A stretch of DNA of 64,000 nt. Source: Terriglobales bacterium (GTDB lineage Bacteria > Acidobacteriota > Terriglobia > Terriglobales > Acidobacteriaceae). The stretch spans positions 558,001 through 622,000 of the forward strand of contig JAICSO010000001.1 in NCBI GenBank assembly GCA_025936825.1. Direction: 5' to 3'. Positions 1 to 64,000 of this stretch are shown in pieces. Numbering within the stretch: the first letter of the stretch is position 1; every line of letters begins with the position of its first letter. The position numbers were made by a program, and so were the translations under genes. The notes below the pieces were generated by a model that saw only the letters and a list, made by a program, of their open reading frames with translations, was not told the DNA's origin and ran no database searches.

Positions 1-28
1 CTCCTTTATTCCGCACTCCTTTGCGAAC

Positions 29-82
29 GCTGCGTCCTTTGCGGCTGAAGCGGTTTAAGCCTTTAACCGCAAAGAGCGCAGC
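29..82. repeat. Imperfect inverted repeat (REP-like hairpin)
   Basis: Arms at 29-44 and 67-82 pair at 14 of 16 positions, with the perfect core CTTTGCGG / CCGCAAAG and a 22-base loop. It sits just before the first gene's ribosome-binding site. It looks like a dispersed intergenic hairpin or a terminator for a gene left of the window. There is no clear T-tract, so repeat is the safer call. Confidence 0.5.
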
Positions 83-118
83 ACGCCAAGAAAGCAAGAC
101 TGTTCAAAGGAAAAGCTC

Positions 119-907
119 ATGAGTAAAGCGCTCTTATACGATGCAACGCTCTGCATCGGATGCAAGGCATGCGAACAGGCATGTGCTGACCACAACAAGC
201 TTCCCTACACAACCGCAATTGGAGCTGAGGAGAAGCAGTCGGACCACAAGTACACGGTGGTGCTCACCAAAGGCGAGCACTTCATGCGGCGCCTATGCAT
301 GAACTGCCTCGATCCCGCGTGTGCCTCGGTGTGTCCGGTGGGCGCATTGCGCAAGACCTCAGCCGGGCCGGTCATCTATGAGGAAGGCAGGTGCATGGGA
401 TGCCGCTACTGCATGGCGGCATGCCCGTTCGGAGTCCCCAAATACGAATGGGGCAAAGTCCTTCCGCGGGTTCGAAAGTGCACGATGTGTCCGGACCGGG
501 TTGCAGCCGGTCAACCAACTGCGTGTGCGGAAGCTTGCCCGACGGGGGCCACCAAGTTTGGCGAGCGGGATGAATTGATTGCTGAGGCACGCCAGCGCAT
601 CCACGACAATCCCGAAAAATATCTCGACCATATTTATGGTCTGACTGAGGTTGGCGGCACCTCTGTGCTCCTGCTGTCCGGTGTGGCTTTCGAACAATTC
701 GGATATCGCGCAGAACTGCCCGGCGATCCGCTGCCGATGCTCACCTACCGCGTGCTGTCGCGCATTCCCGACATTATTCCTCTTGGTGGCGTGCTTCTCG
801 GCGGAGTGTGGTGGATTACGCACCGACGCAAAGAGGTTGCTGCGGCCGAAGGTCCCAGGAACAACGCGCAAAACGGCACTTCGAAACGGAGGCGCGATGA
901 AGAGTAA
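119..907 (+). CDS. Four-cluster 4Fe-4S ferredoxin subunit (HybA/DmsB/NrfC-like) with C-terminal membrane anchor
   Basis: A 262-residue electron-transfer subunit. Four cysteine groups are visible: CIGCKACEQAC near residue 12, CMNCLDPACASVCP near 60, CMGCRYCMAACP near 92, and CTMCP...CAEACP near 120-140. This is the 16-Cys pattern of HybA/DmsB/NrfC proteins carrying four cubane clusters. A single hydrophobic helix (about 215-235) is followed by a basic tail, which by the positive-inside rule would put the cluster domain outside the cytoplasm, as in HybA. No N-terminal Tat or Sec signal is visible, which is odd for that topology. The start is preceded by AAAGGA. It overlaps the NrfD-like gene by 11 bases, so the two should form one quinone-linked module. 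No catalytic molybdopterin or hydrogenase subunit lies in the window; one could lie upstream. Confidence 0.88.
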   Translation: MSKALLYDATLCIGCKACEQACADHNKLPYTTAIGAEEKQSDHKYTVVLTKGEHFMRRLCMNCLDPACASVCPVGALRKTSAGPVIYEEGRCMGCRYCMAACPFGVPKYEWGKVLPRVRKCTMCPDRVAAGQPTACAEACPTGATKFGERDELIAEARQRIHDNPEKYLDHIYGLTEVGGTSVLLLSGVAFEQFGYRAELPGDPLPMLTYRVLSRIPDIIPLGGVLLGGVWWITHRRKEVAAAEGPRNNAQNGTSKRRRDEE

Positions 908-2069
908 GCTCACGTTCTGGAAGGTCGTATTCGTGATTCTCATGGCCGCGGGGATTTACGCGACCTTTGTTCGCTTCACTCGCGGATTGGGCCCGACGAC
1001 GAATTTGACTGATCAGTTCCCGTGGGGAATTTGGGTTGGCTTCGATGTGCTGTGCGGAGTGATGCTGGCCGCGGGCGGGTTCACGCTGACCGCCGCCGTC
1101 CACATCTTCAACCTGAAACGTTTGCAGCCGATTGTGCGACCGACGGTTCTCACCGCCTTCCTCGGTTATCTGCTGGTATCTGTGGCGCTGATGTTTGATC
1201 TGGGGCGGCCATACCGCATCTGGCACCCGCTGATTATGCGCAACCCGCATTCCGTGATGTTCGAAGTCGCTTACTGCGTAATGCTCTACACCACAGTGCT
1301 GGCGCTGGAGTTCTCCCCCATCGTGCTGGAGCGATTTCATCTGCATCGAGCTATGAAGATCATTCACGGGGCGGTAATCCCGCTGGTGATTATCGGAGTG
1401 CTTCTCTCCACCTTGCACCAATCGTCGCTCGGGTCTCTGTACCTGATCATGCCGGAGAAGCTGCACCCGTTCTGGTACAGCCCGCTGCTGCCGGTCTTCT
1501 TCTTTATCTCGGCGATCGCGGTGGGACTGGCAATGACCATCTTCGAGTCGTCGCTGAGTTCGAAGTATTTTGGGCGCGAACTCGAGATCGGCATTTTGCG
1601 AGAGCTTGGACGAGTCCTGGCCGTTGTGCTCTGCGTGTACGCAGTGCTCCGGTTTGAAGACCTCTTTCATCGCGGCGTCCTCGGAAAAATGCTGCAGCCG
1701 AGCTATGAGATGACGCTGGTCTGGCTGGAACTGGCGCTTGCGTTGATTGTGCCGCTTGCCCTGCTGTCTGTTCCCAAGATCCGCAACAGCGCCAACGGAT
1801 TGTATGTCGCGGCGGTAATGGTATTGCTTGGGTTCATCACCAATCGGCTGAACGTCAGCATCACCGGGCTCGAGTCTTCCGCGGGCGTGCACTACATCCC
1901 GAGGTGGACGGAGCTGGCGATCACGGTTGCAATTACAGCCAGCGGACTTGCGGTGTTCAGCCTGGCGGTCAAATACCTGCCGATCTTCCCGGTACCGGAG
2001 GCACGCACAGTACCAAGTACGCGAGAAGCCGTTATTCCTGTTCCTGTGCTCGACAATGCCGGAGACTGA
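897..2069 (+). CDS. NrfD/HybB-family quinone-reactive integral membrane protein
   Basis: A 390-residue polytopic protein with about ten hydrophobic helices, starting MKSKLTFWKVVFVILMAAGI. The early FPWGIWVGFDVLCGVMLAAGG and the later DLGRPYRIWHPLIMRNPHSV are typical of HybB/NrfD proteins that exchange electrons with the quinone pool and the adjacent ferredoxin subunit. The reading frame is open further upstream, but the ATG at 897 follows ACGGAGG and removes a long non-conserved extension. It overlaps the ferredoxin gene and, by 14 bases, the sensor-kinase gene, suggesting translational coupling. Inferred role: menaquinol oxidation feeding the cytochromes downstream. Confidence 0.88.
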   Translation: MKSKLTFWKVVFVILMAAGIYATFVRFTRGLGPTTNLTDQFPWGIWVGFDVLCGVMLAAGGFTLTAAVHIFNLKRLQPIVRPTVLTAFLGYLLVSVALMFDLGRPYRIWHPLIMRNPHSVMFEVAYCVMLYTTVLALEFSPIVLERFHLHRAMKIIHGAVIPLVIIGVLLSTLHQSSLGSLYLIMPEKLHPFWYSPLLPVFFFISAIAVGLAMTIFESSLSSKYFGRELEIGILRELGRVLAVVLCVYAVLRFEDLFHRGVLGKMLQPSYEMTLVWLELALALIVPLALLSVPKIRNSANGLYVAAVMVLLGFITNRLNVSITGLESSAGVHYIPRWTELAITVAITASGLAVFSLAVKYLPIFPVPEARTVPSTREAVIPVPVLDNAGD

Positions 2070-2787
2070 CCCAACTCGAAGCAGACTGCCGCGCTGGAAG
2101 CGGTTCACGTACAGCGTGAGCGCAAAACTGATCGCGTCATTGCTGATGGCGATGGTCGCAATCTTTGCGCTCTTGGGATATCTCAACATCCAGTTACATA
2201 GGAAGCACCTGGAGACGGCAACGCTCTCGGCGGCGGAGCGGGTGAGCGACTTGATCAAGCGCAGCACGAATTACGAGATGCTGCACAACAATCGCGAGGG
2301 CTTGTATCACGTGATGAAAACCATCGCGGAGGAACCGGGCGTGGCCAAAGTGCGCATCTTCGACCGTGAGGGACGGATCACGTATTCCACCGATGTGGCC
2401 GAAGTGAATCATGTGGTCGATAAGAGCGAGGAAGCTTGTTTCCACTGTCACGCGCAGTCGCAACCGCTGGCGCATTTGAACCGGCCCGACCGGTTCCGCA
2501 TTTATCGCAACACCGCCGGCGAGCGAGTTCTCGGTGTGATCAATCCGATCGAGAACCAGGCATCGTGTTCCAACGCGGATTGCCACGCGCATCCCGCGGA
2601 ACAGCGAATTCTGGGTGTCCTCGACACGGACATGTCGCTGGCGAAAGCCGATATGCAACTAGCGGAGAGCACTCGGCGGATGATTATTTACACCGTATTC
2701 GCGCTCGTGATGATCGCGGCGTTCAGCTGGATTTTTGTGTGGCGAGTTGTCGGGCGCCCGATCAAAACGCTCGAGGCCGGAACCTAA
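2056..2787 (+). CDS. Sensor half of a haem-c histidine kinase (interrupted by in-frame TAA)
   Basis: The N-terminal 243 residues of a membrane histidine kinase. One helix lies at about 20-40, followed by a periplasmic sensing domain with a c-type haem motif C-F-H-C-H (C128, C131, H132) and a second CX4CH (C171, C176, H177). A second helix (about 211-235) leads into the start of a HAMP domain. The frame ends at TAA 2785-2787, inside HAMP (after IKTLEAGT). Translation of the same frame beyond the stop continues HAMP (RLSQGDLGFQIDVHSRDEVG) and then the kinase, so one G-to-T change of GAA would create the stop. It could be a true nonsense mutation, a split protein or a sequence error. The haem motif suggests redox or NO/O2 sensing for the nearby cytochrome operon. 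Confidence 0.8.
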   Translation: MPETDPTRSRLPRWKRFTYSVSAKLIASLLMAMVAIFALLGYLNIQLHRKHLETATLSAAERVSDLIKRSTNYEMLHNNREGLYHVMKTIAEEPGVAKVRIFDREGRITYSTDVAEVNHVVDKSEEACFHCHAQSQPLAHLNRPDRFRIYRNTAGERVLGVINPIENQASCSNADCHAHPAEQRILGVLDTDMSLAKADMQLAESTRRMIIYTVFALVMIAAFSWIFVWRVVGRPIKTLEAGT

Positions 2788-2841
2788 CGGCTGTCGCAAG
2801 GCGATCTGGGATTCCAGATTGATGTCCATTCACGGGATGAA

Positions 2842-3726
2842 GTGGGCGACCTGGCACATTCCTTCAACACCATGAGCTTGCAGTTACGGGATGCCAATGA
2901 GCAGATTGTTGCCTGGGCCAAGACGCTGGAAGACCGCGTCGCAGAGAAAACGGCAGAGCTACAGCGAGCACATAGCCATGCTCTGCGTTTCGAAAAGATG
3001 GCGTCCATCGGCAAGATGGCCGCGGTGGTGGCGCATGAAATCAACAATCCCCTCTCCGGTATTTTGACTTACGCCAAGCTGCTGCGGAAATGGGTGGAGC
3101 GCGGAGAAGCGGCAACCGAAAAACGCGCAGAAACGGCGCAATGCCTTGAGTTGATTGCTGCGGAAAGCCGGCGCTGCGGGGATCTAGTCAAAAACCTGCT
3201 CACCTTCTCGCGAACGTCTGCAGTCAACATCCAGCCAAGCGATCTGAATGCGGTAATCGAACGAGCGTTGCGACTGGTTCAGCATCAATTGGAGCTCGCG
3301 AACATCCAACTTCAACTTGAGTTCGAGGCGAACCTCCCGCTGGTATTGTGCGACGCGCCGCAAATTGAGCAAGTCATGCTGGCGCTGATTCAGAATGCGA
3401 TTGACGCGATGCCAAAAGGCGGCAACCTCTGGCTGGTGACGCGCATGAGTGCTGTGAACAGGGAAATCGAGATCGAGGTGCGCGACGACGGTATGGGTAT
3501 ACCGCAGGACATCTTGCCACAGATTTTCGAACCGTTCTTAACGACAAAAGAAAGCGGCCATGGCGTTGGCCTGGGACTCGCCATCAGCCGCAGCATTATC
3601 GAGCAGCACAACGGGAAAATTGAAGTCCAGTCTGAAGCGGGGAAGGGAACCCGGTTCAGTCTAGTGCTTCCAGTCGCACCGGTCGTCAATGGTGCTCGAC
3701 GGCGCGAAGTTCTTGTCGAGAGGTGA
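2842..3726 (+). CDS. Kinase half of the interrupted haem-c histidine kinase
   Basis: In the same frame as the sensor half. From the ATG at 2842 the product has 294 residues: the end of HAMP, a coiled linker, a HisKA domain (KMAAVVAHEINNPLSG, phospho-acceptor His) and a HATPase domain with N box (QNAIDAMPKGG), G1 (DDGMGIP), F box (FEPFLTTK) and G2 (GHGVGLGLAIS). All catalytic motifs are intact and codon use is undisturbed, so any lesion is recent. Without the sensor half it would be a soluble kinase unless the TAA is read through. The stop TGA shares its last base with the regulator's ATG, so kinase and regulator are a coupled pair. Confidence 0.8.
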   Translation: MGDLAHSFNTMSLQLRDANEQIVAWAKTLEDRVAEKTAELQRAHSHALRFEKMASIGKMAAVVAHEINNPLSGILTYAKLLRKWVERGEAATEKRAETAQCLELIAAESRRCGDLVKNLLTFSRTSAVNIQPSDLNAVIERALRLVQHQLELANIQLQLEFEANLPLVLCDAPQIEQVMLALIQNAIDAMPKGGNLWLVTRMSAVNREIEIEVRDDGMGIPQDILPQIFEPFLTTKESGHGVGLGLAISRSIIEQHNGKIEVQSEAGKGTRFSLVLPVAPVVNGARRREVLVER

Positions 3727-5090
3727 TGAAATTGAGCAAAAAAGGCAGTCTGCTGATCGTGGATGACGAACTTACGGTGCGTGATTCGCTGGGGAAGTGG
3801 TTTCACGAAGAAGGCTACGAGGTTGCGACCGCGGAGAGTGCGAGTGAAGCGCTCACGCGCATGGCGGAGTCACGATGGGACCTGGCGCTAGTCGACATCA
3901 AGATGCATGGCACCGACGGGATTGAGTTGCAGCGCCGCTTGCGCGAGATCGATTCCGAGTTGCTGGTAATCATCATGACCGGATACGCGTCGGTGGAAAC
4001 CGCGGTGGCGGCGCTGAAGAATGGGGCGTACGACTACGTCACTAAGCCGCTGGATCCCGACGAGATCGCGCACCTGGTGAACAATGCTCTGTCCCACAAA
4101 CACACTCAGCAAGAGAACGAGCGGCTGAAGGAGACGATGGCAGAAGCGGCGCGACCGGGAGAGTTGGTAGGGAACAGTTCCGCAATGCGCAAGGTGTTTG
4201 AGGCGATTGAGACCGTCGCTCCTACGGACGCAACCGTGCTGATCACCGGCGAGAGCGGAACGGGGAAAGAACTGGTGGCGCGTGCCATTCATGCCGCCAG
4301 CACCCGGCGGTTCCATCCACTGGTGGTGATTCACTGTGGCGCCCTTACGGAGACATTGCTTGAGAGCGAACTGTTCGGATACGAGAAAGGCGCGTTCACC
4401 GGCGCGCAATATCGCAAGAAGGGGAAATTTGAGATCGCTGAGGGTGGGACAGTTTTTCTCGACGAAATTGGCGACATCACGTTGAAGACTCAAACCGACT
4501 TGCTGCGGGTTTTGCAGGAACGCGAGATCAACCGTGTGGGTGGAAACCAGATTCTGAAAGTTGATTTTCGCTGCGTAGCTGCTACGAACAAAAATCTCGA
4601 GCAACTCATCGGCGAGGGAAAGTTTCGCTCCGACCTCTTTTACCGCCTAAATGTTTTTCACATGGAGTTGCCGCCGCTGCGAGAACGCCGCGAAGACATT
4701 CCGTTGCTGGTAAACCATTTCGTGCAGAAGTTTTCGTCGTCGATGAACAAGCGGATCACCCATGTGTCTCCGAGCGCGATGAACCAGTTGCAACAGCAAC
4801 CCTGGCCGGGGAACGTCCGAGAACTGGAGAATGCCGTGGAGCGAGCGATGGTGGTGGCGCAGGAGCCGATGCTGCGAGACCAGGACTTTGTGTTTCGCCA
4901 GACGATTGTTAACGGCAGCAATGGGGGAAAGACACTAGAGGAGGTGGAGCGCGCTTACATCCTGAGAGTGCTGGACGAATGCGGCCAAAATCAGAGCCGG
5001 GCGGCGGATAAACTAGGGATTGATCGCGTCACGCTGCATCACAAGCTGAAAAGATACGGTTGGACCCGCAGCCAAGTTGAGACGCGATGA
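3726..5090 (+). CDS. NtrC-family sigma-54-dependent response regulator
   Basis: A 454-residue activator with three domains. The receiver spans about 1-120, with phospho-acceptor D57 in [10 protein letters not shown]. The AAA+ sigma-54 interaction domain has Walker A GESGTGKE, the sigma-54 contact loop GAFTGA and Walker [11 protein letters not shown]. The C-terminal Fis-type helix-turn-helix contains [24 protein letters not shown] lies three bases earlier, but ATG 3726 overlaps the kinase stop by one base. It should be phosphorylated by the haem-containing kinase and drive sigma-54 promoters, presumably of the cytochrome genes downstream. I found no convincing -24/-12 element there by eye. Confidence 0.93.
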
Positions 5091-5620
5091 AGCCGTTGCG
5101 GCTGCTCCCCGTCGGTCATGTTGAGGGCGAACTCCTGGCTTTTCTGCGGTCGGCTTTGCGGCAGTCGCTGCACATCCCATGTGACATTCTTCCGGTGGTG
5201 CAGGACCCTTCCGCGACGTTTCACGCTGAGCGTAGGCAGTATCACTCATCCCAAATTCTGGCGGGGATGCAAAAATTCGTGAACGGCGATTCGTGGCGAG
5301 TTCTCGGCGTTACAGATGTCGACCTGTACATCCCGATTCTGACTTTCGTGTTCGGAGAGGCGCAAACGGACGGTGAGTGCGCTGTGGTTTCGGCTCGGCG
5401 CCGTCGCCAGGAGTTCTATGGTCTGGCGCCGGACGCGGGGATTCTAGAGCAGCGGTTGCTGAAGGAAGCCATCCACGAGATCGGGCACACCTGTGATCTT
5501 ACCCATTGCGACAACTATCTGTGTGCGATGGCTGCTTCCCATGCAGTGGAGTGGATTGATATTAAGGATGCCGCGCTTTGCCGGGAGTGCCGGGAAAAGC
5601 TGGAGTCTTCTCTCCAATGA
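5087..5620 (+). CDS. amzA: Archaemetzincin-like zinc metalloprotease (peptidase M54)
   Basis: A 177-residue protein with the archaemetzincin signature: zinc ligands HEIGH (130-134) and H140, then Cys at 141, 146, 165 and 168, and M148 after the second Cys. These match the extended HExxHxxxxxH plus four-Cys structural zinc site of M54. The position usually occupied by Gly between the second and third His is Asp137 here, which may affect activity. The ATG overlaps the regulator stop (ATGA), placing it last in the ferredoxin-NrfD-kinase-regulator unit. Its physiological substrate is not known for bacteria. Confidence 0.85.
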   Translation: MKPLRLLPVGHVEGELLAFLRSALRQSLHIPCDILPVVQDPSATFHAERRQYHSSQILAGMQKFVNGDSWRVLGVTDVDLYIPILTFVFGEAQTDGECAVVSARRRRQEFYGLAPDAGILEQRLLKEAIHEIGHTCDLTHCDNYLCAMAASHAVEWIDIKDAALCRECREKLESSLQ

Positions 5621-5627
5621 AAATGAT

Positions 5628-5677
5628 GGGGAGTGTGCAGCGGGGGGATGGTTGCCTGGCGATTGCTACACACTCCC
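5628..5677. terminator. Candidate bidirectional hairpin between convergent genes
   Basis: An inverted repeat GGGAGTGTG (5629-5637) / CACACTCCC (5669-5677), extended inward by GC/GC after a mismatch, lies between the convergent amzA and cytochrome c genes. There is no T-run, so termination is inferred from position and stem strength. Confidence 0.4.
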
Positions 5678-5743
5678 AAGCGCGCGAAATCCGTAGAACC
5701 TGTCGGATACGCGGCGTAAACAGATGCTTGTTCTAGACGCGGC

Positions 5744-6085
5744 CTACTTCTTGCCTAACTCACGGACATACGACACTAGCTGGGTGATCTGAGGTGCGGT
5801 CAACTTGTTCTCATACGCGGGCATTTTGGCTTTGCCTTTTGTCGTAATTGTGGTCAGTTCCGCGTCGCTTTCTTTCTGAACTTCTGGCGAGCTGAAGCTG
5901 CGGGCTCCGGTGGACTTTGCGGCCGGAGTGTCAGCTTTGCCGTCAGCGCCGTGACACATCACACACTTCGCTTTGTAAAGGCTGGCCGCGTCCTGGGCCT
6001 TGCCGTCAATGGCACAGAAAAAGATTGTCACTAAGATTGCAAATATGAAGACTGCCGGGTTGAAAAATGCGTTAGTTCTCGACAT
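5744..6085 (-). CDS. Small class I c-type cytochrome, exported
   Basis: A 113-residue monohaem cytochrome c. It has an N-terminal signal (MSRTNAFFNPAVFIFAILV... ending near GKAQD), one haem motif in KCVMCHGADGKA, and a likely distal Met ligand in KAKMPAYENKL near the C-terminus. The ATG at 6085 is preceded by GGAGGAAGG, which is why it is preferred to the upstream in-frame TTG. It lies divergent from the 16-haem operon and convergent with amzA. It is a plausible soluble periplasmic shuttle between the NrfD-type quinol oxidase and the multihaem proteins. Confidence 0.88.
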   Translation of the reverse strand: MSRTNAFFNPAVFIFAILVTIFFCAIDGKAQDAASLYKAKCVMCHGADGKADTPAAKSTGARSFSSPEVQKESDAELTTITTKGKAKMPAYENKLTAPQITQLVSYVRELGKK

Positions 6086-6100
6086 CCTGCCTTCCTCCAA

Positions 6101-6125
6101 GTAGGAAACGGTGTGTTTCCGCTAC
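6101..6125 (-). promoter_or_regulatory. Operator-like inverted repeat in the cytochrome c leader
   Basis: GTAGGAAAC (6101-6109), a 5-base spacer, then GTTTCCGCTAC (6115-6125). The arms pair except for a two-base insertion. It lies just upstream of the cytochrome c ribosome-binding site, so it could be an operator or an mRNA hairpin. Confidence 0.35.
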
Positions 6126-6202
6126 AGCAAAACACCACACACTCGCACGTTAACTGTCGGGCACAAGGGCAGTCTGCGTCTGTGTCGAGACTCATGGCCG
6201 AG

Positions 6203-6218
6203 TGTGATGGGTGTCACA
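6203..6218. promoter_or_regulatory. CRP/FNR-superfamily binding site (TGTGA-N6-TCACA)
   Basis: The 16-base sequence TGTGATGGGTGTCACA is a perfect TGTGA-N6-TCACA palindrome, the classic CRP half-site arrangement. It lies in the divergent region, about 118 bases upstream of the cytochrome c start and about 380 upstream of the 16-haem start. The protein that binds it is not in the window. Confidence 0.6.
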
Positions 6219-6595
6219 AGAAGAAAACGGGCAGGCAACCGAGGCGGATGCAGGTGAGTGCTCACCATAGGCGCCTTGGACCAAGCACGGGGATTGGCGC
6301 TCGAAAACCGGTAAGTTCGCGCCTTCGTTGTCGTCTTTCCGAACACACCTAAACTACTGAATTTATTAAAGTTCAGCGAAATTGGTGATTCTACTCACAA
6401 GTACGGGTGATGACAGTCCTACGTTGTTGATTCTGAAGAAACTATTCTCCGTTTCGTACTGCGGTTTCCTCATTCGGGGCTGAGTGGAGAGTGGTTGCGG
6501 TGCTGAAGGACGTTTCAAACTCGGTTTCGCGAGTTCCGTCACACGGCGACATTCCAATTGGAGTGGTCAAGCAGGCTGTTGCAAATCGCCGCTGC

Positions 6596-8032
6596 ATGCG
6601 GAATTTCGCAACAATACTGTTTGCATTTCTGAAACTTGCGCTATGCGTCGCGGGTTGGGTTGCAGTTCCCGCGTTCGCCAAAGTCCACCCGGTACCTCTC
6701 GAGAAGAACGTAGACTCCGCCACCTGCCTGCAATGCCATGAAGAGAAGTCGAAGGGCAAGTCTGTGCATTCAGCAATCCAGATGGGATGCCTGAGCTGCC
6801 ACGAAGTTCGGGTGAACAAAGACGTGACCCGGGTCAAGCTGATCACGGCCGTTCCCTACAAGCTGTGCTTCAACTGCCATGCGGAGAAGGACGCGGCGCA
6901 CATCAAGGGGCATGTGCACGAGCCTGCGGTACGCGACTGCCTGAGCTGCCACGATCCTCACACCTCGAACAACAAGAACCAATTGCTGAAGGCGACTTCG
7001 GGGGAGAAGAAAGAGAATCTTTGCCTCGGCTGCCACACGCAGGGGACCAACGTCCCAGCAAAGGGCAGCCGGCACGCGGCGCTCGATATGGGCTGCGACA
7101 CCTGCCACACGACGCACAAGACCGGCGCCGACCTCTCGACTGAAAACAAGTTTCACCTGACGAAAGGCACGCCGGCGCTGTGCTTAGATTGCCACGACGC
7201 AAAAGATGCCGGCCTGCAGAAGGCACATCACAACCAACCCTTTGCGTCAGCTGATTGCCTTCAGTGCCACGACCCGCATCAGTCAGCCGCTCCGAAGTTG
7301 ATGGCGAAGTTCCAGCACGCGGCTTTCGAAGGTGGCAATTGCGAAACCTGCCATGCACCGGCGCAGGATGGGAAAGTAGTTCTCGTACGAAAAGATGCGA
7401 AGTCGCTCTGCATCACCTGTCATGACGATCAGGCCAAGCACATTGAGTCGGCGAAAGTTCAGCATCCTGGCGCTTTGGGCGACTGTACCGACTGCCACAA
7501 CCCGCATGCCAGTTCGCAGCCGGGCTTGCCCAAGACGGACTCGGTCAACATGTGCCTCGGGTGCCATAGCGAAGTCGCGGACATGGGGAAGAAGGCTCAC
7601 CTGCACCAGCCGGTGTTCAACCAGTCTTGCGCGATCTGCCATGATCCGCACGGGAACGACAACCTGCACCTCCTGAGAGCGTCGAACCCGAACCCACTTT
7701 GCCTGGAGTGCCACGGGCCGGATGCAAAGCCGCAGAAGGTCGAAGGCGAACACCTGGTGGCGATCTTTAACGGCAAAGTGAAATTGCCGGAAGATTACTT
7801 CGCCAAAGTGCCGGTCCTGCCGATCAAGTACGGACTTGGACATCCCGTGGAACACCACCCCGTGGTGGACCAGATGGATCCCGCGAATCCCGACAAGGTA
7901 GCGGTCTCCTTGAACTGCGCCACCTGCCACCAGCCCCACGCTTCGGCGAAACCGAACTTGCTGGTGAAAGACCAGGAGGCGAACACAGCATTTTGCTCTT
8001 CTTGTCACAAAAACCTGGGGGTACAGCGATGA
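6596..8032 (+). CDS. Sixteen-haem c-type cytochrome (paired-CXXCH family)
   Basis: A 478-residue exported cytochrome. After a signal peptide (MRNFATILFAFLKLALCVAG...PAFA) there are 16 CXXCH motifs, the first CLQCH and the last CSSCH. Several occur in the doubled form CxxCHDPH or CxxCHNPH with a following H, typical of the paired-CXXCH repeat. No lipobox or transmembrane helix is visible, so it is probably periplasmic or secreted. The frame is open to a GTG at 6491 and has another GTG at 6563; ATG 6596 is chosen because it gives a normal signal peptide, but it lacks a clear Shine-Dalgarno. It heads a seven-gene unit and its stop overlaps the next ATG. Role inferred: a wire between inner-membrane donors and the outer-membrane complex. 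Confidence 0.92.
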   Translation: MRNFATILFAFLKLALCVAGWVAVPAFAKVHPVPLEKNVDSATCLQCHEEKSKGKSVHSAIQMGCLSCHEVRVNKDVTRVKLITAVPYKLCFNCHAEKDAAHIKGHVHEPAVRDCLSCHDPHTSNNKNQLLKATSGEKKENLCLGCHTQGTNVPAKGSRHAALDMGCDTCHTTHKTGADLSTENKFHLTKGTPALCLDCHDAKDAGLQKAHHNQPFASADCLQCHDPHQSAAPKLMAKFQHAAFEGGNCETCHAPAQDGKVVLVRKDAKSLCITCHDDQAKHIESAKVQHPGALGDCTDCHNPHASSQPGLPKTDSVNMCLGCHSEVADMGKKAHLHQPVFNQSCAICHDPHGNDNLHLLRASNPNPLCLECHGPDAKPQKVEGEHLVAIFNGKVKLPEDYFAKVPVLPIKYGLGHPVEHHPVVDQMDPANPDKVAVSLNCATCHQPHASAKPNLLVKDQEANTAFCSSCHKNLGVQR

Positions 8033-9276
8033 TGCGACAAGAAACGATTCGGGTTGAGTTAAGGCTGACACGACATCGCGCCGTGAGCTTGGCATTGACG
8101 CTTGCTGTTCTCTTAGAGGGCGCAGTCCTGGTCCAAGCGAAAGACAAGAAGAAGGCGGCTCCGCCCTCGCAGAAAAACTTTCTCGAACTACTGGACTACT
8201 CGAAAATCGTGTGGCCAAATCCGCCTGCGATAACGCGGATCAAGTACCTGAGCTATTTTTCCGGCGAAAAGCGGCAACTGAAAGCGGCGCCGAAGAAGAG
8301 CGCCTGGATGGACAAGTTGGCGGGGGTCGCTGTCGGCGAGGCTTCGCCTTCGGACAAACTGTTTTACCAACTGGTCAGGCCGTACGGCATTGGGGAAGAC
8401 AGCAAGGGGCGCATTTATGTAGCCGATGAGAAGGTGCTCGCGGTTTTCATTTTTACTCCCGAGACCGGGGAGGTCGAGCTCATCAAGAACGGGCAGCACG
8501 CGCGGTTCAGGCTGATCACCGGCCTGGCGATCGATGATGCCGACAATCTCTTCGTCTCCGACAGCGAATTGCGGCACGTCCTGGTATTCGACAAACAACA
8601 TCGGGCACAAGCAAGCATCAGCCAGGGAATGTCGAGCCCGGCCGGATTGGCGGTCGATAACGAGAACCGCTTCCTGTATGTCTGCGACACCGACCTGGAC
8701 CAGGTACTCGTGTACGACGCCGACCCGCCGTACAACCTGCTGCGCACGATCGGCAAGCGTGACGGAAAGCATGAACTGACGACGCCGGGCGATTTCTCGC
8801 GTCCGACGAACGCGGCCGTGGATGAAGACGGAAATGTATACGTGTCGGACACGTTTAACGACCGGGTCGAAATCTTTGACGCCGACGGCAACTTTATTCG
8901 TGAATTTGGGAAGGCGGGCGATGGGCCGGGTTATTTCACCAGGCCAAAAGGGATTGCAGTAGACCGCGACGGGCACATTTGGGTAGCCGACGCCATGCAG
9001 GACCGGGTACAGGTGTTCTCCCCTGAGGGGAAGTTGCTCATCTGGATCGGCAATCACGGGTTGCTGCCGGGCCAGTTCAGCATGGTCGGGGGAGTACTCA
9101 TCGATAAGCAGAACCGCGTGATCACCTCGGAACAGTATCCGGGCCGAGTGCAAATCTTCCGCTACTTCACGGATGAAGAAGCGAAGGCGGAATTGGCACG
9201 GCGCGAGGGATCCGGCAACCGGGGATTGCTGTCCGCGAAACAAGCGGATGGCACGTCGTCGACGACGCCGAAGTAA
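8029..9276 (+). CDS. Exported NHL-repeat beta-propeller protein (first of two)
   Basis: A 415-residue protein with an N-terminal signal (about 1-37) and a six-bladed propeller of NHL repeats, for example RPYGIGEDSKGRIYVAD, RPTNAAVDEDGNVYVSD and RPKGIAVDRDGHIWVAD. ATG 8029 overlaps the cytochrome stop and follows a GGGGGT stretch. NHL propellers are binding scaffolds, not redox proteins. In multihaem outer-membrane clusters they recur beside porin and cytochrome genes, which suggests a structural role in the complex (inference). It is clearly related to the propeller at 13371-14450. Confidence 0.9.
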   Translation: MMRQETIRVELRLTRHRAVSLALTLAVLLEGAVLVQAKDKKKAAPPSQKNFLELLDYSKIVWPNPPAITRIKYLSYFSGEKRQLKAAPKKSAWMDKLAGVAVGEASPSDKLFYQLVRPYGIGEDSKGRIYVADEKVLAVFIFTPETGEVELIKNGQHARFRLITGLAIDDADNLFVSDSELRHVLVFDKQHRAQASISQGMSSPAGLAVDNENRFLYVCDTDLDQVLVYDADPPYNLLRTIGKRDGKHELTTPGDFSRPTNAAVDEDGNVYVSDTFNDRVEIFDADGNFIREFGKAGDGPGYFTRPKGIAVDRDGHIWVADAMQDRVQVFSPEGKLLIWIGNHGLLPGQFSMVGGVLIDKQNRVITSEQYPGRVQIFRYFTDEEAKAELARREGSGNRGLLSAKQADGTSSTTPK

Positions 9277-9288
9277 GTGGCGCTAAGT

Positions 9289-9311
9289 TTAGCCGTCCCG
9301 CGGGCGGCTAA
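9289..9311 (+). other. Strong intercistronic hairpin
   Basis: A 23-base sequence beginning TTAGCCG and ending CGGCTAA folds into a 10-pair stem (one G-T pair) with a 3-base loop, 12 bases after the NHL stop. No T-tract follows, so it may stabilise or segment the operon mRNA instead of terminating it. Confidence 0.45.
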
Positions 9312-9347
9312 TGATGTGGTTCGGTGGTTGTTCGAAGCGGTAACGAG

Positions 9348-9361
9348 GTAACAGCTGTTAC
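9348..9361 (+). promoter_or_regulatory. Perfect 14-base palindrome upstream of the 4-haem cytochrome
   Basis: GTAACAGCTGTTAC is fully palindromic and is preceded by another GGTAAC half (9340-9345). It sits directly before the AGGAGG ribosome-binding site (9366-9371). It could be an operator or enhancer for a dimeric regulator, perhaps the NtrC-type protein, or a small RNA hairpin. Confidence 0.4.
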
Positions 9362-9385
9362 ATCCAGGAGGTTTTTATAAATACT

Positions 9386-10408
9386 ATGAAAAAAGCGACC
9401 TATGTGATCGCTACGGTTTTGTGCTTCGCCGCATTCGCGATGGCGCAGACCTACACGTCGGGAAGCGGCATCACCGGTGTGGATAAGCTGGGCGCTCACC
9501 AGAATGGTGGACGCGGCTGCACCGGCTGCCATGCTCCCCACAGCGGCGCCTTCGGAGCTGGCGGAAACGCCATCACCGGGCAGACCGTTGACAAGACCAA
9601 CGCAGGAAATTATGCATTGTGGGGCGAGGACCTCGGTCCTCTTTATGGCTATGTCCTGAACCAGGGCGACAACATCACTGCCACTGGTCACAACTCCTTC
9701 CAAACAACTCTTCCGGCGTCGTCGCAGTTCGCGAGCATGCCAGAGGAGATCACGGGCATCATGACGTGCCTAAGCTGCCATGACGGCAACATCGCCAAGG
9801 GCGCCATGATGACCAACAAGTCATACGAGCAGGCCGCGGGTTTGTTGCCTCCGGGAGTTTACGGACCAAACGCGATTCCGACATTGCTCGGAAACGACGG
9901 CACGACCGCTGGCAACTACTACAACGACCACCCGGTGGGACCGCAAGCAACGCTGGGAGCGGTCGGAGTTGCCACGAACTTCACTTATACAGTCGGCGGC
10001 TGCACCTGGCATGGCGTGGCAAGCGATTGCCTGAAGATTGCCGGCACCGCGACCAATTACCAGGCGTTCGCGAATCACTATGGCGCGCCCAATATCATTT
10101 CCAACGGGCACGGCTCACCGGTTGCGTTGCCTGACAACAATCCCGCGAATGCGTACCTGTTGTGCACCACGTGCCACACGCCGCATTCGATGTACACCGC
10201 CAGCGCCAACTCCGACGCCCCGATCGCGGGACAGGCCAAAGGCACGTACCCGACGTACTTCTTTCTAGCGGCCCCGTACAACCCGGGTTCCAACCCGAGT
10301 GCGACGCAAGCCTCTTCCGCGACGCAGTTCTGCCGCCAGTGCCACTTCTCAGGCGCGGGTGGTGCGAACGAAGCCAGCGGAGTTATGAGTGTGACGACTG
10401 CTTTCTAA
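9386..10408 (+). CDS. Four-haem exported cytochrome c (paired-CXXCH type)
   Basis: A 340-residue protein with signal peptide MKKATYVIATVLCFAAFAMAQ and four haem motifs: CTGCH (C45/C48/H49), CLSCH, CTTCH and CRQCH. Haem density is low, with long Gly/Asn/Thr-rich segments between motifs, resembling surface-associated cytochromes. The layout GCxxCHxPHSG - ALWG - CLSCHDGxxAxG is shared with the N-terminus of the 11/12-haem protein at 14447, so the two are paralogous there. AGGAGG precedes the start. It sits between two hairpins inside the operon, which may set its own expression level. Confidence 0.9.
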   Translation: MKKATYVIATVLCFAAFAMAQTYTSGSGITGVDKLGAHQNGGRGCTGCHAPHSGAFGAGGNAITGQTVDKTNAGNYALWGEDLGPLYGYVLNQGDNITATGHNSFQTTLPASSQFASMPEEITGIMTCLSCHDGNIAKGAMMTNKSYEQAAGLLPPGVYGPNAIPTLLGNDGTTAGNYYNDHPVGPQATLGAVGVATNFTYTVGGCTWHGVASDCLKIAGTATNYQAFANHYGAPNIISNGHGSPVALPDNNPANAYLLCTTCHTPHSMYTASANSDAPIAGQAKGTYPTYFFLAAPYNPGSNPSATQASSATQFCRQCHFSGAGGANEASGVMSVTTAF

Positions 10409-10418
10409 CTCTCAGGCC

Positions 10419-10438
10419 GGGGGAGTACATACTCCCCC
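10419..10438 (+). terminator. Hairpin after the 4-haem cytochrome (terminator or attenuator)
   Basis: GGGGGAGTA (10419-10427) and TACTCCCCC (10430-10438) form a perfect 9-base inverted repeat followed by TGGTTCTT, a weak U-rich tail. Because the next gene starts 37 bases on in the same direction, partial termination or mRNA-end protection is more likely than a full stop. Confidence 0.5.
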
Positions 10439-10475
10439 TGGTTCTTCAGTCTGAGCGCAACAACGTGGGGTGAAC

Positions 10476-11510
10476 ATGAAAACCTGGCTCGCAATCGGAA
10501 TCGTTGCCGCGGCGGGTGTGGCGAGTGGGCAATCCGCGGCGCCCCAGCCTCCCGGGCTACAGGCGGCAAAGCAGAGTCAGCATCTGGCGATTGCACCGAT
10601 CACGCCGAAAGTCCCAACCAGCTGGAAACCGGTGGCGCGAGTCAACGGCGCGGTTCTCGTGGAACGCGATCTGGTGCGCGAAATGTACACGATCTTTCCG
10701 TACGCGCGACAACACAATGGGTTTCCGAAGGAGCTGGAGGCGGAAATCCGCCGCGGTGCGCTGCAGATGATCATTTTTGATGAGCTGGTCTACCAGGAAG
10801 CCAAACGGCAGAACCTGACGATTGCACCTGCGCGGCTCGCGCAGGCGGAAGCGGAATTTCGCAAGCAGTTCCGCAGTGATGCAGCGTACCGGCAGTTCCT
10901 GATGACGGAAGTGAATGGTTCGCACGCGGCGATGCGTGAAAAGATTCGACGCGCTCTGTTGATCGAGAAATTCTTGAAGCAGAAGGTCGAAGATCCAGCG
11001 TGGGTGACGATCGCACAAGCGCGAGCACAGTACGAAAAGACTGCGACGCAGTATAAGCATGAGGAACTGCTGCACATCCAGAGCATCTCGATTATTCCGC
11101 CGAATCAGACCTCCGCGGTTTTGAAGGAAGCCAAGCAGCGCGCGGAGCAGGCTGCCAAGCAGGCGCAGGAAGCGAAGACGTATCGCGACTTCGGGCTTCT
11201 TGCAGAGAAGGTTTCGGATGATGACTTCCACGTGAACATGGGCGATCACAAGCCGATGGAAGCCAGCAAGCTGCCGCCCCCGATCGTGCAACTCGCGGAC
11301 AAGATGAAGCCAGGGGATGTGAGCGGACTCATTCAACTGGGCAACAACTACACCATCTTTCGACTTGAGGCGCGGGTCCCAGCGGGTACGACTCCGTTCG
11401 CCGAAGTTAAGGTGAAGCTCCAGTCGGAGATGCAGAAACAAAGGACAGAACAACTGCGATCAGCCCTGGCGCAACAGCTGCGTAAGAACGCGAAGATTGA
11501 AACTTTGTAG
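10476..11510 (+). CDS. SurA-like periplasmic peptidyl-prolyl isomerase (parvulin type)
   Basis: A 344-residue exported chaperone-isomerase with a signal (MKTWLAIGIVAAAGVASGQS). A SurA N-terminal helical region begins ARVNGAVLVERDLVREMY and contains FDELVYQEAKRQ. A divergent PpiC/rotamase segment follows (about 190-320: HIQSISIIPP, LAEKVSDDDF, MKPGDVSGLIQLGNNYTIFR). ATG 10476 is preferred over the in-frame GTG at 10470 because of the GTGGGGTG upstream. Placed immediately before the beta-barrel gene, it probably helps fold that barrel or the cytochromes. Confidence 0.87.
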   Translation: MKTWLAIGIVAAAGVASGQSAAPQPPGLQAAKQSQHLAIAPITPKVPTSWKPVARVNGAVLVERDLVREMYTIFPYARQHNGFPKELEAEIRRGALQMIIFDELVYQEAKRQNLTIAPARLAQAEAEFRKQFRSDAAYRQFLMTEVNGSHAAMREKIRRALLIEKFLKQKVEDPAWVTIAQARAQYEKTATQYKHEELLHIQSISIIPPNQTSAVLKEAKQRAEQAAKQAQEAKTYRDFGLLAEKVSDDDFHVNMGDHKPMEASKLPPPIVQLADKMKPGDVSGLIQLGNNYTIFRLEARVPAGTTPFAEVKVKLQSEMQKQRTEQLRSALAQQLRKNAKIETL

Positions 11511-11523
11511 CGAGGAATAGGTA

Positions 11524-13365
11524 ATGTGCGCGCAGAGACAAACGAGGAGGCAGATCTTAGAAGCTGGGTTCATTGCCTTGTCGATGCTTGTTGTAACCGC
11601 GCAGGCGCAGGTCGCGGTTGGCGACGAAGTGAAGATGTCCCTGAACGGCAACATCGGAATTGGCTACTCAGGCGATTTTGGAAACGCAGGAACTTCCGGT
11701 CACGGACTCTTTGGGACGGGGATGGGGTTGCTGTCCGGTTCTTACTACAATCCCAATTTCTTGTCATTCAATGTGCGCCCTTTCTATAACCGTAACCAGG
11801 ACAATGGCGCTTACACGTCAGTTCTGAGCGAGACTGGTGTGGACGCATCGACGTCGATTTTTAGCGGGAGCCATTTTCCGGGATCGATCAGTTATACAAA
11901 GTCTTTCGCAAAGGGCAGCCAATACGGTTTGCCGGGAACGGCCAACCTGAGCGCTGACAGCAATACCCAGAATTTTTCGGCGACCTGGAGCGAGTTGTTG
12001 CCGAACCTGCCTTCACTGACGGCAACGTTCGCGGACAATTCGAGTTCATCGACGATTCTGGGCGAATCTGGCACCAGTGACACATCGTCGAAAATCTTCA
12101 ACGTATTGTCCAACTACAAGGTTCATGGCTATCAACTCACGGGATTCGTGAATCACCAGAACTACAACGTGGAATTGCCGGCATTCCTCGCGCCGACTAA
12201 TACGCAGTCGGACTCCGCGACGACTTCCTACGGAATCTCAGCGAACCACTCTTTGCCGCTCTCCGGCACCATTACGATGGATTACAACCGTACCGAGTAC
12301 GACAGCCGTACCGGCGCATTCCAGGCAAATGGTACGACCGACACCGCCGACACAACAGTCGCGGTGAAACCGATTGAACGTCTCAGCGTAAGCGGCCAGG
12401 TTCGATACACGGGGAACCTGATCGGGGCGCTGCGGCAGACCTACTTGGCCGGGCAGACGGCAGGTCTGTTCTCCGAGGAAGAGCAGTCGCACGGAATTAT
12501 GCTGGGCACTTATGCGGCCTATCAGATCGGACACGGTTTCGGGTTGGTGGGATATGCAAACCGGCAGATCCAGAATTTTGCCGGCACCACTTACGATTTT
12601 AATCAAGCGGGCGGAACGTTGACCTACAGCTACGCGCGGCCCCTGTTTGGTTTGCTTTATCTCAGCTTTGGAATGGTCAACAACGGAACCACCACTGGCG
12701 GGAACAGCCTAGGATTTGTCGGCAATGCCGACCTGAAACGCCGTATCCGCAGATGGGAGTACAACGCGGACTTTTCGTACTCGCAGAATGTGCAGGCAAT
12801 TATCGCCAATTACACGACCAGCGGGTTCAATTACGGCGGCAACGTTCGCAGGCGGTTGGGCTCCAACATTTCATGGACCGTCTCCTATCGTGGCGCACAG
12901 ACCGCGGTGACCCAAATACCAGGTTCGGGGAACCGGGCGGACTCTTTTGTGACAAATTTTGTGGATGGTCGCTACGACTTCTCCGCCACATATTCCAAGT
13001 CGCATGGGACCGCGTTACTCAGTTCCACGGGCACTCTCACCCCCACGCCGGTGGCGACTCTACTGACGCCTGAGCAGATTGTGTATGCCGGAAAAGTGTA
13101 CGGCGTCGGAGCGTCGGTTACGCCGCTCAAGAGAATGTTGATTAATGTCAACTGGTACAAAGTGCGGTCCGACACGCAAACATCCGCTCTTTTTTCACAG
13201 AACAACAGCGAACGCTACTACGGGCAGATGCAGTACAACCTCCGCAAACTGTCGTTTCGCGCAGGTTATTGGAGGGTGTATCAGGCCGTAGGAGCGAACT
13301 TCGGCAAGCCAACGTTAGACAACACATATTTCTTCAATGTTTCGCGATGGTTCAACGTATTCTAA
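11524..13365 (+). CDS. Large outer-membrane beta-barrel protein (candidate porin of a cytochrome conduit)
   Basis: A 613-residue protein with a signal (ending near VVTAQAQ). Nearly the whole chain is made of alternating polar/hydrophobic strands rich in Tyr, Ser, Asn, Thr and Gly, ending in an aromatic residue (SRWFNVF), which is typical of BamA-inserted barrels. The size would allow roughly 22-28 strands, similar to MtrB/PioB or Geobacter porin-like proteins, but I recognise no family motif and no N-terminal CXXC. It is flanked by cytochromes, NHL propellers and a SurA-like protein. Inferred role: the sheath that carries a multihaem cytochrome through the outer membrane. Confidence 0.82.
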   Translation: MCAQRQTRRQILEAGFIALSMLVVTAQAQVAVGDEVKMSLNGNIGIGYSGDFGNAGTSGHGLFGTGMGLLSGSYYNPNFLSFNVRPFYNRNQDNGAYTSVLSETGVDASTSIFSGSHFPGSISYTKSFAKGSQYGLPGTANLSADSNTQNFSATWSELLPNLPSLTATFADNSSSSTILGESGTSDTSSKIFNVLSNYKVHGYQLTGFVNHQNYNVELPAFLAPTNTQSDSATTSYGISANHSLPLSGTITMDYNRTEYDSRTGAFQANGTTDTADTTVAVKPIERLSVSGQVRYTGNLIGALRQTYLAGQTAGLFSEEEQSHGIMLGTYAAYQIGHGFGLVGYANRQIQNFAGTTYDFNQAGGTLTYSYARPLFGLLYLSFGMVNNGTTTGGNSLGFVGNADLKRRIRRWEYNADFSYSQNVQAIIANYTTSGFNYGGNVRRRLGSNISWTVSYRGAQTAVTQIPGSGNRADSFVTNFVDGRYDFSATYSKSHGTALLSSTGTLTPTPVATLLTPEQIVYAGKVYGVGASVTPLKRMLINVNWYKVRSDTQTSALFSQNNSERYYGQMQYNLRKLSFRAGYWRVYQAVGANFGKPTLDNTYFFNVSRWFNVF

Positions 13366-13370
13366 GCCGC

Positions 13371-14450
13371 ATGCACACTATGAGGCTGCGCAAAGCGGCG
13401 TGGGTGCTTTCTTGTGCCGTTGTGCTGGCGGGCAATGGTTTCGCTGCGAGCAAGAAAGAACAGCGGGCTGTTGCGGCACCGCCCGATTTGCTGCTTGAAG
13501 GCGGGCGCAAGTTGACGTTTGACCGAGCGCTGGCTTCTGAGCGCGACATCCGCGGCAAACCTGGATTCTTCAAAAAGATTGTTGACGTTGTTGCCGGTGA
13601 GGCCGAGTACAAAGCAATGGTGCGGCCGTACGGCGTCGCAGTTGATTCGCACGGACGGATCATCGTCACCGACCCCGGCATCGGCGGAATCCACATCTTC
13701 GATCCCGAGCAGCACAAGTACAAGCTGATCGGCCGGAGAGAGAAGTCTAAAGACGCGATGTTGCAGCCGCAATGCATCGCTCTCGACGCCGGCGACAACA
13801 TTTACGTGACAGATTCCAAGGCGGGAAAGATTTTTATCTTTGAGCCGAGCGGGAAATACAAGGGCGTATTTGGGAGCCTGAAACGCGGCGAGGGATTCTT
13901 CAAACGGCCGACGGGAATTGCGATTGACCCTGAAACGCAACGCGTGTACGTGACTGATACGTTGCGTGATCGCGTGTACATCCTCGACAGTCATGGGCAG
14001 GTACTGAAGTGGTTTGGCCAGCACGGCGAAGCGAACGGCGAATTCAATCTACCGACCGAGTTGCTGATCAAGAACGGCATCGTTGCGGTCGTCGACGCCA
14101 TGAACTTTCGCATTCAGTTGTTCGATCGCAATGGCGCGTTTCAGAGCGCAATCGGGAACATTGGGGACGCGGAGGATGCGCTATTTCGGCCGAAGGGAAT
14201 CAGTCTGGACTCGGAGAGCCACATTTATCTGGTCGAGGGACTCTCGGGGACGGTTCAGGTGTTCGATCGCGAAGGGGAGTTGCTTTATTTCTTCGGCCAG
14301 CGCGGAACAGCTCTCGGCCAATTTCAGCTTCCGGCGGGCGTTTTCATCGATCGTAACGACCGAGTGTATGTCGTCGATTCCTACAACCGGAGAGTGCAGG
14401 TCTTTCAATATCACGGCCTGAAAACGGGTGGGCAAGGAGCCATGCCATGA
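13371..14450 (+). CDS. Exported NHL-repeat beta-propeller protein (second of two)
   Basis: A 359-residue protein with a signal (MHTMRLRKAAWVLSCAVVLA) and about six NHL blades (VRPYGVAVDSHGRIIVTD, RPTGIAIDPETQRVYVTD, LPAGVFIDRNDRVYVVDSY). It aligns with the propeller at 8029 across the pre-propeller segment as well (GEAEYKAMVRPYG versus GEASPSDKLFYQLVRPYG), so the two are duplicates. ATG 13371 lies 5 bases after the barrel stop. The ATG nine bases later and the overlapping ATG 13347 are alternatives, and none has a strong ribosome-binding site. Its stop overlaps the next cytochrome. Confidence 0.9.
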   Translation: MHTMRLRKAAWVLSCAVVLAGNGFAASKKEQRAVAAPPDLLLEGGRKLTFDRALASERDIRGKPGFFKKIVDVVAGEAEYKAMVRPYGVAVDSHGRIIVTDPGIGGIHIFDPEQHKYKLIGRREKSKDAMLQPQCIALDAGDNIYVTDSKAGKIFIFEPSGKYKGVFGSLKRGEGFFKRPTGIAIDPETQRVYVTDTLRDRVYILDSHGQVLKWFGQHGEANGEFNLPTELLIKNGIVAVVDAMNFRIQLFDRNGAFQSAIGNIGDAEDALFRPKGISLDSESHIYLVEGLSGTVQVFDREGELLYFFGQRGTALGQFQLPAGVFIDRNDRVYVVDSYNRRVQVFQYHGLKTGGQGAMP

Positions 14451-16264
14451 GGCTGTGGCTCACAACCGTCGTTTTACTGATGACTTCTCTCGCATTGGGC
14501 CAGTCCAGCGACATTCTTGGGGCGCACGACCTCTCGATGAGCGGAGGTTCTCGCGTGAAGGGCCGGATGTCGGCGGCGTGTCTGTATTGCCATGTGCCGC
14601 ACTCCGGAAGCGGCAGGACTGCTCTATGGGGGCAGACGCTCTCATCGCAGACATACACGACGTACACGAGCACGACGGTCCAGAACACGACGGTCCAACC
14701 TCCGCTGGGTGAGTCGAGTTCGCTGTGCCTCAGTTGCCATGATGGAACAGTTGCGATTGGACAAGTCACGCCGTACGGTCCTTATTTAATGTCAGGGTCG
14801 ACGACGACGATGGGTACGCAGCTGCAGAATACGCATCCTTTCAGCCTGCAGCTTCCGATGAAGGACGCGCCAACACTGGTCGCGAGCTTAGTCGCCACGC
14901 AGACCACAGCCGATCCGACACACTCGGTCAAATTAATAGGCGGCAATGTCGAGTGCACGAGTTGCCACAATCCGCATATCCAGAGCATCGACAAGCAGTC
15001 GCCTAATTTCCTAGTGCGAGACGATCTGAAGGGCGCGGTGTGCCTGGCGTGCCATGAGACCAGCCCTCGCACGGTAAACACTCACCAGAATCAACTGGCG
15101 GGTTGGACGGCCGGCATTCACGCGAACGCACCGAATCTGGTTCAACCGACAGCAGGCTTCGGCGGATACAACACGGTGGCGGAGTTCGCTTGCCTGTCGT
15201 GCCACATGCCGCACGATGGCACTGGCGCTGCTCGACTATTGCGCGCCAACAATGAAACTGATTGCGTGAATTGCCACAGCGGCGGCACAAATTTATCGCC
15301 GGCGGCTCCGAATGTTTTCGCGGAGTTCTCGAAGGCGGGCGCACATCCATTCTCGTCACCTTCCGGAACGCATGATGCAAACGAGAGCGCGCTGCTGAAC
15401 CAGAACCGCCATGCGACCTGCGCCGATTGCCACAATTCGCATACTGCGAACCAGGTCAGCACATTCCCCACGCCACCGGCAATTCGAGCTTCACAGAGTG
15501 GCATCGCGGGCATCAGCGCCGCAGATGGCGTCACTGTGCTGACTCCGGCGGTGAATCAGTTCGAGAATTGCTTACGGTGTCATGGCAATAGCGCCGGCAA
15601 GACTACGAATCCCGCGGTGTTCGGGTATTTGCCCGTGAGAGTCGCCGCTTCTACGGATCCTCTGAATGTAATCTCTGAATTTGCTTTGACCGCCACATCA
15701 AGCCATCCGGTGATGCACGACCGCACGAGTCCATTTGCACAGCCGAGTCTGCGGGCGTTCATGCTGAATGTGGATGGAGTGACCCAGGGGCGGCCGATGG
15801 GAGTACGGATTCTGTGCAGCGATTGCCACAACAGTGATGACAATCGCGAGTTCGGCGGGACAGGTGCGAACGGACCGCACGGGTCGAAGTACTACCACAT
15901 CCTGGAGCGTCGATATGAGTTCAGCCAGGCTCCGGCGCCAGGGCAGGCGATCAGCAATCTGTTTCCCAATCCAGACTTGAGCATCGCAGGGCCATATGCG
16001 TTGTGCGGAAAGTGCCACGATTTAACGCAGATCCTCAGCAACAGCAGCAGCTTCAGCGGACACTTGAACCATGTGCAGCAGGATGGGTTCTCCTGCTCAA
16101 CGTGCCACACCGCGCATGGGATGGGAGCGCAAGCGGCAACCATCACCGGCGAGCGTTTGGTGAATTTCGACGCGAATGTTGTCGCGCCCAACGGCGCAAC
16201 TCCTGTTTCTTATAACCGCAGTACGAACACCTGCACGCTCGTTTGTCACGGGCATGCGCATTGA
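14447..16264 (+). CDS. Eleven/twelve-haem exported cytochrome c
   Basis: A 605-residue protein with signal MRLWLTTVVLLMTSLALGQ. Eleven CXXCH motifs are visible: CLYCH, CLSCH, CTSCH, CLACH, CLSCH, CVNCH, CADCH, CLRCH, CSDCH, CGKCH and CSTCH. A last motif, CTLVCH, is CX3CH, four residues from the C-terminus (GHAH). Long Thr/Ser/Asn-rich stretches separate the haems, as in outer-surface cytochromes. The start overlaps the NHL stop (ATGA). As the last and largest cytochrome of the unit it is the best candidate for the extracellular terminal electron donor; no lipobox is seen, so anchoring would be through the barrel or propellers. Confidence 0.92.
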   Translation: MRLWLTTVVLLMTSLALGQSSDILGAHDLSMSGGSRVKGRMSAACLYCHVPHSGSGRTALWGQTLSSQTYTTYTSTTVQNTTVQPPLGESSSLCLSCHDGTVAIGQVTPYGPYLMSGSTTTMGTQLQNTHPFSLQLPMKDAPTLVASLVATQTTADPTHSVKLIGGNVECTSCHNPHIQSIDKQSPNFLVRDDLKGAVCLACHETSPRTVNTHQNQLAGWTAGIHANAPNLVQPTAGFGGYNTVAEFACLSCHMPHDGTGAARLLRANNETDCVNCHSGGTNLSPAAPNVFAEFSKAGAHPFSSPSGTHDANESALLNQNRHATCADCHNSHTANQVSTFPTPPAIRASQSGIAGISAADGVTVLTPAVNQFENCLRCHGNSAGKTTNPAVFGYLPVRVAASTDPLNVISEFALTATSSHPVMHDRTSPFAQPSLRAFMLNVDGVTQGRPMGVRILCSDCHNSDDNREFGGTGANGPHGSKYYHILERRYEFSQAPAPGQAISNLFPNPDLSIAGPYALCGKCHDLTQILSNSSSFSGHLNHVQQDGFSCSTCHTAHGMGAQAATITGERLVNFDANVVAPNGATPVSYNRSTNTCTLVCHGHAH

Positions 16265-16740
16265 GTTCTTTCGGTTGTGAATTGCAGTACCCAGGTTCGT
16301 GGGGCCCAGGCAAGCGGGGCAGAACTTCAGATGAAAGTTCGGAGAATCCATTTTTCGGAGGAACGTAGAAAGTGACTCGAAAATGTTTGATTGGCAATTC
16401 ATATTCCTCCCTCAGTTTGTGGTAGTCGGTGTGTGGCTCTTGTTATGCCATCTTCAGATTGGGGCAGGAGATCGCTAGCAACCGAAAAGTGAGTGCGATT
16501 TTAGGTGTTCTGTGAATCTTCGTGGCTGCGGAGTTTGAGGTAGCCTGAGCAGGCGGCGGCCGCGTTCGGCCAACGCTACACCGAACCCACGCGTTGAAGT
16601 TCCTCTCCGCCCTTCACCCATAAAACTCTCCGTGGAACCGTCTCCTGCCGAACGAAACCTTAGGGTCGATGAAATTAAGCTATTGAAACGTATTAATAAA
16701 GCGTGGTACACATGGTTCGCACTGGAGAAAAGGTCGACTC
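16265..16740. other. Intergenic region, promoter of the glycan locus
   Basis: A stretch of 476 bases without a convincing gene between the last cytochrome and the GH2 gene. The only strong element is the LacI-type palindrome at 16683-16696. A GTTCGG/CCGAAC repeat (16564-16586) is noted but unexplained. No terminator with a T-run is visible after the cytochrome operon. Confidence 0.5.
16683..16696 (+). promoter_or_regulatory. LacI-type operator upstream of the GH2 gene
   Basis: TTGAAACGTATTAA fits the pattern TTrA-nn-CG-nn-TyAA, a two-fold site with the central CG typical of LacI/GalR family operators. Two further copies of the pattern precede the TonB gene at 20734. The LacI regulator gene at 19478 lies between these targets. 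Confidence 0.6.
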
Positions 16741-19419
16741 GTGTTCATGAATCAGTTACGTAACACCGCACTCGGAATTGCCCTTGGTTTTGTCTTTGTG
16801 TGCAACGTGCCGCGGGTAAAGGCGGCGGAGCCTGCGAACCATGTCTTGCATTTACAAGACGGATGGCGCATGGAGTCGTCGTGCAAAGTCGAGAAGCCCG
16901 GGACCCAAGTCTCGACTTCAGCGTTCTCTGATGCGATGTGGTATCCGGCAACGGTACCGACGACTGTAACCTCGGCGTTGGTGAAATTGAAGAAGTACCC
17001 CGATCCAGACTTCGGAATGAACTTGCGGAAGTTGCCGGGCGTGACCTATCCCATCGGCTCAAACTTCTCCAACATGGATATGCGGCAGGACAGCCCTTTC
17101 ATGGTGCCGTGGTGGTTTCGCAAAACGTTTGTTCTTCCGGCGGCGGATAAAGGCAAGACGCTCTGGCTCTACTTCGGCGGCATCAACTACCGCGCCAACA
17201 TTTTTCTGAACGGAAAGCAGATCGGGACGTACGACGATGTGGCTGGCGCCTGGCGGACGTACGAATTCAACATCACAGATGCGGCACTACCTGGCCGGCA
17301 GAACGTCCTCGCCGTCGAGGTGTTCTCGCCGACAGCTAAAGACCTTGCCATCACCTTCGTGGACTGGAACCCATCGCCTCCTGACAAGAACATGGGGCTG
17401 TTTCGGGATGTTGAAATCCGGACCAGTGGGCCGGTTGCGATCCGGTACCCGGCGGTGATGTCAAAAGTGGATCCAGATGGGAAGGCGCATCTGACGGTCA
17501 CAGCGTTCTTGAAGAACGGTTCGAAGCAAGAGATTTCCGGCCAACTCAAAGGGAAGATTGAAGGCGTCGAGTTTTCCCAGGACATTCCGTTAAAAGCCGG
17601 CGAAGAGAAAAACGTCACCTTCGATACGGCTGAGTTTCCGCAGCTCAACTTCGATCATCCGCGCCTATGGTGGCCTGCGCAAATGGGTACTCCGGAACTG
17701 TACAAACTTGATCTGCGGTTCGAGATCAATGGGCAGTCTTCCGATAGTTCGCAGACGAGTTTCGGGATACGCGAGGTCACTTCAGAATTAAACACCGCCA
17801 ACCACCGAGTGTTCTCGATCAACGGCAAAAAACTTCTGATCCGCGGGGGTGGCTGGTCGCCCGATATGATGCTGCGCGAGAATCCGCAGCGCTTGCGTGA
17901 CGAGTTTGCGTATGTTCGGGACATGGGGCTGAACACCATTCGCCTCGAAGGCAAACTCGAGACCGACGACTTCTTCAATCTTGCCGACCAGCAGGGAATC
18001 CTCGTCATGGCCGGGTGGTGCTGCTGCGACGCATGGGAGCACTGGTCGGAATGGACGCCCGAAGAACTTCCGATCGCGAAAGCATCCTTGCGCGATCAGA
18101 TTTATCGCCTTAGAAGTCATCCGAGCTTGCTGGTGTGGCTGAATGGCAGTGATAATCCTCCTCCGCCCGATGTTGAACAAGCATATCTTGACATTGAAAA
18201 GCAGTTGCAGTGGCCAAACCCGGTGATTTCTTCGGCGACAGCCAAGGTCACGACAGTATCGGGCGAAAGCGGTGTGAAGATGAGCGGCCCATATGAATAT
18301 GTCGCGCCGAGCTACTGGATGGAAGATTCTTTCGGCGCGACCCATCCGCAAAGTTGCAATCAGGGCGGATGCGGCGGCGGGTACGGATTCAACTCGGAGA
18401 CCAGCCCCGGGCCCGCTGTGCCCCCGATCGAAAGCATTGAAACCATGTTGCCGAAGGAACACTGGTGGCCGATTGACGACTGGTGGAATTTTCATGCGGG
18501 AGGCGAGAACTTCAAAGATCTTCACGTCTTCACCGATGCGCTGAATGCGCGCCATGGCCCTACGACGACGCTCGAAGACTATACCTTCAAGTCGCAAGTG
18601 CAGAGCTATGAAGGCATTCGCGCGATGTACGAAGCTTACAGCCGCAACAAGTACACGTCGGGCGGCGTAATTCAGTGGATGCTGAATAATGCCTGGCCTT
18701 CGATGATCTGGCATTTGTTTGACTTCTACCTGCGCCCAGGTGGCGGATATTTCGGCGCGAAGACGGCCATGCAGCCGTTGAATCCCTTGTACGGATACGA
18801 TGACCATTCGATTTATCTGGTCAACAGCCGGTATGAGGACGCAAAGCAGGTGAAAGTCGCGACCAAGCTGCTCAACCTTGACATGAGCGAGAAATTTTTC
18901 AACGAGAGCACGGTCGATGTGCCGGCGGACGGCGTCATCAAAGTGGTCGCGATACCAGAGATTGTGGGTTTGTCGCCAACCTACTTCGTGGCTTTGAAAG
19001 TTTCCGATTCAGCGGGCAAAGTTCTCGGCTCGAACTTCTACTGGCTCTCGACAAAACCGGAAACACTTGATTGGGCGAAATCAACCTGGTTCAATACCCC
19101 AACACTTTCCTATGCCGACTTCACCGCACTTTCGCAATTACCCAAGGTGAAGCTGCGAGTCACTGAACACAGCGAGCGCAAGGCAGATCAGGAGATTACG
19201 CACGTCACCCTCGAGAATCCCTCAACCAGCCTAGCTTTCTTCATTCGATTGAAGCTGAAGAAAGGCGCTGCAGGTCCGGAGATTCTGCCCGTGCTTTGGC
19301 AGGACAACTACGTATCCTTGCTGCCGGGAGAAAAGCGCGATTTGACGGCCGAGTATCGAGCAAGCGAGTTGGGTACCGAAAAGCCGGTGATAGAAGTCCG
19401 AGGCTGGAACACAGAATGA
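16741..19419 (+). CDS. Exported GH2 glycosidase, exo-beta-D-glucosaminidase/beta-mannosidase-like
   Basis: An 892-residue protein with a signal ending near VKAAEP, then the GH2 layout: jelly-roll sugar-binding domain, Ig-like domains and a TIM barrel. The segment DWNPSPPDKNMGLFRDVEIR and the catalytic region WLNGSDNPPPP (Asp as candidate acid/base) plus FNSETSPGPAVPP (Glu as candidate nucleophile) resemble CsxA-type exo-beta-D-glucosaminidases and related endo-beta-mannosidases. The GTG at 16741 has better spacing to AAAAGG than the ATG at 16747; either gives a signal peptide. A LacI-type operator lies about 45 bases upstream. It would release terminal glucosamine (or mannose) from oligosaccharides in the periplasm. 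Exact specificity is not certain. Confidence 0.87.
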   Translation: MFMNQLRNTALGIALGFVFVCNVPRVKAAEPANHVLHLQDGWRMESSCKVEKPGTQVSTSAFSDAMWYPATVPTTVTSALVKLKKYPDPDFGMNLRKLPGVTYPIGSNFSNMDMRQDSPFMVPWWFRKTFVLPAADKGKTLWLYFGGINYRANIFLNGKQIGTYDDVAGAWRTYEFNITDAALPGRQNVLAVEVFSPTAKDLAITFVDWNPSPPDKNMGLFRDVEIRTSGPVAIRYPAVMSKVDPDGKAHLTVTAFLKNGSKQEISGQLKGKIEGVEFSQDIPLKAGEEKNVTFDTAEFPQLNFDHPRLWWPAQMGTPELYKLDLRFEINGQSSDSSQTSFGIREVTSELNTANHRVFSINGKKLLIRGGGWSPDMMLRENPQRLRDEFAYVRDMGLNTIRLEGKLETDDFFNLADQQGILVMAGWCCCDAWEHWSEWTPEELPIAKASLRDQIYRLRSHPSLLVWLNGSDNPPPPDVEQAYLDIEKQLQWPNPVISSATAKVTTVSGESGVKMSGPYEYVAPSYWMEDSFGATHPQSCNQGGCGGGYGFNSETSPGPAVPPIESIETMLPKEHWWPIDDWWNFHAGGENFKDLHVFTDALNARHGPTTTLEDYTFKSQVQSYEGIRAMYEAYSRNKYTSGGVIQWMLNNAWPSMIWHLFDFYLRPGGGYFGAKTAMQPLNPLYGYDDHSIYLVNSRYEDAKQVKVATKLLNLDMSEKFFNESTVDVPADGVIKVVAIPEIVGLSPTYFVALKVSDSAGKVLGSNFYWLSTKPETLDWAKSTWFNTPTLSYADFTALSQLPKVKLRVTEHSERKADQEITHVTLENPSTSLAFFIRLKLKKGAAGPEILPVLWQDNYVSLLPGEKRDLTAEYRASELGTEKPVIEVRGWNTE

Positions 19420-19477
19420 GACTCTTTCTGCGGAAGTCGGTCGTTTAGGTTTGTTTAGGGAGGCGGACATCACTGAC

Positions 19478-20554
19478 GTGAGCGTAAAGCGGCAACGGTC
19501 GGCAGTAACCATTCGCGAGGTCGCGAAAGAGAGCGGCTTTGCGTCAGCGACGGTCTCGATCGTTCTCAACAACGCTCCGCTTGCACGCTACATCCCCGAA
19601 ACCACGAAAAATCGGATCGTCCGGGCGGCGAAGAAGTTGGGCTATCGGCCCAACGTGTTTGCACGTACCCTGCGCAACCAACGCACTCACACGGTCGGCG
19701 TCATGGTTTTTGACATGACGGACCCGTACTGCATCCCGATTCTTCGCGGAATCGAAAACACGCTCTACGAGGCATCTTTTCTCCCGATTCTTACCGACGT
19801 CCACAACGAGCGCAGCCGGTTTGAGCGCTATCTGGAAATGCTGCTCGACCGGAGGGTCGAGGCGCTCATCATTGTCGCCAATTGGCTGTTCGTAGACGTG
19901 AACGTTCTCGGGGACCTTGAGAAGAGCAACGTCCCAACAGCCATGATTGGCCGAGAACTGAAGGCCGGTTCCGTGAGTTCGGTGACTGTCGACAATGAGT
20001 TTGGCGCGAACGCCGCCATCGAACATCTCTATTCGCTCGGGCACCGCCGGATTGCTTTCATTCGAGGACCGCGCCACATCACCGACACTGCGCCACGCTG
20101 GAAGGGAATTCGCAATTTCGCCACTGCTAAGAACCTCGAGATTGACCCGAATCTCGTTGTCGACCTGCCCGAATCCAGTGACCCACTTTCCAGCTTCGAT
20201 GCGGGCTACACGCTGACACAGAAGCTGCTGCAACAAGGGCAGTCGTTCACCGCCTTGATGGCCTTTGACGACGTGACCGCGCTCGGGGCAATCCGCGCGT
20301 TACACCATGCCGGGGTGAAGGTGCCGGAGCAATGCTCTGTTATTGGTTTCGACGATATCTCGCACTCCAGCTTTATAACGCCTGCCCTCACGACCATTCG
20401 GCAACCCATGCCAGACATGGGTCAGATGGCAGTCAATATTGTTGCGGAAAACATCAGCGCAATTCAGCAGCAAGAGAGAGTTGCTGCTGTACATCGCAAG
20501 CTGGTACCGCAACTGATCACCCGCGAGTCAACCGGGAAAGTAAATTTACAATAA
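19478..20554 (+). CDS. LacI/GalR-family transcriptional regulator
   Basis: A 358-residue repressor with an N-terminal LacI helix-turn-helix (TIREVAKESGFASATVSIVLNN), the hinge region (YRPNVFARTLRNQRTHTVGV) and a periplasmic-binding-protein-like effector domain (FDDVTALGAIRALHHAGVKVPE, IGFDDI). GTG 19478 is chosen because it lies after GGGAGG and just before the conserved HTH; an in-frame TTG at 19451 is the alternative. The central-CG palindromes at 16683, 20606 and 20628 are its likely targets, making the GH2 and TonB genes its regulon. The ligand is probably a mono- or disaccharide released by the GH2 enzyme (inference). Confidence 0.92.
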   Translation: MSVKRQRSAVTIREVAKESGFASATVSIVLNNAPLARYIPETTKNRIVRAAKKLGYRPNVFARTLRNQRTHTVGVMVFDMTDPYCIPILRGIENTLYEASFLPILTDVHNERSRFERYLEMLLDRRVEALIIVANWLFVDVNVLGDLEKSNVPTAMIGRELKAGSVSSVTVDNEFGANAAIEHLYSLGHRRIAFIRGPRHITDTAPRWKGIRNFATAKNLEIDPNLVVDLPESSDPLSSFDAGYTLTQKLLQQGQSFTALMAFDDVTALGAIRALHHAGVKVPEQCSVIGFDDISHSSFITPALTTIRQPMPDMGQMAVNIVAENISAIQQQERVAAVHRKLVPQLITRESTGKVNLQ

Positions 20555-20605
20555 CGATTTTGTGAAATTTTGACTTGACAGTTCTTTTGGACCTCGTCCA
20601 GTCTA

Positions 20606-20641
20606 TTAACACGATTTAATAGATGAATTGATACGATTCAA
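20606..20641 (+). promoter_or_regulatory. Tandem LacI-type operators upstream of the TonB receptor gene
   Basis: Two palindromes with central CG: TTAACACGATTTAA (20606-20619) and TTGATACGATTCAA (20628-20641). Their centres are 22 bases apart, about two helical turns, so two dimers would bind the same DNA face. A TTGACA (20575-20580) lies just upstream, consistent with repression of a promoter here. Confidence 0.65.
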
Positions 20642-20733
20642 TAGTCCAGCTTCCGGCATGCTTAACCCTGACCGCCGGAACCTTACCCCGGGTGGAAGTG
20701 AGATGCCACGGTTCGTCCACGAAGGAGTTCAGT

Positions 20734-23700
20734 ATGAAAGCAATCTTGCGATACCTCATCGTATTTCTGACAACATCCTCAGCGGTCGTGCTGGCGCAGG
20801 ACACCGCTTCTATCACTGGAACGGTCGTCGATCCGAGCGGAGCGGCGGTTGGCAATGCGAAAGTTGTGGTCACTAACCCCGAGCTTGGTGTCACGCGCAC
20901 GTCACCGACGAACAGTGAGGGTGCTTACCTGTTTTCAGCGTTGCCTAATGGCACTTACGACCTGACTATTACTGCTCAAGGTTTCAAGAAATACCAGGCC
21001 AAAGGGATCATCCTTCGCGTCGGCCAGAGCGCACGCAACGACGTGCGACTCGACATTGGCGCCGAAAACGTCGAAGTCACCGTGAAGGGTACTGATGTTG
21101 CTCAAGTGCAGACGCAAACGAACGAAGTCGCAGGCACGATCACAGGCCAGGAAATAAGCCAGTTGCAGCTCAATGGCCGTGTATTCACGCAGTTGGTCAC
21201 CCTGACTCCCGGCGTGAGTAATCAAACGGGATCATCTGAAGGGCAATACGGAATCACTGCCAATGTGAATTACAGCGTGAACGGTGGGCGCCTCGAATAT
21301 AACAACTGGGAACTGGATGGTGGCGACAATATGGACAACGGCAGCAATGCTACGCTGAACGTCACCCCCAGTGTCGACGCTATCGGCGAGGTACGAGTTC
21401 TCACCTCCAACTATGGCGCGCAGTACGGGCGCAATGGATCGGGGACGATTGAGACGGAAACGAAATCCGGCACGAGCCAGTTTCACGGCGATGTTTACGA
21501 ATTTGTCCGAAACAATGCATTTAACGCAACACCGGAATTTCAGTCTCAGGTTCCCGGGTATCACAAAAACGATTTCGGTTACACCATCGGTGGACCAGTA
21601 TTTATCCCCGGGAAATACAACACGAACAAGCAGAAGACGTTTTTCTTCTTTTCGGAGGAGTGGAGAAGGGATCGCGTGCCAGGCCAGGATTTTTTTACGC
21701 AGGTGCCCTCTGTAGCGGAACGCGGCGGCGACTTTAGCGATGTGTGCCTGCCTACTCCAGGACCCGATTGTCCGACAGATCCGCGGACCGGTAGCCCATT
21801 CGATGGCAGCCTAGGTCCGCTCCCCATCGATCCTAATGCCCAACCCTTACTAGCAATGATCCCCACCCCGAGCCCTGGTCTCGGCAATGTCTACCAAGCC
21901 GCCCCCTCGCAACCGACCAATTGGCGTGAAGAACTGATCCGCGTGGATCACAACATCAATGACAAATGGCGGGTGATGTTTCGCTACGCGCATGACTCCT
22001 GGGACACCGTCACAGCTACGCCTCTGTGGACAAATGCCGGAAGCTTTCCGACAGTTGAAACGAACTTCGTCGGACCCGCTGAGTCGCTGGTAGGCCGCCT
22101 GACCACGACGGTGTCGCCGACCCTGCTGAACGAATTCGTATTCAGCTTCACTACGGACCACATTGTTCTGACGAGCACCGGAACGCCCGATGCAAATGCA
22201 TGGAAGCGTACCTCCAGCTATAACGCCGGAAGCCTTTTTCCGTCCGCCAACAACGGTGGCAAACTGCCGGGTTTCAGTGTGAGTGGCGGCAACGGCGGAA
22301 TTTATGGCGATGGTTTTGGACAAGACCCCGGATACATTCCTAATGGCCCCTACAACTCGAATCCGACATATACCTATCGTGACAACGTCACCAAAGTGAT
22401 AGGCAATCACAACCTGCAGTTCGGCGCGTATGCAGCTTTCGCCCAGAAAAACGAACTTAGCGCAACAGAGCCTTCTACCAACGGCTTCCTGGACTTCGAC
22501 ACCACATCGCCGAATTCGAGTGGCAATCCTTTTGCCGACCTTCTGCTGGGAAATATTTTCAGCTTCGGTCAAGCGAGCGCGCAGCCCAAGTATTACAACC
22601 GCTACAAAATTGTCGAACCCTACTTCCAGGACGATTTTCACGCTACTCGCAGGTTGACATTGAACCTCGGTCTTCGCGTCAGTTTGTTTGCAACCTATCG
22701 CGAGAAGTACAAGAACGCCTATAATTTCGATCCCGCAAAATGGTTGGCTGCAAGCGCGCCGGCGGTAGACGACGTGAATGGCGATGTGACTGGTCAAGGC
22801 GGCGCCATCATCCCCAACACCGGCGACCCGTTCAATGGGATGGTTCGCTGTGGTTCCGGCGGTGTGCCGATCGGATGCATGACCGGTCACCTGTTCAACG
22901 CTGCTCCTCGGATTGGCTTTGCTTTCGATCCACGGGGTAATGGAAAGACCGCCATCCGTGGTGGATACGGCATCTTCTACGACCATACCAATGGCAATGA
23001 GGCAGATACGGAAGCGCTAGAAGGCGCGCCGCCGCTGGTTAACACGCCTACACAGTTCAACATCACCGGATACGGCACCATCGGCGCACAATCCGGTCTG
23101 CTGTTCCCGCTCAACGTGATTTCAATCCCTAGTAAGGCTATCTGGCCGTATGTTCAACAGTGGCACTTGGATGTGCAGCACGAAATAGCAAATAACACGG
23201 TCGCGATGATCTCGTACGTGGGAAGCAAGGGAACACACCTGGGCCGCAAGTATGAATTAAACCAGTTGCATCCACTTTCGGCTTCACAGAATCCATATAT
23301 CGTGTTGGGCGCTCCAATCGATACGACGAACGACTGCGGCAGCGTGAGTGAGGCAATGAATGGCAACCAAGTTGCCGCTTCCGGCCAGGTGGCCGGACAA
23401 CCGGTAAGTCAACTCGTAGCGACACACCTGGCGATAGCTTGTGGGAATGATCCCAATCCGTTCCGACCTTTTCTGGGTTACGGGGACATCACACGGCTTG
23501 ATAATGGCGCCTCATCCTCGTATAACGCTCTTCAAACCCAGCTAAGGCGCGCGGTCGGGAATCTTCAGATCAATCTGTCTTACACCTACAGTCACTCCAT
23601 CGACGATGCTTCTGATGGCGGCCTATTTGGTGATGGTGGCATTCTGAATGCGTACAACCCCCGTGCTTTCAGGGCATCTTCGAACTTTGATCAACGGCAT

Positions 23701-24300
23701 GCGTTTAATGCAAGTTGGGTTTATGAATTGCCGATTTTCAAAACGCCTGGGCTAGCGCACCGTCTGGCAGGAAATTGGCAGATCTCGGGACTTGCCGGTT
23801 GGCAGACGGGGACGCCGTTCAGTGTTTACAACATTACCGATGCTACTGATAACGCGGGCCTGGGTAATGGCGTGGCGGCAGGTGCGGGTGCTGCCCAGTC
23901 GTATGCAGACATGATCTCAAATCCGCACCAGAATCTGCCGAGCGCAGTCGCGCCGTTCGGTCCTTTCGTCGCCAATCCATCTGCGTTCGACCTGCCTATC
24001 GGCCTTACACTGGGTAACTCGGGACGCAACTTCCTTCGCAACCCGTCGCACTGGAACATCGACATGGCACTCTACAAGCGTTTTTTGATCACCGAGCGTG
24101 TTGCATTTGAATTCCGTGCCGAAGCCTTCAACGTTTTCAATCACGTAGAGTATGGCCCATTGGGTGGCGATCAAGGCGGAGCCGCAGGAAGTGCCGGGTT
24201 TTCGTCTGGTACGAGTTCTTTCGGAGCGGGGAACTTCCTGCAGACGGGTGTGGCCTACAGCCCCCGCATTCTGCAGTTTGGGGCCAAGCTTGTTTTCTGA
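20734..24300 (+). CDS. Oar-type TonB-dependent outer-membrane transporter (first of three)
   Basis: A 1188-residue protein with signal MKAILRYLIVFLTTSSAVVLAQ. An N-terminal carboxypeptidase-regulatory-like beta-sandwich (ITGTVVDPSGAAVGNAKVVVTNP...) is followed by a plug (VSVNGGRLEYNNWELDGGDNMDNG) and a large beta-barrel ending in FGAKLVF. This is the Acidobacteria/Myxococcus Oar architecture. ATG 20734 follows GAAGGAG at normal spacing. The tandem LacI-type operators 90-130 bases upstream and the adjacent GH2 and LacI genes indicate import of oligosaccharides. No SusD-like partner or TonB/ExbBD is in the window. Confidence 0.93.
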   Translation: MKAILRYLIVFLTTSSAVVLAQDTASITGTVVDPSGAAVGNAKVVVTNPELGVTRTSPTNSEGAYLFSALPNGTYDLTITAQGFKKYQAKGIILRVGQSARNDVRLDIGAENVEVTVKGTDVAQVQTQTNEVAGTITGQEISQLQLNGRVFTQLVTLTPGVSNQTGSSEGQYGITANVNYSVNGGRLEYNNWELDGGDNMDNGSNATLNVTPSVDAIGEVRVLTSNYGAQYGRNGSGTIETETKSGTSQFHGDVYEFVRNNAFNATPEFQSQVPGYHKNDFGYTIGGPVFIPGKYNTNKQKTFFFFSEEWRRDRVPGQDFFTQVPSVAERGGDFSDVCLPTPGPDCPTDPRTGSPFDGSLGPLPIDPNAQPLLAMIPTPSPGLGNVYQAAPSQPTNWREELIRVDHNINDKWRVMFRYAHDSWDTVTATPLWTNAGSFPTVETNFVGPAESLVGRLTTTVSPTLLNEFVFSFTTDHIVLTSTGTPDANAWKRTSSYNAGSLFPSANNGGKLPGFSVSGGNGGIYGDGFGQDPGYIPNGPYNSNPTYTYRDNVTKVIGNHNLQFGAYAAFAQKNELSATEPSTNGFLDFDTTSPNSSGNPFADLLLGNIFSFGQASAQPKYYNRYKIVEPYFQDDFHATRRLTLNLGLRVSLFATYREKYKNAYNFDPAKWLAASAPAVDDVNGDVTGQGGAIIPNTGDPFNGMVRCGSGGVPIGCMTGHLFNAAPRIGFAFDPRGNGKTAIRGGYGIFYDHTNGNEADTEALEGAPPLVNTPTQFNITGYGTIGAQSGLLFPLNVISIPSKAIWPYVQQWHLDVQHEIANNTVAMISYVGSKGTHLGRKYELNQLHPLSASQNPYIVLGAPIDTTNDCGSVSEAMNGNQVAASGQVAGQPVSQLVATHLAIACGNDPNPFRPFLGYGDITRLDNGASSSYNALQTQLRRAVGNLQINLSYTYSHSIDDASDGGLFGDGGILNAYNPRAFRASSNFDQRHAFNASWVYELPIFKTPGLAHRLAGNWQISGLAGWQTGTPFSVYNITDATDNAGLGNGVAAGAGAAQSYADMISNPHQNLPSAVAPFGPFVANPSAFDLPIGLTLGNSGRNFLRNPSHWNIDMALYKRFLITERVAFEFRAEAFNVFNHVEYGPLGGDQGGAAGSAGFSSGTSSFGAGNFLQTGVAYSPRILQFGAKLVF

Positions 24301-24326
24301 GAGAAGAGAATACGTTCCATGGCTTG

Positions 24327-24365
24327 ATGCGCAATCGCGCCGCTACGTGCGATCGCATTCTTTAG
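24327..24365 (+). terminator. Weak hairpin after the TonB gene
   Basis: A stem built from ATGCG and ATCGC on the left (with a two-base bulge) and GCGATCGCAT on the right is followed by TTCTTT. It sits in the 70-base gap before the TPR gene. The stem is imperfect, so partial termination at most. Confidence 0.3.
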
Positions 24366-24370
24366 AATGA

Positions 24371-25576
24371 ATGCCGATGCTGGGTTGCACAAGGACTAAC
24401 AAGGGAGAGCGGCGACGGGCAGCGTTGCTCGTCGCCGTGCTGTCAAGGCAACAAACATTGTTCGGGGTGCTAGCATTTGTTTTTTTTCTTGCGCCGCTAT
24501 TCGCGCAGGAAGCTATCACCGATGACCTCCTGAAATCCGCGACGCTGTCGCAGCAGCGCGGAGATTACCAGGCGGCAATTGCAGATTATCGTAAGCTCCT
24601 GCAGCTTCAGCCGGGCAAGGTTGAGGCCAAAGTCAACCTGGGTGCCGCCCTTGTTCAGCTGGGGCAGTACGATGAGGCGATCGCTCTGTACAAATCGGCT
24701 TTGACTCAGGTTTCAGAGAAAGCTCCGGTTCAGCTGAATCTAGGCCTTGCGTTTTACAAGAAGGGCGACTTTTCTGACGCGCGGGAACAGTTTCTGGCAC
24801 TGCACAATCAGGAGCCAACCGCGTTGCGAGTTGCACTGCTCCTTGCTGACACCGATCTGAATCTCGGAAAATCTGCGGAAGCCGTTAAGATCCTTCAGCC
24901 ACTTGATGCAGAAAACGGGGAGAACTTCGACTTTCAATATGCGTACGGGACCGCACTGATCGAGGCAGGTCGTGCTGCTGACGGCGTGGTCAGGCTCGAA
25001 AAGATTGCGGCATCCAACCACAGCGCGGATGCCTATTTCTTAGCTGGGCAAACGCGGCTCCGGATGGAGAACGTGAGCGAGGCTCGTTCTGACCTTGAGG
25101 CGGCGCTACGCCTGAACTCACAGCTTCCAAACATCTATACGCTCGTAGGAATTGCGAGAGACAAGAACAACGATCCAGAAAACGCAGAGCCTATGTTCCG
25201 GCAGGCAGTCCAGCAAAATGCGGATGATTTCACCGCGAACCTTTATCTTGGCACGATTCTTCTGAAGCGCCGCGACTTGGGGACCGCGAAGACTTACCTG
25301 GACCATGCGCTGAAGCTGAAGCCCGAAGATCAACTGGCACGATATGAGTTCGCTATGCTGGAAAGCGTCATGGGGTATTACCGACTGGCAGTGCCGCAAC
25401 TCGAAAGCCTTACGCGGGAGAATCCGCAATGGCTGGATCCGCACGTCGAGCTTGCTGCACTCTATTACAAACTCGGCCGCAAGGTAGACGGCGAGCGCGA
25501 GCGGGCCACGATTCAGCGCATCATGAAGAACCAGCAGTTGCGTTTAAGAAATCAGCCGTTTGCCCAAGGCAAATAG
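24371..25576 (+). CDS. Exported TPR-repeat protein
   Basis: A 401-residue protein with a basic N-terminus, a hydrophobic segment at about 30-45 (LFGVLAFVFFLAPLFAQE, a late signal peptide or anchor) and about eight or nine tetratricopeptide repeats (for example GDYQAAIADYRKLLQLQPGKVEAKVNLGAALVQLGQYDEAIALY). The ATG at 24371 has no clear ribosome-binding site, and the signal would be more standard from an internal start, so the N-terminus is uncertain. TPR proteins often accompany Oar-type transporters in Acidobacteria, possibly as scaffolds at the periplasmic side; no enzymatic motif is present. Confidence 0.82.
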   Translation: MPMLGCTRTNKGERRRAALLVAVLSRQQTLFGVLAFVFFLAPLFAQEAITDDLLKSATLSQQRGDYQAAIADYRKLLQLQPGKVEAKVNLGAALVQLGQYDEAIALYKSALTQVSEKAPVQLNLGLAFYKKGDFSDAREQFLALHNQEPTALRVALLLADTDLNLGKSAEAVKILQPLDAENGENFDFQYAYGTALIEAGRAADGVVRLEKIAASNHSADAYFLAGQTRLRMENVSEARSDLEAALRLNSQLPNIYTLVGIARDKNNDPENAEPMFRQAVQQNADDFTANLYLGTILLKRRDLGTAKTYLDHALKLKPEDQLARYEFAMLESVMGYYRLAVPQLESLTRENPQWLDPHVELAALYYKLGRKVDGERERATIQRIMKNQQLRLRNQPFAQGK

Positions 25577-25621
25577 CCTTGCGCGGCAGAGGGTCAGTTC
25601 AATTTCGAAAACAGCGGTCGT

Positions 25622-27547
25622 TCATGGTTCTATCCAGGCAACTGCGCCCTTATCTATGTTGGGCAACGTGAACACGAGGGCATTGCCGGCGCGCTGTCCC
25701 GCAATGCTCTGCGGCTCACCCAAAAACGGCAGAAACATGACTCGCGGCGAGTCAGCGGATTCCATACGAAGCTGGATGTTTGAAACCGGAGTCTGTCGCG
25801 CGTTTTTCTTGGGGACGAGTCCCGAAGAGTTAAAGAAAAAAACGTGTGGCTTCCCGCCGACGGTTGCGATCTGAGTCGCGACCAGAGGAGGTGCGTCTAC
25901 TTCAAGCGTGTGCTTTGCCTGTAGTACAGATAAAAACGTGTGCTCTGTGTCTCCATCCGCTGCGAGCATGTCCTTGCTTATCGCAGCAAGATGTGCCTTC
26001 CCTGGACAGTCCGGCAACAGCGCGACTTTTTCGCTGGCCTTCAGATCCGTTGCGTTGCTTCCCGTAATTACGAGTTTGCCCCCGTGCTCCGCATAAGTGG
26101 CAAGGCTTCGTTTTTCGTCGTCGGCGAGCATGCGCACGTCCGGCAGGACGAGAGTTTCACCGCGAAATTCGTTCAGTGTTCGCGGGGTGACCACCTGGTA
26201 CTCCAAGTGATGCTGCAGCAGGAAAATAATGACGCCCTGATAACTACTTAAGAAATCCTTGGTGAAGTAATTGCGAGTCGCTGGCGAGAAGTACACGCCG
26301 ACGGGATTCATCGCGGTGCGGGGAGCGTAGAACGTGCGTTCGTGAGCGGCAATCCAGGAATACACTCGCCTGCGCGTAGCGATGTCGTTGGAACCTGACA
26401 TTACATGTCCCGCCGCATCCCAGACATTCACTCCCGCGGTGAGTTCGGCAGCGAACAGGTTTTGCATCGCCTCGCTGGGCGGGACGTTCTTGTCGCCGTC
26501 CCACGAGTAATTCAGCATCCAGGTGGCTTTCGAGCCAGCAAATGACCGGAATGAACTCCACCCGACCATGTACTTAAACCAATCGAGTTGGCTGCGCGAA
26601 GAAGCCATGTGCTCGCCTTCCCCAAATTCATATTCGTGCGCGATAGCATCGACGACGTTGTACATCTGATAGACGTCCGCACCCACGCGAACCGCCTCTT
26701 CCTCGATCCCCGGATAGATTTCGGGGATCACCATGATCTTGGGATTCACCGATTTGGCATTCTTCGCGATGTCAGCCATGAAGTCGGTCAAGGTGCTAAT
26801 GCGGAAATCGATCCACTTGCGAAAGTTGGGATCTGAAAAGTCGCCGAGCTTGAGGTCTTTCTTAGCGTCAAGCCCCGTTTCGTTCTTGAAGGCCTGGACG
26901 GTAAACTCGTCGAAGCTGGCCCAACTGTTTTCCCAGCCTTCGAAGTGCGTCATCCAGTAAGGGATGTCGACATAAATGCCGTCAATTCCGGTAGCGGCGA
27001 TCTGGCGAACCCGGTCCATGTAGATCTTGCGCCATTCCGGTGCGAGCGGAGTAACCCACACATCCTCATCACCGGGTTTGATCCAGAAGGCACTGCCGCC
27101 GCCGAATACCGCTGGCTTTCCGCTCAGATCGCGCTGCAGCCAGTCGGGATGATCTTTTGCCATCGAGTGGGCGGCTTTGTCTGCATTCGCAGTGATGCAC
27201 TCGGTCCCTGCGATGTACACGAAAGCCCGATTGTCAACCGCGTGCGCTTTTTCGGCAACCGCGCGAATCTCAGCCAACTTCGCAGTGGGATCAACGAAGC
27301 TCTCGTAACGCCCGGGAATGTCGTTGTCGGCTTCGATTCCAAAAACGTGATCTCGTTGCGCATCACGCACGATCTTGTCAGGATCGGCGTGCGCGAGCGG
27401 GTACGCAGCGATGCGAACGTAGTTGGTCCAATTCTGGCCGGGAGGATACTTCTCCGAAGAGGAATCGCTGGAGAGTGCGTGGGCAGCAAGAAAAAGTGCG
27501 GCAGCAAGCCGAATATAGCGCTGAGGATTTCCTGGAATGAAGTGCAC
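25622..27547 (-). CDS. Exported TIM-barrel glycoside-hydrolase-like protein with amidotransferase-like middle domain
   Basis: A 641-residue protein starting GTG after GGAGATATC, with a signal of about 25 residues. Residues about 40-420 look like a TIM barrel: IAAYPLAHADPDKIVRDAQ, an acidic strand end GIDGIYVDIPYW, and a possible catalytic Glu in IMVIPEIYPGIEEE. The following part (about 430-520, VGVYFSPATRNYF to GGKLVITGSNATDL) resembles the amidotransferase-like domain of GH42-type enzymes, and a beta-sandwich tail ends the protein. I cannot assign a CAZy family. It is antisense to its neighbours, next to an Oar receptor on the same strand, so a glycan-degrading role is likely. Confidence 0.72.
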   Translation of the reverse strand: MHFIPGNPQRYIRLAAALFLAAHALSSDSSSEKYPPGQNWTNYVRIAAYPLAHADPDKIVRDAQRDHVFGIEADNDIPGRYESFVDPTAKLAEIRAVAEKAHAVDNRAFVYIAGTECITANADKAAHSMAKDHPDWLQRDLSGKPAVFGGGSAFWIKPGDEDVWVTPLAPEWRKIYMDRVRQIAATGIDGIYVDIPYWMTHFEGWENSWASFDEFTVQAFKNETGLDAKKDLKLGDFSDPNFRKWIDFRISTLTDFMADIAKNAKSVNPKIMVIPEIYPGIEEEAVRVGADVYQMYNVVDAIAHEYEFGEGEHMASSRSQLDWFKYMVGWSSFRSFAGSKATWMLNYSWDGDKNVPPSEAMQNLFAAELTAGVNVWDAAGHVMSGSNDIATRRRVYSWIAAHERTFYAPRTAMNPVGVYFSPATRNYFTKDFLSSYQGVIIFLLQHHLEYQVVTPRTLNEFRGETLVLPDVRMLADDEKRSLATYAEHGGKLVITGSNATDLKASEKVALLPDCPGKAHLAAISKDMLAADGDTEHTFLSVLQAKHTLEVDAPPLVATQIATVGGKPHVFFFNSSGLVPKKNARQTPVSNIQLRMESADSPRVMFLPFLGEPQSIAGQRAGNALVFTLPNIDKGAVAWIEP

Positions 27548-27604
27548 GATATCTCCGAATGGAACACCGCTGGCCGTCCCCTGATGCCGGCCAGCGGTAG
27601 GGCG

Positions 27605-30600
27605 CTAGAACTGAAAGCGCGCGCCAAACTGCATTCTGCGGAAGTTGTTAGTTGTAGAGGTAACCGTTCCAAAGGCGCCATCTCCTGAACCAAGGTCAGG
27701 GAAAGCAAACCGTTGATGGTTGAACGCGTTGAACATCTCGGCGCGAACCTGGAGCGTTTTGCCTTCACGGATTGTAAATTCCTTGGAGAGCGAAGCGTCC
27801 AGGTTGCGAATGCCGTCGCCGCGCAGATTCGAGAAATGTCGAGGCGCATTGCCCGGAATGTTGTCCCCGGGATCGGCAAAGCAATTCTGGTTCAGGACAC
27901 TTCCTCCTGTTTCGGCGGCATCGCGATAACTAAGGCCGGTTGTCAGTTGAGAACAGACCACGTTGGGCCGCGGGTTGCCATCCGCCAGAAGTCCGTTGGC
28001 GTTGAAGACCGCCAGCGGTTGACCAGTCTGTATAGTGATAAAACCGCTGAGAGCCCAACCGCCCACGATTCCGTCCAGCACGGGATTCATCGCGCCGCCG
28101 ATCAGGCGGTCCTTCCCGACAGGGACGTCGAAAATGATGGCGGTGCTCAGCCGGTGAGTGGCGTCATTAGAACTGATCCCATGCTCCGCCTTGAGATTGT
28201 CAAGCACCTGCGGGTTGTCTAGATACAGGTTTCCCAGCCACGCATTCCGCCCGGCGGAGGAATCGTCGGTGGCCTTTGACAGAGTGTAGTTTCCTTCAAA
28301 ACTGAAGTAATGGCTGGCTCGCTTCTGGAATCGGATCTGCAGCGAATGATACCAGGAGGTGGCAGTGAGCGGTGGCAGCCCGGTGAAGCTGCCATCAAAC
28401 TGAGGGTACGGTTCGAGCAACAACTGCTGCGGAATGGTCGGGTCGATGTACCGGGAATCCGACACATCAGCGGCACTGAAAATCGGGCTGGCAGGACACC
28501 AGGATCCCATCACTGCGGCACCCGTCGTGAAGAAGCACTGAAAAGGATTTGGAACTTCGGTGTTGAGATAATCGGAAACGGCTGTATTGACGGTAATGGG
28601 ATCGTGGTTCGGATTCAATGCCGCGACCAGTGCATTTCGGATCGACGAAGGCAGGAAATTGCGGTTGCGGGGGTCAACGCCATTCACAGGTCCACCAGCG
28701 CCAGCCCAAGGCAGGTGCGTGCTGCGGTTTGCCGAATAATCCACGCCCACCACAATTTTTCCCGGGAATAGATGCTGAATTCCGAAGTTCCATTGGTAAA
28801 TCTCCGCGTTTCTCACAGTCCCAGTGTCGAGATCGCTGGAGTTGCCGAAGCCCCACTGTGCCAACTTGCCGTACTTGGTTCCTTGCGGACCGGCCAAGCC
28901 ACCGGGGAATGGGCTGGTACATGTCGGCTGGGTCGGGGAGGGTCCAAGACACGCGAACTGATGGTCAAAATTGTCTTTGGTGAAAAATATGCTCGCCGTT
29001 TTGGCGAAAGCAGGGCCGGCGTACTGAAAATTGGTGGCAACATTCATGCCATAAAAGACCCCGGCGCCAGCGCGCAACACGGTGTTGGAAGCGAGTTGAT
29101 AGGCGAAACCAAGCCGCGGAGCGAAATTGTTTCGGTCCACGGGCGCGTTGCGACGGCTGGAGGATGCAAAGGTGCTGGTGCCTCGGATCTCGCCAATTTG
29201 CCCAAGTTGCTGGACCAACGCGGGGGGCAGTAGACCGCTCTGATCGCGATTGAATGGAATGTTGATTCCCGTATCGCCGCTGAAATTATTGAATTGAAGC
29301 CGATTGAAGCGCTCGCTGTAAGGCGTGCTCCACTCGTAGCGCAATCCCAGATTAAGAGTTAGCTTCGAGGTGGCTTTCCAATCGTCCTGCACGTAGAAGG
29401 CGGTTTCCTTCGATCTGTCTGCGACCGCCGGCACCAGGTGGAGCTCGGAGCCACCAGGATCAGGGTAACCGAGCAGGATGGTGGCAAATGGATTTCCCTC
29501 GCCCGAATCGCCCAATCCAGTGTTAGGGATTGAAGTGGTTACGTTACGCGAGAAATTGAGAATACTGGTGGGATTGTCAGGTTGCCAGAAGTTGTTATAG
29601 AAAAGGCGCTGTTCGCCGCCGAATTTAATGGAGTGAGATCCTTTTACCCATTGCAAAGCAGATGAGTAACTCGCGAGCGTGTGCGCGAAGTGAGTGTCAA
29701 CACAGCATTGGGTGTACACCGACAGAAAGGGATCGTCGACCGTGATTGCGGGGATGCGCGTGAGTCCGTTGGCCGCGAAGCTAGGAGAGAGCCCAAGATC
29801 GCTGAGCGTGGGGTACTTGTTCGCTTGAACCGGAGCGTTCACGCGGTCAACGCTGAAGCGACTCGTCCATAGCAGTTCCGGCTTGACCGCCCAGTTGTAC
29901 TCCACGCCTCCGTTCTGGGGCGTGGTCGTGCCGATGAAACCGTCACCCTGATCACCATTGCCGATGACAGTAGGCGCCGTCAACACATCATGATGACGGC
30001 TGTAGCGTCCGCTGATTTTTTGGTTGGCGCTGATCTGATGGTCGAGCTTGACATCGAACTGCCAGCCCGGATCGCTGCTGACAATCACTTGGCGCCAGTT
30101 GGGATTCGGAAAAACCGCGCCCGGTATGTTCGGCATGGGATAGAGATTCAGAATTGCCTGACCGATGGGATCAATCTGGTTCGCGGGAATTACATCGTTC
30201 GGAAATTCGTTGTGCAGGCAAGCTGTGGGAGATCCTTGATTTCCTGCGCACGGGTCGAAAATCCCGCCTGGATTGGCCGGGTCGTTCGTGAAGATTCCTT
30301 GACGCTCTAGGGCGGTCGGAACAATCCCTTTCAGGTTGATCGGATCCTGCTGACGCACCTTTTCGAAATCAGCGAAGAAGAACGTCTTGTTCTGCTTTAT
30401 CGGCCCACCGAGTGCGAAACCATACTGGTCTCGTACGTGGTCAGGCTTGGGATTGGGAGCGGGATTGAAAAAATCGCGAGCGTCAAAATTGGACCGCTGT
30501 CCATACCACCAGCCGCTACCATGAAATTTGTTTCCGCCTTGCTTAAGCACCATGTTAACTACGGTGCCGCCGTTGTTTCCGAACTCTGCTGAAAAGCTGT

Positions 30601-31297
30601 TGTTTTGAACTTTGAATTCCTGAACGATTTCGACTGAAGGCTGGTAATAAACGTTGGAATTGCCACCCTCGCCCTGTTCCGGCGCGCTGATGGGACTGCC
30701 GTCTAGCGTAATCTCGGCGGTGGCATTGCGTTGACCATTGGAAACAAAGTTGGTCCCGGCGGGGTAATTGTCGTTGATGCCCGAGCCGCTGGTTTCTGTT
30801 ACCCCGCCTGCCAAGAAAACAAGTCCAAACATGCTGCGGCCGTAAAGCGGAATGTCTCGAACATACTGATTCGTTACATCGGTTCCAATGGCGGCGCTGT
30901 CAGTGTCGAGCAGTGGGGGCGCCTGGGTGACGGTGACGCTCTCGACCACGCTCGCCGGCTTCAGCGTGAAATTCAGAGTGGTTTGCTGGCTGACGGCCAG
31001 AACCACTCCCTTGTTCTCGTTCCCCTGGAAGCCGGGAGCCTGCGCTTTCACCGTGTACTGATCAGGGCGCAAACCTGTTAGCAGGAACTCCCCATGATCA
31101 TTGGTTTTTGCCGTGCTCGCGATTCCGGTTGCGTCGTTCGTAATTGTGACGGTCGCATTCGGAATCGAGGCGCCAGACTGATCCGTTACTACGCCACGAA
31201 TTTGCGAGGTATAGCTTGCCTGCGCGAGAGAATAGCTTGCGGCCAGCGAAACCAGAACGAGGACGAATAAATATCGGAGAGAAGTGGGGAGGCTCAT
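27605..31297 (-). CDS. Oar-type TonB-dependent outer-membrane transporter (second of three)
   Basis: A 1230-residue protein. The open frame runs further upstream, but ATG 31297 follows GGAAAGGA and starts a signal peptide (MSLPTSLRYLFVLVLVSLAA). Next come the carboxypeptidase-regulatory-like domain (IRGVVTDQSGASIPNATVTITND), a plug with a TonB-dependent-receptor-like segment (ITLDGSPISAPEQGEGGNSNVY) and a barrel ending FRRMQFGARFQF. It is read toward the TIM-barrel gene, which starts 57 bases downstream, so the two are probably cotranscribed. A candidate DeoR/AgaR-like box lies about 70 bases upstream of its start. Confidence 0.93.
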   Translation of the reverse strand: MSLPTSLRYLFVLVLVSLAASYSLAQASYTSQIRGVVTDQSGASIPNATVTITNDATGIASTAKTNDHGEFLLTGLRPDQYTVKAQAPGFQGNENKGVVLAVSQQTTLNFTLKPASVVESVTVTQAPPLLDTDSAAIGTDVTNQYVRDIPLYGRSMFGLVFLAGGVTETSGSGINDNYPAGTNFVSNGQRNATAEITLDGSPISAPEQGEGGNSNVYYQPSVEIVQEFKVQNNSFSAEFGNNGGTVVNMVLKQGGNKFHGSGWWYGQRSNFDARDFFNPAPNPKPDHVRDQYGFALGGPIKQNKTFFFADFEKVRQQDPINLKGIVPTALERQGIFTNDPANPGGIFDPCAGNQGSPTACLHNEFPNDVIPANQIDPIGQAILNLYPMPNIPGAVFPNPNWRQVIVSSDPGWQFDVKLDHQISANQKISGRYSRHHDVLTAPTVIGNGDQGDGFIGTTTPQNGGVEYNWAVKPELLWTSRFSVDRVNAPVQANKYPTLSDLGLSPSFAANGLTRIPAITVDDPFLSVYTQCCVDTHFAHTLASYSSALQWVKGSHSIKFGGEQRLFYNNFWQPDNPTSILNFSRNVTTSIPNTGLGDSGEGNPFATILLGYPDPGGSELHLVPAVADRSKETAFYVQDDWKATSKLTLNLGLRYEWSTPYSERFNRLQFNNFSGDTGINIPFNRDQSGLLPPALVQQLGQIGEIRGTSTFASSSRRNAPVDRNNFAPRLGFAYQLASNTVLRAGAGVFYGMNVATNFQYAGPAFAKTASIFFTKDNFDHQFACLGPSPTQPTCTSPFPGGLAGPQGTKYGKLAQWGFGNSSDLDTGTVRNAEIYQWNFGIQHLFPGKIVVGVDYSANRSTHLPWAGAGGPVNGVDPRNRNFLPSSIRNALVAALNPNHDPITVNTAVSDYLNTEVPNPFQCFFTTGAAVMGSWCPASPIFSAADVSDSRYIDPTIPQQLLLEPYPQFDGSFTGLPPLTATSWYHSLQIRFQKRASHYFSFEGNYTLSKATDDSSAGRNAWLGNLYLDNPQVLDNLKAEHGISSNDATHRLSTAIIFDVPVGKDRLIGGAMNPVLDGIVGGWALSGFITIQTGQPLAVFNANGLLADGNPRPNVVCSQLTTGLSYRDAAETGGSVLNQNCFADPGDNIPGNAPRHFSNLRGDGIRNLDASLSKEFTIREGKTLQVRAEMFNAFNHQRFAFPDLGSGDGAFGTVTSTTNNFRRMQFGARFQF

Positions 31298-31666
31298 AAC
31301 CGCGTCCTTTCCAGCGCAAACAAATAGGCAAACACAATGCGCTGCTCTGACAGAGATCGGCAAAACTTTCGATTTGTTTCGACTCACATCTTTTAGTATT
31401 GCCGATGGTTCTCTGTCAAGCGGGAAATTGTCAATTAGCGGGACTCTCGACTCGTGCCAGCCAATATACAGTTAAGTTGTTGTATCTTCAGCATTCAGCC
31501 GCCATGCAAGCACGATGCCAAGAGGCCTGCATTTCAAGAAGGGCTGCAAAGCTGAAGAGCTCTAAGTTCGGCAAGTTCCCTTGCAAGAAGGATCATTCGC
31601 GCTTACGATAATGAACGTTTTATTTCGACTCAAGAACGCCTCAACCAGCATCACCCAGGAGGTCCC
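31298..31666. other. Divergent promoter region (TonB gene / amidohydrolase)
   Basis: A stretch of 369 bases without a gene. It contains an AgaR-like box (31367-31380) and the 10-base direct repeat TTTCGACTCA at 31377-31386 and 31623-31632, one copy near each divergent gene. No LacI-type palindrome is seen here. Confidence 0.45.
31367..31380 (+). promoter_or_regulatory. Candidate AgaR/DeoR-type box
   Basis: TTTCGATTTGTTTC matches 13 of 14 positions of the TTTCrTTTyrTTTy pattern that I recall for enterobacterial AgaR (amino-sugar DeoR-family regulator). A DeoR/AgaR-like gene lies at 37054-37833. The match is by eye and from memory, so it is a hypothesis. Confidence 0.35.
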
Positions 31667-32815
31667 TTGAAGAACTGCTGTCTCGCTTTCTTCCTCTTTT
31701 TCTGTGGAACCGCGTTTGCGCAGATCGGTTACGAGGCTGACCCCAATGCAAAGGAGAAGGAAACTCTTCTGCTGCGGGACTTTCAGCCAGAGTCGATGTT
31801 GCATGTGACGGCAACGCAGGTGACCCGTGCGAAGTTTCCGGTTTTCGATGTCCACCAGCATTTAAATGATGCGCAGGGGATCGGAAGCCGGATGGACCCG
31901 AAAGATGCGGTCGCGCTTATGGACAAGCTCAACATCAAGTCCGTTGTAATCCTCACCGGCGGATGGGGAACTGATTTGCAGAAGATTCTCGACACGATGG
32001 TGAAGCCATATCCGGGCCGTTTCTATGTCTTCGAGCAGATCGATTGGAGCAAGATCGACGATCCCAATTTCAGCCAATTGATGGTCCAGCAACTCGATGA
32101 TTCGGTGCGCCGAGGCGCGCGCGGCTTGAAAATCCTGAAAGAACTCGGGCTTGGTGTACGCGACAAAAGCGGGAAGCTCATTGCAATCGACGATCCGCGG
32201 CTCGATCCCGTGTGGGAAGAGTGTGGGCGCCTGGGCATTCCTGTGAGCATTCACATTGGAGATCCGGAAGCGTTCTTCCATCCGATTGACGGCAAGAATG
32301 AGAGATATGAAGAGCTGATCTCGCATCCCGACTGGAGCTTTTATGGTCCGCAGTTTCCATCGCTACAGGACTTAATTGCGGCGCGCGATCGCATGATCGC
32401 CAAACATCTGCACACGCATTTTGTGGTACTACACGTTGGGAACTGGCCGGAAAATCTCGACAATGTCGAGGGCCTGCTGAAGCGGTTTCCAAACGTTGAC
32501 ATCGAATTTGGCGCCCGCGAAGCGGAACTCGGCCGCCAGCCTCGCCGCACCTTGAAATTGTTTACTGACTTCCAGGACCGCATCATGTTCGGCACCGACA
32601 ACAGCTTCGAAGCGGACATGTACCAGAATTACTTCCGCTGGCTGGAAACTGATGACGAGTATTTCGACTACTACGGGGCTCCGGGGCAAGGCCGCTGGAA
32701 AATTTACGGCCTCGCCCTTCCCGATAAAATCCTGGAGAAGATTTATCACGGCAATGCGGACAGGCTGTTTAGCCAAGTAAACCGGGCCGTGGCCAAAGTG
32801 GGAGGCGCGCAATGA
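31667..32815 (+). CDS. Exported amidohydrolase-2 family protein
   Basis: A 382-residue protein starting with TTG after a strong AGGAGGT, with a Sec signal (KNCCLAFFLFFCGTAFAQ). The amidohydrolase fold is indicated by the metal-binding FDVHQHLND near the N-terminus, the strand IPVSIHIGDPE, FVVLHVGNWPENL, and a C-terminal metal-ligand Asp in RIMFGTDNSFEADMY. Family members hydrolyse or decarboxylate small cyclic substrates; the substrate here is not deducible. Its stop overlaps the alpha-galactosidase-like gene (ATGA), so the two work together, presumably in the periplasm on a sugar derivative. Confidence 0.85.
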   Translation: MKNCCLAFFLFFCGTAFAQIGYEADPNAKEKETLLLRDFQPESMLHVTATQVTRAKFPVFDVHQHLNDAQGIGSRMDPKDAVALMDKLNIKSVVILTGGWGTDLQKILDTMVKPYPGRFYVFEQIDWSKIDDPNFSQLMVQQLDDSVRRGARGLKILKELGLGVRDKSGKLIAIDDPRLDPVWEECGRLGIPVSIHIGDPEAFFHPIDGKNERYEELISHPDWSFYGPQFPSLQDLIAARDRMIAKHLHTHFVVLHVGNWPENLDNVEGLLKRFPNVDIEFGAREAELGRQPRRTLKLFTDFQDRIMFGTDNSFEADMYQNYFRWLETDDEYFDYYGAPGQGRWKIYGLALPDKILEKIYHGNADRLFSQVNRAVAKVGGAQ

Positions 32816-35019
32816 CGTCCCGCATGCGTACGATTCTTCGGACCACCGCAGTGGTCGTCGCCGCAGTTTTGTCCGGTTGCCAGAAGACGCCTCAACAGGC
32901 GGCTGAGAACAAGGCAGCCTCGAAAATTGCCATCGAGAAGCACGATGACGGCTCTGTAACAATCAAAACATCCGAAGCCGAATTTGAGCTGTCTCCGCAC
33001 ACTTACTTGCGAACATCTCTGGTTGCGAACGGTACGAAACAGACGCTCGACGATCCGAGCTCGAATCAAAGCGGCAGCACGGCCACCGTGGATGGCAAGC
33101 CGGTAGACGATTTCGTCATTGATCCCACCACGATTTCGATTGCAGATGCCGAGGGAAAGCTGGGCCCGGCGGGCAAGCGCGTCGACGCAACTGCGAAAAG
33201 CGCGGGCTCGGGTCTCGAGGAGAAACTCTCGATCGAGGTGTACGACAACTTCCCCACCGTTGCAATCTGGTCGGCTTCGTTTCAAAACAACGGACTCAAG
33301 CCCATCAAACTCGACAAGGCGTCACTCCAGGAACACCGCATAAATGCGTCACTGGCCGACTCGTCGGCCAAACCTCATCAACTTTGGTCCTATCAAGGAG
33401 CAAGCTACGAGTGGGGACAGGACGAAATTCTACCCATTCCAGCGAAGTTTTCCCGGCCGAATGTGATGGGAGCGGTGGTGCACGAAGGAGTTGGTGGCGG
33501 AGTGCCGGTTGTCGCTTTCTGGACGAAATCCGTGGGGATGGCGATTGGACACATCGAAACCATTCCCGAGGTGCTGTCACTCCGGGTCGAAGTTTCCACA
33601 GACGACCGAATCGGTACCAAGGTGAGCATGACGCCGGATGTCACCCTCGAACCCGGCCACTCTTTTGCCACGCCTCGAACATTCGTCGCTGTCTACCACG
33701 GCGATTTCTATGAGCCTCTGCATCTGTGGTCCTCGGTGCTGCAAAAAGAAGGGTGGCAACTGGCCAAGCCAAATCGCGAAGATTTCGGCATCGCGTGGTG
33801 CGGATGGGGTTACGAATTCAACGTGACGCCCAAGGACATGCTGGGGACGATTCCGAAGTTGAAAGAACTCGGCATCCATTGGGCCACGCTCGACGATCGC
33901 TGGTTCAACGCCTACGGCGATTGGGAACCGCGCAAGGAAACTTTTCCCGACGATTCAATCAGGAAAATGGTGGACGAATTTCATAAACAGGGAATCAAGG
34001 CGCAGATCTGGTGGTACCCACTAACCGCGGAAAACGGCACTGGCAAATGGGAATCGCACAAATATGTGGTGTCGCAAGTGGCGAAGGAGCATCCGGATTG
34101 GTTGATTCTCGACAAGAATGGCAAACCTGCCAAAATGTTCCGCGATCTGGCGGTGATGTGCCCGGCGCTTCCGGAAGTGCAGGAGTATCACAAGAAGCTT
34201 GCGGAGAAGTTCATTCGCGATTGGGGATTCGACGGGCATAAGCTCGACAACATCTATACAGTGCCGGCCTGCTACAACCCCAAGCACCATCACAAGTCGC
34301 CGGAGGATTCGATTCGTGCTGTCGCCGACGTTTACCGCGCGATTTATCAAACCACCCGTGAGTTGAAGCCCGATAGCGTCACGCAAATCTGCCCGTGCGG
34401 CACCGCTCCGAACTTGGCGTGGCTTCCGTATATGGACCAGGCGGTCACAGCTGATCCGGTCGGCGGTGTGCAAGTACGCCGCCGGGTGAAGATGTACAAA
34501 GCAGTTCTCGGTCCCGAATCTGCGGTGTACGGCGATCACGTGGAACTGTCCGAAATGTCGAAGGACGCGAAAGGCGAATGGACAGAACACGGGCGCGATT
34601 TCTCTTCGACTTTGGGAACTGGTGGAGTCCTCGGCACGAAGTTTACCTGGCCACCCAACAATCCCAAGTTCGCCAAGGTAGCGCTCACGCCTGACAAAGA
34701 GCAGCACTGGAAGAAGTGGACTGATCTCTACAACTCGAAAATGCTTTCGAGCGGAGAGTTCAAGAATCTGTACGTTTACGGTTATGACGTTCCAGAGGCG
34801 TATGCGATCGAGAAAGATGGGCGCATGTACTACGCCTTTTACGCAGCGTCTCCGCAAACCTCATGGAAGGGAAAGATTGAATTGAGGGGACTGCAGCCGG
34901 GGAAGTACCGCGTCAGAGATTATGTGAACAACCAGGACCTCGGAGAGATCGACGCTTCCTCGCCCACGATGAACGTGGCATTCAAAGGCAGCTTGTTGGT
35001 GGAAGCCGATAAGGAGTAG
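32812..35019 (+). CDS. Lipoprotein alpha-galactosidase-like glycoside hydrolase (GH36/GH27 clan)
   Basis: A 735-residue protein with a lipobox near residue 22 (VLSGC) and then Gln-Lys, so a membrane-anchored lipoprotein. An N-terminal beta-supersandwich precedes a TIM barrel with WATLDDRWFNAYGDWEP, the nucleophile motif GFDGHKLDNIY (Asp in KLD) and a candidate acid/base in VYGDHVELSEM. A C-terminal beta domain follows. This fits clan GH-D (GH36/GH27: alpha-galactosidase or alpha-N-acetylgalactosaminidase). Given the AgaS-, AgaR- and GatZ-like genes next door, alpha-linked GalNAc or galactose is the likely product. It ends exactly where the convergent kinase gene ends, with no base between. 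Confidence 0.85.
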   Translation: MTSRMRTILRTTAVVVAAVLSGCQKTPQQAAENKAASKIAIEKHDDGSVTIKTSEAEFELSPHTYLRTSLVANGTKQTLDDPSSNQSGSTATVDGKPVDDFVIDPTTISIADAEGKLGPAGKRVDATAKSAGSGLEEKLSIEVYDNFPTVAIWSASFQNNGLKPIKLDKASLQEHRINASLADSSAKPHQLWSYQGASYEWGQDEILPIPAKFSRPNVMGAVVHEGVGGGVPVVAFWTKSVGMAIGHIETIPEVLSLRVEVSTDDRIGTKVSMTPDVTLEPGHSFATPRTFVAVYHGDFYEPLHLWSSVLQKEGWQLAKPNREDFGIAWCGWGYEFNVTPKDMLGTIPKLKELGIHWATLDDRWFNAYGDWEPRKETFPDDSIRKMVDEFHKQGIKAQIWWYPLTAENGTGKWESHKYVVSQVAKEHPDWLILDKNGKPAKMFRDLAVMCPALPEVQEYHKKLAEKFIRDWGFDGHKLDNIYTVPACYNPKHHHKSPEDSIRAVADVYRAIYQTTRELKPDSVTQICPCGTAPNLAWLPYMDQAVTADPVGGVQVRRRVKMYKAVLGPESAVYGDHVELSEMSKDAKGEWTEHGRDFSSTLGTGGVLGTKFTWPPNNPKFAKVALTPDKEQHWKKWTDLYNSKMLSSGEFKNLYVYGYDVPEAYAIEKDGRMYYAFYAASPQTSWKGKIELRGLQPGKYRVRDYVNNQDLGEIDASSPTMNVAFKGSLLVEADKE

Positions 35020-35958
35020 TTAAGTCTGTCGAGCGTGGGAGGAAAAGAAGGCTTTCCAATAGGCGGCGTCGCGGAATGCCTCTGTTCCTCCTGGCTTCGT
35101 CGTGGAGCAGGCGGCGGCAAGGTTGCCGTAGGCAATGCACTCCGCGAGCGGTTTGCCTTGGACCCATTTATGTAAGAAGCCGGCATTAAAGCTGTCGCCT
35201 GCGCCGACCGGATCGATCACGTCCACCGGAATGGCTTTGACCGGAACTTCCTCATTTTTCGTATATGCCGTCGCGCCTTGTGCCCCGCGCTTCACCACCA
35301 GCAAAGGAACCTGGCGGCACAGCGTTTTCACAGCAGCCACGAAGTCGTCCGTCCCGCCGAGTTTGCAGGCTTCACGTTCGTTCGGCATTAACACATCGAC
35401 GAAGGGCAAGACTTTATCGATCCCGTCATCCCATCGATTCGCCGGATCATCGTTAGTGTCGAGGGAAATCGTGAGACCCGCCTGCTTCAGTTCTCTCAAC
35501 AGTCCCGGTATGTCCGGCAGCAGCGCGCGATGCAGGAAGTACGAAGAGAGATGAAAGTGACGTGCTGATTTCAAGTAGTTGAGATCGAGATGCGCGAGCG
35601 ACATCTCGGCCATGCATCCGGGGTAGGTCAGAATGTGGCGTGGACCTCCGTGGGTCAGCAGCACGGTAAGTCCAGTTTTTGATTCCGCCGAGTGGGTAAT
35701 TCGTGCGACATCGACCCCGACCGCGCGCAACCGATCCAGAGCAATCGCCCCGAGTTGGTCCGGTCCCAGGCGCGTGATGAAGCCAATTTTGGATCCCAGA
35801 GCGCCCAGATTATGGGCAGTAATGGCGGAAGAACTCCCTAGGGTAACTTCAAGTCCATTGGCCAGGAGTTCTTGCTCCACCGGTAACTCGGCAGGCAGGC
35901 CATACAGAATCAGGTCAAGGTTAATTTCGCCGGCGATGGTGATGTCGAATTTGGGCAA
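35020..35958 (-). CDS. PfkB-family carbohydrate kinase
   Basis: A 312-residue ribokinase-family enzyme with an N-terminal ITIAGEINLDLILYG, a mid-region SLDTNDDPANRW, and the C-terminal anion-hole/catalytic-base motif DPVGAGDSFNAGFL. The frame is open 33 bases further up, but the TTG at 35958 follows AGGA and starts 7 bases after the SIS gene stop, so it is preferred. It is third in an operon DeoR - SIS isomerase - kinase. It would phosphorylate a hexose, amino hexose or ketohexose phosphate; tagatose-6-phosphate or N-acetylgalactosamine are candidates by context only. Confidence 0.87.
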   Translation of the reverse strand: MPKFDITIAGEINLDLILYGLPAELPVEQELLANGLEVTLGSSSAITAHNLGALGSKIGFITRLGPDQLGAIALDRLRAVGVDVARITHSAESKTGLTVLLTHGGPRHILTYPGCMAEMSLAHLDLNYLKSARHFHLSSYFLHRALLPDIPGLLRELKQAGLTISLDTNDDPANRWDDGIDKVLPFVDVLMPNEREACKLGGTDDFVAAVKTLCRQVPLLVVKRGAQGATAYTKNEEVPVKAIPVDVIDPVGAGDSFNAGFLHKWVQGKPLAECIAYGNLAAACSTTKPGGTEAFRDAAYWKAFFSSHARQT

Positions 35959-35965
35959 GCAGGTC

Positions 35966-37042
35966 CTACGGAAGTTCGTCGAGGATAACAACCTGGCTCA
36001 AATTGGGCGGAGAGTCAGGGTTGAGTCCTTTTTTCAGGCCGGTATAAAGGCCCAGAAGTTGGCCCCACGGAATGCAGGCAGGAAGGCGCGTGCACTCCAG
36101 GCCGAGCGGCGCGACTTCGATCAGCACATCGGCGGCCGCCTTCACGCGAGTATCGGAGTTCGGTGAGATCACAAACGTTTTCGACCCCAGACTTTGCACT
36201 TCTTCAAGCAGGTCAACCTCGGCCGAGTAGCCTGTTTCGGATATGAAGAAGCCGACCAACGTTTTAGGGCCTGCAACAGATTTCGGGCCATGCCGAAATT
36301 CCAGGCTATGGAAGCTCTGCGCGTAACTGCACGAAGACTCCATCACTTTCAGCGCAGCTTCACACGCCAGACCGTAAAAAGGGCCCTGCCCCAAATACGC
36401 GTAGTCATCGAAATCGTGAGACGCGACGAAGTCCTGCAATTGCTCAGGGACCTGTTCGAAGAGCGGCTTCGCCACCCGCGGCAGATGTGCGAGTTGTTGG
36501 CAGACTTCTGGCTTGCCGGCCAGCTTCGCCGCCAGGAATTGCAGGCCCATCAGCATGGAACTGAACGACCGCGTCATGACCGTGCTTTGTTCGTAAGCCG
36601 CAGCCAGCACGAGGGGGAATTGCCCTCGACTGGCGAATGCAGAATCCGGAGCGCAGGTCACAGTGATTGTTTGTAGATCGCCGCGGGCATTCAGAAGGTC
36701 CATGGCTTTCACGGCTTCGGTGGTTCGTCCGGAGCGGGAAAAGAGCACTGCGACCGTGTTTCGTTTGCTTACGATCTCGGGAAACAAAAGGATTTCCGAA
36801 GCGGGAAGGGCTCGGCTCGGGCGTCCGGAAATCGCGGAAAAACTTGCGGCCGCCGACTGCGCGAGATAGTAACTGGTCCCGCATCCAACGAAAATCCACT
36901 CCGCGTCCTGGGAAACTCCGGAAACGATCTCGCTGACCACAGGATCTTTTTCCAAAGAATGCAGGCATTCACGCCAGCACTCCGGTTGAGAAAAGATTTC
37001 CCGCTCCATGTGCGTCCGGGATTCAACTTCAGTAAGCGCCAT
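35966..37042 (-). CDS. agaS: AgaS-like double-SIS sugar-phosphate isomerase/deaminase
   Basis: A 358-residue protein with two SIS domains: the first has GCGTSYYLAQSAAASF and FSRSGRTTEAVKAM, the second FYGLACEAALKVMESS and LEFRHGPKSVAG. It lacks the glutaminase domain of GlmS and matches AgaS-type proteins, which convert galactosamine-6-phosphate to tagatose-6-phosphate. The start ATG lies 11 bases after the DeoR stop, and its stop precedes the kinase start by 7 bases. Neighbours of AgaR, kinase and GatZ type support a galactosamine route; a FrlB/GlmS-like substrate cannot be excluded. Confidence 0.85.
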   Translation of the reverse strand: MALTEVESRTHMEREIFSQPECWRECLHSLEKDPVVSEIVSGVSQDAEWIFVGCGTSYYLAQSAAASFSAISGRPSRALPASEILLFPEIVSKRNTVAVLFSRSGRTTEAVKAMDLLNARGDLQTITVTCAPDSAFASRGQFPLVLAAAYEQSTVMTRSFSSMLMGLQFLAAKLAGKPEVCQQLAHLPRVAKPLFEQVPEQLQDFVASHDFDDYAYLGQGPFYGLACEAALKVMESSCSYAQSFHSLEFRHGPKSVAGPKTLVGFFISETGYSAEVDLLEEVQSLGSKTFVISPNSDTRVKAAADVLIEVAPLGLECTRLPACIPWGQLLGLYTGLKKGLNPDSPPNLSQVVILDELP

Positions 37043-37053
37043 AGAATTCCCAA

Positions 37054-37833
37054 CTAAACGAGCGTAATCTGCACCCCAAAGTCCTTCAGGTTCTGCTGGT
37101 CCGACTTCGAGATTTTTTTGTCCGTAATTACCTGATGAATTGCGTTCGGGGCAACGATCGAGGAAAGGCTGCGGCGGCCGAACTTGCTTGAATCACAGAC
37201 CGCCACAACGTTTCTGGAGATGCCCACCATGACGCGGTTTACCTTTGCTTCCTGCAAGTTCGGCGTGCTCAGGCCCAGTTTCGTGTCGAACCCATCCACA
37301 CCGAGAAAAAGGACGTCGGCACTGAGTTGGCGAAGGGTTTCTTCCGCCAGCGGACCGACAAGGGAGAACGAGTTCTTGCGAACCGTTCCACCCGTAAGAA
37401 TCACCTCAATGTCCGAATTGGCAAGTTCAGCTGCGATGTTCACCGCGTTCGTGATCACCGTCAGATTGCGAAAGCTACGCAGAACCCGCGCTATGGCCAA
37501 GGTCGTGGTCCCGGAATCGAGCAACACCGATTGTCCTTCCTCGACCATGCGCACCGCGGCTTGTGCGATCCGGATCTTTTCCATTCGGTGCATTTTTTCT
37601 TTCTCTTGCACCGAGAGGTCGTTCAGGGCACCGGTCGGCGGCGTCAGGGCGCCGCCATGCGTGCGATGTACCAATCCACGGCCCTGCAGAATTTCCAGGT
37701 CCTTACGGATCGTGATCTGCGAAGTCCGGAAGCGGGCTGACAGTTCTTTGACCAGTACGCGCCCGTCCCGGCCCAATAACTGAAGAATTTCGCGCCGGCG
37801 CTCTTCGTTCAGCATTCCATCCGCTCGAGACAC
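37054..37833 (-). CDS. DeoR/GlpR-family regulator (AgaR-like)
   Basis: A 259-residue regulator. It starts GTG after GGAGGAAGG. The N-terminal DeoR winged helix is NEERRREILQLLGRDGRVLVKELSARF...SQITIRKDLEILQGRGLVHRTHGGA. The C-terminal sugar-phosphate sensor domain (DeoRC) has VLLDSGTTTLAIARVL and VLFLGVDGFDTKLGLSTPN. It leads the operon with the SIS isomerase and kinase and is divergent from the GatZ gene, so it probably controls both. Direct TTTTGT repeats 20 bases apart lie in the shared promoter. Effector inferred: a phosphorylated amino sugar or ketose. Confidence 0.92.
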   Translation of the reverse strand: MSRADGMLNEERRREILQLLGRDGRVLVKELSARFRTSQITIRKDLEILQGRGLVHRTHGGALTPPTGALNDLSVQEKEKMHRMEKIRIAQAAVRMVEEGQSVLLDSGTTTLAIARVLRSFRNLTVITNAVNIAAELANSDIEVILTGGTVRKNSFSLVGPLAEETLRQLSADVLFLGVDGFDTKLGLSTPNLQEAKVNRVMVGISRNVVAVCDSSKFGRRSLSSIVAPNAIHQVITDKKISKSDQQNLKDFGVQITLV

Positions 37834-37864
37834 GCCTTCCTCCGCGAAGTTTCCTTTTACATTG

Positions 37865-37890
37865 TTTTGTTACGAATTGCAAGCTTTTGT
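37865..37890. promoter_or_regulatory. Direct repeats, candidate DeoR operator
   Basis: TTTTGT occurs at 37865-37870 and 37885-37890, exactly 20 bases apart, in the 119-base divergent promoter between the DeoR-like and GatZ-like genes. DeoR-family proteins commonly bind short direct repeats at helical spacing. Confidence 0.35.
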
Positions 37891-37915
37891 GTTGGGCGTT
37901 CTGGTAGAGTTGGGA

Positions 37916-37934
37916 GGCTGATTTTCCGTCAGCC
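37916..37934 (+). promoter_or_regulatory. Short inverted repeat before the GatZ-like gene
   Basis: GGCTGA (37916-37921) and TCAGCC (37929-37934) with a 7-base loop lie 19 bases before the ATG, which has no visible Shine-Dalgarno. It could be an operator or a leader hairpin. Confidence 0.3.
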
Positions 37935-37952
37935 GTGCAGCTTTAGCCACAA

Positions 37953-39326
37953 ATGAGACTGCCCAATATCGACAATGCACACCATGCCGGTGCGACTTTA
38001 CAAGCGATCCTCCGGCGGAACCGCGCGTCTCGACTCGGAGGTGAATATGCGGTTTGCTCGGCTCATCCGCATGTGATTGCCGCCGCAGCCCACCAGGCCC
38101 GTAATGACGGTTCATTTCTGCATGTCGAATCCACTTCCAACCAGGTCAATCAATTCGGCGGCTACACCGGACAAACTCCGGAGCAGTTTGCCAGTTTTGT
38201 TCATGAAATCGCTCAACGAGCCGGATTATCTAAGGACAAAATACTACTCGGCGGTGACCACCTCGGACCGTATCCATGGCGAGGCGAATTTGCGGCCGCG
38301 GCCATGGAGAAAGCGCAGAGCCTCGTTCGTTCTTGCGTGCTGGCCGGTTATCAAAAAATTCATCTCGACGCGAGCATGGCCTGTGGCGACGACGAAAAGG
38401 GCGCTCTCGACGAGCAAACTGTTGCCGATCGTGCGGCCGTTCTGTGCGCAGCAGCGGAGAGTGCATTTCGCGAACTTCCTTCGAATTCACCGCCGTTGTT
38501 ATATGTCATCGGAACTGAAGTGCCAACGCCGGGCGGCGAGTTGGGATCGGAGCAGTCGATTGCGGTTACGACGCCCGCGCACGTTGATGCAACACTCAAA
38601 ACATTCCACCAAGCTTTCACCAAATACCAACTTGATGACGCCTGGCAACGAGTCATCGGTTTAGTGGTCCAGCCCGGAGTAGAGTTTGGCGACGACAACC
38701 TCTTTGAGTATTCTCGTGCGAAGGCGCAGCTTCTAAGTGTGTCGCTACCCGCAACTCCGGAATTGGTATACGAAGCTCACTCTACGGATTATCAATCGCC
38801 TTCCGCTCTCAATGAGATGGTGGAAGACCACTTCGCGATTCTCAAGGTTGGGCCGGAACTCACGTTCGCGTTCCGCGAAGCAGTTTTTGGTTTGGTGGCA
38901 ATTGAACAGGAGATGCTGCGAAGCAAGAGCGTACGCATGTCAAAAGTTCGCGAAGCACTCGAAGCAGCCATGGTGCGCAACCCCAAATACTGGCGCGATT
39001 ATTACCATGGGGACGAGAGCGAGGTGAGGATTTCTCTCTTTTACAGCTATAGCGATCGCTGTCGGTATTATTGGCCGGATCCGGAAGTCCAAAAAGAAAT
39101 TGAGGTATTAATCGAGAATCTCGCCCCGCGTCCTGCAGCGCTCACCCTGATAAGTCAGTACCTCCCGTTCGAATACGAAGCCATTAGAGCAGGAATACTG
39201 CAGCCGCATCCGTCCGAGATCATCCGCTACCATATCGGCAAGGTCTTGAGGAAATATGCAACCGCCTGTGGCATCGCGCATTCGGAGGTTATTGACATGA
39301 CTCAACTGAACCGTTTGAATAGCTGA
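37953..39326 (+). CDS. GatZ/KbaZ-family protein (tagatose-bisphosphate aldolase accessory subunit or ketose 4-epimerase)
   Basis: A 457-residue TIM-barrel protein of the GatZ/KbaZ/AgaZ family: the N-terminal VCSAHPHVIAAAAHQA, FLHVESTSNQVNQFGGYTG, LLGGDHLGPYPW, KIHLDASMACGDD and IGTEVPTPGGE are characteristic. In enterobacteria GatZ supports the GatY/KbaY class II aldolase, but no GatY is present here. Some stand-alone members of this family catalyse 4-epimerisation of ketohexose phosphates. That would turn tagatose-6-phosphate from AgaS into fructose-6-phosphate (inference). The APC permease gene begins 3 bases after its stop. Confidence 0.88.
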   Translation: MRLPNIDNAHHAGATLQAILRRNRASRLGGEYAVCSAHPHVIAAAAHQARNDGSFLHVESTSNQVNQFGGYTGQTPEQFASFVHEIAQRAGLSKDKILLGGDHLGPYPWRGEFAAAAMEKAQSLVRSCVLAGYQKIHLDASMACGDDEKGALDEQTVADRAAVLCAAAESAFRELPSNSPPLLYVIGTEVPTPGGELGSEQSIAVTTPAHVDATLKTFHQAFTKYQLDDAWQRVIGLVVQPGVEFGDDNLFEYSRAKAQLLSVSLPATPELVYEAHSTDYQSPSALNEMVEDHFAILKVGPELTFAFREAVFGLVAIEQEMLRSKSVRMSKVREALEAAMVRNPKYWRDYYHGDESEVRISLFYSYSDRCRYYWPDPEVQKEIEVLIENLAPRPAALTLISQYLPFEYEAIRAGILQPHPSEIIRYHIGKVLRKYATACGIAHSEVIDMTQLNRLNS

Positions 39327-39329
39327 ACC

Positions 39330-40694
39330 ATGGAACCCGCACCCACGACACTATCGAGTACTACACGCTTGAAGAGGTCCCTCACCCTGTGGGACCTGAT
39401 TCTGTATGGCGTAGTCGTGATTCAACCGGTTGCTCCCATGTCCGTGTTTGGCGTATTGAGCAATCGCGGCCATGGACACGTGGTCACGACCATTCTTGTG
39501 GCCATGGTCGGAATGCTCTTCACCGCGTTCAGCTACGGCCGCATGGCGCGTGTTTATCCCAGCGCGGGATCGGCATTCACCTATGTGGGACAGGAAATCA
39601 ATCCGGTGCTCGGCTACGTCACGGGATGGAGCATGGTGATGGATTACATGCTCAATCCTATGATCTGCATTGTGTGGTGCAGCCAGCAAGCGCACGTATT
39701 TGCTCCAGGAGTGCCGTACTGGGGATGGGCTATCTTTTTTGCCTTGGTGCTCACGGTGCTCAACATTCAGGGCGTGAAGACGTCAGCGCGGGTGAACGCG
39801 GGACTTGCCGTAGCGATGGGCGCCGTTATCGTTGTCTTCTTCGTCGCCGCCGCTCGGTACATCTTTGGCGTGCCGCATGATGGCGCGAGCTTCTTTACGC
39901 GCCCATTCTATGATCCCACGCTTTTCGACTTTCGCGCCGTTCTAGGCGGGACCTCAATTGCTGTTCTGACCTACATCGGTTTTGATGGAATTTCGACTCT
40001 CTCGGAAGAGGCGGAGAATCCGCGCCGCAACATTCTGGTCGCGACCGTGCTTACGTGCCTGGTGATCGGGATCCTTTCTGCTTTCGAAGTCTATGCCGCC
40101 CAACTGATCTGGCCCGCTTCGCAGCCTTTCCCCAATGAAGACACGGCGTTCGTTTCTGTTGCGCAGCGGGCATGGCCCCCATTGTTCGCCGTCGTAGGAT
40201 TCACGCTGCTGGTGGCGAATTTCGGATCCGCACTCGGGGCACAGATCGGCGCCGCCCGGCTCCTGTATGGGATGGGACGGAGCAATGCATTGCCGAAGTC
40301 ATTCTTCGGAGCCGTCGATGCGCGCCATCGCATCCCGCGTAACAATGTGATTTTTGTGGGAGCGTGCGGGTTGGCGGCCGCGCTGCTGGTCACTGTGGGA
40401 ATGTTCAGCTACGGGTTAGGCGCGGAAATGCTCAATTTTGGGGCGCTGCTCGCCTTTATGGGGGTGAATGCGGCGGCCATCGTTCATTATTATTTCCGTC
40501 AGAATGAGAGAACTCTGCTGAATCTCTTGCCGCCCCTGGCTGGGTTCGTGATCTGCTTTGCACTTTGGCTAGGGTTGAGCCGTCCGGCGAAGGTTGCCGG
40601 CATCATCTGGATGGCGGCGGGGATTGCCTTTGGCGCCTGGAAGACGCACGGATTTCGCCGTAGTCTCATCGACTTTAATTTGCCTGCAGAGTAA
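39330..40694 (+). CDS. APC-superfamily permease
   Basis: A 454-residue inner-membrane transporter with about 12 hydrophobic helices. The N-terminal LTLWDLILYGVVVIQPVAPMSVFG and the later YPSAGSAFTYVGQEINPVLGYVTGWSMVMDYMLNP are typical of amino acid-polyamine-organocation permeases, and GFDGISTLSEEAENPRRNI is the conserved helix 6 to loop region. It is cotranscribed with the GatZ-like gene. An amino-acid-type permease is unexpected in a sugar locus; it could take up an amino sugar or an amino acid released from the same polymer (peptidoglycan or glycoprotein). Substrate not assignable from sequence. Confidence 0.87.
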   Translation: MEPAPTTLSSTTRLKRSLTLWDLILYGVVVIQPVAPMSVFGVLSNRGHGHVVTTILVAMVGMLFTAFSYGRMARVYPSAGSAFTYVGQEINPVLGYVTGWSMVMDYMLNPMICIVWCSQQAHVFAPGVPYWGWAIFFALVLTVLNIQGVKTSARVNAGLAVAMGAVIVVFFVAAARYIFGVPHDGASFFTRPFYDPTLFDFRAVLGGTSIAVLTYIGFDGISTLSEEAENPRRNILVATVLTCLVIGILSAFEVYAAQLIWPASQPFPNEDTAFVSVAQRAWPPLFAVVGFTLLVANFGSALGAQIGAARLLYGMGRSNALPKSFFGAVDARHRIPRNNVIFVGACGLAAALLVTVGMFSYGLGAEMLNFGALLAFMGVNAAAIVHYYFRQNERTLLNLLPPLAGFVICFALWLGLSRPAKVAGIIWMAAGIAFGAWKTHGFRRSLIDFNLPAE

Positions 40695-40880
40695 TGCGAC
40701 GTCGATATCCGGATGCCTTACCCGAAAAGCAGCATTCGGAGGTTCGAACTGAACGAGTGCGACCCTGCCATGCTCGAGCAAAACTGGTCGGAGAATTTTT
40801 CAGGGATCCTGGGAAGACTAGTTTCTTTCGATCTGCGGTTTCTCGCTTAGCTCAACCGTGCTGTGGACGCACATGCATGA

Positions 40881-41378
40881 CTAATATTTCCATTGCCAGC
40901 GGATTTCTCCGTTCATCGTAAAGGACAGGATCTCGGAATTTTCCGACATTGAATTGAGTTGGTCGGCGAGTAGTTGGAGGACGTTGTCGTAGCCATCGAA
41001 CGACAGCGACCCACGTTTTCTGATCCTCTGATAAACCTCTGCACAGCTTTGAGGTGTGTCGCTCTCCAACAGTGCGATGCGGCAGGCGCGGCGCAACTTT
41101 TCAGGATTGTGAAAAGTGGGTGATTGGAGTTTTGCTTGCTCCGTCGCTTCCGGTGCGGCATTCCCGGGCGAGAATTGACACGACGCGGAACTTGGGTTTG
41201 CCATCCGATGCGGCCTGCGTCCTTCCGCGTGCTTAGCCAGATAACGTAGGGCCTGCATCCGGCTACGGATATGTTCTTTTCGAGTTTGCAGTTGGCCGAG
41301 TTTGGCTTCGGCGACACGCACAAACTCACGAACCGGTTCAAACCCGGCTGGTAGTTCGCCGTTGACATCGTCGCGCAC
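40881..41378 (-). CDS. Hypothetical coiled-coil/winged-helix-like protein
   Basis: A 165-residue protein of unknown function, GTG start. The N-terminal part is helical and charged (EFVRVAEAKLGQLQTRKEHIRSRMQAL), like a short coiled coil. The C-terminal part (LRRACRIALLESDTPQSCAEVYQRIRKRG...LLADQLNSMSENSEILSF...GEIRWQWKY) has the helix-helix-wing pattern of a winged-helix domain. It shares this layout with the protein at 41626-42099, suggesting paralogy. No clear ribosome-binding site is visible. Confidence 0.55.
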   Translation of the reverse strand: MRDDVNGELPAGFEPVREFVRVAEAKLGQLQTRKEHIRSRMQALRYLAKHAEGRRPHRMANPSSASCQFSPGNAAPEATEQAKLQSPTFHNPEKLRRACRIALLESDTPQSCAEVYQRIRKRGSLSFDGYDNVLQLLADQLNSMSENSEILSFTMNGEIRWQWKY

Positions 41379-41625
41379 GGTATGCGAATTGTGGCACGTT
41401 CCCGATAGCTGGATAGTACCGCTGGTTTGAACACCAACGGAACAGGGACGACTTACCTATCAGCGAATGTGAGCAGTTCAAACGACGGAAGAACTACGTT
41501 GATCGCCCACGGGAGTGCGTCGATCACGCGGGATAGCGCACCAGTTGCGGACTGTATTGAGTTCATCCCTTGGTGACAAATCTCCGGACTAAACGTCCCT
41601 ATACTGAGGCACAAGGAGAAGCTTC

Positions 41626-42099
41626 GTGGGTGTTCTCAGTATCCCAGATTATCTTTCGCAGATTGGTGCTCCTAACCCTCTGCAGTTCGATGAAGAGTAC
41701 GTTCGGCAGGAAATGAAAGCTCTGACTACCGAATTGAAGACGGTGGAGGCAGAGATCGCCGCGCTCCAAGCAATGATTCATGGATTGTCGGTGATCTACG
41801 GTCCGGGAATCGCTGACGAGGGAGTTCTCCAATCTGTCCGCCCGAAACCGCGCACTAATCGACGCGGGCTGACGCCAGCCTGCCGAACAATATTGAAACG
41901 TGCTGCGCGTCCCTATGCCGTAAGCGAAATTTGCGCTCAGGTGAATGAACTCAACCCTGAATTGCTCCTAGGCCATCGCAAACCTATGGCTTCCGTAATG
42001 AGCGTCTTGCGAAGCATGGAGCGTCGGCGCCAGGTCGTGCGAGGACGCGAAAGCGGAAGGTCAGTGTGGCAATTAGCAGAGCTGGCTTGCGTGCAATGA
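41626..42099 (+). CDS. Hypothetical coiled-coil/winged-helix-like protein
   Basis: A 157-residue protein, GTG start after AAGGAG. The N-terminal helix EEYVRQEMKALTTELKTVEAEIAALQAMI is a probable coiled coil. The C-terminal LTPACRTILKRAARPYAVSEICAQVNEL...MASVMSVLRSMERRRQVVRGRESGRSVWQLAEL resembles a winged-helix domain as used in small DNA-binding or restriction-associated regulators. It is divergent from its probable paralogue at 40881-41378. Function unknown. Confidence 0.7.
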   Translation: MGVLSIPDYLSQIGAPNPLQFDEEYVRQEMKALTTELKTVEAEIAALQAMIHGLSVIYGPGIADEGVLQSVRPKPRTNRRGLTPACRTILKRAARPYAVSEICAQVNELNPELLLGHRKPMASVMSVLRSMERRRQVVRGRESGRSVWQLAELACVQ

Positions 42100-42110
42100 A
42101 GTCGGTTGCG

Positions 42111-42890
42111 CTATAGCACGGGAGTTTTTTCGATGAGACGCCGCAACTCCGCAGCATAACCTCGACTGCACGAGAGTTCCTTGCCGCTTTGCAATGCCAC
42201 GATGAATTCTCCACTGTTGCAAGGCTGCAATTCCTTGATGACGCGCACATTCACGATCGTGGAACGGTGAATGCGCACAAACTGTTCACCGGGAAGCTTG
42301 GCAGCGATGTTGCCAATCGTGCCGCGAAGGGTGTGGCAAGCCTTGCCAGCATGGAGACGAACGTAGTTCGCCGCCGCTTCAATCCACTCCACCTCATCGT
42401 AGGCGAGGAAGACCACACGGCCGCCGGAGCGCACCAGAAAGCGACGGTCCGGTGAACCGGCGCGGGTCTCCTGCAAAATGCTGAGGAGTTTGTTCGTTAG
42501 AACCCGCTCAGTGTGGGTGCGTACTGCTAATCTCGCCCGATGCAGGGCCTCCTGAAGACGTTGGTGGTCGAAAGGCTTCAAGAGATAGTCGAGAGCGTGC
42601 GCTTCGAAGGCTCGGATCGCGAACTGGTCGTAGGCAGTTGTGAAAATCACCACCGGCAGTTCAGCCGACGGAAGAGTCTTCAAAACAGCAAAACCATCCA
42701 TGTCGGGAAGGCTGATGTCGAGCAGAAGAAGATCGGGCTTGGTCTGCTTTAAGGCTGCAACCGCGGCTGCGCCGTTTTCGCACTCGGCGACAATTCGAAC
42801 GTCCGCTTCGGTCGCAAGCAGGATGGAAAGTTTTTCTCGCGCAGGTTTCTCGTCGTCTACGATGACCGCTCTTAACGGTGATCCATGCAT
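42111..42890 (-). CDS. LytTR-family response regulator
   Basis: A 259-residue regulator with a receiver domain (RAVIVDDEKPAREKL; phospho-acceptor Asp in LLLLDISLPDMDG; conserved Thr in VVIFTTAYDQFAIRAFE; Lys in DYLLKPFD) and a C-terminal LytTR DNA-binding domain (FLVRSGGRVVFLAYDEVEWIEAAANYVRLHAG...FVRIHRSTIVNVRVIKEL). ATG 42890 is chosen since it lies 10 bases after the kinase stop; the frame is open further upstream into the kinase gene. Partner of the LytS-type kinase. LytTR regulators usually bind direct repeats in the promoters of surface or transport genes; the TonB gene divergent from this pair is a candidate target. Confidence 0.93.
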   Translation of the reverse strand: MHGSPLRAVIVDDEKPAREKLSILLATEADVRIVAECENGAAAVAALKQTKPDLLLLDISLPDMDGFAVLKTLPSAELPVVIFTTAYDQFAIRAFEAHALDYLLKPFDHQRLQEALHRARLAVRTHTERVLTNKLLSILQETRAGSPDRRFLVRSGGRVVFLAYDEVEWIEAAANYVRLHAGKACHTLRGTIGNIAAKLPGEQFVRIHRSTIVNVRVIKELQPCNSGEFIVALQSGKELSCSRGYAAELRRLIEKTPVL

Positions 42891-42900
42891 TGAGGACAAC

Positions 42901-44163
42901 TCAGGACTCAATGGCAGCGACTCCCTCCACCCGAGATCCATAGTCCGTCAGACGTTCGACCGCAAGAAAAGGTAGCGAGATTTTTACTTCAAAAGCCCCA
43001 TCGGAAAGCGATCGAGTTGCAAAGTTCTGTTCGTCCCCATACATAGTCCTCAAGCGCTCTCGTGTGCTTTTCAGGCCGATTCCCATACCAGGCGAAGCAC
43101 AGCCCGTGGAGGTGGGAGCAAACAGGCGATCGAAAACGCTCAAATTCAGCCTGTTGTCCTGTAAGACAGCTCGCACCGTGACCTCGCCGCCCGCGTTCGA
43201 CCTGGAGATTCCATGCTTAATCGAGTTTTCGACCAACGGCTGCAGCAGCACATGGGGAACCTTGGCATCCAGGGTTTCTGGCGCAACTTCGAAGTTCACG
43301 CGCAAGCGATGTCCGAAGCGGATTTTTTCAATCTCCACATAGGCTTGGGTGAAATCCAGCTCCCGCTTGAAAGAGGTCAGATGGCGGTCATCTCCATTCA
43401 GACTCATACGCAGGAGGTCGCTGAGACGCGCGATCATAATGTCGGCCGCACGCACATCCGTGAGCATGAGCGAGGAGATGGAGTGAAGGGTGTTGAACAG
43501 GAAATGAGGCTGCAGTTGGCTCTTTAGAGCCAGCAGTCTGGCATCGCTGAGTTGTGCCTGCAATTGCGCGGACCGCAGTTCGCGTTCCCGGAAGCGCCGA
43601 TAGTACAACGCGGCATGAGCGATCACTACGATGGGGATGTATACGGCGAAGACATCCTCGACGAGATTCCACAGGAACAGGCGCTCCAGAAGCGGCCAAT
43701 GAAGCGAGAACCTGAATGTTGGCCAGCTGAACAAGGCCCACATGTACTTTTTCAGGTCGGGATGCCATGCGGGATAGCAAAGCACGCGCAGCAATACGTG
43801 AACGCCGGCGAAGATTACGCCGCCAGCCAAATACATAACGGAACGCCGGATCCGATTCTCCCGTTGGACGGGAAATCGTGTGGCAAGCACGAACACCAGT
43901 GGCGCGAGAACCGCAAATATAGTGTCCTGAATTGCGGGCAGCGTGGCATATTCTTCGACCATGAACTTGCTTCCGCCGGTCCGCTGAAACGAAAGAATGG
44001 AGATCACGCCGCAAACGTACATAAACCAGAAAAAGCCAAAGCTCGCAGCCCACAACCGCCAGTCTTTTAGCGTGAATTTCTCCTCGGCCAGCGAGGCGAT
44101 GTCTGTTCCGGAATCGTTTTGTTTATCTCCGCGACCCATTGATATCGGCGCGTGTTGGTTCAT
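42901..44163 (-). CDS. LytS-type sensor histidine kinase (His_kinase/HATPase)
   Basis: A 420-residue membrane kinase with about five hydrophobic helices in the first 220 residues, then a helical linker and the His_kinase domain with LQPHFLFNTLHSISSLM (phospho-acceptor His). The HATPase domain has the N box PLVENSIKHGISRS and G2 GMGIGLKSTRERL. ATG 44163 follows GAGGGGGC and is preferred over an ATG seven codons earlier. It is transcribed ahead of the LytTR regulator. No extracellular sensing domain is recognisable; the signal is presumably sensed within the membrane. Confidence 0.92.
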   Translation of the reverse strand: MNQHAPISMGRGDKQNDSGTDIASLAEEKFTLKDWRLWAASFGFFWFMYVCGVISILSFQRTGGSKFMVEEYATLPAIQDTIFAVLAPLVFVLATRFPVQRENRIRRSVMYLAGGVIFAGVHVLLRVLCYPAWHPDLKKYMWALFSWPTFRFSLHWPLLERLFLWNLVEDVFAVYIPIVVIAHAALYYRRFRERELRSAQLQAQLSDARLLALKSQLQPHFLFNTLHSISSLMLTDVRAADIMIARLSDLLRMSLNGDDRHLTSFKRELDFTQAYVEIEKIRFGHRLRVNFEVAPETLDAKVPHVLLQPLVENSIKHGISRSNAGGEVTVRAVLQDNRLNLSVFDRLFAPTSTGCASPGMGIGLKSTRERLRTMYGDEQNFATRSLSDGAFEVKISLPFLAVERLTDYGSRVEGVAAIES

Positions 44164-44193
44164 CCCAGCCCCCTCTGACCGCATGTTTCCCGA

Positions 44194-44406
44194 TCATACC
44201 AATGAGGCTGCTGCTGTCGATCCCTGCTCGAAGTGCATTCGTCCCAATGCGTACTCCGCGTACTGTTCAGTGATGTTGACGAGTGGCATTGGCAGCCGCT
44301 CCCACTTTTCATAGCGGCCCACAGAAATATCTACCAAATGACGTAACTGGAACGGAATCGTTGGATTTCTGACGCGACGCAGTGCGCGCAAAATCCAGCT
44401 ACTCAT
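44194..44406 (-). CDS. Possible small protein (doubtful)
   Basis: A 70-residue frame beginning MSSWILRALRRVRNP with a reasonable amino-acid mix (LRHLVDISVGRYEKWERLP). There is no recognised domain and only a weak ribosome-binding site. It ends 31 bases before the LytS start on the same strand, so it could lead that operon or be chance. Confidence 0.3.
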   Translation of the reverse strand: MSSWILRALRRVRNPTIPFQLRHLVDISVGRYEKWERLPMPLVNITEQYAEYALGRMHFEQGSTAAASLV

Positions 44407-44444
44407 CTGCCATAACCAGACATTACGTCCTCAAGCAATTCCCA

Positions 44445-44481
44445 CCCGTCCCACGAAGAGACGGGGGAGCGTTCTGGGACG
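44445..44481 (+). promoter_or_regulatory. Mutually exclusive hairpins in the TonB gene leader
   Basis: CCCGTC (44445-44450) can pair with GACGGG (44460-44465), while the overlapping CGTCCCA (44447-44453) can pair with TGGGACG (44475-44481). The two stems share bases, as in attenuators and riboswitches. No known riboswitch class is recognised. Confidence 0.3.
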
Positions 44482-44545
44482 AAAGCGTGCCTTACATACG
44501 GCGGCGCCGATCGTGTGGGTTGCGCCTTCACCTCAGGAGGACGGG

Positions 44546-47500
44546 ATGAGAGCTCTTGTAAAGAAAATGTCATGGCGGTGGAATATCCCAGAATTTCCGC
44601 AACTCGTCATGGCACTGGCAGTGTTCATGACAATGCTCACGCTTAGCGCAACAGCCCAGCGCATAACGGGAACCTTGCGCGGAGAGGTCACCGATCAGAA
44701 CGGCGCGGCAGTTACGGGTGCCAAGATCACGGCGACCAACGCACAAACCGGAGTTGCACAAACGACCACCAGCAACGGCACTGGAATTTATGAGTTTCCC
44801 ACGTTGCTTCCGGGGCCGTACACGGTCACGGTAGAGAGTCAGGGCTTCCGCCAGAGCGCGGTGAAAGATGTCAGCGTGACGGCCAACAACGTCACCGACC
44901 GAAACGTGACGCTCTCGGTGGGCGGGTCGAATGAAACGGTGGAAGTGAATGCCGCCGTCAGCGAAGTGCAGACCACAACATCTACGATCACGAACGAGTA
45001 TTCAACCCAGGAAGTATTGAATGTCCCGACCGGCAACGGCAGTCCCCTACAACTCTCGATCTTTGCTCCTAATACCACGGCACAGCAAGGGGGAATCTCA
45101 GGAACGGGAGGCTCGGTTGGAGGGCAGCGTCCGGATATGAATTCTTTTACCGTGGACGGTGTGGATGACAACAATACCGGCGTAACCGGCAACAACAGCA
45201 ATGTAATTCAAGATGCCGTCTCCGGCTTCAATCTGGTCACAAACCAATTCAGCGCGGAATATGCCAATGCGGCCGCCGGTCAGTTCAACATCGTTACCAA
45301 GTCTGGAACGAACACCTGGCATGGCTCGGCTGAGGGCTATGTGCAGAACCGCAATCTCAATGCTTTGGACAATCTCACGAAGCGGTCGCTGGCCGACGGG
45401 AGTCTCGACCACATACCTCGTCTCGATTCCGACCGCTGGGGCGGGACAGTTGGCGGACCGCTGATGAAGAATCGCTGGTTTATCTTCGGCGCCTATGAAT
45501 TCACAAACTTCCGCCAGGACGGCAACAATGCCACGGTTACTGTCCCCACATCCGCGGGATTGCAGTCGTTGCTGTCGATGGCGGCAGACCCGGAGGCTCA
45601 GAAACTCCTGAGCGTTCTACCCACGGCAGCTAATACAACCGGTTCCATCACGGTGAACGGGAATTCCATACCAACCGGGCAGACAGTCCTGTTCAGTCCC
45701 TTTTATCTCCGCGAACATGACGCGCAGGTGAACTCGGACTATAAGCTGGCGGCGCACCAGATCAGTGCGCGGTTTCTGTTCAGCAACCAAAGCACGATCT
45801 ATCCCGTCACCACACCACAGGTCCAATTCAATCAGCCGGGAACCAACAACAACCGCAAGGTCACGCTGACCGATTCATGGATTATCTCTCCGCGATTCGT
45901 AAACGACCTGCGGCTTTCCTACTCCCGCTTCCTGCAACAGATTGCGACGCCGGCGAAATACGATTCCTACAACACGTATGTACTCACCGATCTCAATAAC
46001 CTCACCATTGGCCCCAACGACACGCAACGAAATCTGCAAAATGAGTATCAGGTCGTTGACAACCAGACGTTTCAGCTGGATCGACACACGCTGAAGTGGG
46101 GTGCTGAGTACCGGCACTACATTGCACCCAGCTTCTTCTTGTCGCGCTCGCATGGCGAATACCACTACTCGCAAACGCAACTGCTGGTAAACGATCTCGT
46201 ACCTGACGATGCGGGGAACACGCTACGTGGCGCTGGATCAGGCTTGTTCAGCCAGAACCAGGACAGCTTCTACTGGTTTGTACAGGACGATTTCCGCGTC
46301 ATGCCTCGTCTCACCCTCAACCTGGGCGTGAGGTATGAATACAACAGTGACTTCGCGTCATCAGCAACCCAGGCGCTTAACGCAATCTCAAATGTTCCGG
46401 GAGTAATTGACTTCCATAAGCCGACCACGCAAAAGAACAACTATGCGCCGCGAATCGGGTTCGCATGGGATCCGACGGGACAGGCGAAATGGGCGGTCCG
46501 CGGAGGTTTTGGCGTTGCCTATGGCCGCACCTTTGGAAACTTACCGGAACTGGCGCTGCCACCGCAATATCAAACGGAAGAGAATGAAGTGCTGGTGTGC
46601 GCCGCATTCAATCCGGCTCCCTCCTGGTGTACGACCAATGCTGGATTTCTTGCAAATGGTGGTTTACCAGCAACCTACACGCTGGTGAATGATCCCACAA
46701 TCACCCGCGCATTAACCCAAGGCCGCATTCCAGACCAGAAAGAGCCCAAAACGCTGAACTGGACGTTAAGCGTGCAGCGCGAACTCTACCGCGGAGGCGT
46801 GTTGGAGGCGCGATATCTGGGAACTCGCGGCTTGTTCCTGCCCGTGCAGATCCGCCTGAACTCCGAAGGTGCATTCAGTGCTGGGTTGACGCCGTTGCCG
46901 ACCTACCTCGATCCGTCACAAGTGCCGGCGACGGTCACAAACCCGGCGAGCACGCTAGCCACCTTCGACGCGTACAATCCCCAGCCCTTAGCTCAATATG
47001 GCTTTTTCGGAAACGTGACTGAACACCAGCCAATTGGATCCAGCACGTATCATGGCGGCGCGCTGTCCTTTGCGCAAAGCCTGAGTCATGGGGTGACGCT
47101 ACGGGCAAACTACACCTACTCGCACACAATCGACGATTCGACCGCTGAACTTTTCAGCACATTCCTGAACCCACGCCGTCCCGAAGATGCGTTCAATCTT
47201 AGGGCTGACCGAGGCAACTCAGCGCTCGATGTTCGTCACAAACTTGCGATTGCCTGGACTTATGCATTGCCGCAGGCCCACAACGCTTCGGGATGGATGA
47301 AAGCGCTTATGAATGGGTATGAAGTGAACGGGTCGTATATTGCGCAAACGGGTCAACCCATCAGCGTTCTTTCGCCTTACGATTCAAACGATAACTTTGA
47401 TGTCGCCGGAGATCGCGCCATCTTCAACCCAAGCGGAATTGGTAATACAGCAACGGATGTAAATGCCGTCTGCAATGCCGGTGCGGGTGGAGCAGTGACG

Positions 47501-47929
47501 ATCGTTGCTCCCGACGCAAACGGAGCATGGTCAGGTTGCGGCAGCGGCAATGACGCCAATGTCGTAGGCTACGTAGCCATGGATCCGAAAGCTCGTTACG
47601 TTGCAGCCCAACTCGGCGCCAAGTCGACGGTGGGCCGCAATAGTTTCTACACCCCGGGCTTCGGCATCTGGAACATCTCGGTGTTCAAGAACACGCACTT
47701 TACTGAAAGCGCGTACTTGCAGCTGCGAGTCGAGATGTACAACGCTTTCAACCATCCCAACTACACGGTGGCAGGTGCCTTGAGTGTGTTCTCGACTCTC
47801 ACCGGAACCAACGCACTTGCTGACCCAGCTTACAACCTTGCGACCAGCGGGAACCCTGATTTCCTTAACCCCAGGGTATTTTCAGGAGGTAGTCGAAACC
47901 TGCAATTAGTGGCCAAGATTATCTTCTGA
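44546..47929 (+). CDS. Oar-type TonB-dependent outer-membrane transporter (third of three)
   Basis: A 1127-residue protein. ATG 44546 follows CAGGAGGACGGG. A long n-region precedes the hydrophobic signal core (LVMALAVFMTMLTLSATAQ). The carboxypeptidase-regulatory-like domain (LRGEVTDQNGAAVTGAKITATNA), the plug (FTVDGVDDNNTGVTGNNSN and AAGQFNIVTKSGTNTWHGS) and a large barrel ending in LQLVAKIIF follow. It stands alone between the LytS/LytTR pair and a terminator, unlike the two Oar genes in the glycan locus, so its substrate may differ. Confidence 0.93.
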   Translation: MRALVKKMSWRWNIPEFPQLVMALAVFMTMLTLSATAQRITGTLRGEVTDQNGAAVTGAKITATNAQTGVAQTTTSNGTGIYEFPTLLPGPYTVTVESQGFRQSAVKDVSVTANNVTDRNVTLSVGGSNETVEVNAAVSEVQTTTSTITNEYSTQEVLNVPTGNGSPLQLSIFAPNTTAQQGGISGTGGSVGGQRPDMNSFTVDGVDDNNTGVTGNNSNVIQDAVSGFNLVTNQFSAEYANAAAGQFNIVTKSGTNTWHGSAEGYVQNRNLNALDNLTKRSLADGSLDHIPRLDSDRWGGTVGGPLMKNRWFIFGAYEFTNFRQDGNNATVTVPTSAGLQSLLSMAADPEAQKLLSVLPTAANTTGSITVNGNSIPTGQTVLFSPFYLREHDAQVNSDYKLAAHQISARFLFSNQSTIYPVTTPQVQFNQPGTNNNRKVTLTDSWIISPRFVNDLRLSYSRFLQQIATPAKYDSYNTYVLTDLNNLTIGPNDTQRNLQNEYQVVDNQTFQLDRHTLKWGAEYRHYIAPSFFLSRSHGEYHYSQTQLLVNDLVPDDAGNTLRGAGSGLFSQNQDSFYWFVQDDFRVMPRLTLNLGVRYEYNSDFASSATQALNAISNVPGVIDFHKPTTQKNNYAPRIGFAWDPTGQAKWAVRGGFGVAYGRTFGNLPELALPPQYQTEENEVLVCAAFNPAPSWCTTNAGFLANGGLPATYTLVNDPTITRALTQGRIPDQKEPKTLNWTLSVQRELYRGGVLEARYLGTRGLFLPVQIRLNSEGAFSAGLTPLPTYLDPSQVPATVTNPASTLATFDAYNPQPLAQYGFFGNVTEHQPIGSSTYHGGALSFAQSLSHGVTLRANYTYSHTIDDSTAELFSTFLNPRRPEDAFNLRADRGNSALDVRHKLAIAWTYALPQAHNASGWMKALMNGYEVNGSYIAQTGQPISVLSPYDSNDNFDVAGDRAIFNPSGIGNTATDVNAVCNAGAGGAVTIVAPDANGAWSGCGSGNDANVVGYVAMDPKARYVAAQLGAKSTVGRNSFYTPGFGIWNISVFKNTHFTESAYLQLRVEMYNAFNHPNYTVAGALSVFSTLTGTNALADPAYNLATSGNPDFLNPRVFSGGSRNLQLVAKIIF

Positions 47930-48267
47930 ACGTCCCAAGTGAACGGATGAAGGCGCGATGGCCCCCCGTCGCGCCTTTGTTATTTGGCCTACACCTTGTT
48001 GTTTCGACTTCGACTGTCCTTGTTCCTGCCATGAGCTTTCTGGGTAACGTCACAAGCTTAGGTTCGCCTTCATCTCGGAGGCTATCCTAAGAACCGATCA
48101 CCGACTGGGCTTTGACCTCGATGGCGGTTTCGGCCCCTCCGTCAAAATGAGGCAGCGAAGGCTGTGTTTGCGGCGGCGATGGCTGCGCCCTGCGTCGCTG
48201 ATGCCTTTCGTAATTTTGCGCAACGAAAGCACGTTCAGGTAGCATCGTACTGATTTAGACTTCCTGG
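47930..48267. other. Intergenic region before the efflux operon
   Basis: A stretch of 338 bases. It starts with the TonB-gene terminator. On the minus strand a 52-codon open frame (48087-48245) lacks a ribosome-binding site and is not called. Nothing else recognised. Confidence 0.4.
47950..47982 (+). terminator. Rho-independent terminator of the third TonB gene
   Basis: A 9-pair perfect stem AAGGCGCGA (47950-47958) / TCGCGCCTT (47969-47977), loop TGGCCCCCCG, followed by TGTTATT, begins 20 bases after the stop codon. Confidence 0.8.
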
Positions 48268-48570
48268 ATGAAGACGCAGCTCTACTTACGGATCCAATGC
48301 TGGGCGTATGCTGCCGTGGCGGTGTGCTGCGTCGTGCTGATCGCGCTAACCGGGTTCGTTGCTGCCGTCCATGTGCATCCTGCGAGTTCCGGCGCGGCTA
48401 ATCACTCGTGTTCGGTTTGCGCGCTGGCCAACGCGGGAGTAACTCCGGCGATATCGGCGAGCCTGCTTCCGGCACTGGTCGGCTCCATTCTTGCGCTGCC
48501 GATTTCGCGAACACCATACTCTTCAATTCTCGTTTCTTCGCAGTTCATCCGTCCTCCGCCTCTCGGCTGA
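48268..48570 (+). CDS. Small exported His/Cys-containing protein upstream of metal efflux genes
   Basis: A 100-residue protein with a signal/anchor helix (about 12-35, YAAVAVCCVVLIALTGFVAAV), then HVHPASSGAANHSCSVCALANAG, a His- and Cys-containing segment, and a second hydrophobic stretch. This resembles DUF2946-like small proteins found beside heavy-metal RND systems. Possible periplasmic metal binding is inferred from the HVH and CSVC residues. It precedes the outer-membrane factor gene by 214 bases. Confidence 0.7.
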   Translation: MKTQLYLRIQCWAYAAVAVCCVVLIALTGFVAAVHVHPASSGAANHSCSVCALANAGVTPAISASLLPALVGSILALPISRTPYSSILVSSQFIRPPPLG

Positions 48571-48782
48571 TCCACCCTGCGTTCATAGGCCAAATTACCC
48601 GCGCGACATCCGCTCCAAACTCCAGGTGCTCGCAGGTATGGACCCGTGAGCAGTAAGCGGTTGCATCCATCTGGATAGCTTTTACGGGATTACAGCCGAC
48701 TTACAATAAGCTCCAAAAAGCATAGAAATCAGCAGGAGGAACGAGCATATTTCGGCAATTAGTACATTTTTAAACACACGAG

Positions 48783-48802
48783 GCATGCGCTGCGGCGCAT
48801 GC
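48783..48802 (+). promoter_or_regulatory. Hairpin covering the start codon of the efflux outer-membrane gene
   Basis: GCATGCGC (48783-48790), loop TGCG, then GCGCATGC (48795-48802): a perfect 8-pair stem that includes the ATG at 48785. It would hide the initiation site in mRNA. No good Shine-Dalgarno is present. Confidence 0.4.
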
Positions 48803-50095
48803 ATCGCGCTGCGCCGCTCTCTCGTGTCAACGAAACGCAGTCCAGTCTGGGCTCTGACCGGAGCGATTTACCTTCTTCTGTCAGGAGCTGGATATGCGCA
48901 GAATACGACCTCCATTGATTTGGACAAGGCTATCGAATTGGCGCTGGCGCATAATCATTCTTTAAAAGCCACTCGGACTCAGATTTCGCAAAACCAGGCG
49001 CAGGAAATCACCGCGAACCTGCGGCCCAATCCTGTATTTGGCGCTGATAGTCAGTTCGTTCCGTTCTTCAGTCCACAGGATTTCTCCGGCACCAATGTGG
49101 ACCAGGTCCAGCAGTTTGACGTCGGACTGAGTTATCTGTTTGAGCGCGGGCATAAGCGGCAGCACCGTTTGCAAGCGGCGCGCGACCAGACCGCGGTTAC
49201 CCGGGCGCAGGTTGCGGACGCCGAGCGCACCTTGACGTTCAACGTCGCACAGCAGTTCATCAGCGTGCTGCTGGCGCAATCCGCGCTTCAGTTGGCAGAG
49301 GAAGACCTGAAGGCGTTTCAACAGACCGTTGATATCAGCCAGGAACAGTTCAAGGCAGGCTACATCGGGGAGGGTGACTATCTCAAAATCCGCCTGCAGC
49401 TATTGCAGTTCCAAAACGATGTCTCCTCGGCGAAGCTGGCAAAAGTGCAGGCCATGGTTGGATTGCGGCAATTGGTTGGTTACGATGCGCTACCCGAGAA
49501 CTTCGACGTAATCGGCGATCTGACATATCAGCCTTTGAGGACTGGCTTGGACGATTTGAAGTTGCAGGCGCTTCGGGAACGACCTGACTATAAGGCCGCT
49601 CAGCTTGGCGTGACCGCAGCCCAAAGCCAGATCCAACTGGCGAAGGCTAACTCCAAAGTAGATGTGACCGGCACTTACAATATCGACCACGTTGCCGGCG
49701 AAACCACCGCATCCATTTTCGCCAGTTTCCCTTTGGCGATCTTCGATCGCAACCAGGGCGAGATTGCGCGAACCAAGTACGCCCTGACGCAATCGCAGGA
49801 ACAGCAGCAGTCCGCCAGTGACGCGGTGCTTTCGGACGTCGCTAACGCCTACGCGGCGGTCAGAAGCAACGACGAGGTTGTGCAACTGTACACGTCGGGG
49901 TACCTGAAACAGGCGCAGGATTCGCGCAACATTAGCCAGTATGCCTACAAGCGCGGCGCGGCCAGTCTTCTGGATTATCTCGACGCCGAGCGCAGCTACC
50001 GCGCAATTCAACTTGCTTATCGCCAGTCTTTGGCTTCGTATATGACCTCGATCGAGCAGTTGAAAGAGGCTGTCGGAACGAGGAATCTGCCATGA
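48785..50095 (+). CDS. czcC: Outer-membrane efflux factor (CzcC/CusC, TolC family)
   Basis: A 436-residue protein with a long N-terminus and signal core (WALTGAIYLLLSGAGYAQ), then two OEP repeats of long amphipathic helices (IDLDKAIELALAHNHSLKATRTQISQ, DQTAVTRAQVADAERTLTFNVAQQFISVLLAQ, YAYKRGAASLLDYLDAERSYRAIQLAYRQSLASY). It forms the channel tunnel of the tripartite pump. The ATG lies inside a perfect hairpin and lacks a clear ribosome-binding site; GTG 48824 is an alternative. Its stop overlaps the adaptor gene (ATGA). Confidence 0.9.
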   Translation: MRCGACIALRRSLVSTKRSPVWALTGAIYLLLSGAGYAQNTTSIDLDKAIELALAHNHSLKATRTQISQNQAQEITANLRPNPVFGADSQFVPFFSPQDFSGTNVDQVQQFDVGLSYLFERGHKRQHRLQAARDQTAVTRAQVADAERTLTFNVAQQFISVLLAQSALQLAEEDLKAFQQTVDISQEQFKAGYIGEGDYLKIRLQLLQFQNDVSSAKLAKVQAMVGLRQLVGYDALPENFDVIGDLTYQPLRTGLDDLKLQALRERPDYKAAQLGVTAAQSQIQLAKANSKVDVTGTYNIDHVAGETTASIFASFPLAIFDRNQGEIARTKYALTQSQEQQQSASDAVLSDVANAYAAVRSNDEVVQLYTSGYLKQAQDSRNISQYAYKRGAASLLDYLDAERSYRAIQLAYRQSLASYMTSIEQLKEAVGTRNLP

Positions 50096-51240
50096 CCCAG
50101 AACGCGAAACAAGCGCTGACGGTTGCTGGCGCGCTTGTGCTACTGCTTGCTCTCGTCGGCTGCGAGTCATCGCCGAACTCGCCCACCTACGCGAAGAACT
50201 CAAGTGACCCTGCGTTGTTTAGCATCCCGCAGGACCAGATGTCGCACGTGCAGGTGCTAGATGTGCAGCCCACAACTTTGACCAGAACTCTCCGTTTGAC
50301 TGGCACGGTCGCGTACAACGCATTTCGTACTACGCCTGTCATTGCGCAGGTCAGCGGCCCTGTCAGCCGGGTCGTGGTGGTTCCCGGTCAGCGCGTGAAA
50401 CAGGGCCAGCCGATGCTCTTTGTCGCCAGTCCCGACTATTCGCAACTGCGTTCCAATTACCTGAAAGCGAAGGACGCCTACGCTCTGGCACAAAAGGCGG
50501 ACGCGCGCGCCAAAGATTTGTATCAGCATCACGCGATTGCTGAGCAAGCCTTGGAGCAGGCGGAATCCGCTGAAGTGCAGGCGGGCGGCGATCTCGTTTC
50601 TGCACAGGCAGCCTTGAAAGTCTTAGGGATCACCGATCCTGATGCGCTGGTGCAGGCGCCTCCCACGTTCGAAGTTCCCGTGAAAGCTCCCATCGGCGGC
50701 GAAGTCGTCGAACAAAACGTGGCCGTGGGGCAGTTGATCCAGCCCGGATCAACCCAGTGCTTCATGCTTTCCGATACCAGCAACGTCTGGGTGCTGGTCA
50801 ACGTTTACCAGAATGACCTGCCATACGTGCGCGTAGGGGACGGGGTCAGCATTCAAACAGATGCGTATCCGCAAGTGTTTCGAGGGCGTATCTCCTACGT
50901 TGCGGCGTCGCTTGATCCGGCGACGCGGACCTTGCAAGCTCGGATCGAGACAGCAAATCCCGGCGAGAAGTTGAAAAAGGATATGTATGTAACCGCCACT
51001 GTAAACGCAGGGAAGATTTCGAACACGATTGTGCTGCCCGATGCTGCGGTTTTGCGCGATAACGAAAATCAGCCTTTCGTCTATGCCGAAACTTCGCAGA
51101 ACCAATTCGGCAGGCGTGCAGTCACGTTGGGAGAGAGCGTGAATGGGCAAACCGAAATCACCAGTGGATTGAAGCCTGGCGATCGCGTGGTTGGTAACGG
51201 CAGTTTGTTCCTGCAGTTCGCGAATTCACTGCAACGCTGA
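50092..51240 (+). CDS. czcB: RND efflux membrane-fusion adaptor lipoprotein (CzcB/CusB)
   Basis: A 382-residue adaptor with a lipobox (LLLALVGCESS). The biotinyl-lipoyl-like domain (VIAQVSGPVSRVVVVPGQRVKQGQPMLFVASPDY), alpha-hairpin (NYLKAKDAYALAQKADARAKDLYQHHAIAEQALEQAES), beta-barrel and proximal domains (APIGGEVVEQNVAVGQLIQPG; VLPDAAVLRDNENQPFVYAE; GLKPGDRVVGNGSLFLQF) appear in normal order. It links the CzcA-like pump to the CzcC-like channel. Confidence 0.92.
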   Translation: MTQNAKQALTVAGALVLLLALVGCESSPNSPTYAKNSSDPALFSIPQDQMSHVQVLDVQPTTLTRTLRLTGTVAYNAFRTTPVIAQVSGPVSRVVVVPGQRVKQGQPMLFVASPDYSQLRSNYLKAKDAYALAQKADARAKDLYQHHAIAEQALEQAESAEVQAGGDLVSAQAALKVLGITDPDALVQAPPTFEVPVKAPIGGEVVEQNVAVGQLIQPGSTQCFMLSDTSNVWVLVNVYQNDLPYVRVGDGVSIQTDAYPQVFRGRISYVAASLDPATRTLQARIETANPGEKLKKDMYVTATVNAGKISNTIVLPDAAVLRDNENQPFVYAETSQNQFGRRAVTLGESVNGQTEITSGLKPGDRVVGNGSLFLQFANSLQR

Positions 51241-51283
51241 GGCGCAAGACGAGAGCACAGAATCGAAAACCGTCCATTACTGA

Positions 51284-54200
51284 ATGATTCACAAAATAGT
51301 CCGAGCGGCACTGGGTCAACGCTTTCTGGTTCTAATGTTGACCGTGTTTATCACGGTGGGCGGAGTGGTGTCATTCCAGCGGATGCCGGTCGACGCTTAC
51401 CCCGACCTCTCGCCGCCGGAAGTTGAAATCATCACCCAGTGGCCGGACCACGCAGCCGAAGAGGTTGAGCGCCTGGTGACCCTTCCTCTCGAAGTTGAGA
51501 TGAATGGCGTGCCTCACATGGAAGTGATGAGGTCCATCTCGCTGTATGGCCTCTCGGATATTCGGCTTACGTTTGGAGAAAACACAGACGACTATTTTGC
51601 GCGGCAGGTGGTTTTTGAACGGCTTGCGGGCGCGACATTGCCCGCCGGGGTTACGCCCTCCCTCGCGCCTCTGTTCAGCCCCAGCGGACTGGTGTACCGC
51701 TACGTGCTGGAAAGCCCTGATCGCAGTCCGCAGGAATTGCACACCATCGAAGATTGGGTGGTCGAGCGCGCGTATCGCTCGGTTCCGGGAGTGGCCGATG
51801 ACTCGAGCTTTGGCGGCACCACCATGCAATACCAGGTGCTGCTCGATCCCGCGCGAATCTATGGTTACCACCTCACCGTCGCACAAGTCACGACAGCGCT
51901 GGCGGCCAATAATGCCAATGCCGGAGGCGGTTTCTACTCCCAAGGCGGACAGTTCTATTACGTGCGTGGCATTGGCCTGGTAAAAAACACCGATGACATC
52001 GGAAACATTGTTGTCGGCGCAAACAAAGGTGTGCCCATTCGCGTGAAGGATGTCGGTCAGGTCACGATCGGCCACGCACCCCGACTGGGACAATTCGGAT
52101 TCGCAGAACGCCAGGGCTCAGCAGTTTCGAAGAACGATGACGCAGTGGAAGGCGTCATTCTCATGCTCCGCGGTGAGCAGACGCAGAACGTTCTCAAAGG
52201 CGTTCAGGCCAAAACAGAGGAACTGAATCGGCAGGTATTGCCACCAGACGTCAAGATCCACCCCTATTACGACCGCAGTGAATTGGTGACTCTGACCAAA
52301 GACACGGTTGAAAATAATCTCCTGCGCGGAATGGTACTGGTCGTAATCGTTTTGATTTTCTTTCTGGTCAGCGTTCGTGCCGCGATTATCGTTGCGGTCA
52401 CCATTCCATTGTCACTGCTGTTCGCTTTCATCGTACTGCATGCCCACGATGTTGCCGCCAATCTGCTTTCCATCGGTGCCATTGACTTCGGCATCATCAT
52501 CAATGGCACGGTCGTCATGGTGGAGAACATCTACCGCGAACTGGCGCTTCGCGAAGGACAGCAGTACAACCTGACCGAGGTCATTCTGATCGCGGCAAAA
52601 GATGTCGATCGGCCAATCTTCTACTCTGTCGCCGTCATCCTTGCTGGATACCTGCCCATTTACGCCCTGTCGGGCCCATCAGGAAAGCTCTTTCATCCCA
52701 TGGCGGAAACCATGGCGTTCGCTCTGATCGGCGCGCTGATCCTTACGCTGACGCTTGTGCCTGTGCTGTCCTGGTACTGGTTCAGGGGACCGATTCGCGA
52801 GAAACCTAATCGCGCGTACGAATGGATGAAGCGGCAGTACGCAAAACAATTGGATTGGGCGCTGAAACGTCCGAAGCTGACACTTCTGCTCAGTACGTTG
52901 ATTTTTGGGGCGAGCCTATTATTGATTCCGTTCATCGGTGGCGAATTCATGCCGCACCTGGATGAGGGCGCAATCTGGGTGCGGGCGACGATGCCCTACA
53001 CGATTTCGTTTGAAGAGGCCAGCAAGATCGCGCCGCAGATTCGCGACATCCTGCTGTCCTACCCGCAGATCACGGTGGTCGGATCCGAACTGGGCCGGCC
53101 CGACGACGGAACTGATCCCACGGGGTTCTTTAACTGCGAGTTCTATGTCGGATTGAAGCCTTATAAAGACAAAGCATGGCAGGGCGACATTCGCCAGAAG
53201 AAGCAACTCATCGAGTCCATCGACAAAAGGCTGAGTGCCTTTCCTGGAATCATCTTTAATTACACCCAGCCGGCAGAAGACGCTGTCGACGAGGCCCTCA
53301 CTGGGTTGAAGAGCTCGTTGGCGGTAAAGATTTATGGCGACGACCTGAGCGTTCTGCAGAGCAAGGCAATCGACATCAAGAAAACTTTGGAACAAATACC
53401 CGGCTTCACGGATCTGACTGTGGTTCGCGAACTGGGGCAGCCCAGCCTGCTGGTGGATGTAGATCGCGAGAAAATCGCGCGCTATGGAGTGAACGTCTCC
53501 GATGTGGAAGCTGTGGTTTCAGCTGCGGTCGGCGGAGCGGCAGTAACACAGGTGATTCAAGGCGAAAAATTATTCGATCTCGTCGTGCGCATGCAGCCGC
53601 AGTTCCGGAGCAGCGCACACGACATCGGCAACCTGCTGGTGGGAACCCCCGACGGCCAGCAAATTCCACTGAGCCAGCTGGCCGATATACACCAGGGAAA
53701 TGGCGCGTCCTTTATTTACCGGGAAAATAACTCACGCTACATCGGCGTGCAGTACAGCATCGAAGGCCGGGACATGGAAAGCGCCGTTCGCGAGGGGCAG
53801 GAAGCTGTCAACAAGGCGGTGCGCCTGCCTCAGGGATATCGGATGGCGTGGGGTGGTGAGTACAGCCAGTTCCTGGAAGCAAAGTCGCAGATGTATTTGA
53901 TCGGCCCGCTCGCCCTGGTGCTTATCTTCATGATCCTGTTCGCGCTCTACGGAAACTTCAAGTTCCCAGTCACCATCGCGCTGGCCGTAGTCATGACCGA
54001 GCCCGTCGGAGCCCTGGTAGCTCTGAAACTCACGCATACACCCTTCAGCGTTTCTTCAGTCCTGGGGCTGATGGCGCTGCTCGGGGTGTCGGTAGAGACG
54101 GGTGTCATCCTTGTTTCCTACATCAACAAGCTTCGGCAAGAAGGACTGGATATTCACACTGCAACCCGTGAGGCGTCGTTGACTCGGTTGCGACCGATCA

Positions 54201-54391
54201 TGATGACGGCCCTGGTCGCGTGCCTCGGCTTGTTGCCCGCGGCACTCTCGACCGGAATTGGATCCGACACGCAGAAGCCGTTCGCGATTGTCATTGTTGC
54301 CGGTCTCATTTCGCGGCTATTTATCGGTTTCTTCGTGAATCCTGTGCTCTACGAATTGGTCGCACGCGAGGGAGATGTGCTTCAAGTCTGA
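51284..54391 (+). CDS. czcA: Heavy-metal-type RND efflux pump (CzcA/CusA family)
   Basis: A 1035-residue inner-membrane proton-driven transporter of normal family length with 12 predicted helices and two periplasmic loops. The N-terminal RMPVDAYPDLSPPEVEIITQWPDHAAEEVERLVTLPLE is typical of HME-RND. In helix 4 the motif reads AIDFGIIINGTVVMVEN: D401 matches the first essential acidic residue of CzcA (D402), but the second (D408 in CzcA) is N407 here. This may change proton coupling or mark a separate substrate group. Located 43 bases after the adaptor gene. Metal specificity (Cu/Ag versus Zn/Co/Cd/Ni) is not deducible. Confidence 0.93.
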   Translation: MIHKIVRAALGQRFLVLMLTVFITVGGVVSFQRMPVDAYPDLSPPEVEIITQWPDHAAEEVERLVTLPLEVEMNGVPHMEVMRSISLYGLSDIRLTFGENTDDYFARQVVFERLAGATLPAGVTPSLAPLFSPSGLVYRYVLESPDRSPQELHTIEDWVVERAYRSVPGVADDSSFGGTTMQYQVLLDPARIYGYHLTVAQVTTALAANNANAGGGFYSQGGQFYYVRGIGLVKNTDDIGNIVVGANKGVPIRVKDVGQVTIGHAPRLGQFGFAERQGSAVSKNDDAVEGVILMLRGEQTQNVLKGVQAKTEELNRQVLPPDVKIHPYYDRSELVTLTKDTVENNLLRGMVLVVIVLIFFLVSVRAAIIVAVTIPLSLLFAFIVLHAHDVAANLLSIGAIDFGIIINGTVVMVENIYRELALREGQQYNLTEVILIAAKDVDRPIFYSVAVILAGYLPIYALSGPSGKLFHPMAETMAFALIGALILTLTLVPVLSWYWFRGPIREKPNRAYEWMKRQYAKQLDWALKRPKLTLLLSTLIFGASLLLIPFIGGEFMPHLDEGAIWVRATMPYTISFEEASKIAPQIRDILLSYPQITVVGSELGRPDDGTDPTGFFNCEFYVGLKPYKDKAWQGDIRQKKQLIESIDKRLSAFPGIIFNYTQPAEDAVDEALTGLKSSLAVKIYGDDLSVLQSKAIDIKKTLEQIPGFTDLTVVRELGQPSLLVDVDREKIARYGVNVSDVEAVVSAAVGGAAVTQVIQGEKLFDLVVRMQPQFRSSAHDIGNLLVGTPDGQQIPLSQLADIHQGNGASFIYRENNSRYIGVQYSIEGRDMESAVREGQEAVNKAVRLPQGYRMAWGGEYSQFLEAKSQMYLIGPLALVLIFMILFALYGNFKFPVTIALAVVMTEPVGALVALKLTHTPFSVSSVLGLMALLGVSVETGVILVSYINKLRQEGLDIHTATREASLTRLRPIMMTALVACLGLLPAALSTGIGSDTQKPFAIVIVAGLISRLFIGFFVNPVLYELVAREGDVLQV

Positions 54392-54509
54392 CATCTCGTT
54401 CAGGCGGCGAAACGTTGTGATTCGATGTACCCCGCGAAATACCAGCACGGCCACGCACACACTGGTTTCGATTTTTGCTTTCTGCGAAAACAGAGCGCAA
54501 TTGCCCAGT

Positions 54510-54766
54510 TCAGGCATTGGCCGCTTGACTGCGCCGCAGAGAGTCAACTAGGTCGATGTATTGCTGCATGGGATCTGCCGCGGTGGTCCCCTTGAGCGCG
54601 CTCCAGGCATCGAGTTTGGCACAGCGAATGAAATCAAAGCTGCTTGGCCGCTCGCCCGTAGCATCTCCTTGGGTTGCTTGTTTAAAGAGAGCATAGAGCT
54701 TCAGCCATCGTATTGTTGTCCGGACGCTCCGCGAGCTTGTGCAAACCGGGCCTGCAAATCAGACAC
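54510..54766 (-). pseudogene. Acyl-CoA-binding protein (ACBP), frameshifted remnant
   Basis: Reading the minus strand, a GTG at 54766 preceded by AGGAG starts SDLQARFAQA, the usual ACBP N-terminus. A second frame gives AERPDNNTM. A third gives LKLYALFKQATQGD, TGERPSSFDF, KLDAWSALKGTTAADPMQQ and YIDLVDSLRRSQAANA, ending at TGA 54510-54512. These are the conserved ACBP segments in order, including the Tyr and Lys residues that hold acyl-CoA. Two frame changes and a loss of about seven residues between the first two parts break the gene. ACBPs carry long-chain acyl-CoA in the cytoplasm, fitting the beta-oxidation genes nearby. It is a recent pseudogene or a sequencing artefact. Confidence 0.82.
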
Positions 54767-54802
54767 AATTCTCCTGCTGGGCGCCCCGTCCTGACCCGGC
54801 TC

Positions 54803-55042
54803 TTATGTATTGTCTAAACCAGACTGACGCCAAACGCCTTCTCGATCTCGATTGAAGCCGTAGGCTTTCAGGACACTCTCATGAACTATTCTGTCGATGG
54901 GACTGAGAGCCTCGGACTCGAGACGCAATAAATGCGCTTGCATGTCTCCGTTGCTGCGAACGGTGTCCGGTTGTCCGACCAGACGGAGCACACCATCGAC
55001 GTAAACTTTCCCGTCGTCAGTCACACGCAGCTTGTCTGTCAT
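54803..55042 (-). CDS. Small hypothetical protein
   Basis: A 79-residue acidic protein (MTDKLRVTDDGKVYVDGVLRLVGQPDTVRSN...). The start is set by AAGGAG before ATG 55042. A longer version from ATG 55129 would overlap the upstream gene stop (ATGA) but adds a low-complexity N-terminus. No domain is recognised. It lies between the ACBP remnant and another small gene on the same strand. Confidence 0.6.
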   Translation of the reverse strand: MTDKLRVTDDGKVYVDGVLRLVGQPDTVRSNGDMQAHLLRLESEALSPIDRIVHESVLKAYGFNRDREGVWRQSGLDNT

Positions 55043-55125
55043 TTTGTGCTCCTTATCCTCCTGACCACAATCATTGCTAGAGACAGGGAATTTGAAGGCA
55101 GTCGAAGTCGAGCCGGGAGTTGAAG

Positions 55126-55437
55126 TCATAAGCCGTACTGCTTCTTTGCCTCGCCGAGAGACAGGTGTGTTCTCAGATCTGTGGCAACAGCACGAAAATC
55201 CCGACGGTAATCGGCTAGCCTCTGGAAGTCAGGTTTGAGCCAGAATCCGAGAATGTGGCGGGGATGGAACAACTCGTCATAAAGAATCAGATCATGGTTG
55301 ACGAACTTCATCAGTTCGTCATCCCAATTAGCCGTTACCAAGTTGAAGCACTTCTGCCAGGCTGCCGCGTTCCAGGACTCCTGGTTGGCCAGATTTTCCA
55401 GAGCCTCAACGACGGCATTTCGTGCGGCTTCGTTCAT
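55126..55437 (-). CDS. Small hypothetical protein
   Basis: A 103-residue helical protein (MNEAARNAVVEALENLANQESW...LMKFVNHDLILYDELFHPRHILGF...LRTHLSLGEAKKQYGL). The amino-acid pattern is that of a real soluble protein, but I do not recognise a family. It is probably cotranscribed with the gene at 54803-55042. Confidence 0.6.
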   Translation of the reverse strand: MNEAARNAVVEALENLANQESWNAAAWQKCFNLVTANWDDELMKFVNHDLILYDELFHPRHILGFWLKPDFQRLADYRRDFRAVATDLRTHLSLGEAKKQYGL

Positions 55438-55585
55438 GACGACCGCATTCTCTCGTCAAGAACACCGAATGTCAGTGATGATGGTCACGCAAGGCTCGGC
55501 TGAACGCTTGCAATCTCTGTAGTTCATGCGGGATTGGATTGCACAGCAGAAAAGGAGTCTGGTAAGTGAAAGGTGGTATCCGGTC

Positions 55586-57154
55586 CTACAACCGCTTTCG
55601 AAACAAGCTACCTAAGGGTCCGATTGCGCCACGCACGCGTTGTCCAATTCTCCTCGAGAACTGCAAGTCCACGAGAGCTTCGATCTGGTTCGCGAAGTTC
55701 CTTCCATATCCATACCACCAGACCTTCTTCATTCGCGGCAGGCGATCGGAGGCGACGTACTTGATGCGAACCATTTCCTCCAGGCCGAAGCGCCCGTGGG
55801 TTCGCCCGATACCACTTGATTTCACGCCTCCATGCGGCGCCTCACTGATGCCAAAACATGACACCGCGTCGTTGATCTGTACGGTGCCCGCATTTAACCG
55901 TCGCGCCAGGACTTCGCCGCGGTGGCGATCTCGCGTCCAAATGCTGGCAGCGAGGCCGAACTCGGAGTCGTTGGCCAGCGCGAGTGCTTCTTCCTCGGAG
56001 TCAAATGTCATGATCGGCAACACCGGACCGAAGGTTTCCTCCCGCATGATGCGCATTTGGTGGGTCACATCGCTGAGCACAGTCGGCGCATAAAAATTTG
56101 GTCCGAGATCCGGCAATCGCCTGCCGCCCGTCAGTACGCGTGCGCCGTGAGTCCTGGCATCCTCCACTTGCTGTTCGACAATGCGCAGTTGCCGTTCGTG
56201 GATCATGGGGCCCATGTCCGTTTGCGGATCGGTTCCATTGCCCACTCGTAACTGTTTAGTTTTACGTACGCACGCTTCGACAAACGGTTCGTAAATGCTC
56301 CGATGCACGTAGCAACGCTCAACGGAAAGGCAGGTCTGTCCTGCATTCATGAACGAGCCCCAGACGGCGCCGCTGGAAGCCACATCAATATCGGCATCTT
56401 CCAGCACGACCATCGGATCCTTTCCCCCTAACTCGAGTATTACGGGAAGCAAGCGTTCGCCTGCAGCTTGCGCAATGCGCTTGCCGGTTGCAACGCTGCC
56501 GGTAAAAATCAACTTGTCGATTTCAGTGTTGAGCAATGCCGCTCCCGTGCTGCCATCTCCCACCACGACCTGGAAAACGTCCTTTGGAACGCCGGCGGAA
56601 TGGAACAACGCAGCCAGTTCAAGCGCGATCAGGCTGGTGAACTCGGAAGGCTTCACAACCACGGCGTTGCCGGCGACCAGAGCAGCCAGGCTTTCGGTTG
56701 CGGGAGTGGATAAAGGATAGTTCCAGGGCGAAATAATGCCGATTACGCCGTAGGGCTCGCGGACAATGCGGCCAGCCTTCGTCTTCATTGCAAGATTGCC
56801 GTGGGCGAGGTGCTCATCGCGTAAGAGCGAATGGGCATTCTCGACATAAAAGCGGGCACTATCCAGAACTACCAGCACTTCTGTGGTGAGTGCTTCGACG
56901 TGAGGCTTGCCGGCTTCGCGGGTTAATGCGGCCGCGATGTCGGACTTTTTTTCGTGCAGAAGAAACTGGAATTCTCTGAGCACTTTTGCACGTTTGTGCA
57001 CACCTAGTGCGACCCACGCTGGTTGCGCAGCACGGGCTCGCAGAACTGCATCACGCACTTCCTGCTCCGAGGCGCAGGCCAGTTCTCGCAAGATTTCACC
57101 GGTTGCAGGATTTACCGATGCGATTGTGCGCGCGGCAATCTCGACATCTGCCAT
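55586..57154 (-). CDS. Aldehyde dehydrogenase, NAD(P)-dependent
   Basis: A 522-residue ALDH-superfamily enzyme with the Rossmann/cofactor region (PWNYPLSTPATESLAALVAGNAVVVKPSE, FTGSVATGKRIAQAAGERL), the general-base Glu in LELGGKDPMVVLEDADID, the catalytic Cys in NAGQTCLSVERCYV and the C-terminal EETFGPVLPIMTF and GGVKSSGIGR. The chain extends about 40 residues past the usual end (VWWYGYGRNFANQIEALVDLQFSRRIGQRV...), like long-chain fatty aldehyde dehydrogenases that touch the membrane. ATG 57154 precedes the conserved domain, but no ribosome-binding site is obvious and the frame is open upstream to 57286. It would supply fatty acids for the adjacent beta-oxidation genes. Confidence 0.9.
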   Translation of the reverse strand: MADVEIAARTIASVNPATGEILRELACASEQEVRDAVLRARAAQPAWVALGVHKRAKVLREFQFLLHEKKSDIAAALTREAGKPHVEALTTEVLVVLDSARFYVENAHSLLRDEHLAHGNLAMKTKAGRIVREPYGVIGIISPWNYPLSTPATESLAALVAGNAVVVKPSEFTSLIALELAALFHSAGVPKDVFQVVVGDGSTGAALLNTEIDKLIFTGSVATGKRIAQAAGERLLPVILELGGKDPMVVLEDADIDVASSGAVWGSFMNAGQTCLSVERCYVHRSIYEPFVEACVRKTKQLRVGNGTDPQTDMGPMIHERQLRIVEQQVEDARTHGARVLTGGRRLPDLGPNFYAPTVLSDVTHQMRIMREETFGPVLPIMTFDSEEEALALANDSEFGLAASIWTRDRHRGEVLARRLNAGTVQINDAVSCFGISEAPHGGVKSSGIGRTHGRFGLEEMVRIKYVASDRLPRMKKVWWYGYGRNFANQIEALVDLQFSRRIGQRVRGAIGPLGSLFRKRL

Positions 57155-57365
57155 TGCGAGATGAATTTTACGCGCCGCTGGTGTCTCGCGCCATATGACC
57201 GAAATCACAGCACATGCTTTGCCGCGGGAGTATGATTCGCCGCGGAGCGCAGAAATGTATGCAAACTCTGAATGAAGTTTATTCATCTCTGTCGGTTCGC
57301 CGACGGTACGAGGTATGGTTTGTGCGTTTCGGCCTGCCGGATGGCGCGGGTGCGTGGTGGTTTCG

Positions 57366-57623
57366 CTATCTGCTGACCAATCCCGGACGCGACGGCTGCT
57401 CGACGGCAGGCACCAATCTTTCTACGGGGGTGATTTGCTCAACTACCCAGCGTGCCATGGCGCCACGGAGAGATTCGCCCATCGGACTGCGGAGTGCGAC
57501 CTCAACAGCAGCAGTTTTTGCAGCTATGGATGCGCCTTGAGGAAGGAAATCGGATAGCTTGCCGCGCAGCTGTTCAGGAGTGAACTGCAAAGATTCCGGT
57601 TCGGAAGTAGAGGCACTGAGCAT
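57366..57623 (-). CDS. Small hypothetical protein
   Basis: An 85-residue protein (MLSASTSEPESLQFTPEQLRGKLSDFLPQG...SLRGAMARWVVEQITPVERLVPAV). The start follows GAGGTGAGAGCC at good spacing. It lies upstream of the aldehyde dehydrogenase on the same strand with a gap of about 210 bases. No domain recognised. Confidence 0.5.
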   Translation of the reverse strand: MLSASTSEPESLQFTPEQLRGKLSDFLPQGASIAAKTAAVEVALRSPMGESLRGAMARWVVEQITPVERLVPAVEQPSRPGLVSR

Positions 57624-57688
57624 GGGGCTCTCACCTCTTTCGACTATAGGCGTTTAACTAACTTCTCTTTCGCGCATCAGCGCGGGTT

Positions 57689-57724
57689 AACGCGGATTCG
57701 CAAAGGCTGATTCAGATCCGCGTT
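57689..57724. repeat. REP-like hairpin (AACGCGGAT / ATCCGCGTT)
   Basis: A perfect 9-base inverted repeat (57689-57697 and 57716-57724) with an 18-base loop, within a GC-rich tract whose CGCGG/CCGCG units recur on both sides (57681-57742). It lies in the 163-base gap between a small gene and the thiolase stop, and looks like a dispersed intergenic element or a transcription end. Confidence 0.45.
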
Positions 57725-57786
57725 CATCGGCGTAAATCCGCGGAGCTGAATTTGCGAAATTGTCCGCACAACACTTCGCTCGAAAA

Positions 57787-58965
57787 CTAATTCACATTCT
57801 CAAAAATTCCTGCTGCGCCCATACCTCCGCCAACACACATTGTCACCATGCCGTAGCGGCCATTGCGCCGCTTCAATTCGCGGATGACTGTTGCTGTGAG
57901 CTTCGCCCCGGTGCATCCCAGCGGATGACCCAATGCCACGGCGCCACCGTTGGGGTTGACTCGTGATGGGTCCAACTTGCCTTCCTTGATCACTGCCAGC
58001 GACTGTGCCGCAAAAGCCTCGTTCAGTTCGATAACGTCAATGTCCGACATCTTCAGGCCAGCAAGCTTGAGCGCCTTGGGAATCGCAAATACCGGGCCTA
58101 ACCCCATTTCTTCGGGCTTGTACCCGGCAGTCGCAAATGAGACGAACCGAACCAACGGCTTGACCCCAAGTTGCTTCGCTCTCTCGGCGGACATGACGAC
58201 TGCTGCTGCTGCGGCGTCGGACATCTGCGATGAATTGCCGGCGGTGACCGTACCCTTTACGTGAAACGCAGGCTTCAGTGCGAGTAGCGCCTCTAGCGAA
58301 GTGTCGGCGCGCGGGCCTTCGTCGACCTTGAATAAGATTTCGTGCTTCTTCGGCTTTGACCCATTCGGCGTGGTGAACGTCACCGGCACTGGTACGATCT
58401 CGTCTTCGAACTTTCCTGCCTGAATCGCAGCGATTGCCTTCTGATGACTATGCAAGGAAAATTCATCTGCCTCTTGTCGACTAATTCCAAACCGCTGTGC
58501 CAGCCGCTCCGCCGTTAGCCCCATCGAGAGATACGAATCGGGATAATGCTCCACCAGCCACGGATTCGGTGCAATCTTGTGCCCGCCCATGGGGACAAGT
58601 GTCATCGACTCCGTCCCTCCGGCGACAATCACTTCTGCTCCGCCACCAGCAATTCGCTCGGCGGCCATGGCGATTGATTGCAGCCCTGACGAGCAGAAAC
58701 GATTGATGGTCATCGCCGAGGTTTCCACCGGCAACCCCGCTCGTAAGGACGCAGTTCGAGCAACGTTCATTCCTTGCTCAGCTTCGGGCATAGCGCAGCC
58801 GAGAATCACGTCTTCTATTTCTTTGGGATCAAGCTGGGGCACGCGATCCAGCGCGCCCTTAAGCGCAATCGCGGCCAGTTCGTCGGGCCGAGTCGCTCGC
58901 AACGTTCCTTTGTAGGCTCGTCCGACCGGTGTGCGCACTGAGGAGACAAGAACTACTTCTCGCAT
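57787..58965 (-). CDS. fadA: Acetyl-CoA acyltransferase (3-ketoacyl-CoA thiolase)
   Basis: A 392-residue thiolase. The nucleophile Cys91 is in NRFCSSGLQ, the His of [10 protein letters not shown] and the second Cys of [11 protein letters not shown] are present, and length is normal. ATG 58965 is chosen because GGAGGTCGG precedes it and the conserved [15 protein letters not shown] follows at once. It carries out the last, thiolytic step of fatty-acid beta-oxidation. It is divergent from the FadN-type gene across 148 bases that contain two operator-like palindromes, so both genes should share control. Confidence 0.94.
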
Positions 58966-59019
58966 ACCGACCTCCACAATTTCCTTCACAAGACTACTAT
59001 GATTTTGAACGGCGCGGAG

Positions 59020-59035
59020 GGTGAGTAAGGTCACC
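59020..59035. promoter_or_regulatory. Operator-like palindrome in the divergent beta-oxidation promoter
   Basis: GGTGA-GTAAGG-TCACC has perfect arms around a 6-base spacer, the same geometry as CRP/FNR sites but with GGTGA arms. It lies 55 bases from the thiolase start. Confidence 0.4.
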
Positions 59036-59068
59036 TTCGTGGGTGCGCTGAATCACTTGTCAGGGCAA

Positions 59069-59082
59069 TCGTCCGAGGACGA
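59069..59082. promoter_or_regulatory. Second operator-like palindrome, beta-oxidation promoter
   Basis: TCGTCC-GA-GGACGA, a 6+6 inverted repeat about 32 bases upstream of the FadN-type start, is suited to a TetR-family or similar dimer. No regulator of fatty-acid genes is in the window. Confidence 0.35.
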
Positions 59083-59113
59083 CACTTATCAGCGGTACGG
59101 GCGGAGGGTCATC

Positions 59114-61552
59114 ATGAAACGAATTCATAAGGTAGCAGTACTCGGTGCAGGAACCATGGGCGCGCGCATCGCCGCTCATTTCGCCAATGCGGGCGTGCCG
59201 AGCTTCCTTTTCGACATCGTACCGGCCGATGCAGACGCTCCCATGCGCAACAAGATTGCCGCTGCCGGTCTCGATGCGGCGAAAAAGTCCAAGCCCGCCG
59301 CCTTTTTCGATCAGTCGATCGCACACCTGGTTACTATCGGCAACTTTGAAGATAACCTTAAGAAGCTTGCCGATGTCGATTGGATCATCGAAGCGGTAGT
59401 CGAGAACCTCGAAATCAAACGCGAGCTCTTGAAGAAAGTTGAGGCGATTCGCAAACCGGGAACGATTGTCACTACCAACACCAGCGGACTTCCGGTTGCG
59501 CGCATCGTCGAAGGCTTCTCCGACGATTTCCGCCGCTGTTGGTTCGGCACGCATTTCTTTAATCCGCCACGCTACATGCGGCTGCTGGAAATTATTCCCA
59601 CAGCAGAAACCGACCACGCTGCCATGGAAGCAGTGAAGTGGTTTGCCGATGTTCGTCTGGGCAAGGGAGTCGTTTTTGCGAAGGACACGCCGAATTTCAT
59701 TGCCAACCGCATCGGCACCTTTTCCGTGCTCAACGTTATTCGCCTGATGCAAGAGATGGACCTCACCATCGAAGAAATAGACTCGCTCACCGGCACCGCT
59801 GTCGGTTGGCCGAAGTCAGCCACGTTCCGCACCATCGATCTTGTCGGCCTCGACATTCTCAGCCACGTCGTTCGCAACATGGAGAAAACGGGCTTGGAGG
59901 AGGGACCGCACGCTGCCCCGCTGCCTCGCTTTGTCGAGCAGATGCTTGAGCGCAAGTGGCTGGGCGATAAAACCACAGGCGGCTTCTACAAAAAGGCAAA
60001 AGGGAAGGACGGCCAGGAAGAACGGCTGGCGCTGGATTGGAAGACGCTGGAATACCATCCGCGTACGAAACCGAAATTTCCGTCGTTAGAGATGGCCAAG
60101 AACATCGACGAACTTGGCCCAAGACTGCGCACGTTGTTGGGACTTGATGGCGGTTCCTCCAAGCCCGACAAAGCTGGCGCCTTCCTCTGGCAGTCGCTTT
60201 GTGATCTCTGGAACTATTCGGCGAACCGCATTCCTGAAATTTCGGAAACAATTGTCGAAATCGATCGCGCCATGCGCCTTGGCTTCAACTGGGAACTCGG
60301 ACCTTTTGAACTCTGGGACGCAGCCGGCGTCGAAGCCACCGTGGCTCGCATGAGGAAGGAGGAAAGAGCCGTAGCCGCCAACGCAGAAAAGTTGCTGAGT
60401 GCGGGAAAGACATCTTGGTATGCCGATGACCCGGAACTGCCCTCCGGCCGCGCATTCTGGAACCTCGGTACGAGTCATTACTCGCCGGTTGTGGTGCCAC
60501 CGGGCGTTTGGTCGGTAACGATTGCCAAGAAGTCTAATGGCGTGGTGAAGAAAAACGCAGGCGCATCGCTTGTTGACCTCGGCGACGGTGTCGGCTGCCT
60601 CGAGTTCCATTCGAAGATGAACTCGCTGGGCGCAGACATTATTTCTCTCATCGCGCAAAGCCTGAAGCCGCAGGGTCCGGGAGAGCACTTTGACGCCTTT
60701 GTCATTACCAATGACGCTCCCAACTTCTCCGTTGGCGCCAATCTGATGTTGCTGCTCATGTCCGCGCAGGAAGAAGAGTGGGACGAAGTTGATCTCGCGA
60801 TCCGCCAATTTCAGGGCATGACCCAGGCGATCAAGTTTTCACCCAAGCCCGTGGTCGTCGCTCCCTTCGGGATGACCCTTGGCGGCGGAGCCGAGATGAC
60901 GATGCATGCTCCCGCGCGCCAGCCTCACGCCGAACTTTATATTGGCTTGGTCGAAGTTGGGGTCGGCCTGCTTCCTGGTGGTGGCGGCTGCAAAGAAATG
61001 CTGCTGCGAGCCGTAGATGGCGCGACCGCGCTACGACAGGGAACTCGGCCTTCAGCCGGCAGTCTCGTCGAGTCCATTGAAATGCTGGAAACTATGAAGA
61101 AAGCTTTTGAAATAATTGCAACGGCGAAGGTTGCAACCTCTGCGAATGAAGCCCGTGCGTACGGATTCCTGTCCAATTCTGACGTGATCACCATGAACCG
61201 CGACCGCGTTCTCACCGACGCCAAGGCGCACGCGCTGGAGTTGGTGCGCGCAGGCTATGAGCCTCCAGTGCCGCGCACCAATATTCCGGCTCCGGGAGAG
61301 AACCTGCTGGCCACGCTGAAGATGGGCGTGCACCTTATGCGCCAAGGCGAATTCATCACCGAGTATGAAGTGAAGCTGGCCAACAAAATTTCCGAAGTGC
61401 TGTGCGGCGGAAACCTCACTCCCGGCACTCCGATCAGCGAGCAATACCTCCTCGACCTGGAACGAGAGGCCTTCAAATCACTCTGTGGGGAGAAGAAGAC
61501 CCAGGAAAGGATTCAATTCACGTTGAAAACGGGGAAAACGCTGAGGAACTGA
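59114..61552 (+). CDS. fadN: 3-hydroxyacyl-CoA dehydrogenase / enoyl-CoA hydratase fusion (FadN type)
   Basis: An 812-residue bifunctional beta-oxidation enzyme. The N-terminal NAD-binding domain (VAVLGAGTMGARIAAHFANAG), HAD catalytic segment (GTHFFNPPRYMRLLEIIPT) and second HAD domain are followed by a C-terminal crotonase domain (FSVGANLMLLL, MTLGGGAEMTMHAPA, EVGVGLLPGGGGCKEM). This dehydrogenase-then-hydratase order is that of Bacillus FadN and the reverse of proteobacterial FadB/FadJ. ATG 59114 follows GGAGGGTC; the frame is open upstream across the divergent promoter. It makes 3-ketoacyl-CoA for the thiolase. Confidence 0.94.
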   Translation: MKRIHKVAVLGAGTMGARIAAHFANAGVPSFLFDIVPADADAPMRNKIAAAGLDAAKKSKPAAFFDQSIAHLVTIGNFEDNLKKLADVDWIIEAVVENLEIKRELLKKVEAIRKPGTIVTTNTSGLPVARIVEGFSDDFRRCWFGTHFFNPPRYMRLLEIIPTAETDHAAMEAVKWFADVRLGKGVVFAKDTPNFIANRIGTFSVLNVIRLMQEMDLTIEEIDSLTGTAVGWPKSATFRTIDLVGLDILSHVVRNMEKTGLEEGPHAAPLPRFVEQMLERKWLGDKTTGGFYKKAKGKDGQEERLALDWKTLEYHPRTKPKFPSLEMAKNIDELGPRLRTLLGLDGGSSKPDKAGAFLWQSLCDLWNYSANRIPEISETIVEIDRAMRLGFNWELGPFELWDAAGVEATVARMRKEERAVAANAEKLLSAGKTSWYADDPELPSGRAFWNLGTSHYSPVVVPPGVWSVTIAKKSNGVVKKNAGASLVDLGDGVGCLEFHSKMNSLGADIISLIAQSLKPQGPGEHFDAFVITNDAPNFSVGANLMLLLMSAQEEEWDEVDLAIRQFQGMTQAIKFSPKPVVVAPFGMTLGGGAEMTMHAPARQPHAELYIGLVEVGVGLLPGGGGCKEMLLRAVDGATALRQGTRPSAGSLVESIEMLETMKKAFEIIATAKVATSANEARAYGFLSNSDVITMNRDRVLTDAKAHALELVRAGYEPPVPRTNIPAPGENLLATLKMGVHLMRQGEFITEYEVKLANKISEVLCGGNLTPGTPISEQYLLDLEREAFKSLCGEKKTQERIQFTLKTGKTLRN

Positions 61553-61575
61553 GTTGCAAAGAAGAAGTGGGGTGC

Positions 61576-61604
61576 CCCATGTCTCGCGGTTTTCGAGACA
61601 TGGG
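61576..61604. repeat. Perfect hairpin between convergent genes (CCCATGTCTCG / CGAGACATGGG)
   Basis: An 11-base perfect inverted repeat (61576-61586 and 61594-61604) with loop CGGTTTT, preceded by GGGGTG, lies in the 83-base gap between the convergent fadN and TPR genes. No T-run follows, so it is either a dispersed palindromic repeat or a bidirectional transcription stop. Confidence 0.55.
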
Positions 61605-61635
61605 TAACGCGGCGCTGAAGCAAGTGTTGCCGCAC

Positions 61636-63282
61636 CTATGGTTCCCGTTTCTTTCGTCCCACCCGCTCCAGTATTCGTCGCACTTTCTTCGGTGAAACCG
61701 ATAGCCGCTCTGCCACGCGCGAAACTTTCCGTCCTTCGCGTTCCCAGATTTTGGGAATGATCAACTCGGCAAACTCCTCGCTGAGCTGCTGAAAAGTTTT
61801 TTCGCCCACTGATCCTTGAGACCATGCCCGCAGAGTGGGGTTCACGTCCCCCTTCCGCAGAACTTTGCTCTTTAGGTTTTGCAGGTCTTCCCAGGCATTC
61901 TCCGCATGTCCGCCGCCTTTCGAAAGCGTGATCGCCTGGTCATAGCAGTGCCGTGCAGCGTCGGGATCATCAAAGAAGCGATTGCAAAACGTTAGTCCCT
62001 GCCAAATATATGTATGCGCCAGCAGACGCCGGTTCTGCGTATGTTTTGCTAACTCGACCGCTTCGTGCGCATAATCCTGGGCCAGTCGCGCGTGGTTACC
62101 AGGTTCGGTATTCTCCCCGATCCCTTCCTCGACGCGAGCATTCTCGATCATGCAGCGCACCATGCGAGCGCGAGCCATCAGGATGTTGTCCCGCTTTTCC
62201 TCCCCCAGTCGGAACGCGGTTTTCGCCGCCGCCTCTGCTCGATCCAGATCGCCGCTATCGAGATAGAGGTACGCGTAATTCACGTTCACGCTACCCAGGC
62301 CGTGATGGTTCTCGTACTCCTGGTAAATGGTGGCGGCTTCAGTAAGCTCAGCCAGAGCCTCCTCCCGCAGTTGCTCAAACCGATGACGATAAGGCGCCTT
62401 CACTTCGCCGTTTCCGGATCGTCCTCGCGCCGCAGCTTTTCGACGCCGCGCCGCCTCGGCATCAATTTTCCGTCGCAATTGCAGCGCGATCAACCGCTTG
62501 ACGTATGCCATGTTGTTCAACGACCGCGCCACGTTGCGGTGTTGCGGATCGCGTCGCTTGTAATAGGCAATCGCGGTGGAAAAACTGTCAATCGCGTGCT
62601 GATATCGCCCTTGGCGCCGCGCTATTCGCCCATAGGAGGAATGGATATTACCGAGCGTCAGATAATCATCGGTCTTCCCGAGAACGGACTCCGCTTGGTG
62701 CAGAATTTCAACTGCCTGCTTTACATCTCCTTTTTGAAAATAGAGCCAGCTTTCAAGCACGCGTGAAACCGCGGCCATCGGCTCGTGAGCGCATTCAAGC
62801 GCAATGTCGCGGCCCTTCACAGCACGAGCAAGCGCCTCATCGTATTCGCCTTGCATACGCAGGCAACGGCCCTTCCAGAAATTTGCGATTGCCACGAGTT
62901 CTCGGTCGTCGGTATCGTCGCCGAGGCTCAGCACGAAATCGAAATGGCGAATCGCCTCCAGCTTCGATTCCTCCGACATGGCCACCATGCCTTCCGCCAT
63001 TCGCAAGTAAAGGTAATCGAGCAGCGGCAGGCGCGCCCGAATTGCTTTCGAAAATGTAGCGAGGATTTTCTTGACGAGGACCGGACGTTCAAAGCCCAGA
63101 TCCACCCACTGTGCAAGATAACCTGCGAAGAGTCCGGCGTGATGCTGCTCTGGCTTAAAGTGCTCCAGAACGCAACGGTGTCCTTCCAGCAGCGCCATGC
63201 CTTGCGCCACACGGCGACACACCAAATGCTCTTTGAGCTGAGCTAGAAAGTCACCCGTGATTTCCGCGGAGTGGGCAGCCAT
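61636..63282 (-). CDS. TPR-repeat protein with C-terminal helix-turn-helix
   Basis: A 548-residue cytoplasmic protein without a signal. Several tetratricopeptide repeats occur between about 90 and 450 (ANFWKGRCLRMQGEYDEALARAVKGRD, IHSSYGRIARRQGRYQHAIDSFSTAIAYY). The end, IIPKIWEREGRKVSRVAERLSVSPKKVRRILERVGRKK, is a helix-turn-helix of the kind seen in Fis-like or transposase-type HTH domains. A basic stretch (RRKAAARGRSGNGEVK) lies mid-protein. It starts 17 bases after the malate synthase stop, so it is cotranscribed and may regulate glyoxylate-cycle genes (inference). Confidence 0.82.
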   Translation of the reverse strand: MAAHSAEITGDFLAQLKEHLVCRRVAQGMALLEGHRCVLEHFKPEQHHAGLFAGYLAQWVDLGFERPVLVKKILATFSKAIRARLPLLDYLYLRMAEGMVAMSEESKLEAIRHFDFVLSLGDDTDDRELVAIANFWKGRCLRMQGEYDEALARAVKGRDIALECAHEPMAAVSRVLESWLYFQKGDVKQAVEILHQAESVLGKTDDYLTLGNIHSSYGRIARRQGRYQHAIDSFSTAIAYYKRRDPQHRNVARSLNNMAYVKRLIALQLRRKIDAEAARRRKAAARGRSGNGEVKAPYRHRFEQLREEALAELTEAATIYQEYENHHGLGSVNVNYAYLYLDSGDLDRAEAAAKTAFRLGEEKRDNILMARARMVRCMIENARVEEGIGENTEPGNHARLAQDYAHEAVELAKHTQNRRLLAHTYIWQGLTFCNRFFDDPDAARHCYDQAITLSKGGGHAENAWEDLQNLKSKVLRKGDVNPTLRAWSQGSVGEKTFQQLSEEFAELIIPKIWEREGRKVSRVAERLSVSPKKVRRILERVGRKKREP

Positions 63283-63299
63283 TCGAGCAGGAGCCCTCC

Positions 63300-64000
63300 C
63301 TACTCGATGTAATCATATGCCTCTAAAGTGAGAAACTCAGCAAAATCGGAGTTGGTAATCAGGCGGTCAAAAATTTCCGCGGCTTCGGTAATGCGAGCGC
63401 CTTTCAGCTTGTTTTTCTGGTCCGCAATCACTTGCCGTACGGTCTCCTTCGTGAGCGCTTGGCCATTGATCTTGGCTCCGTGGTGCACCCATTGCCACAC
63501 TTGCGCACGCGAGATTTCCGCCGTAGCTGCATCTTCCATCAAGTTGTAGATCGGCACGCAACCCCATCCTCGCAGCCATGATTCGAGATACTGTAAGCCA
63601 ACATCGATATTCCAGCGCAGGCCCAATTCTGTGATCGAACCTTCGGGAACTGCCAGCAAGTCCGCCGCTGTTACGCGCACCTCGTCGCGCGTGCGGCCAA
63701 TCTGGTTAGCATTCTTCATATGGGCGTCGAAGACGTGCTTCGCCACTGGAACTAGCCCCGGATGCGCTACCCAGGTTCCGTCGTGGCCGGCGTTGACTTC
63801 GCGCAATTTGTCCTGGCGCACCTTGTCGATGGCCCGGTCGTTCGCTTCCGGGTCATTCTTGATCGGAATCTGCGCCGCCATTCCACCCATGGCGTGAATG
63901 CCACGCCTATGGCAGGTTCGAATCAACAGGTCCACGTACGACTTCAAGAAGTGCCTTTCCATCGTGACCGTGGACCGGTCTGGCAAAACGAAATCCGGAC
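63300..64000 (-). CDS. aceB: Malate synthase A, C-terminal part (gene continues beyond the window)
   Basis: The last 233 residues of malate synthase; the frame stays open to the right edge (PDFVLPDRSTVTM...). Signature segments are RRGIHAMGGMAAQIPIKNDP, GHDGTWVAHPGLVPVA and NLMEDAATAEISRAQVWQWVHHGA, which includes the catalytic Asp of MEDAATAEI. It condenses acetyl-CoA with glyoxylate in the glyoxylate shunt, the natural sink for acetyl-CoA from the beta-oxidation genes next to it. No isocitrate lyase gene is in the window; it may lie upstream, to the right. Confidence 0.93.
   Translation of the reverse strand, partial: PDFVLPDRSTVTMERHFLKSYVDLLIRTCHRRGIHAMGGMAAQIPIKNDPEANDRAIDKVRQDKLREVNAGHDGTWVAHPGLVPVAKHVFDAHMKNANQIGRTRDEVRVTAADLLAVPEGSITELGLRWNIDVGLQYLESWLRGWGCVPIYNLMEDAATAEISRAQVWQWVHHGAKINGQALTKETVRQVIADQKNKLKGARITEAAEIFDRLITNSDFAEFLTLEAYDYIE

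Follow-up and report, generated by a model that had tools for sequence, protein, structure and literature searches.

The seven genes on the forward strand at positions 6596-16264 of the window, which is the whole 64,000-nucleotide stretch of Terriglobales DNA analyzed here, probably encode a conduit that takes electrons across the outer membrane and terminates in a cytochrome filament, with a 12-haem protein joining the two parts. We hold this interpretation with moderate confidence. In order, the block comprises genes for a 16-haem cytochrome, a first NHL beta-propeller (NHL1), a 4-haem cytochrome, a SurA-type peptidyl-prolyl isomerase (PPIase), a 613-residue outer-membrane protein, a second propeller (NHL2) and a 12-haem cytochrome. 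The sequence-only reading of this DNA had proposed a porin-cytochrome conduit, and in outline this proposal stands, with an MtrB-like barrel and an MtrA-like chain. It was incomplete, however, as it overlooked the kinship of the 4-haem and 12-haem proteins to OmcE, which, at the level of sequence, points to a filament.

The gene set and haem motifs recognized by that reading were borne out by inspection of the open reading frames (ORFs), by motif counts and by Pfam, which detected doubled-CXXCH domains in the block cytochromes. On both strands, the window contained 37 matches to CXXCH-type DNA motifs compared to 4.7 +/- 2.2 in shuffled sequences (none of 100 shuffles reached 37), and the matches outside the block were isolated across the 64 kb. 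Export of the block proteins was predicted from their N-terminal sequences alone. The near-contiguous order proposed earlier held for the seven genes but not for the 1-haem gene, which lies outside the conserved block. This gene was rejected as a block member; its homologue adjoins the 16-haem gene in just one of 18 loci from relatives. The features are listed in Table 1.

Table 1. Features of the locus, numbered from the first letter of the window; the starts at 6596, 8029 and 13371 are likely starts read from the sequence.
Feature	Position	Strand	Remarks
Neighbouring operon	119..5620	+	HmcB/HybA-like Fe-S protein, HmcC/NrfD-like membrane protein, split haem-binding sensor kinase, sigma54 regulator and archaemetzincin-like protein (last three named from sequence reading)
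1-haem class I cytochrome c	5744..6100	-	PF13442, E 1e-12; divergent
16-haem MtrA/DmsE-like cytochrome	6596..8032	+	16 CXXCH; ORF opens at 6491; proposed periplasm-to-barrel wire
NHL beta-propeller 1	8029..9276	+	PF01436, E 5e-23; adjoins 16-haem gene in relatives
4-haem cytochrome, OmcE/UetA-like candidate filament subunit	9386..10408	+	Profile comparison
Stem-loop, terminator-like	10419..10438	+	8-bp stem directly 3' of 4-haem gene; weak U-tract in window copy
SurA/PpiC-type peptidyl-prolyl isomerase	10470..11510	+	Rotamase_2, E 3e-15; SurA_N_3, E 1e-8
613-aa outer-membrane protein, predicted 28-strand barrel	11524..13365	+	AlphaFold model
NHL beta-propeller 2	13371..14450	+	4-base overlap with 12-haem start; NHL name from reading the sequence
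12-haem UetJ-like cytochrome, proposed adaptor	14447..16264	+	11 CXXCH and one CX3CH; N-terminal 4-haem domain OmcE-like

Conservation of the gene order in relatives, a check suggested along with the original reading, was found in 13 of the 18 homologous loci, where all seven genes are colinear. Of 300 genomes from the host's family, 87 carry the 12-haem gene. The 12-haem/NHL pair was found across about eight phyla and a fuller module across about six. The related loci retained for analysis were 80 of 559 confirmed stretches, obtained with a capped list of patterns. As determined by BLAST and with their own profile, NHL2 homologues sit between the barrel and 12-haem genes in relatives and adjoin 12-haem genes in other phyla. 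In the named strain Occallatibacter savannae AB23, the parts are split between two sites of a single contig (NHL1 was sought at the first site only), and the 16-haem gene stands far from the remaining parts; adjacency is therefore not obligatory. Two loci in the set, L050 and L052, are repeats of L028 and L032, so the row counts given below for conserved histidines hold a few repeats (36 of 38, 43 of 46 and 48 of 50 rows are distinct). No relative was found on viral contigs, and Rfam gave no match at the gathering threshold between 5500 and 16700. Scans for sigma70 promoters and for terminators in general stayed at or below shuffle level. A sigma54-type site with one mismatch lies ahead of the block at 6026-6041, but it is not claimed as a promoter because sites of this kind are no commoner in the window (34 with at most two mismatches) than in shuffled sequences (37.9).

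Profile comparisons point to a candidate filament. Profile A1, built from 15 of the 19 twelve-haem sequences (four with ORFs extending far upstream were left out), matched the OmcE structure 7tfs with an E-value of 4.7e-24 over columns 1-211, and by this comparison the 12-haem protein belongs, in its first 200 residues, to the OmcE family. The earlier count of 11 or 12 haems for this protein can be narrowed: 11 CXXCH motifs are present, and since the Cys and His of the additional CX3CH motif are invariant in the 15 aligned sequences, a twelfth haem is probable. For the separate 4-haem protein, the family profile A2 matched the PDB entry 9yuq (E 2.7e-8) and matched OmcE itself (7tfs) at an E-value of only 0.033. 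The canonical OmcE-like profile A4 was built from the four-haem proteins encoded next to 12-haem homologues in 28 of 42 distant loci, those in which a script detected a 4-haem ORF; it matched OmcE over nearly its full length with an E-value of 5.8e-47. A2 in turn matched A4 at 99.5% over 138 columns, and the N-terminus of the 12-haem family (A1) at 99.6%. Through the chains A2-A4-OmcE and A2-A1-OmcE, profile similarity thus places the 4-haem protein in the OmcE sequence family, with a C-terminal half that is diverged and longer. Eight histidines are each retained in 90% or more of 46 rows, 43 of them distinct, and eight is the number needed for the predicted ligation of four haems. Amongst the matches listed for Geobacteraceae, several OmcE-like 4-haem genes have no 12-haem match on the same contig, so that OmcE-like subunits can evidently occur independently of this cluster.

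The 4-haem gene is also singled out by a hairpin. In main operons, after removal of repeated loci, a stem of at least eight pairs follows 34 of 36 4-haem copies but 60 of 256 copies of the other six genes, and a strong stem with a T-run follows 32 of 36 (the window copy is not among these 32) compared to 3 of 256, with the caveat that the 80 bases behind the other genes often fall inside the next gene. Amongst canonical 4-haem genes at distant loci, the hairpin was present behind 9 of 28; the corresponding figures were 1 of 76 for other genes and 4 of 560 for shuffled sequences. When ends of 4-haem genes were tested for folding, the median z was -2.1, and 24 of 44 ends fell below -2. The arms comprised 23 distinct inner pairs, and swapped arms paired perfectly in 110 of 529 combinations, a count that includes the 23 own pairs and stems picked for pairing; in a MAFFT alignment of the region the arms fall out of register. 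As the hairpin is tied to the 4-haem gene and rare behind others, it suggests a possible excess expression of this gene, as would be expected for a filament subunit; this proposal is new to the present analysis.

The same observations bear on a plain porin-cytochrome complex without any filament, in which the 16-haem protein would lie inside, the 12-haem protein outside the barrel as an analogue of MtrC, and the 4-haem protein would be a loose surface or periplasmic carrier. The MtrA-like and MtrB-like parts would suit such a complex, and homology to OmcE is no proof of polymerization. Nevertheless, the OmcE family is common to the 4-haem subunit and the 12-haem N-terminus, and the hairpin marks out the 4-haem gene in particular, so that we regard this arrangement as rather unlikely.

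The large outer-membrane barrel of the original reading was supported by structure prediction. AlphaFold with 35 sequences modelled 28 long strands (pLDDT 80, pTM 0.68), compared to a useless fold from the single sequence (pLDDT 29). The predicted barrel is MtrB-like and would be wide rather than too narrow for a haem chain, its diameter being derived from a formula with an assumed shear. MtrB (6r2q_B, rmsd 12.0) was the top Foldseek match, although many large barrels score close to it. In VIA-align, PirA (Z 16.9) and MtrB (Z 16.2, rmsd 8.5) tied for first place, with MtrB having the longest aligned length in the best 50 rows; the description "MtrB-like" is consequently based on the Foldseek ranking and on this length. 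The search with porin-cytochrome family models did not bear out the proposal for this protein, for which neither Pfam nor NCBIfam gave a match at E 0.01. Membership in the MtrB/PioB family (PF11854), and with it in a plain MtrCAB system, was rejected, and the sole MtrB_PioB match of the genome is on another contig (C72), in a separate MtrAB-type cluster with multihaem neighbours. Instead of standing apart from cytochromes, the barrel genes adjoin them in 18 of 18 loci of relatives. Profiles of the window-type barrels (A3; 27 close and seven intermediate barrels plus the window's) and of the barrel-sized proteins at distant loci matched at 99.4% over 546 columns, in support of their homology. 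The acidobacterial HMM finds just 6 of 35 distant barrel-sized proteins, all six acidobacterial by title, and these bridge both profiles; the distant-barrel HMM finds 1 of 28.

The periplasmic multihaem cytochrome proposed originally is consistent with the 16-haem protein, a dense chain at approximately 28 residues per haem that matches the MtrA chain 6r2q_A (E 3e-14). Against the MtrA/DmsE-family decahaem model TIGR03508, this protein with its 16 haems scored 184 bits, below the cut-off of 192.2. The MtrA assignment is not exclusive, because the Pfam models Cytochrome_C554 (27.1 bits, cut-off 20.8) and MtrC/MtrF domain II/IV (40.9, cut-off 30; for this protein only) also pass. With the OmcA/MtrC-family model TIGR03507, it scored 41.8 bits against a cut-off of 209.3, and no match to this model was listed for the 12-haem protein. 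In the family, 33 histidines are each retained in 95% or more of 38 rows, 36 of them distinct, and in a second locus set the haem count was the same in all 20 homologues that scored over 600 bits, a statement that omits homologues under this threshold such as that of L039, where the gene reads as two ORFs with 5 and 9 motifs.

These features weigh on a second alternative, that the barrel, propellers and PPIase form a nanowire secretion machine that exports and assembles the 4-haem protein while electrons cross elsewhere, for example through the MtrAB-type cluster on C72. The PPIase in the block, the separate MtrB_PioB barrel with multihaem neighbours and the detached 16-haem gene of Occallatibacter would fit this model, as would the Osc proteins encoded beside OmcS, for which, according to the available part of the source, a role in folding and secretion has been proposed (PMC13194489). 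On the other hand, a 16-haem chain of fixed haem count shares the operon in the window and in the colinear loci of relatives (14 of 18 if a locus without NHL2 is counted), which suggests electron transport through this barrel. We therefore consider a dedicated secretion machine unlikely.

A third alternative is a cluster that serves soluble chemistry, for example of nitrite or sulfur. Multihaem proteins serve such enzymes too, Cytochrome_C554 passes its cut-off for the 16-haem protein, and the neighbouring HmcB/HmcC-like genes are from families used in sulfur and hydrogen respiration. However, all NCBIfam models of catalytic multihaem proteins stayed below their cut-offs; an identity as HmcA was rejected for the 16-haem protein (29.6 bits, cut-off 400) despite these neighbours. 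Moreover, barrel, propellers and cytochromes occur together in relatives, barrel-sized genes and propellers adjoin 12-haem homologues in other phyla, and a non-exhaustive search found no evidence of a soluble role for homologous clusters, all of which makes this explanation very improbable. The upstream operon is a possible quinone link. Among the loci read, it adjoins the block in the window only, and it is kept as a separate unit in seven loci from other genomes. Of 17 genomes that carry the barrel, 11 had an NrfD homologue (E < 1e-140), compared to 9 of 83 without the barrel (Fisher p 8e-6), or 5 of 43 without when limited to the family (p 8e-5), a co-occurrence confounded by kinship and based on a threshold set after the list was seen.

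In the favoured model of a conduit ending in a filament, the 16-haem chain would carry electrons through the periplasm into the wide barrel, with the 12-haem protein at its outer mouth. The OmcE-like N-terminal domain of the latter would act as a first, built-in filament unit on which the separate 4-haem protein polymerizes, the hairpin allowing the cell to make this subunit in excess. The PPIase may fold the exported proteins, and the two propellers may be periplasmic or outer-membrane scaffolds. Electrons could flow to minerals or from a donor. More tentatively, the 12-haem protein could provide the anchor that is still missing for OmcE-type nanowires, with an OmcE-like unit fused to an 8-haem domain through which the filament would dock in a barrel conduit. 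With the propellers, this module would be a nanowire base widespread in about six to eight phyla, which Acidobacteria would feed from a periplasm-spanning 16-haem chain, with the in-operon hairpin setting the subunit excess. A 2025 review, in its available part, describes the secretion, anchoring and outer-membrane wiring of cytochrome nanowires as unresolved (PMC12307469). With a candidate filament subunit, a protein in which a relative of this subunit is joined to a further eight haem sites, and a wide predicted barrel, the conserved cluster makes these questions directly testable. Soil Acidobacteria thereby gain a concrete candidate for extracellular electron transfer, and the related clusters suggest how haem-protein wires may be anchored to cells.

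Amongst known systems, the OmcE filament of Geobacter sulfurreducens (PDB 7TFS; PMC12954529) shares the family of the 4-haem subunit, as linked by the profile chain. The acidobacterial subunit, a candidate for polymerization, differs in its greater length and diverged C-terminal half. In G. sulfurreducens, omcE is predicted to be its own transcription unit, next to the predicted unit gsu0615-0616-0617 (PMC1829397). With MtrCAB and MtoAB, the block shares a wide predicted barrel, with MtrB as the top fold match, and an MtrA-like multihaem chain; it differs in that its barrel does not fall into PF11854, the chain has 16 haems instead of 10, and no OmcA/MtrC-family protein was recognized by NCBIfam. 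The Osc operon and OetABI, as far as the available parts of their descriptions go, likewise encode a filament cytochrome next to either a porin-cytochrome conduit or proteins for folding and secretion (PMC13194489, PMC12977616, PMC10553843). The filament protein there is a different one, OmcS, with six haems.

The sequence-only reading recognized no described system with exactly this order, a claim that fails because the parts nearly match those of the published Uet cluster of 'Ca. Tenderia electrophaga'. In the available part of its description, Uet includes UetA (4-haem), UetB (PPIase), UetC (barrel), UetHI (NHL) and UetJ (11-haem) (PMC10734462). The genes uetABCDEFGHIJ are present in Gallionella too and have been proposed to act in extracellular electron transfer (PMC10734462, PMC12575090). 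No Tenderia record was among the 80 related stretches retained from the capped scan. The likeness, by composition only, covers the 4-haem cytochrome, PPIase, beta-barrel, two NHL proteins and the 11/12-haem cytochrome; the trihaem UetDEG were not found in the window, and the block has the MtrA-like chain instead. Judged against the available description, the acidobacterial block is a variation on Uet in which an MtrA-like 16-haem chain stands where Uet has trihaem proteins.

The seven genes of the block are closely spaced, and stop and start codons overlap at two junctions, between the 16-haem gene and the first NHL propeller gene (NHL1) and between the second NHL propeller gene (NHL2) and the 12-haem gene. 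In 13 of 18 loci read from genomes other than the window's own, all seven genes were found in the same order, so that the series of cytochromes, NHL propellers, PPIase and barrel described in the sequence-only reading is real and conserved. In three further loci the 16-haem and NHL1 genes lie downstream, and an additional 4-haem gene, inverted, stands in between; one had no NHL2, and one, cut short where its contig begins, retains the last five genes. The 1-haem gene, which had been counted as a member, has to be dropped from the series, as it is divergent and adjoins the block in 1/18 of these loci. Single haem-motif matches also occur elsewhere in the window, at 51993-52007 (minus strand) and 63484-63498 (plus strand).

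Features of the candidate conduit locus and its surroundings (window positions)
Feature	Position	Strand	Remark
HmcB/HmcC-like genes, haem-binding sensor kinase, sigma54-type regulator, archaemetzincin-like gene	119-5620		last three named from sequence
1-haem gene	5744-6100		divergent from block
16-haem cytochrome, NHL propeller, 4-haem cytochrome, SurA-type PPIase, 613-aa protein, second NHL propeller, 12-haem cytochrome	6596-16264	+	closely spaced
G+C-rich stem-loop	10419-10438		directly 3' of 4-haem stop codon

Barrel homologues were detected in 17 of 100 relatives, a count that includes the window's own genome. A search of 300 genomes from the family at E 1e-60 found the 12-haem gene in 87, but in none of seven others from the window's genus. 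In some relatives the 12-haem gene has another 4-haem gene, in inverted orientation, next to it (loci L028, L029, L034, L048, L049, L050 and L054, L050 being a repeat of L028).

Haem counts are rigid among homologues above the bit thresholds used: in the second locus set, exactly 16 haems in 20/20 sixteen-haem homologues (>600 bits) and exactly four in 27/27 four-haem homologues (>280 bits), and 11 CXXCH motifs in 30 of 31 twelve-haem homologues (>600 bits), the exception, L065, being a match that ends at a contig end. The 12-haem protein itself carries 11 CXXCH and one CX3CH; in all 15 aligned sequences the latter keeps its Cys and His. More distant acidobacterial counterparts of the 16-haem protein (L066, L068, L069, L073, L074, L077) contain 7 to 16 haems, and the chain seems to vary in length across these Acidobacteria. 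The 16-haem protein is MtrA-like (6r2q_A, E 3e-14) and narrowly misses the DmsE-family cut-off. It carries roughly one haem per 28 residues, and 33 of its His positions are kept in 95% or more of the 38 rows. Two Pfam models, Cytochrome_C554 and the MtrC/MtrF domain, score above their cut-offs for it as well, as may happen with generic multihaem models.

The AlphaFold model of the 613-aa protein (35 sequences; pLDDT 80, pTM 0.68) has 28 long successive strands. Its best PDB match by Foldseek was MtrB of the Mtr complex (E 2.9e-10, TM 0.51, rmsd 12.0), and VIA-align gave a tie between MtrB (Z 16.2, rmsd 8.5 over 427 residues) and the receptor PirA (Z 16.9, rmsd 7.5 over 348 residues). MtrB has 26 strands. 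Assuming a closed barrel and a shear of 30, the 28 strands give an estimated backbone diameter of ~50 A, as compared with ~47 A for 26 strands at an assumed shear of 28; on this estimate the predicted barrel is not too narrow for a haem chain, a narrow one having been named as an outcome that would count against the conduit. By sequence, membership of MtrB_PioB was rejected, with no Pfam match. PF11854 has one match in the window's genome, on contig C72, adjoining a 10-haem gene. That contig (9000-28000, L126) holds a separate MtrAB-type cluster of a 10-haem gene, an MtrB_PioB barrel, and 1-haem, 11-haem and 6-haem genes.

The most valuable lead concerns OmcE, the Geobacter cytochrome that polymerises into extracellular filaments. 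Within its first 211 columns, the 12-haem family profile matched OmcE (PDB 7tfs, E 4.7e-24; identified as the OmcE filament in a passage of PMC12954529) and 9yuq (3e-19). The window's 4-haem family profile gave E 2.7e-8 with 9yuq but just 0.033 with OmcE; it aligned with the 12-haem N-terminus at 99.6% and, confined to the N-terminal half, with the canonical 4-haem proteins (28 OmcE-like neighbours of 12-haem homologues in distant loci) at 99.5%. The profile of these 28 proteins matched OmcE over almost its full length (E 5.8e-47). By these alignments the candidate filament subunit and the 12-haem N-terminus share ancestry, which suggests that the 12-haem protein may anchor cytochrome nanowires. 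The 9yuq entry, matched by both families, is a 'putative multiheme cytochrome c' of 16 chains.

Of 36 main-operon 4-haem genes, 34 are followed by a perfect stem of 8 or more pairs, compared with 60 of 256 for the remaining genes in the operon copies. A strong stem plus T-run occurs after 32 of the 36 and is rare elsewhere (16-haem 0/38, NHL1 2/37, PPIase 1/44, barrel 0/46, NHL2 0/46, 12-haem 0/45; 1/8 for 4-haem copies without the PPIase gene next); the window's copy, with a stem and a weak U-tract, falls outside the 32. Within 120 bases of canonical 4-haem genes, a strong terminator-like hairpin was found in 9/28 cases, versus 1/76 for other genes of the same clusters and 4/560 shuffles. Since the hairpin is bound to one gene inside the operon, it fits partial termination or 3'-end protection, either of which would raise the 4-haem product, as a filament subunit would need.

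Named genomes were scanned with the 12-haem profile, and 80 of 559 loci were kept, with phyla assigned from record titles. Carriers outside Acidobacteriota included Desulfobacterota lineages (Geobacteraceae among them), Verrucomicrobia, Planctomycetota, Gammaproteobacteria, Bacteroidetes, Nitrospirae and Nitrospinota. The distant set comprised the 42 loci that are not of the close acidobacterial type (L076-L118 minus L108): an NHL gene lies immediately upstream of the 12-haem gene in 38, a haem-free ORF of 480 aa or longer precedes the NHL gene in 29, and an upstream 4-haem OmcE-like gene occurs in 28 (counted by hand, in 26 of the 29 whose upstream sequence reaches 8 kb or more). Because the large haem-free ORF was not seen in the Bacteroidetes and Nitrospinota loci, the fuller module is present in about six phyla among the loci kept. 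The large proteins of 35 loci, some acidobacterial, aligned with the window's barrel family by profile (99.4%, 546 columns), but single-sequence HMM searches linked only six of the 35, all acidobacterial by title. In ten genomes searched whole, all picked from loci already holding a 12-haem gene, the OmcE-like matches included both the N-terminus of a 12-haem-type long ORF and, elsewhere on that contig, an independent 4-haem ORF, the two lying within 7 kb of each other in nine and ~13 kb apart in one. OmcE-like proteins occurred in 42 of 76 Geobacteraceae genomes, some paired with a 12-haem-sized long ORF and some unpaired.

The upstream operon with its HmcB/HmcC-like genes is a possible quinone link and as such a plausible point of electron entry. 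The same upstream genes form a unit with a 1-haem gene of their own in seven loci of other genomes (L120-L125, L129); the 16-haem block was not in the stretches read around them, one of which ends before the last gene. NrfD homologues (E <1e-140) were found in 11 of 17 barrel genomes and in 9 of the other 83, but kinship confounds this correlation. Within the linker region of the sensor-kinase gene, an in-frame TAA at 2785-2787 cuts the gene in two; since the copies compared in L120, L122 and L123 read through, the sensor may be broken here or the assembly in error.

The electron-conduit reading can be tested in a named carrier, Occallatibacter savannae AB23 (L054), in which the 4-haem, PPIase, barrel, NHL2 and 12-haem genes are grouped and accompanied by another 4-haem gene in inverted orientation; a 16-haem homologue (67% identity) lies ~735 kb away on the same contig.

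The sequence-only reading had recognised no described system with exactly this gene order. Passages of PMC10734462 list the parts of the Uet complex of 'Ca. Tenderia' as undecahaem UetJ, 4-haem UetA, trihaem UetDEG, PPIase UetB, barrel UetC and NHL UetHI, and a passage of PMC12575090 describes uetABCDEFGHIJ as conserved in Tenderiales and serving electron uptake. Matched by description against the parts listed there, UetF not being among them, the block has, in composition, a counterpart of each except trihaem UetDEG, so the claim of an undescribed system cannot be upheld; the 16-haem chain is the part that the window's block adds. Judged from its genes, the block is real and conserved and represents a new variant, found in Acidobacteria, of systems of the OmcE/Uet type.
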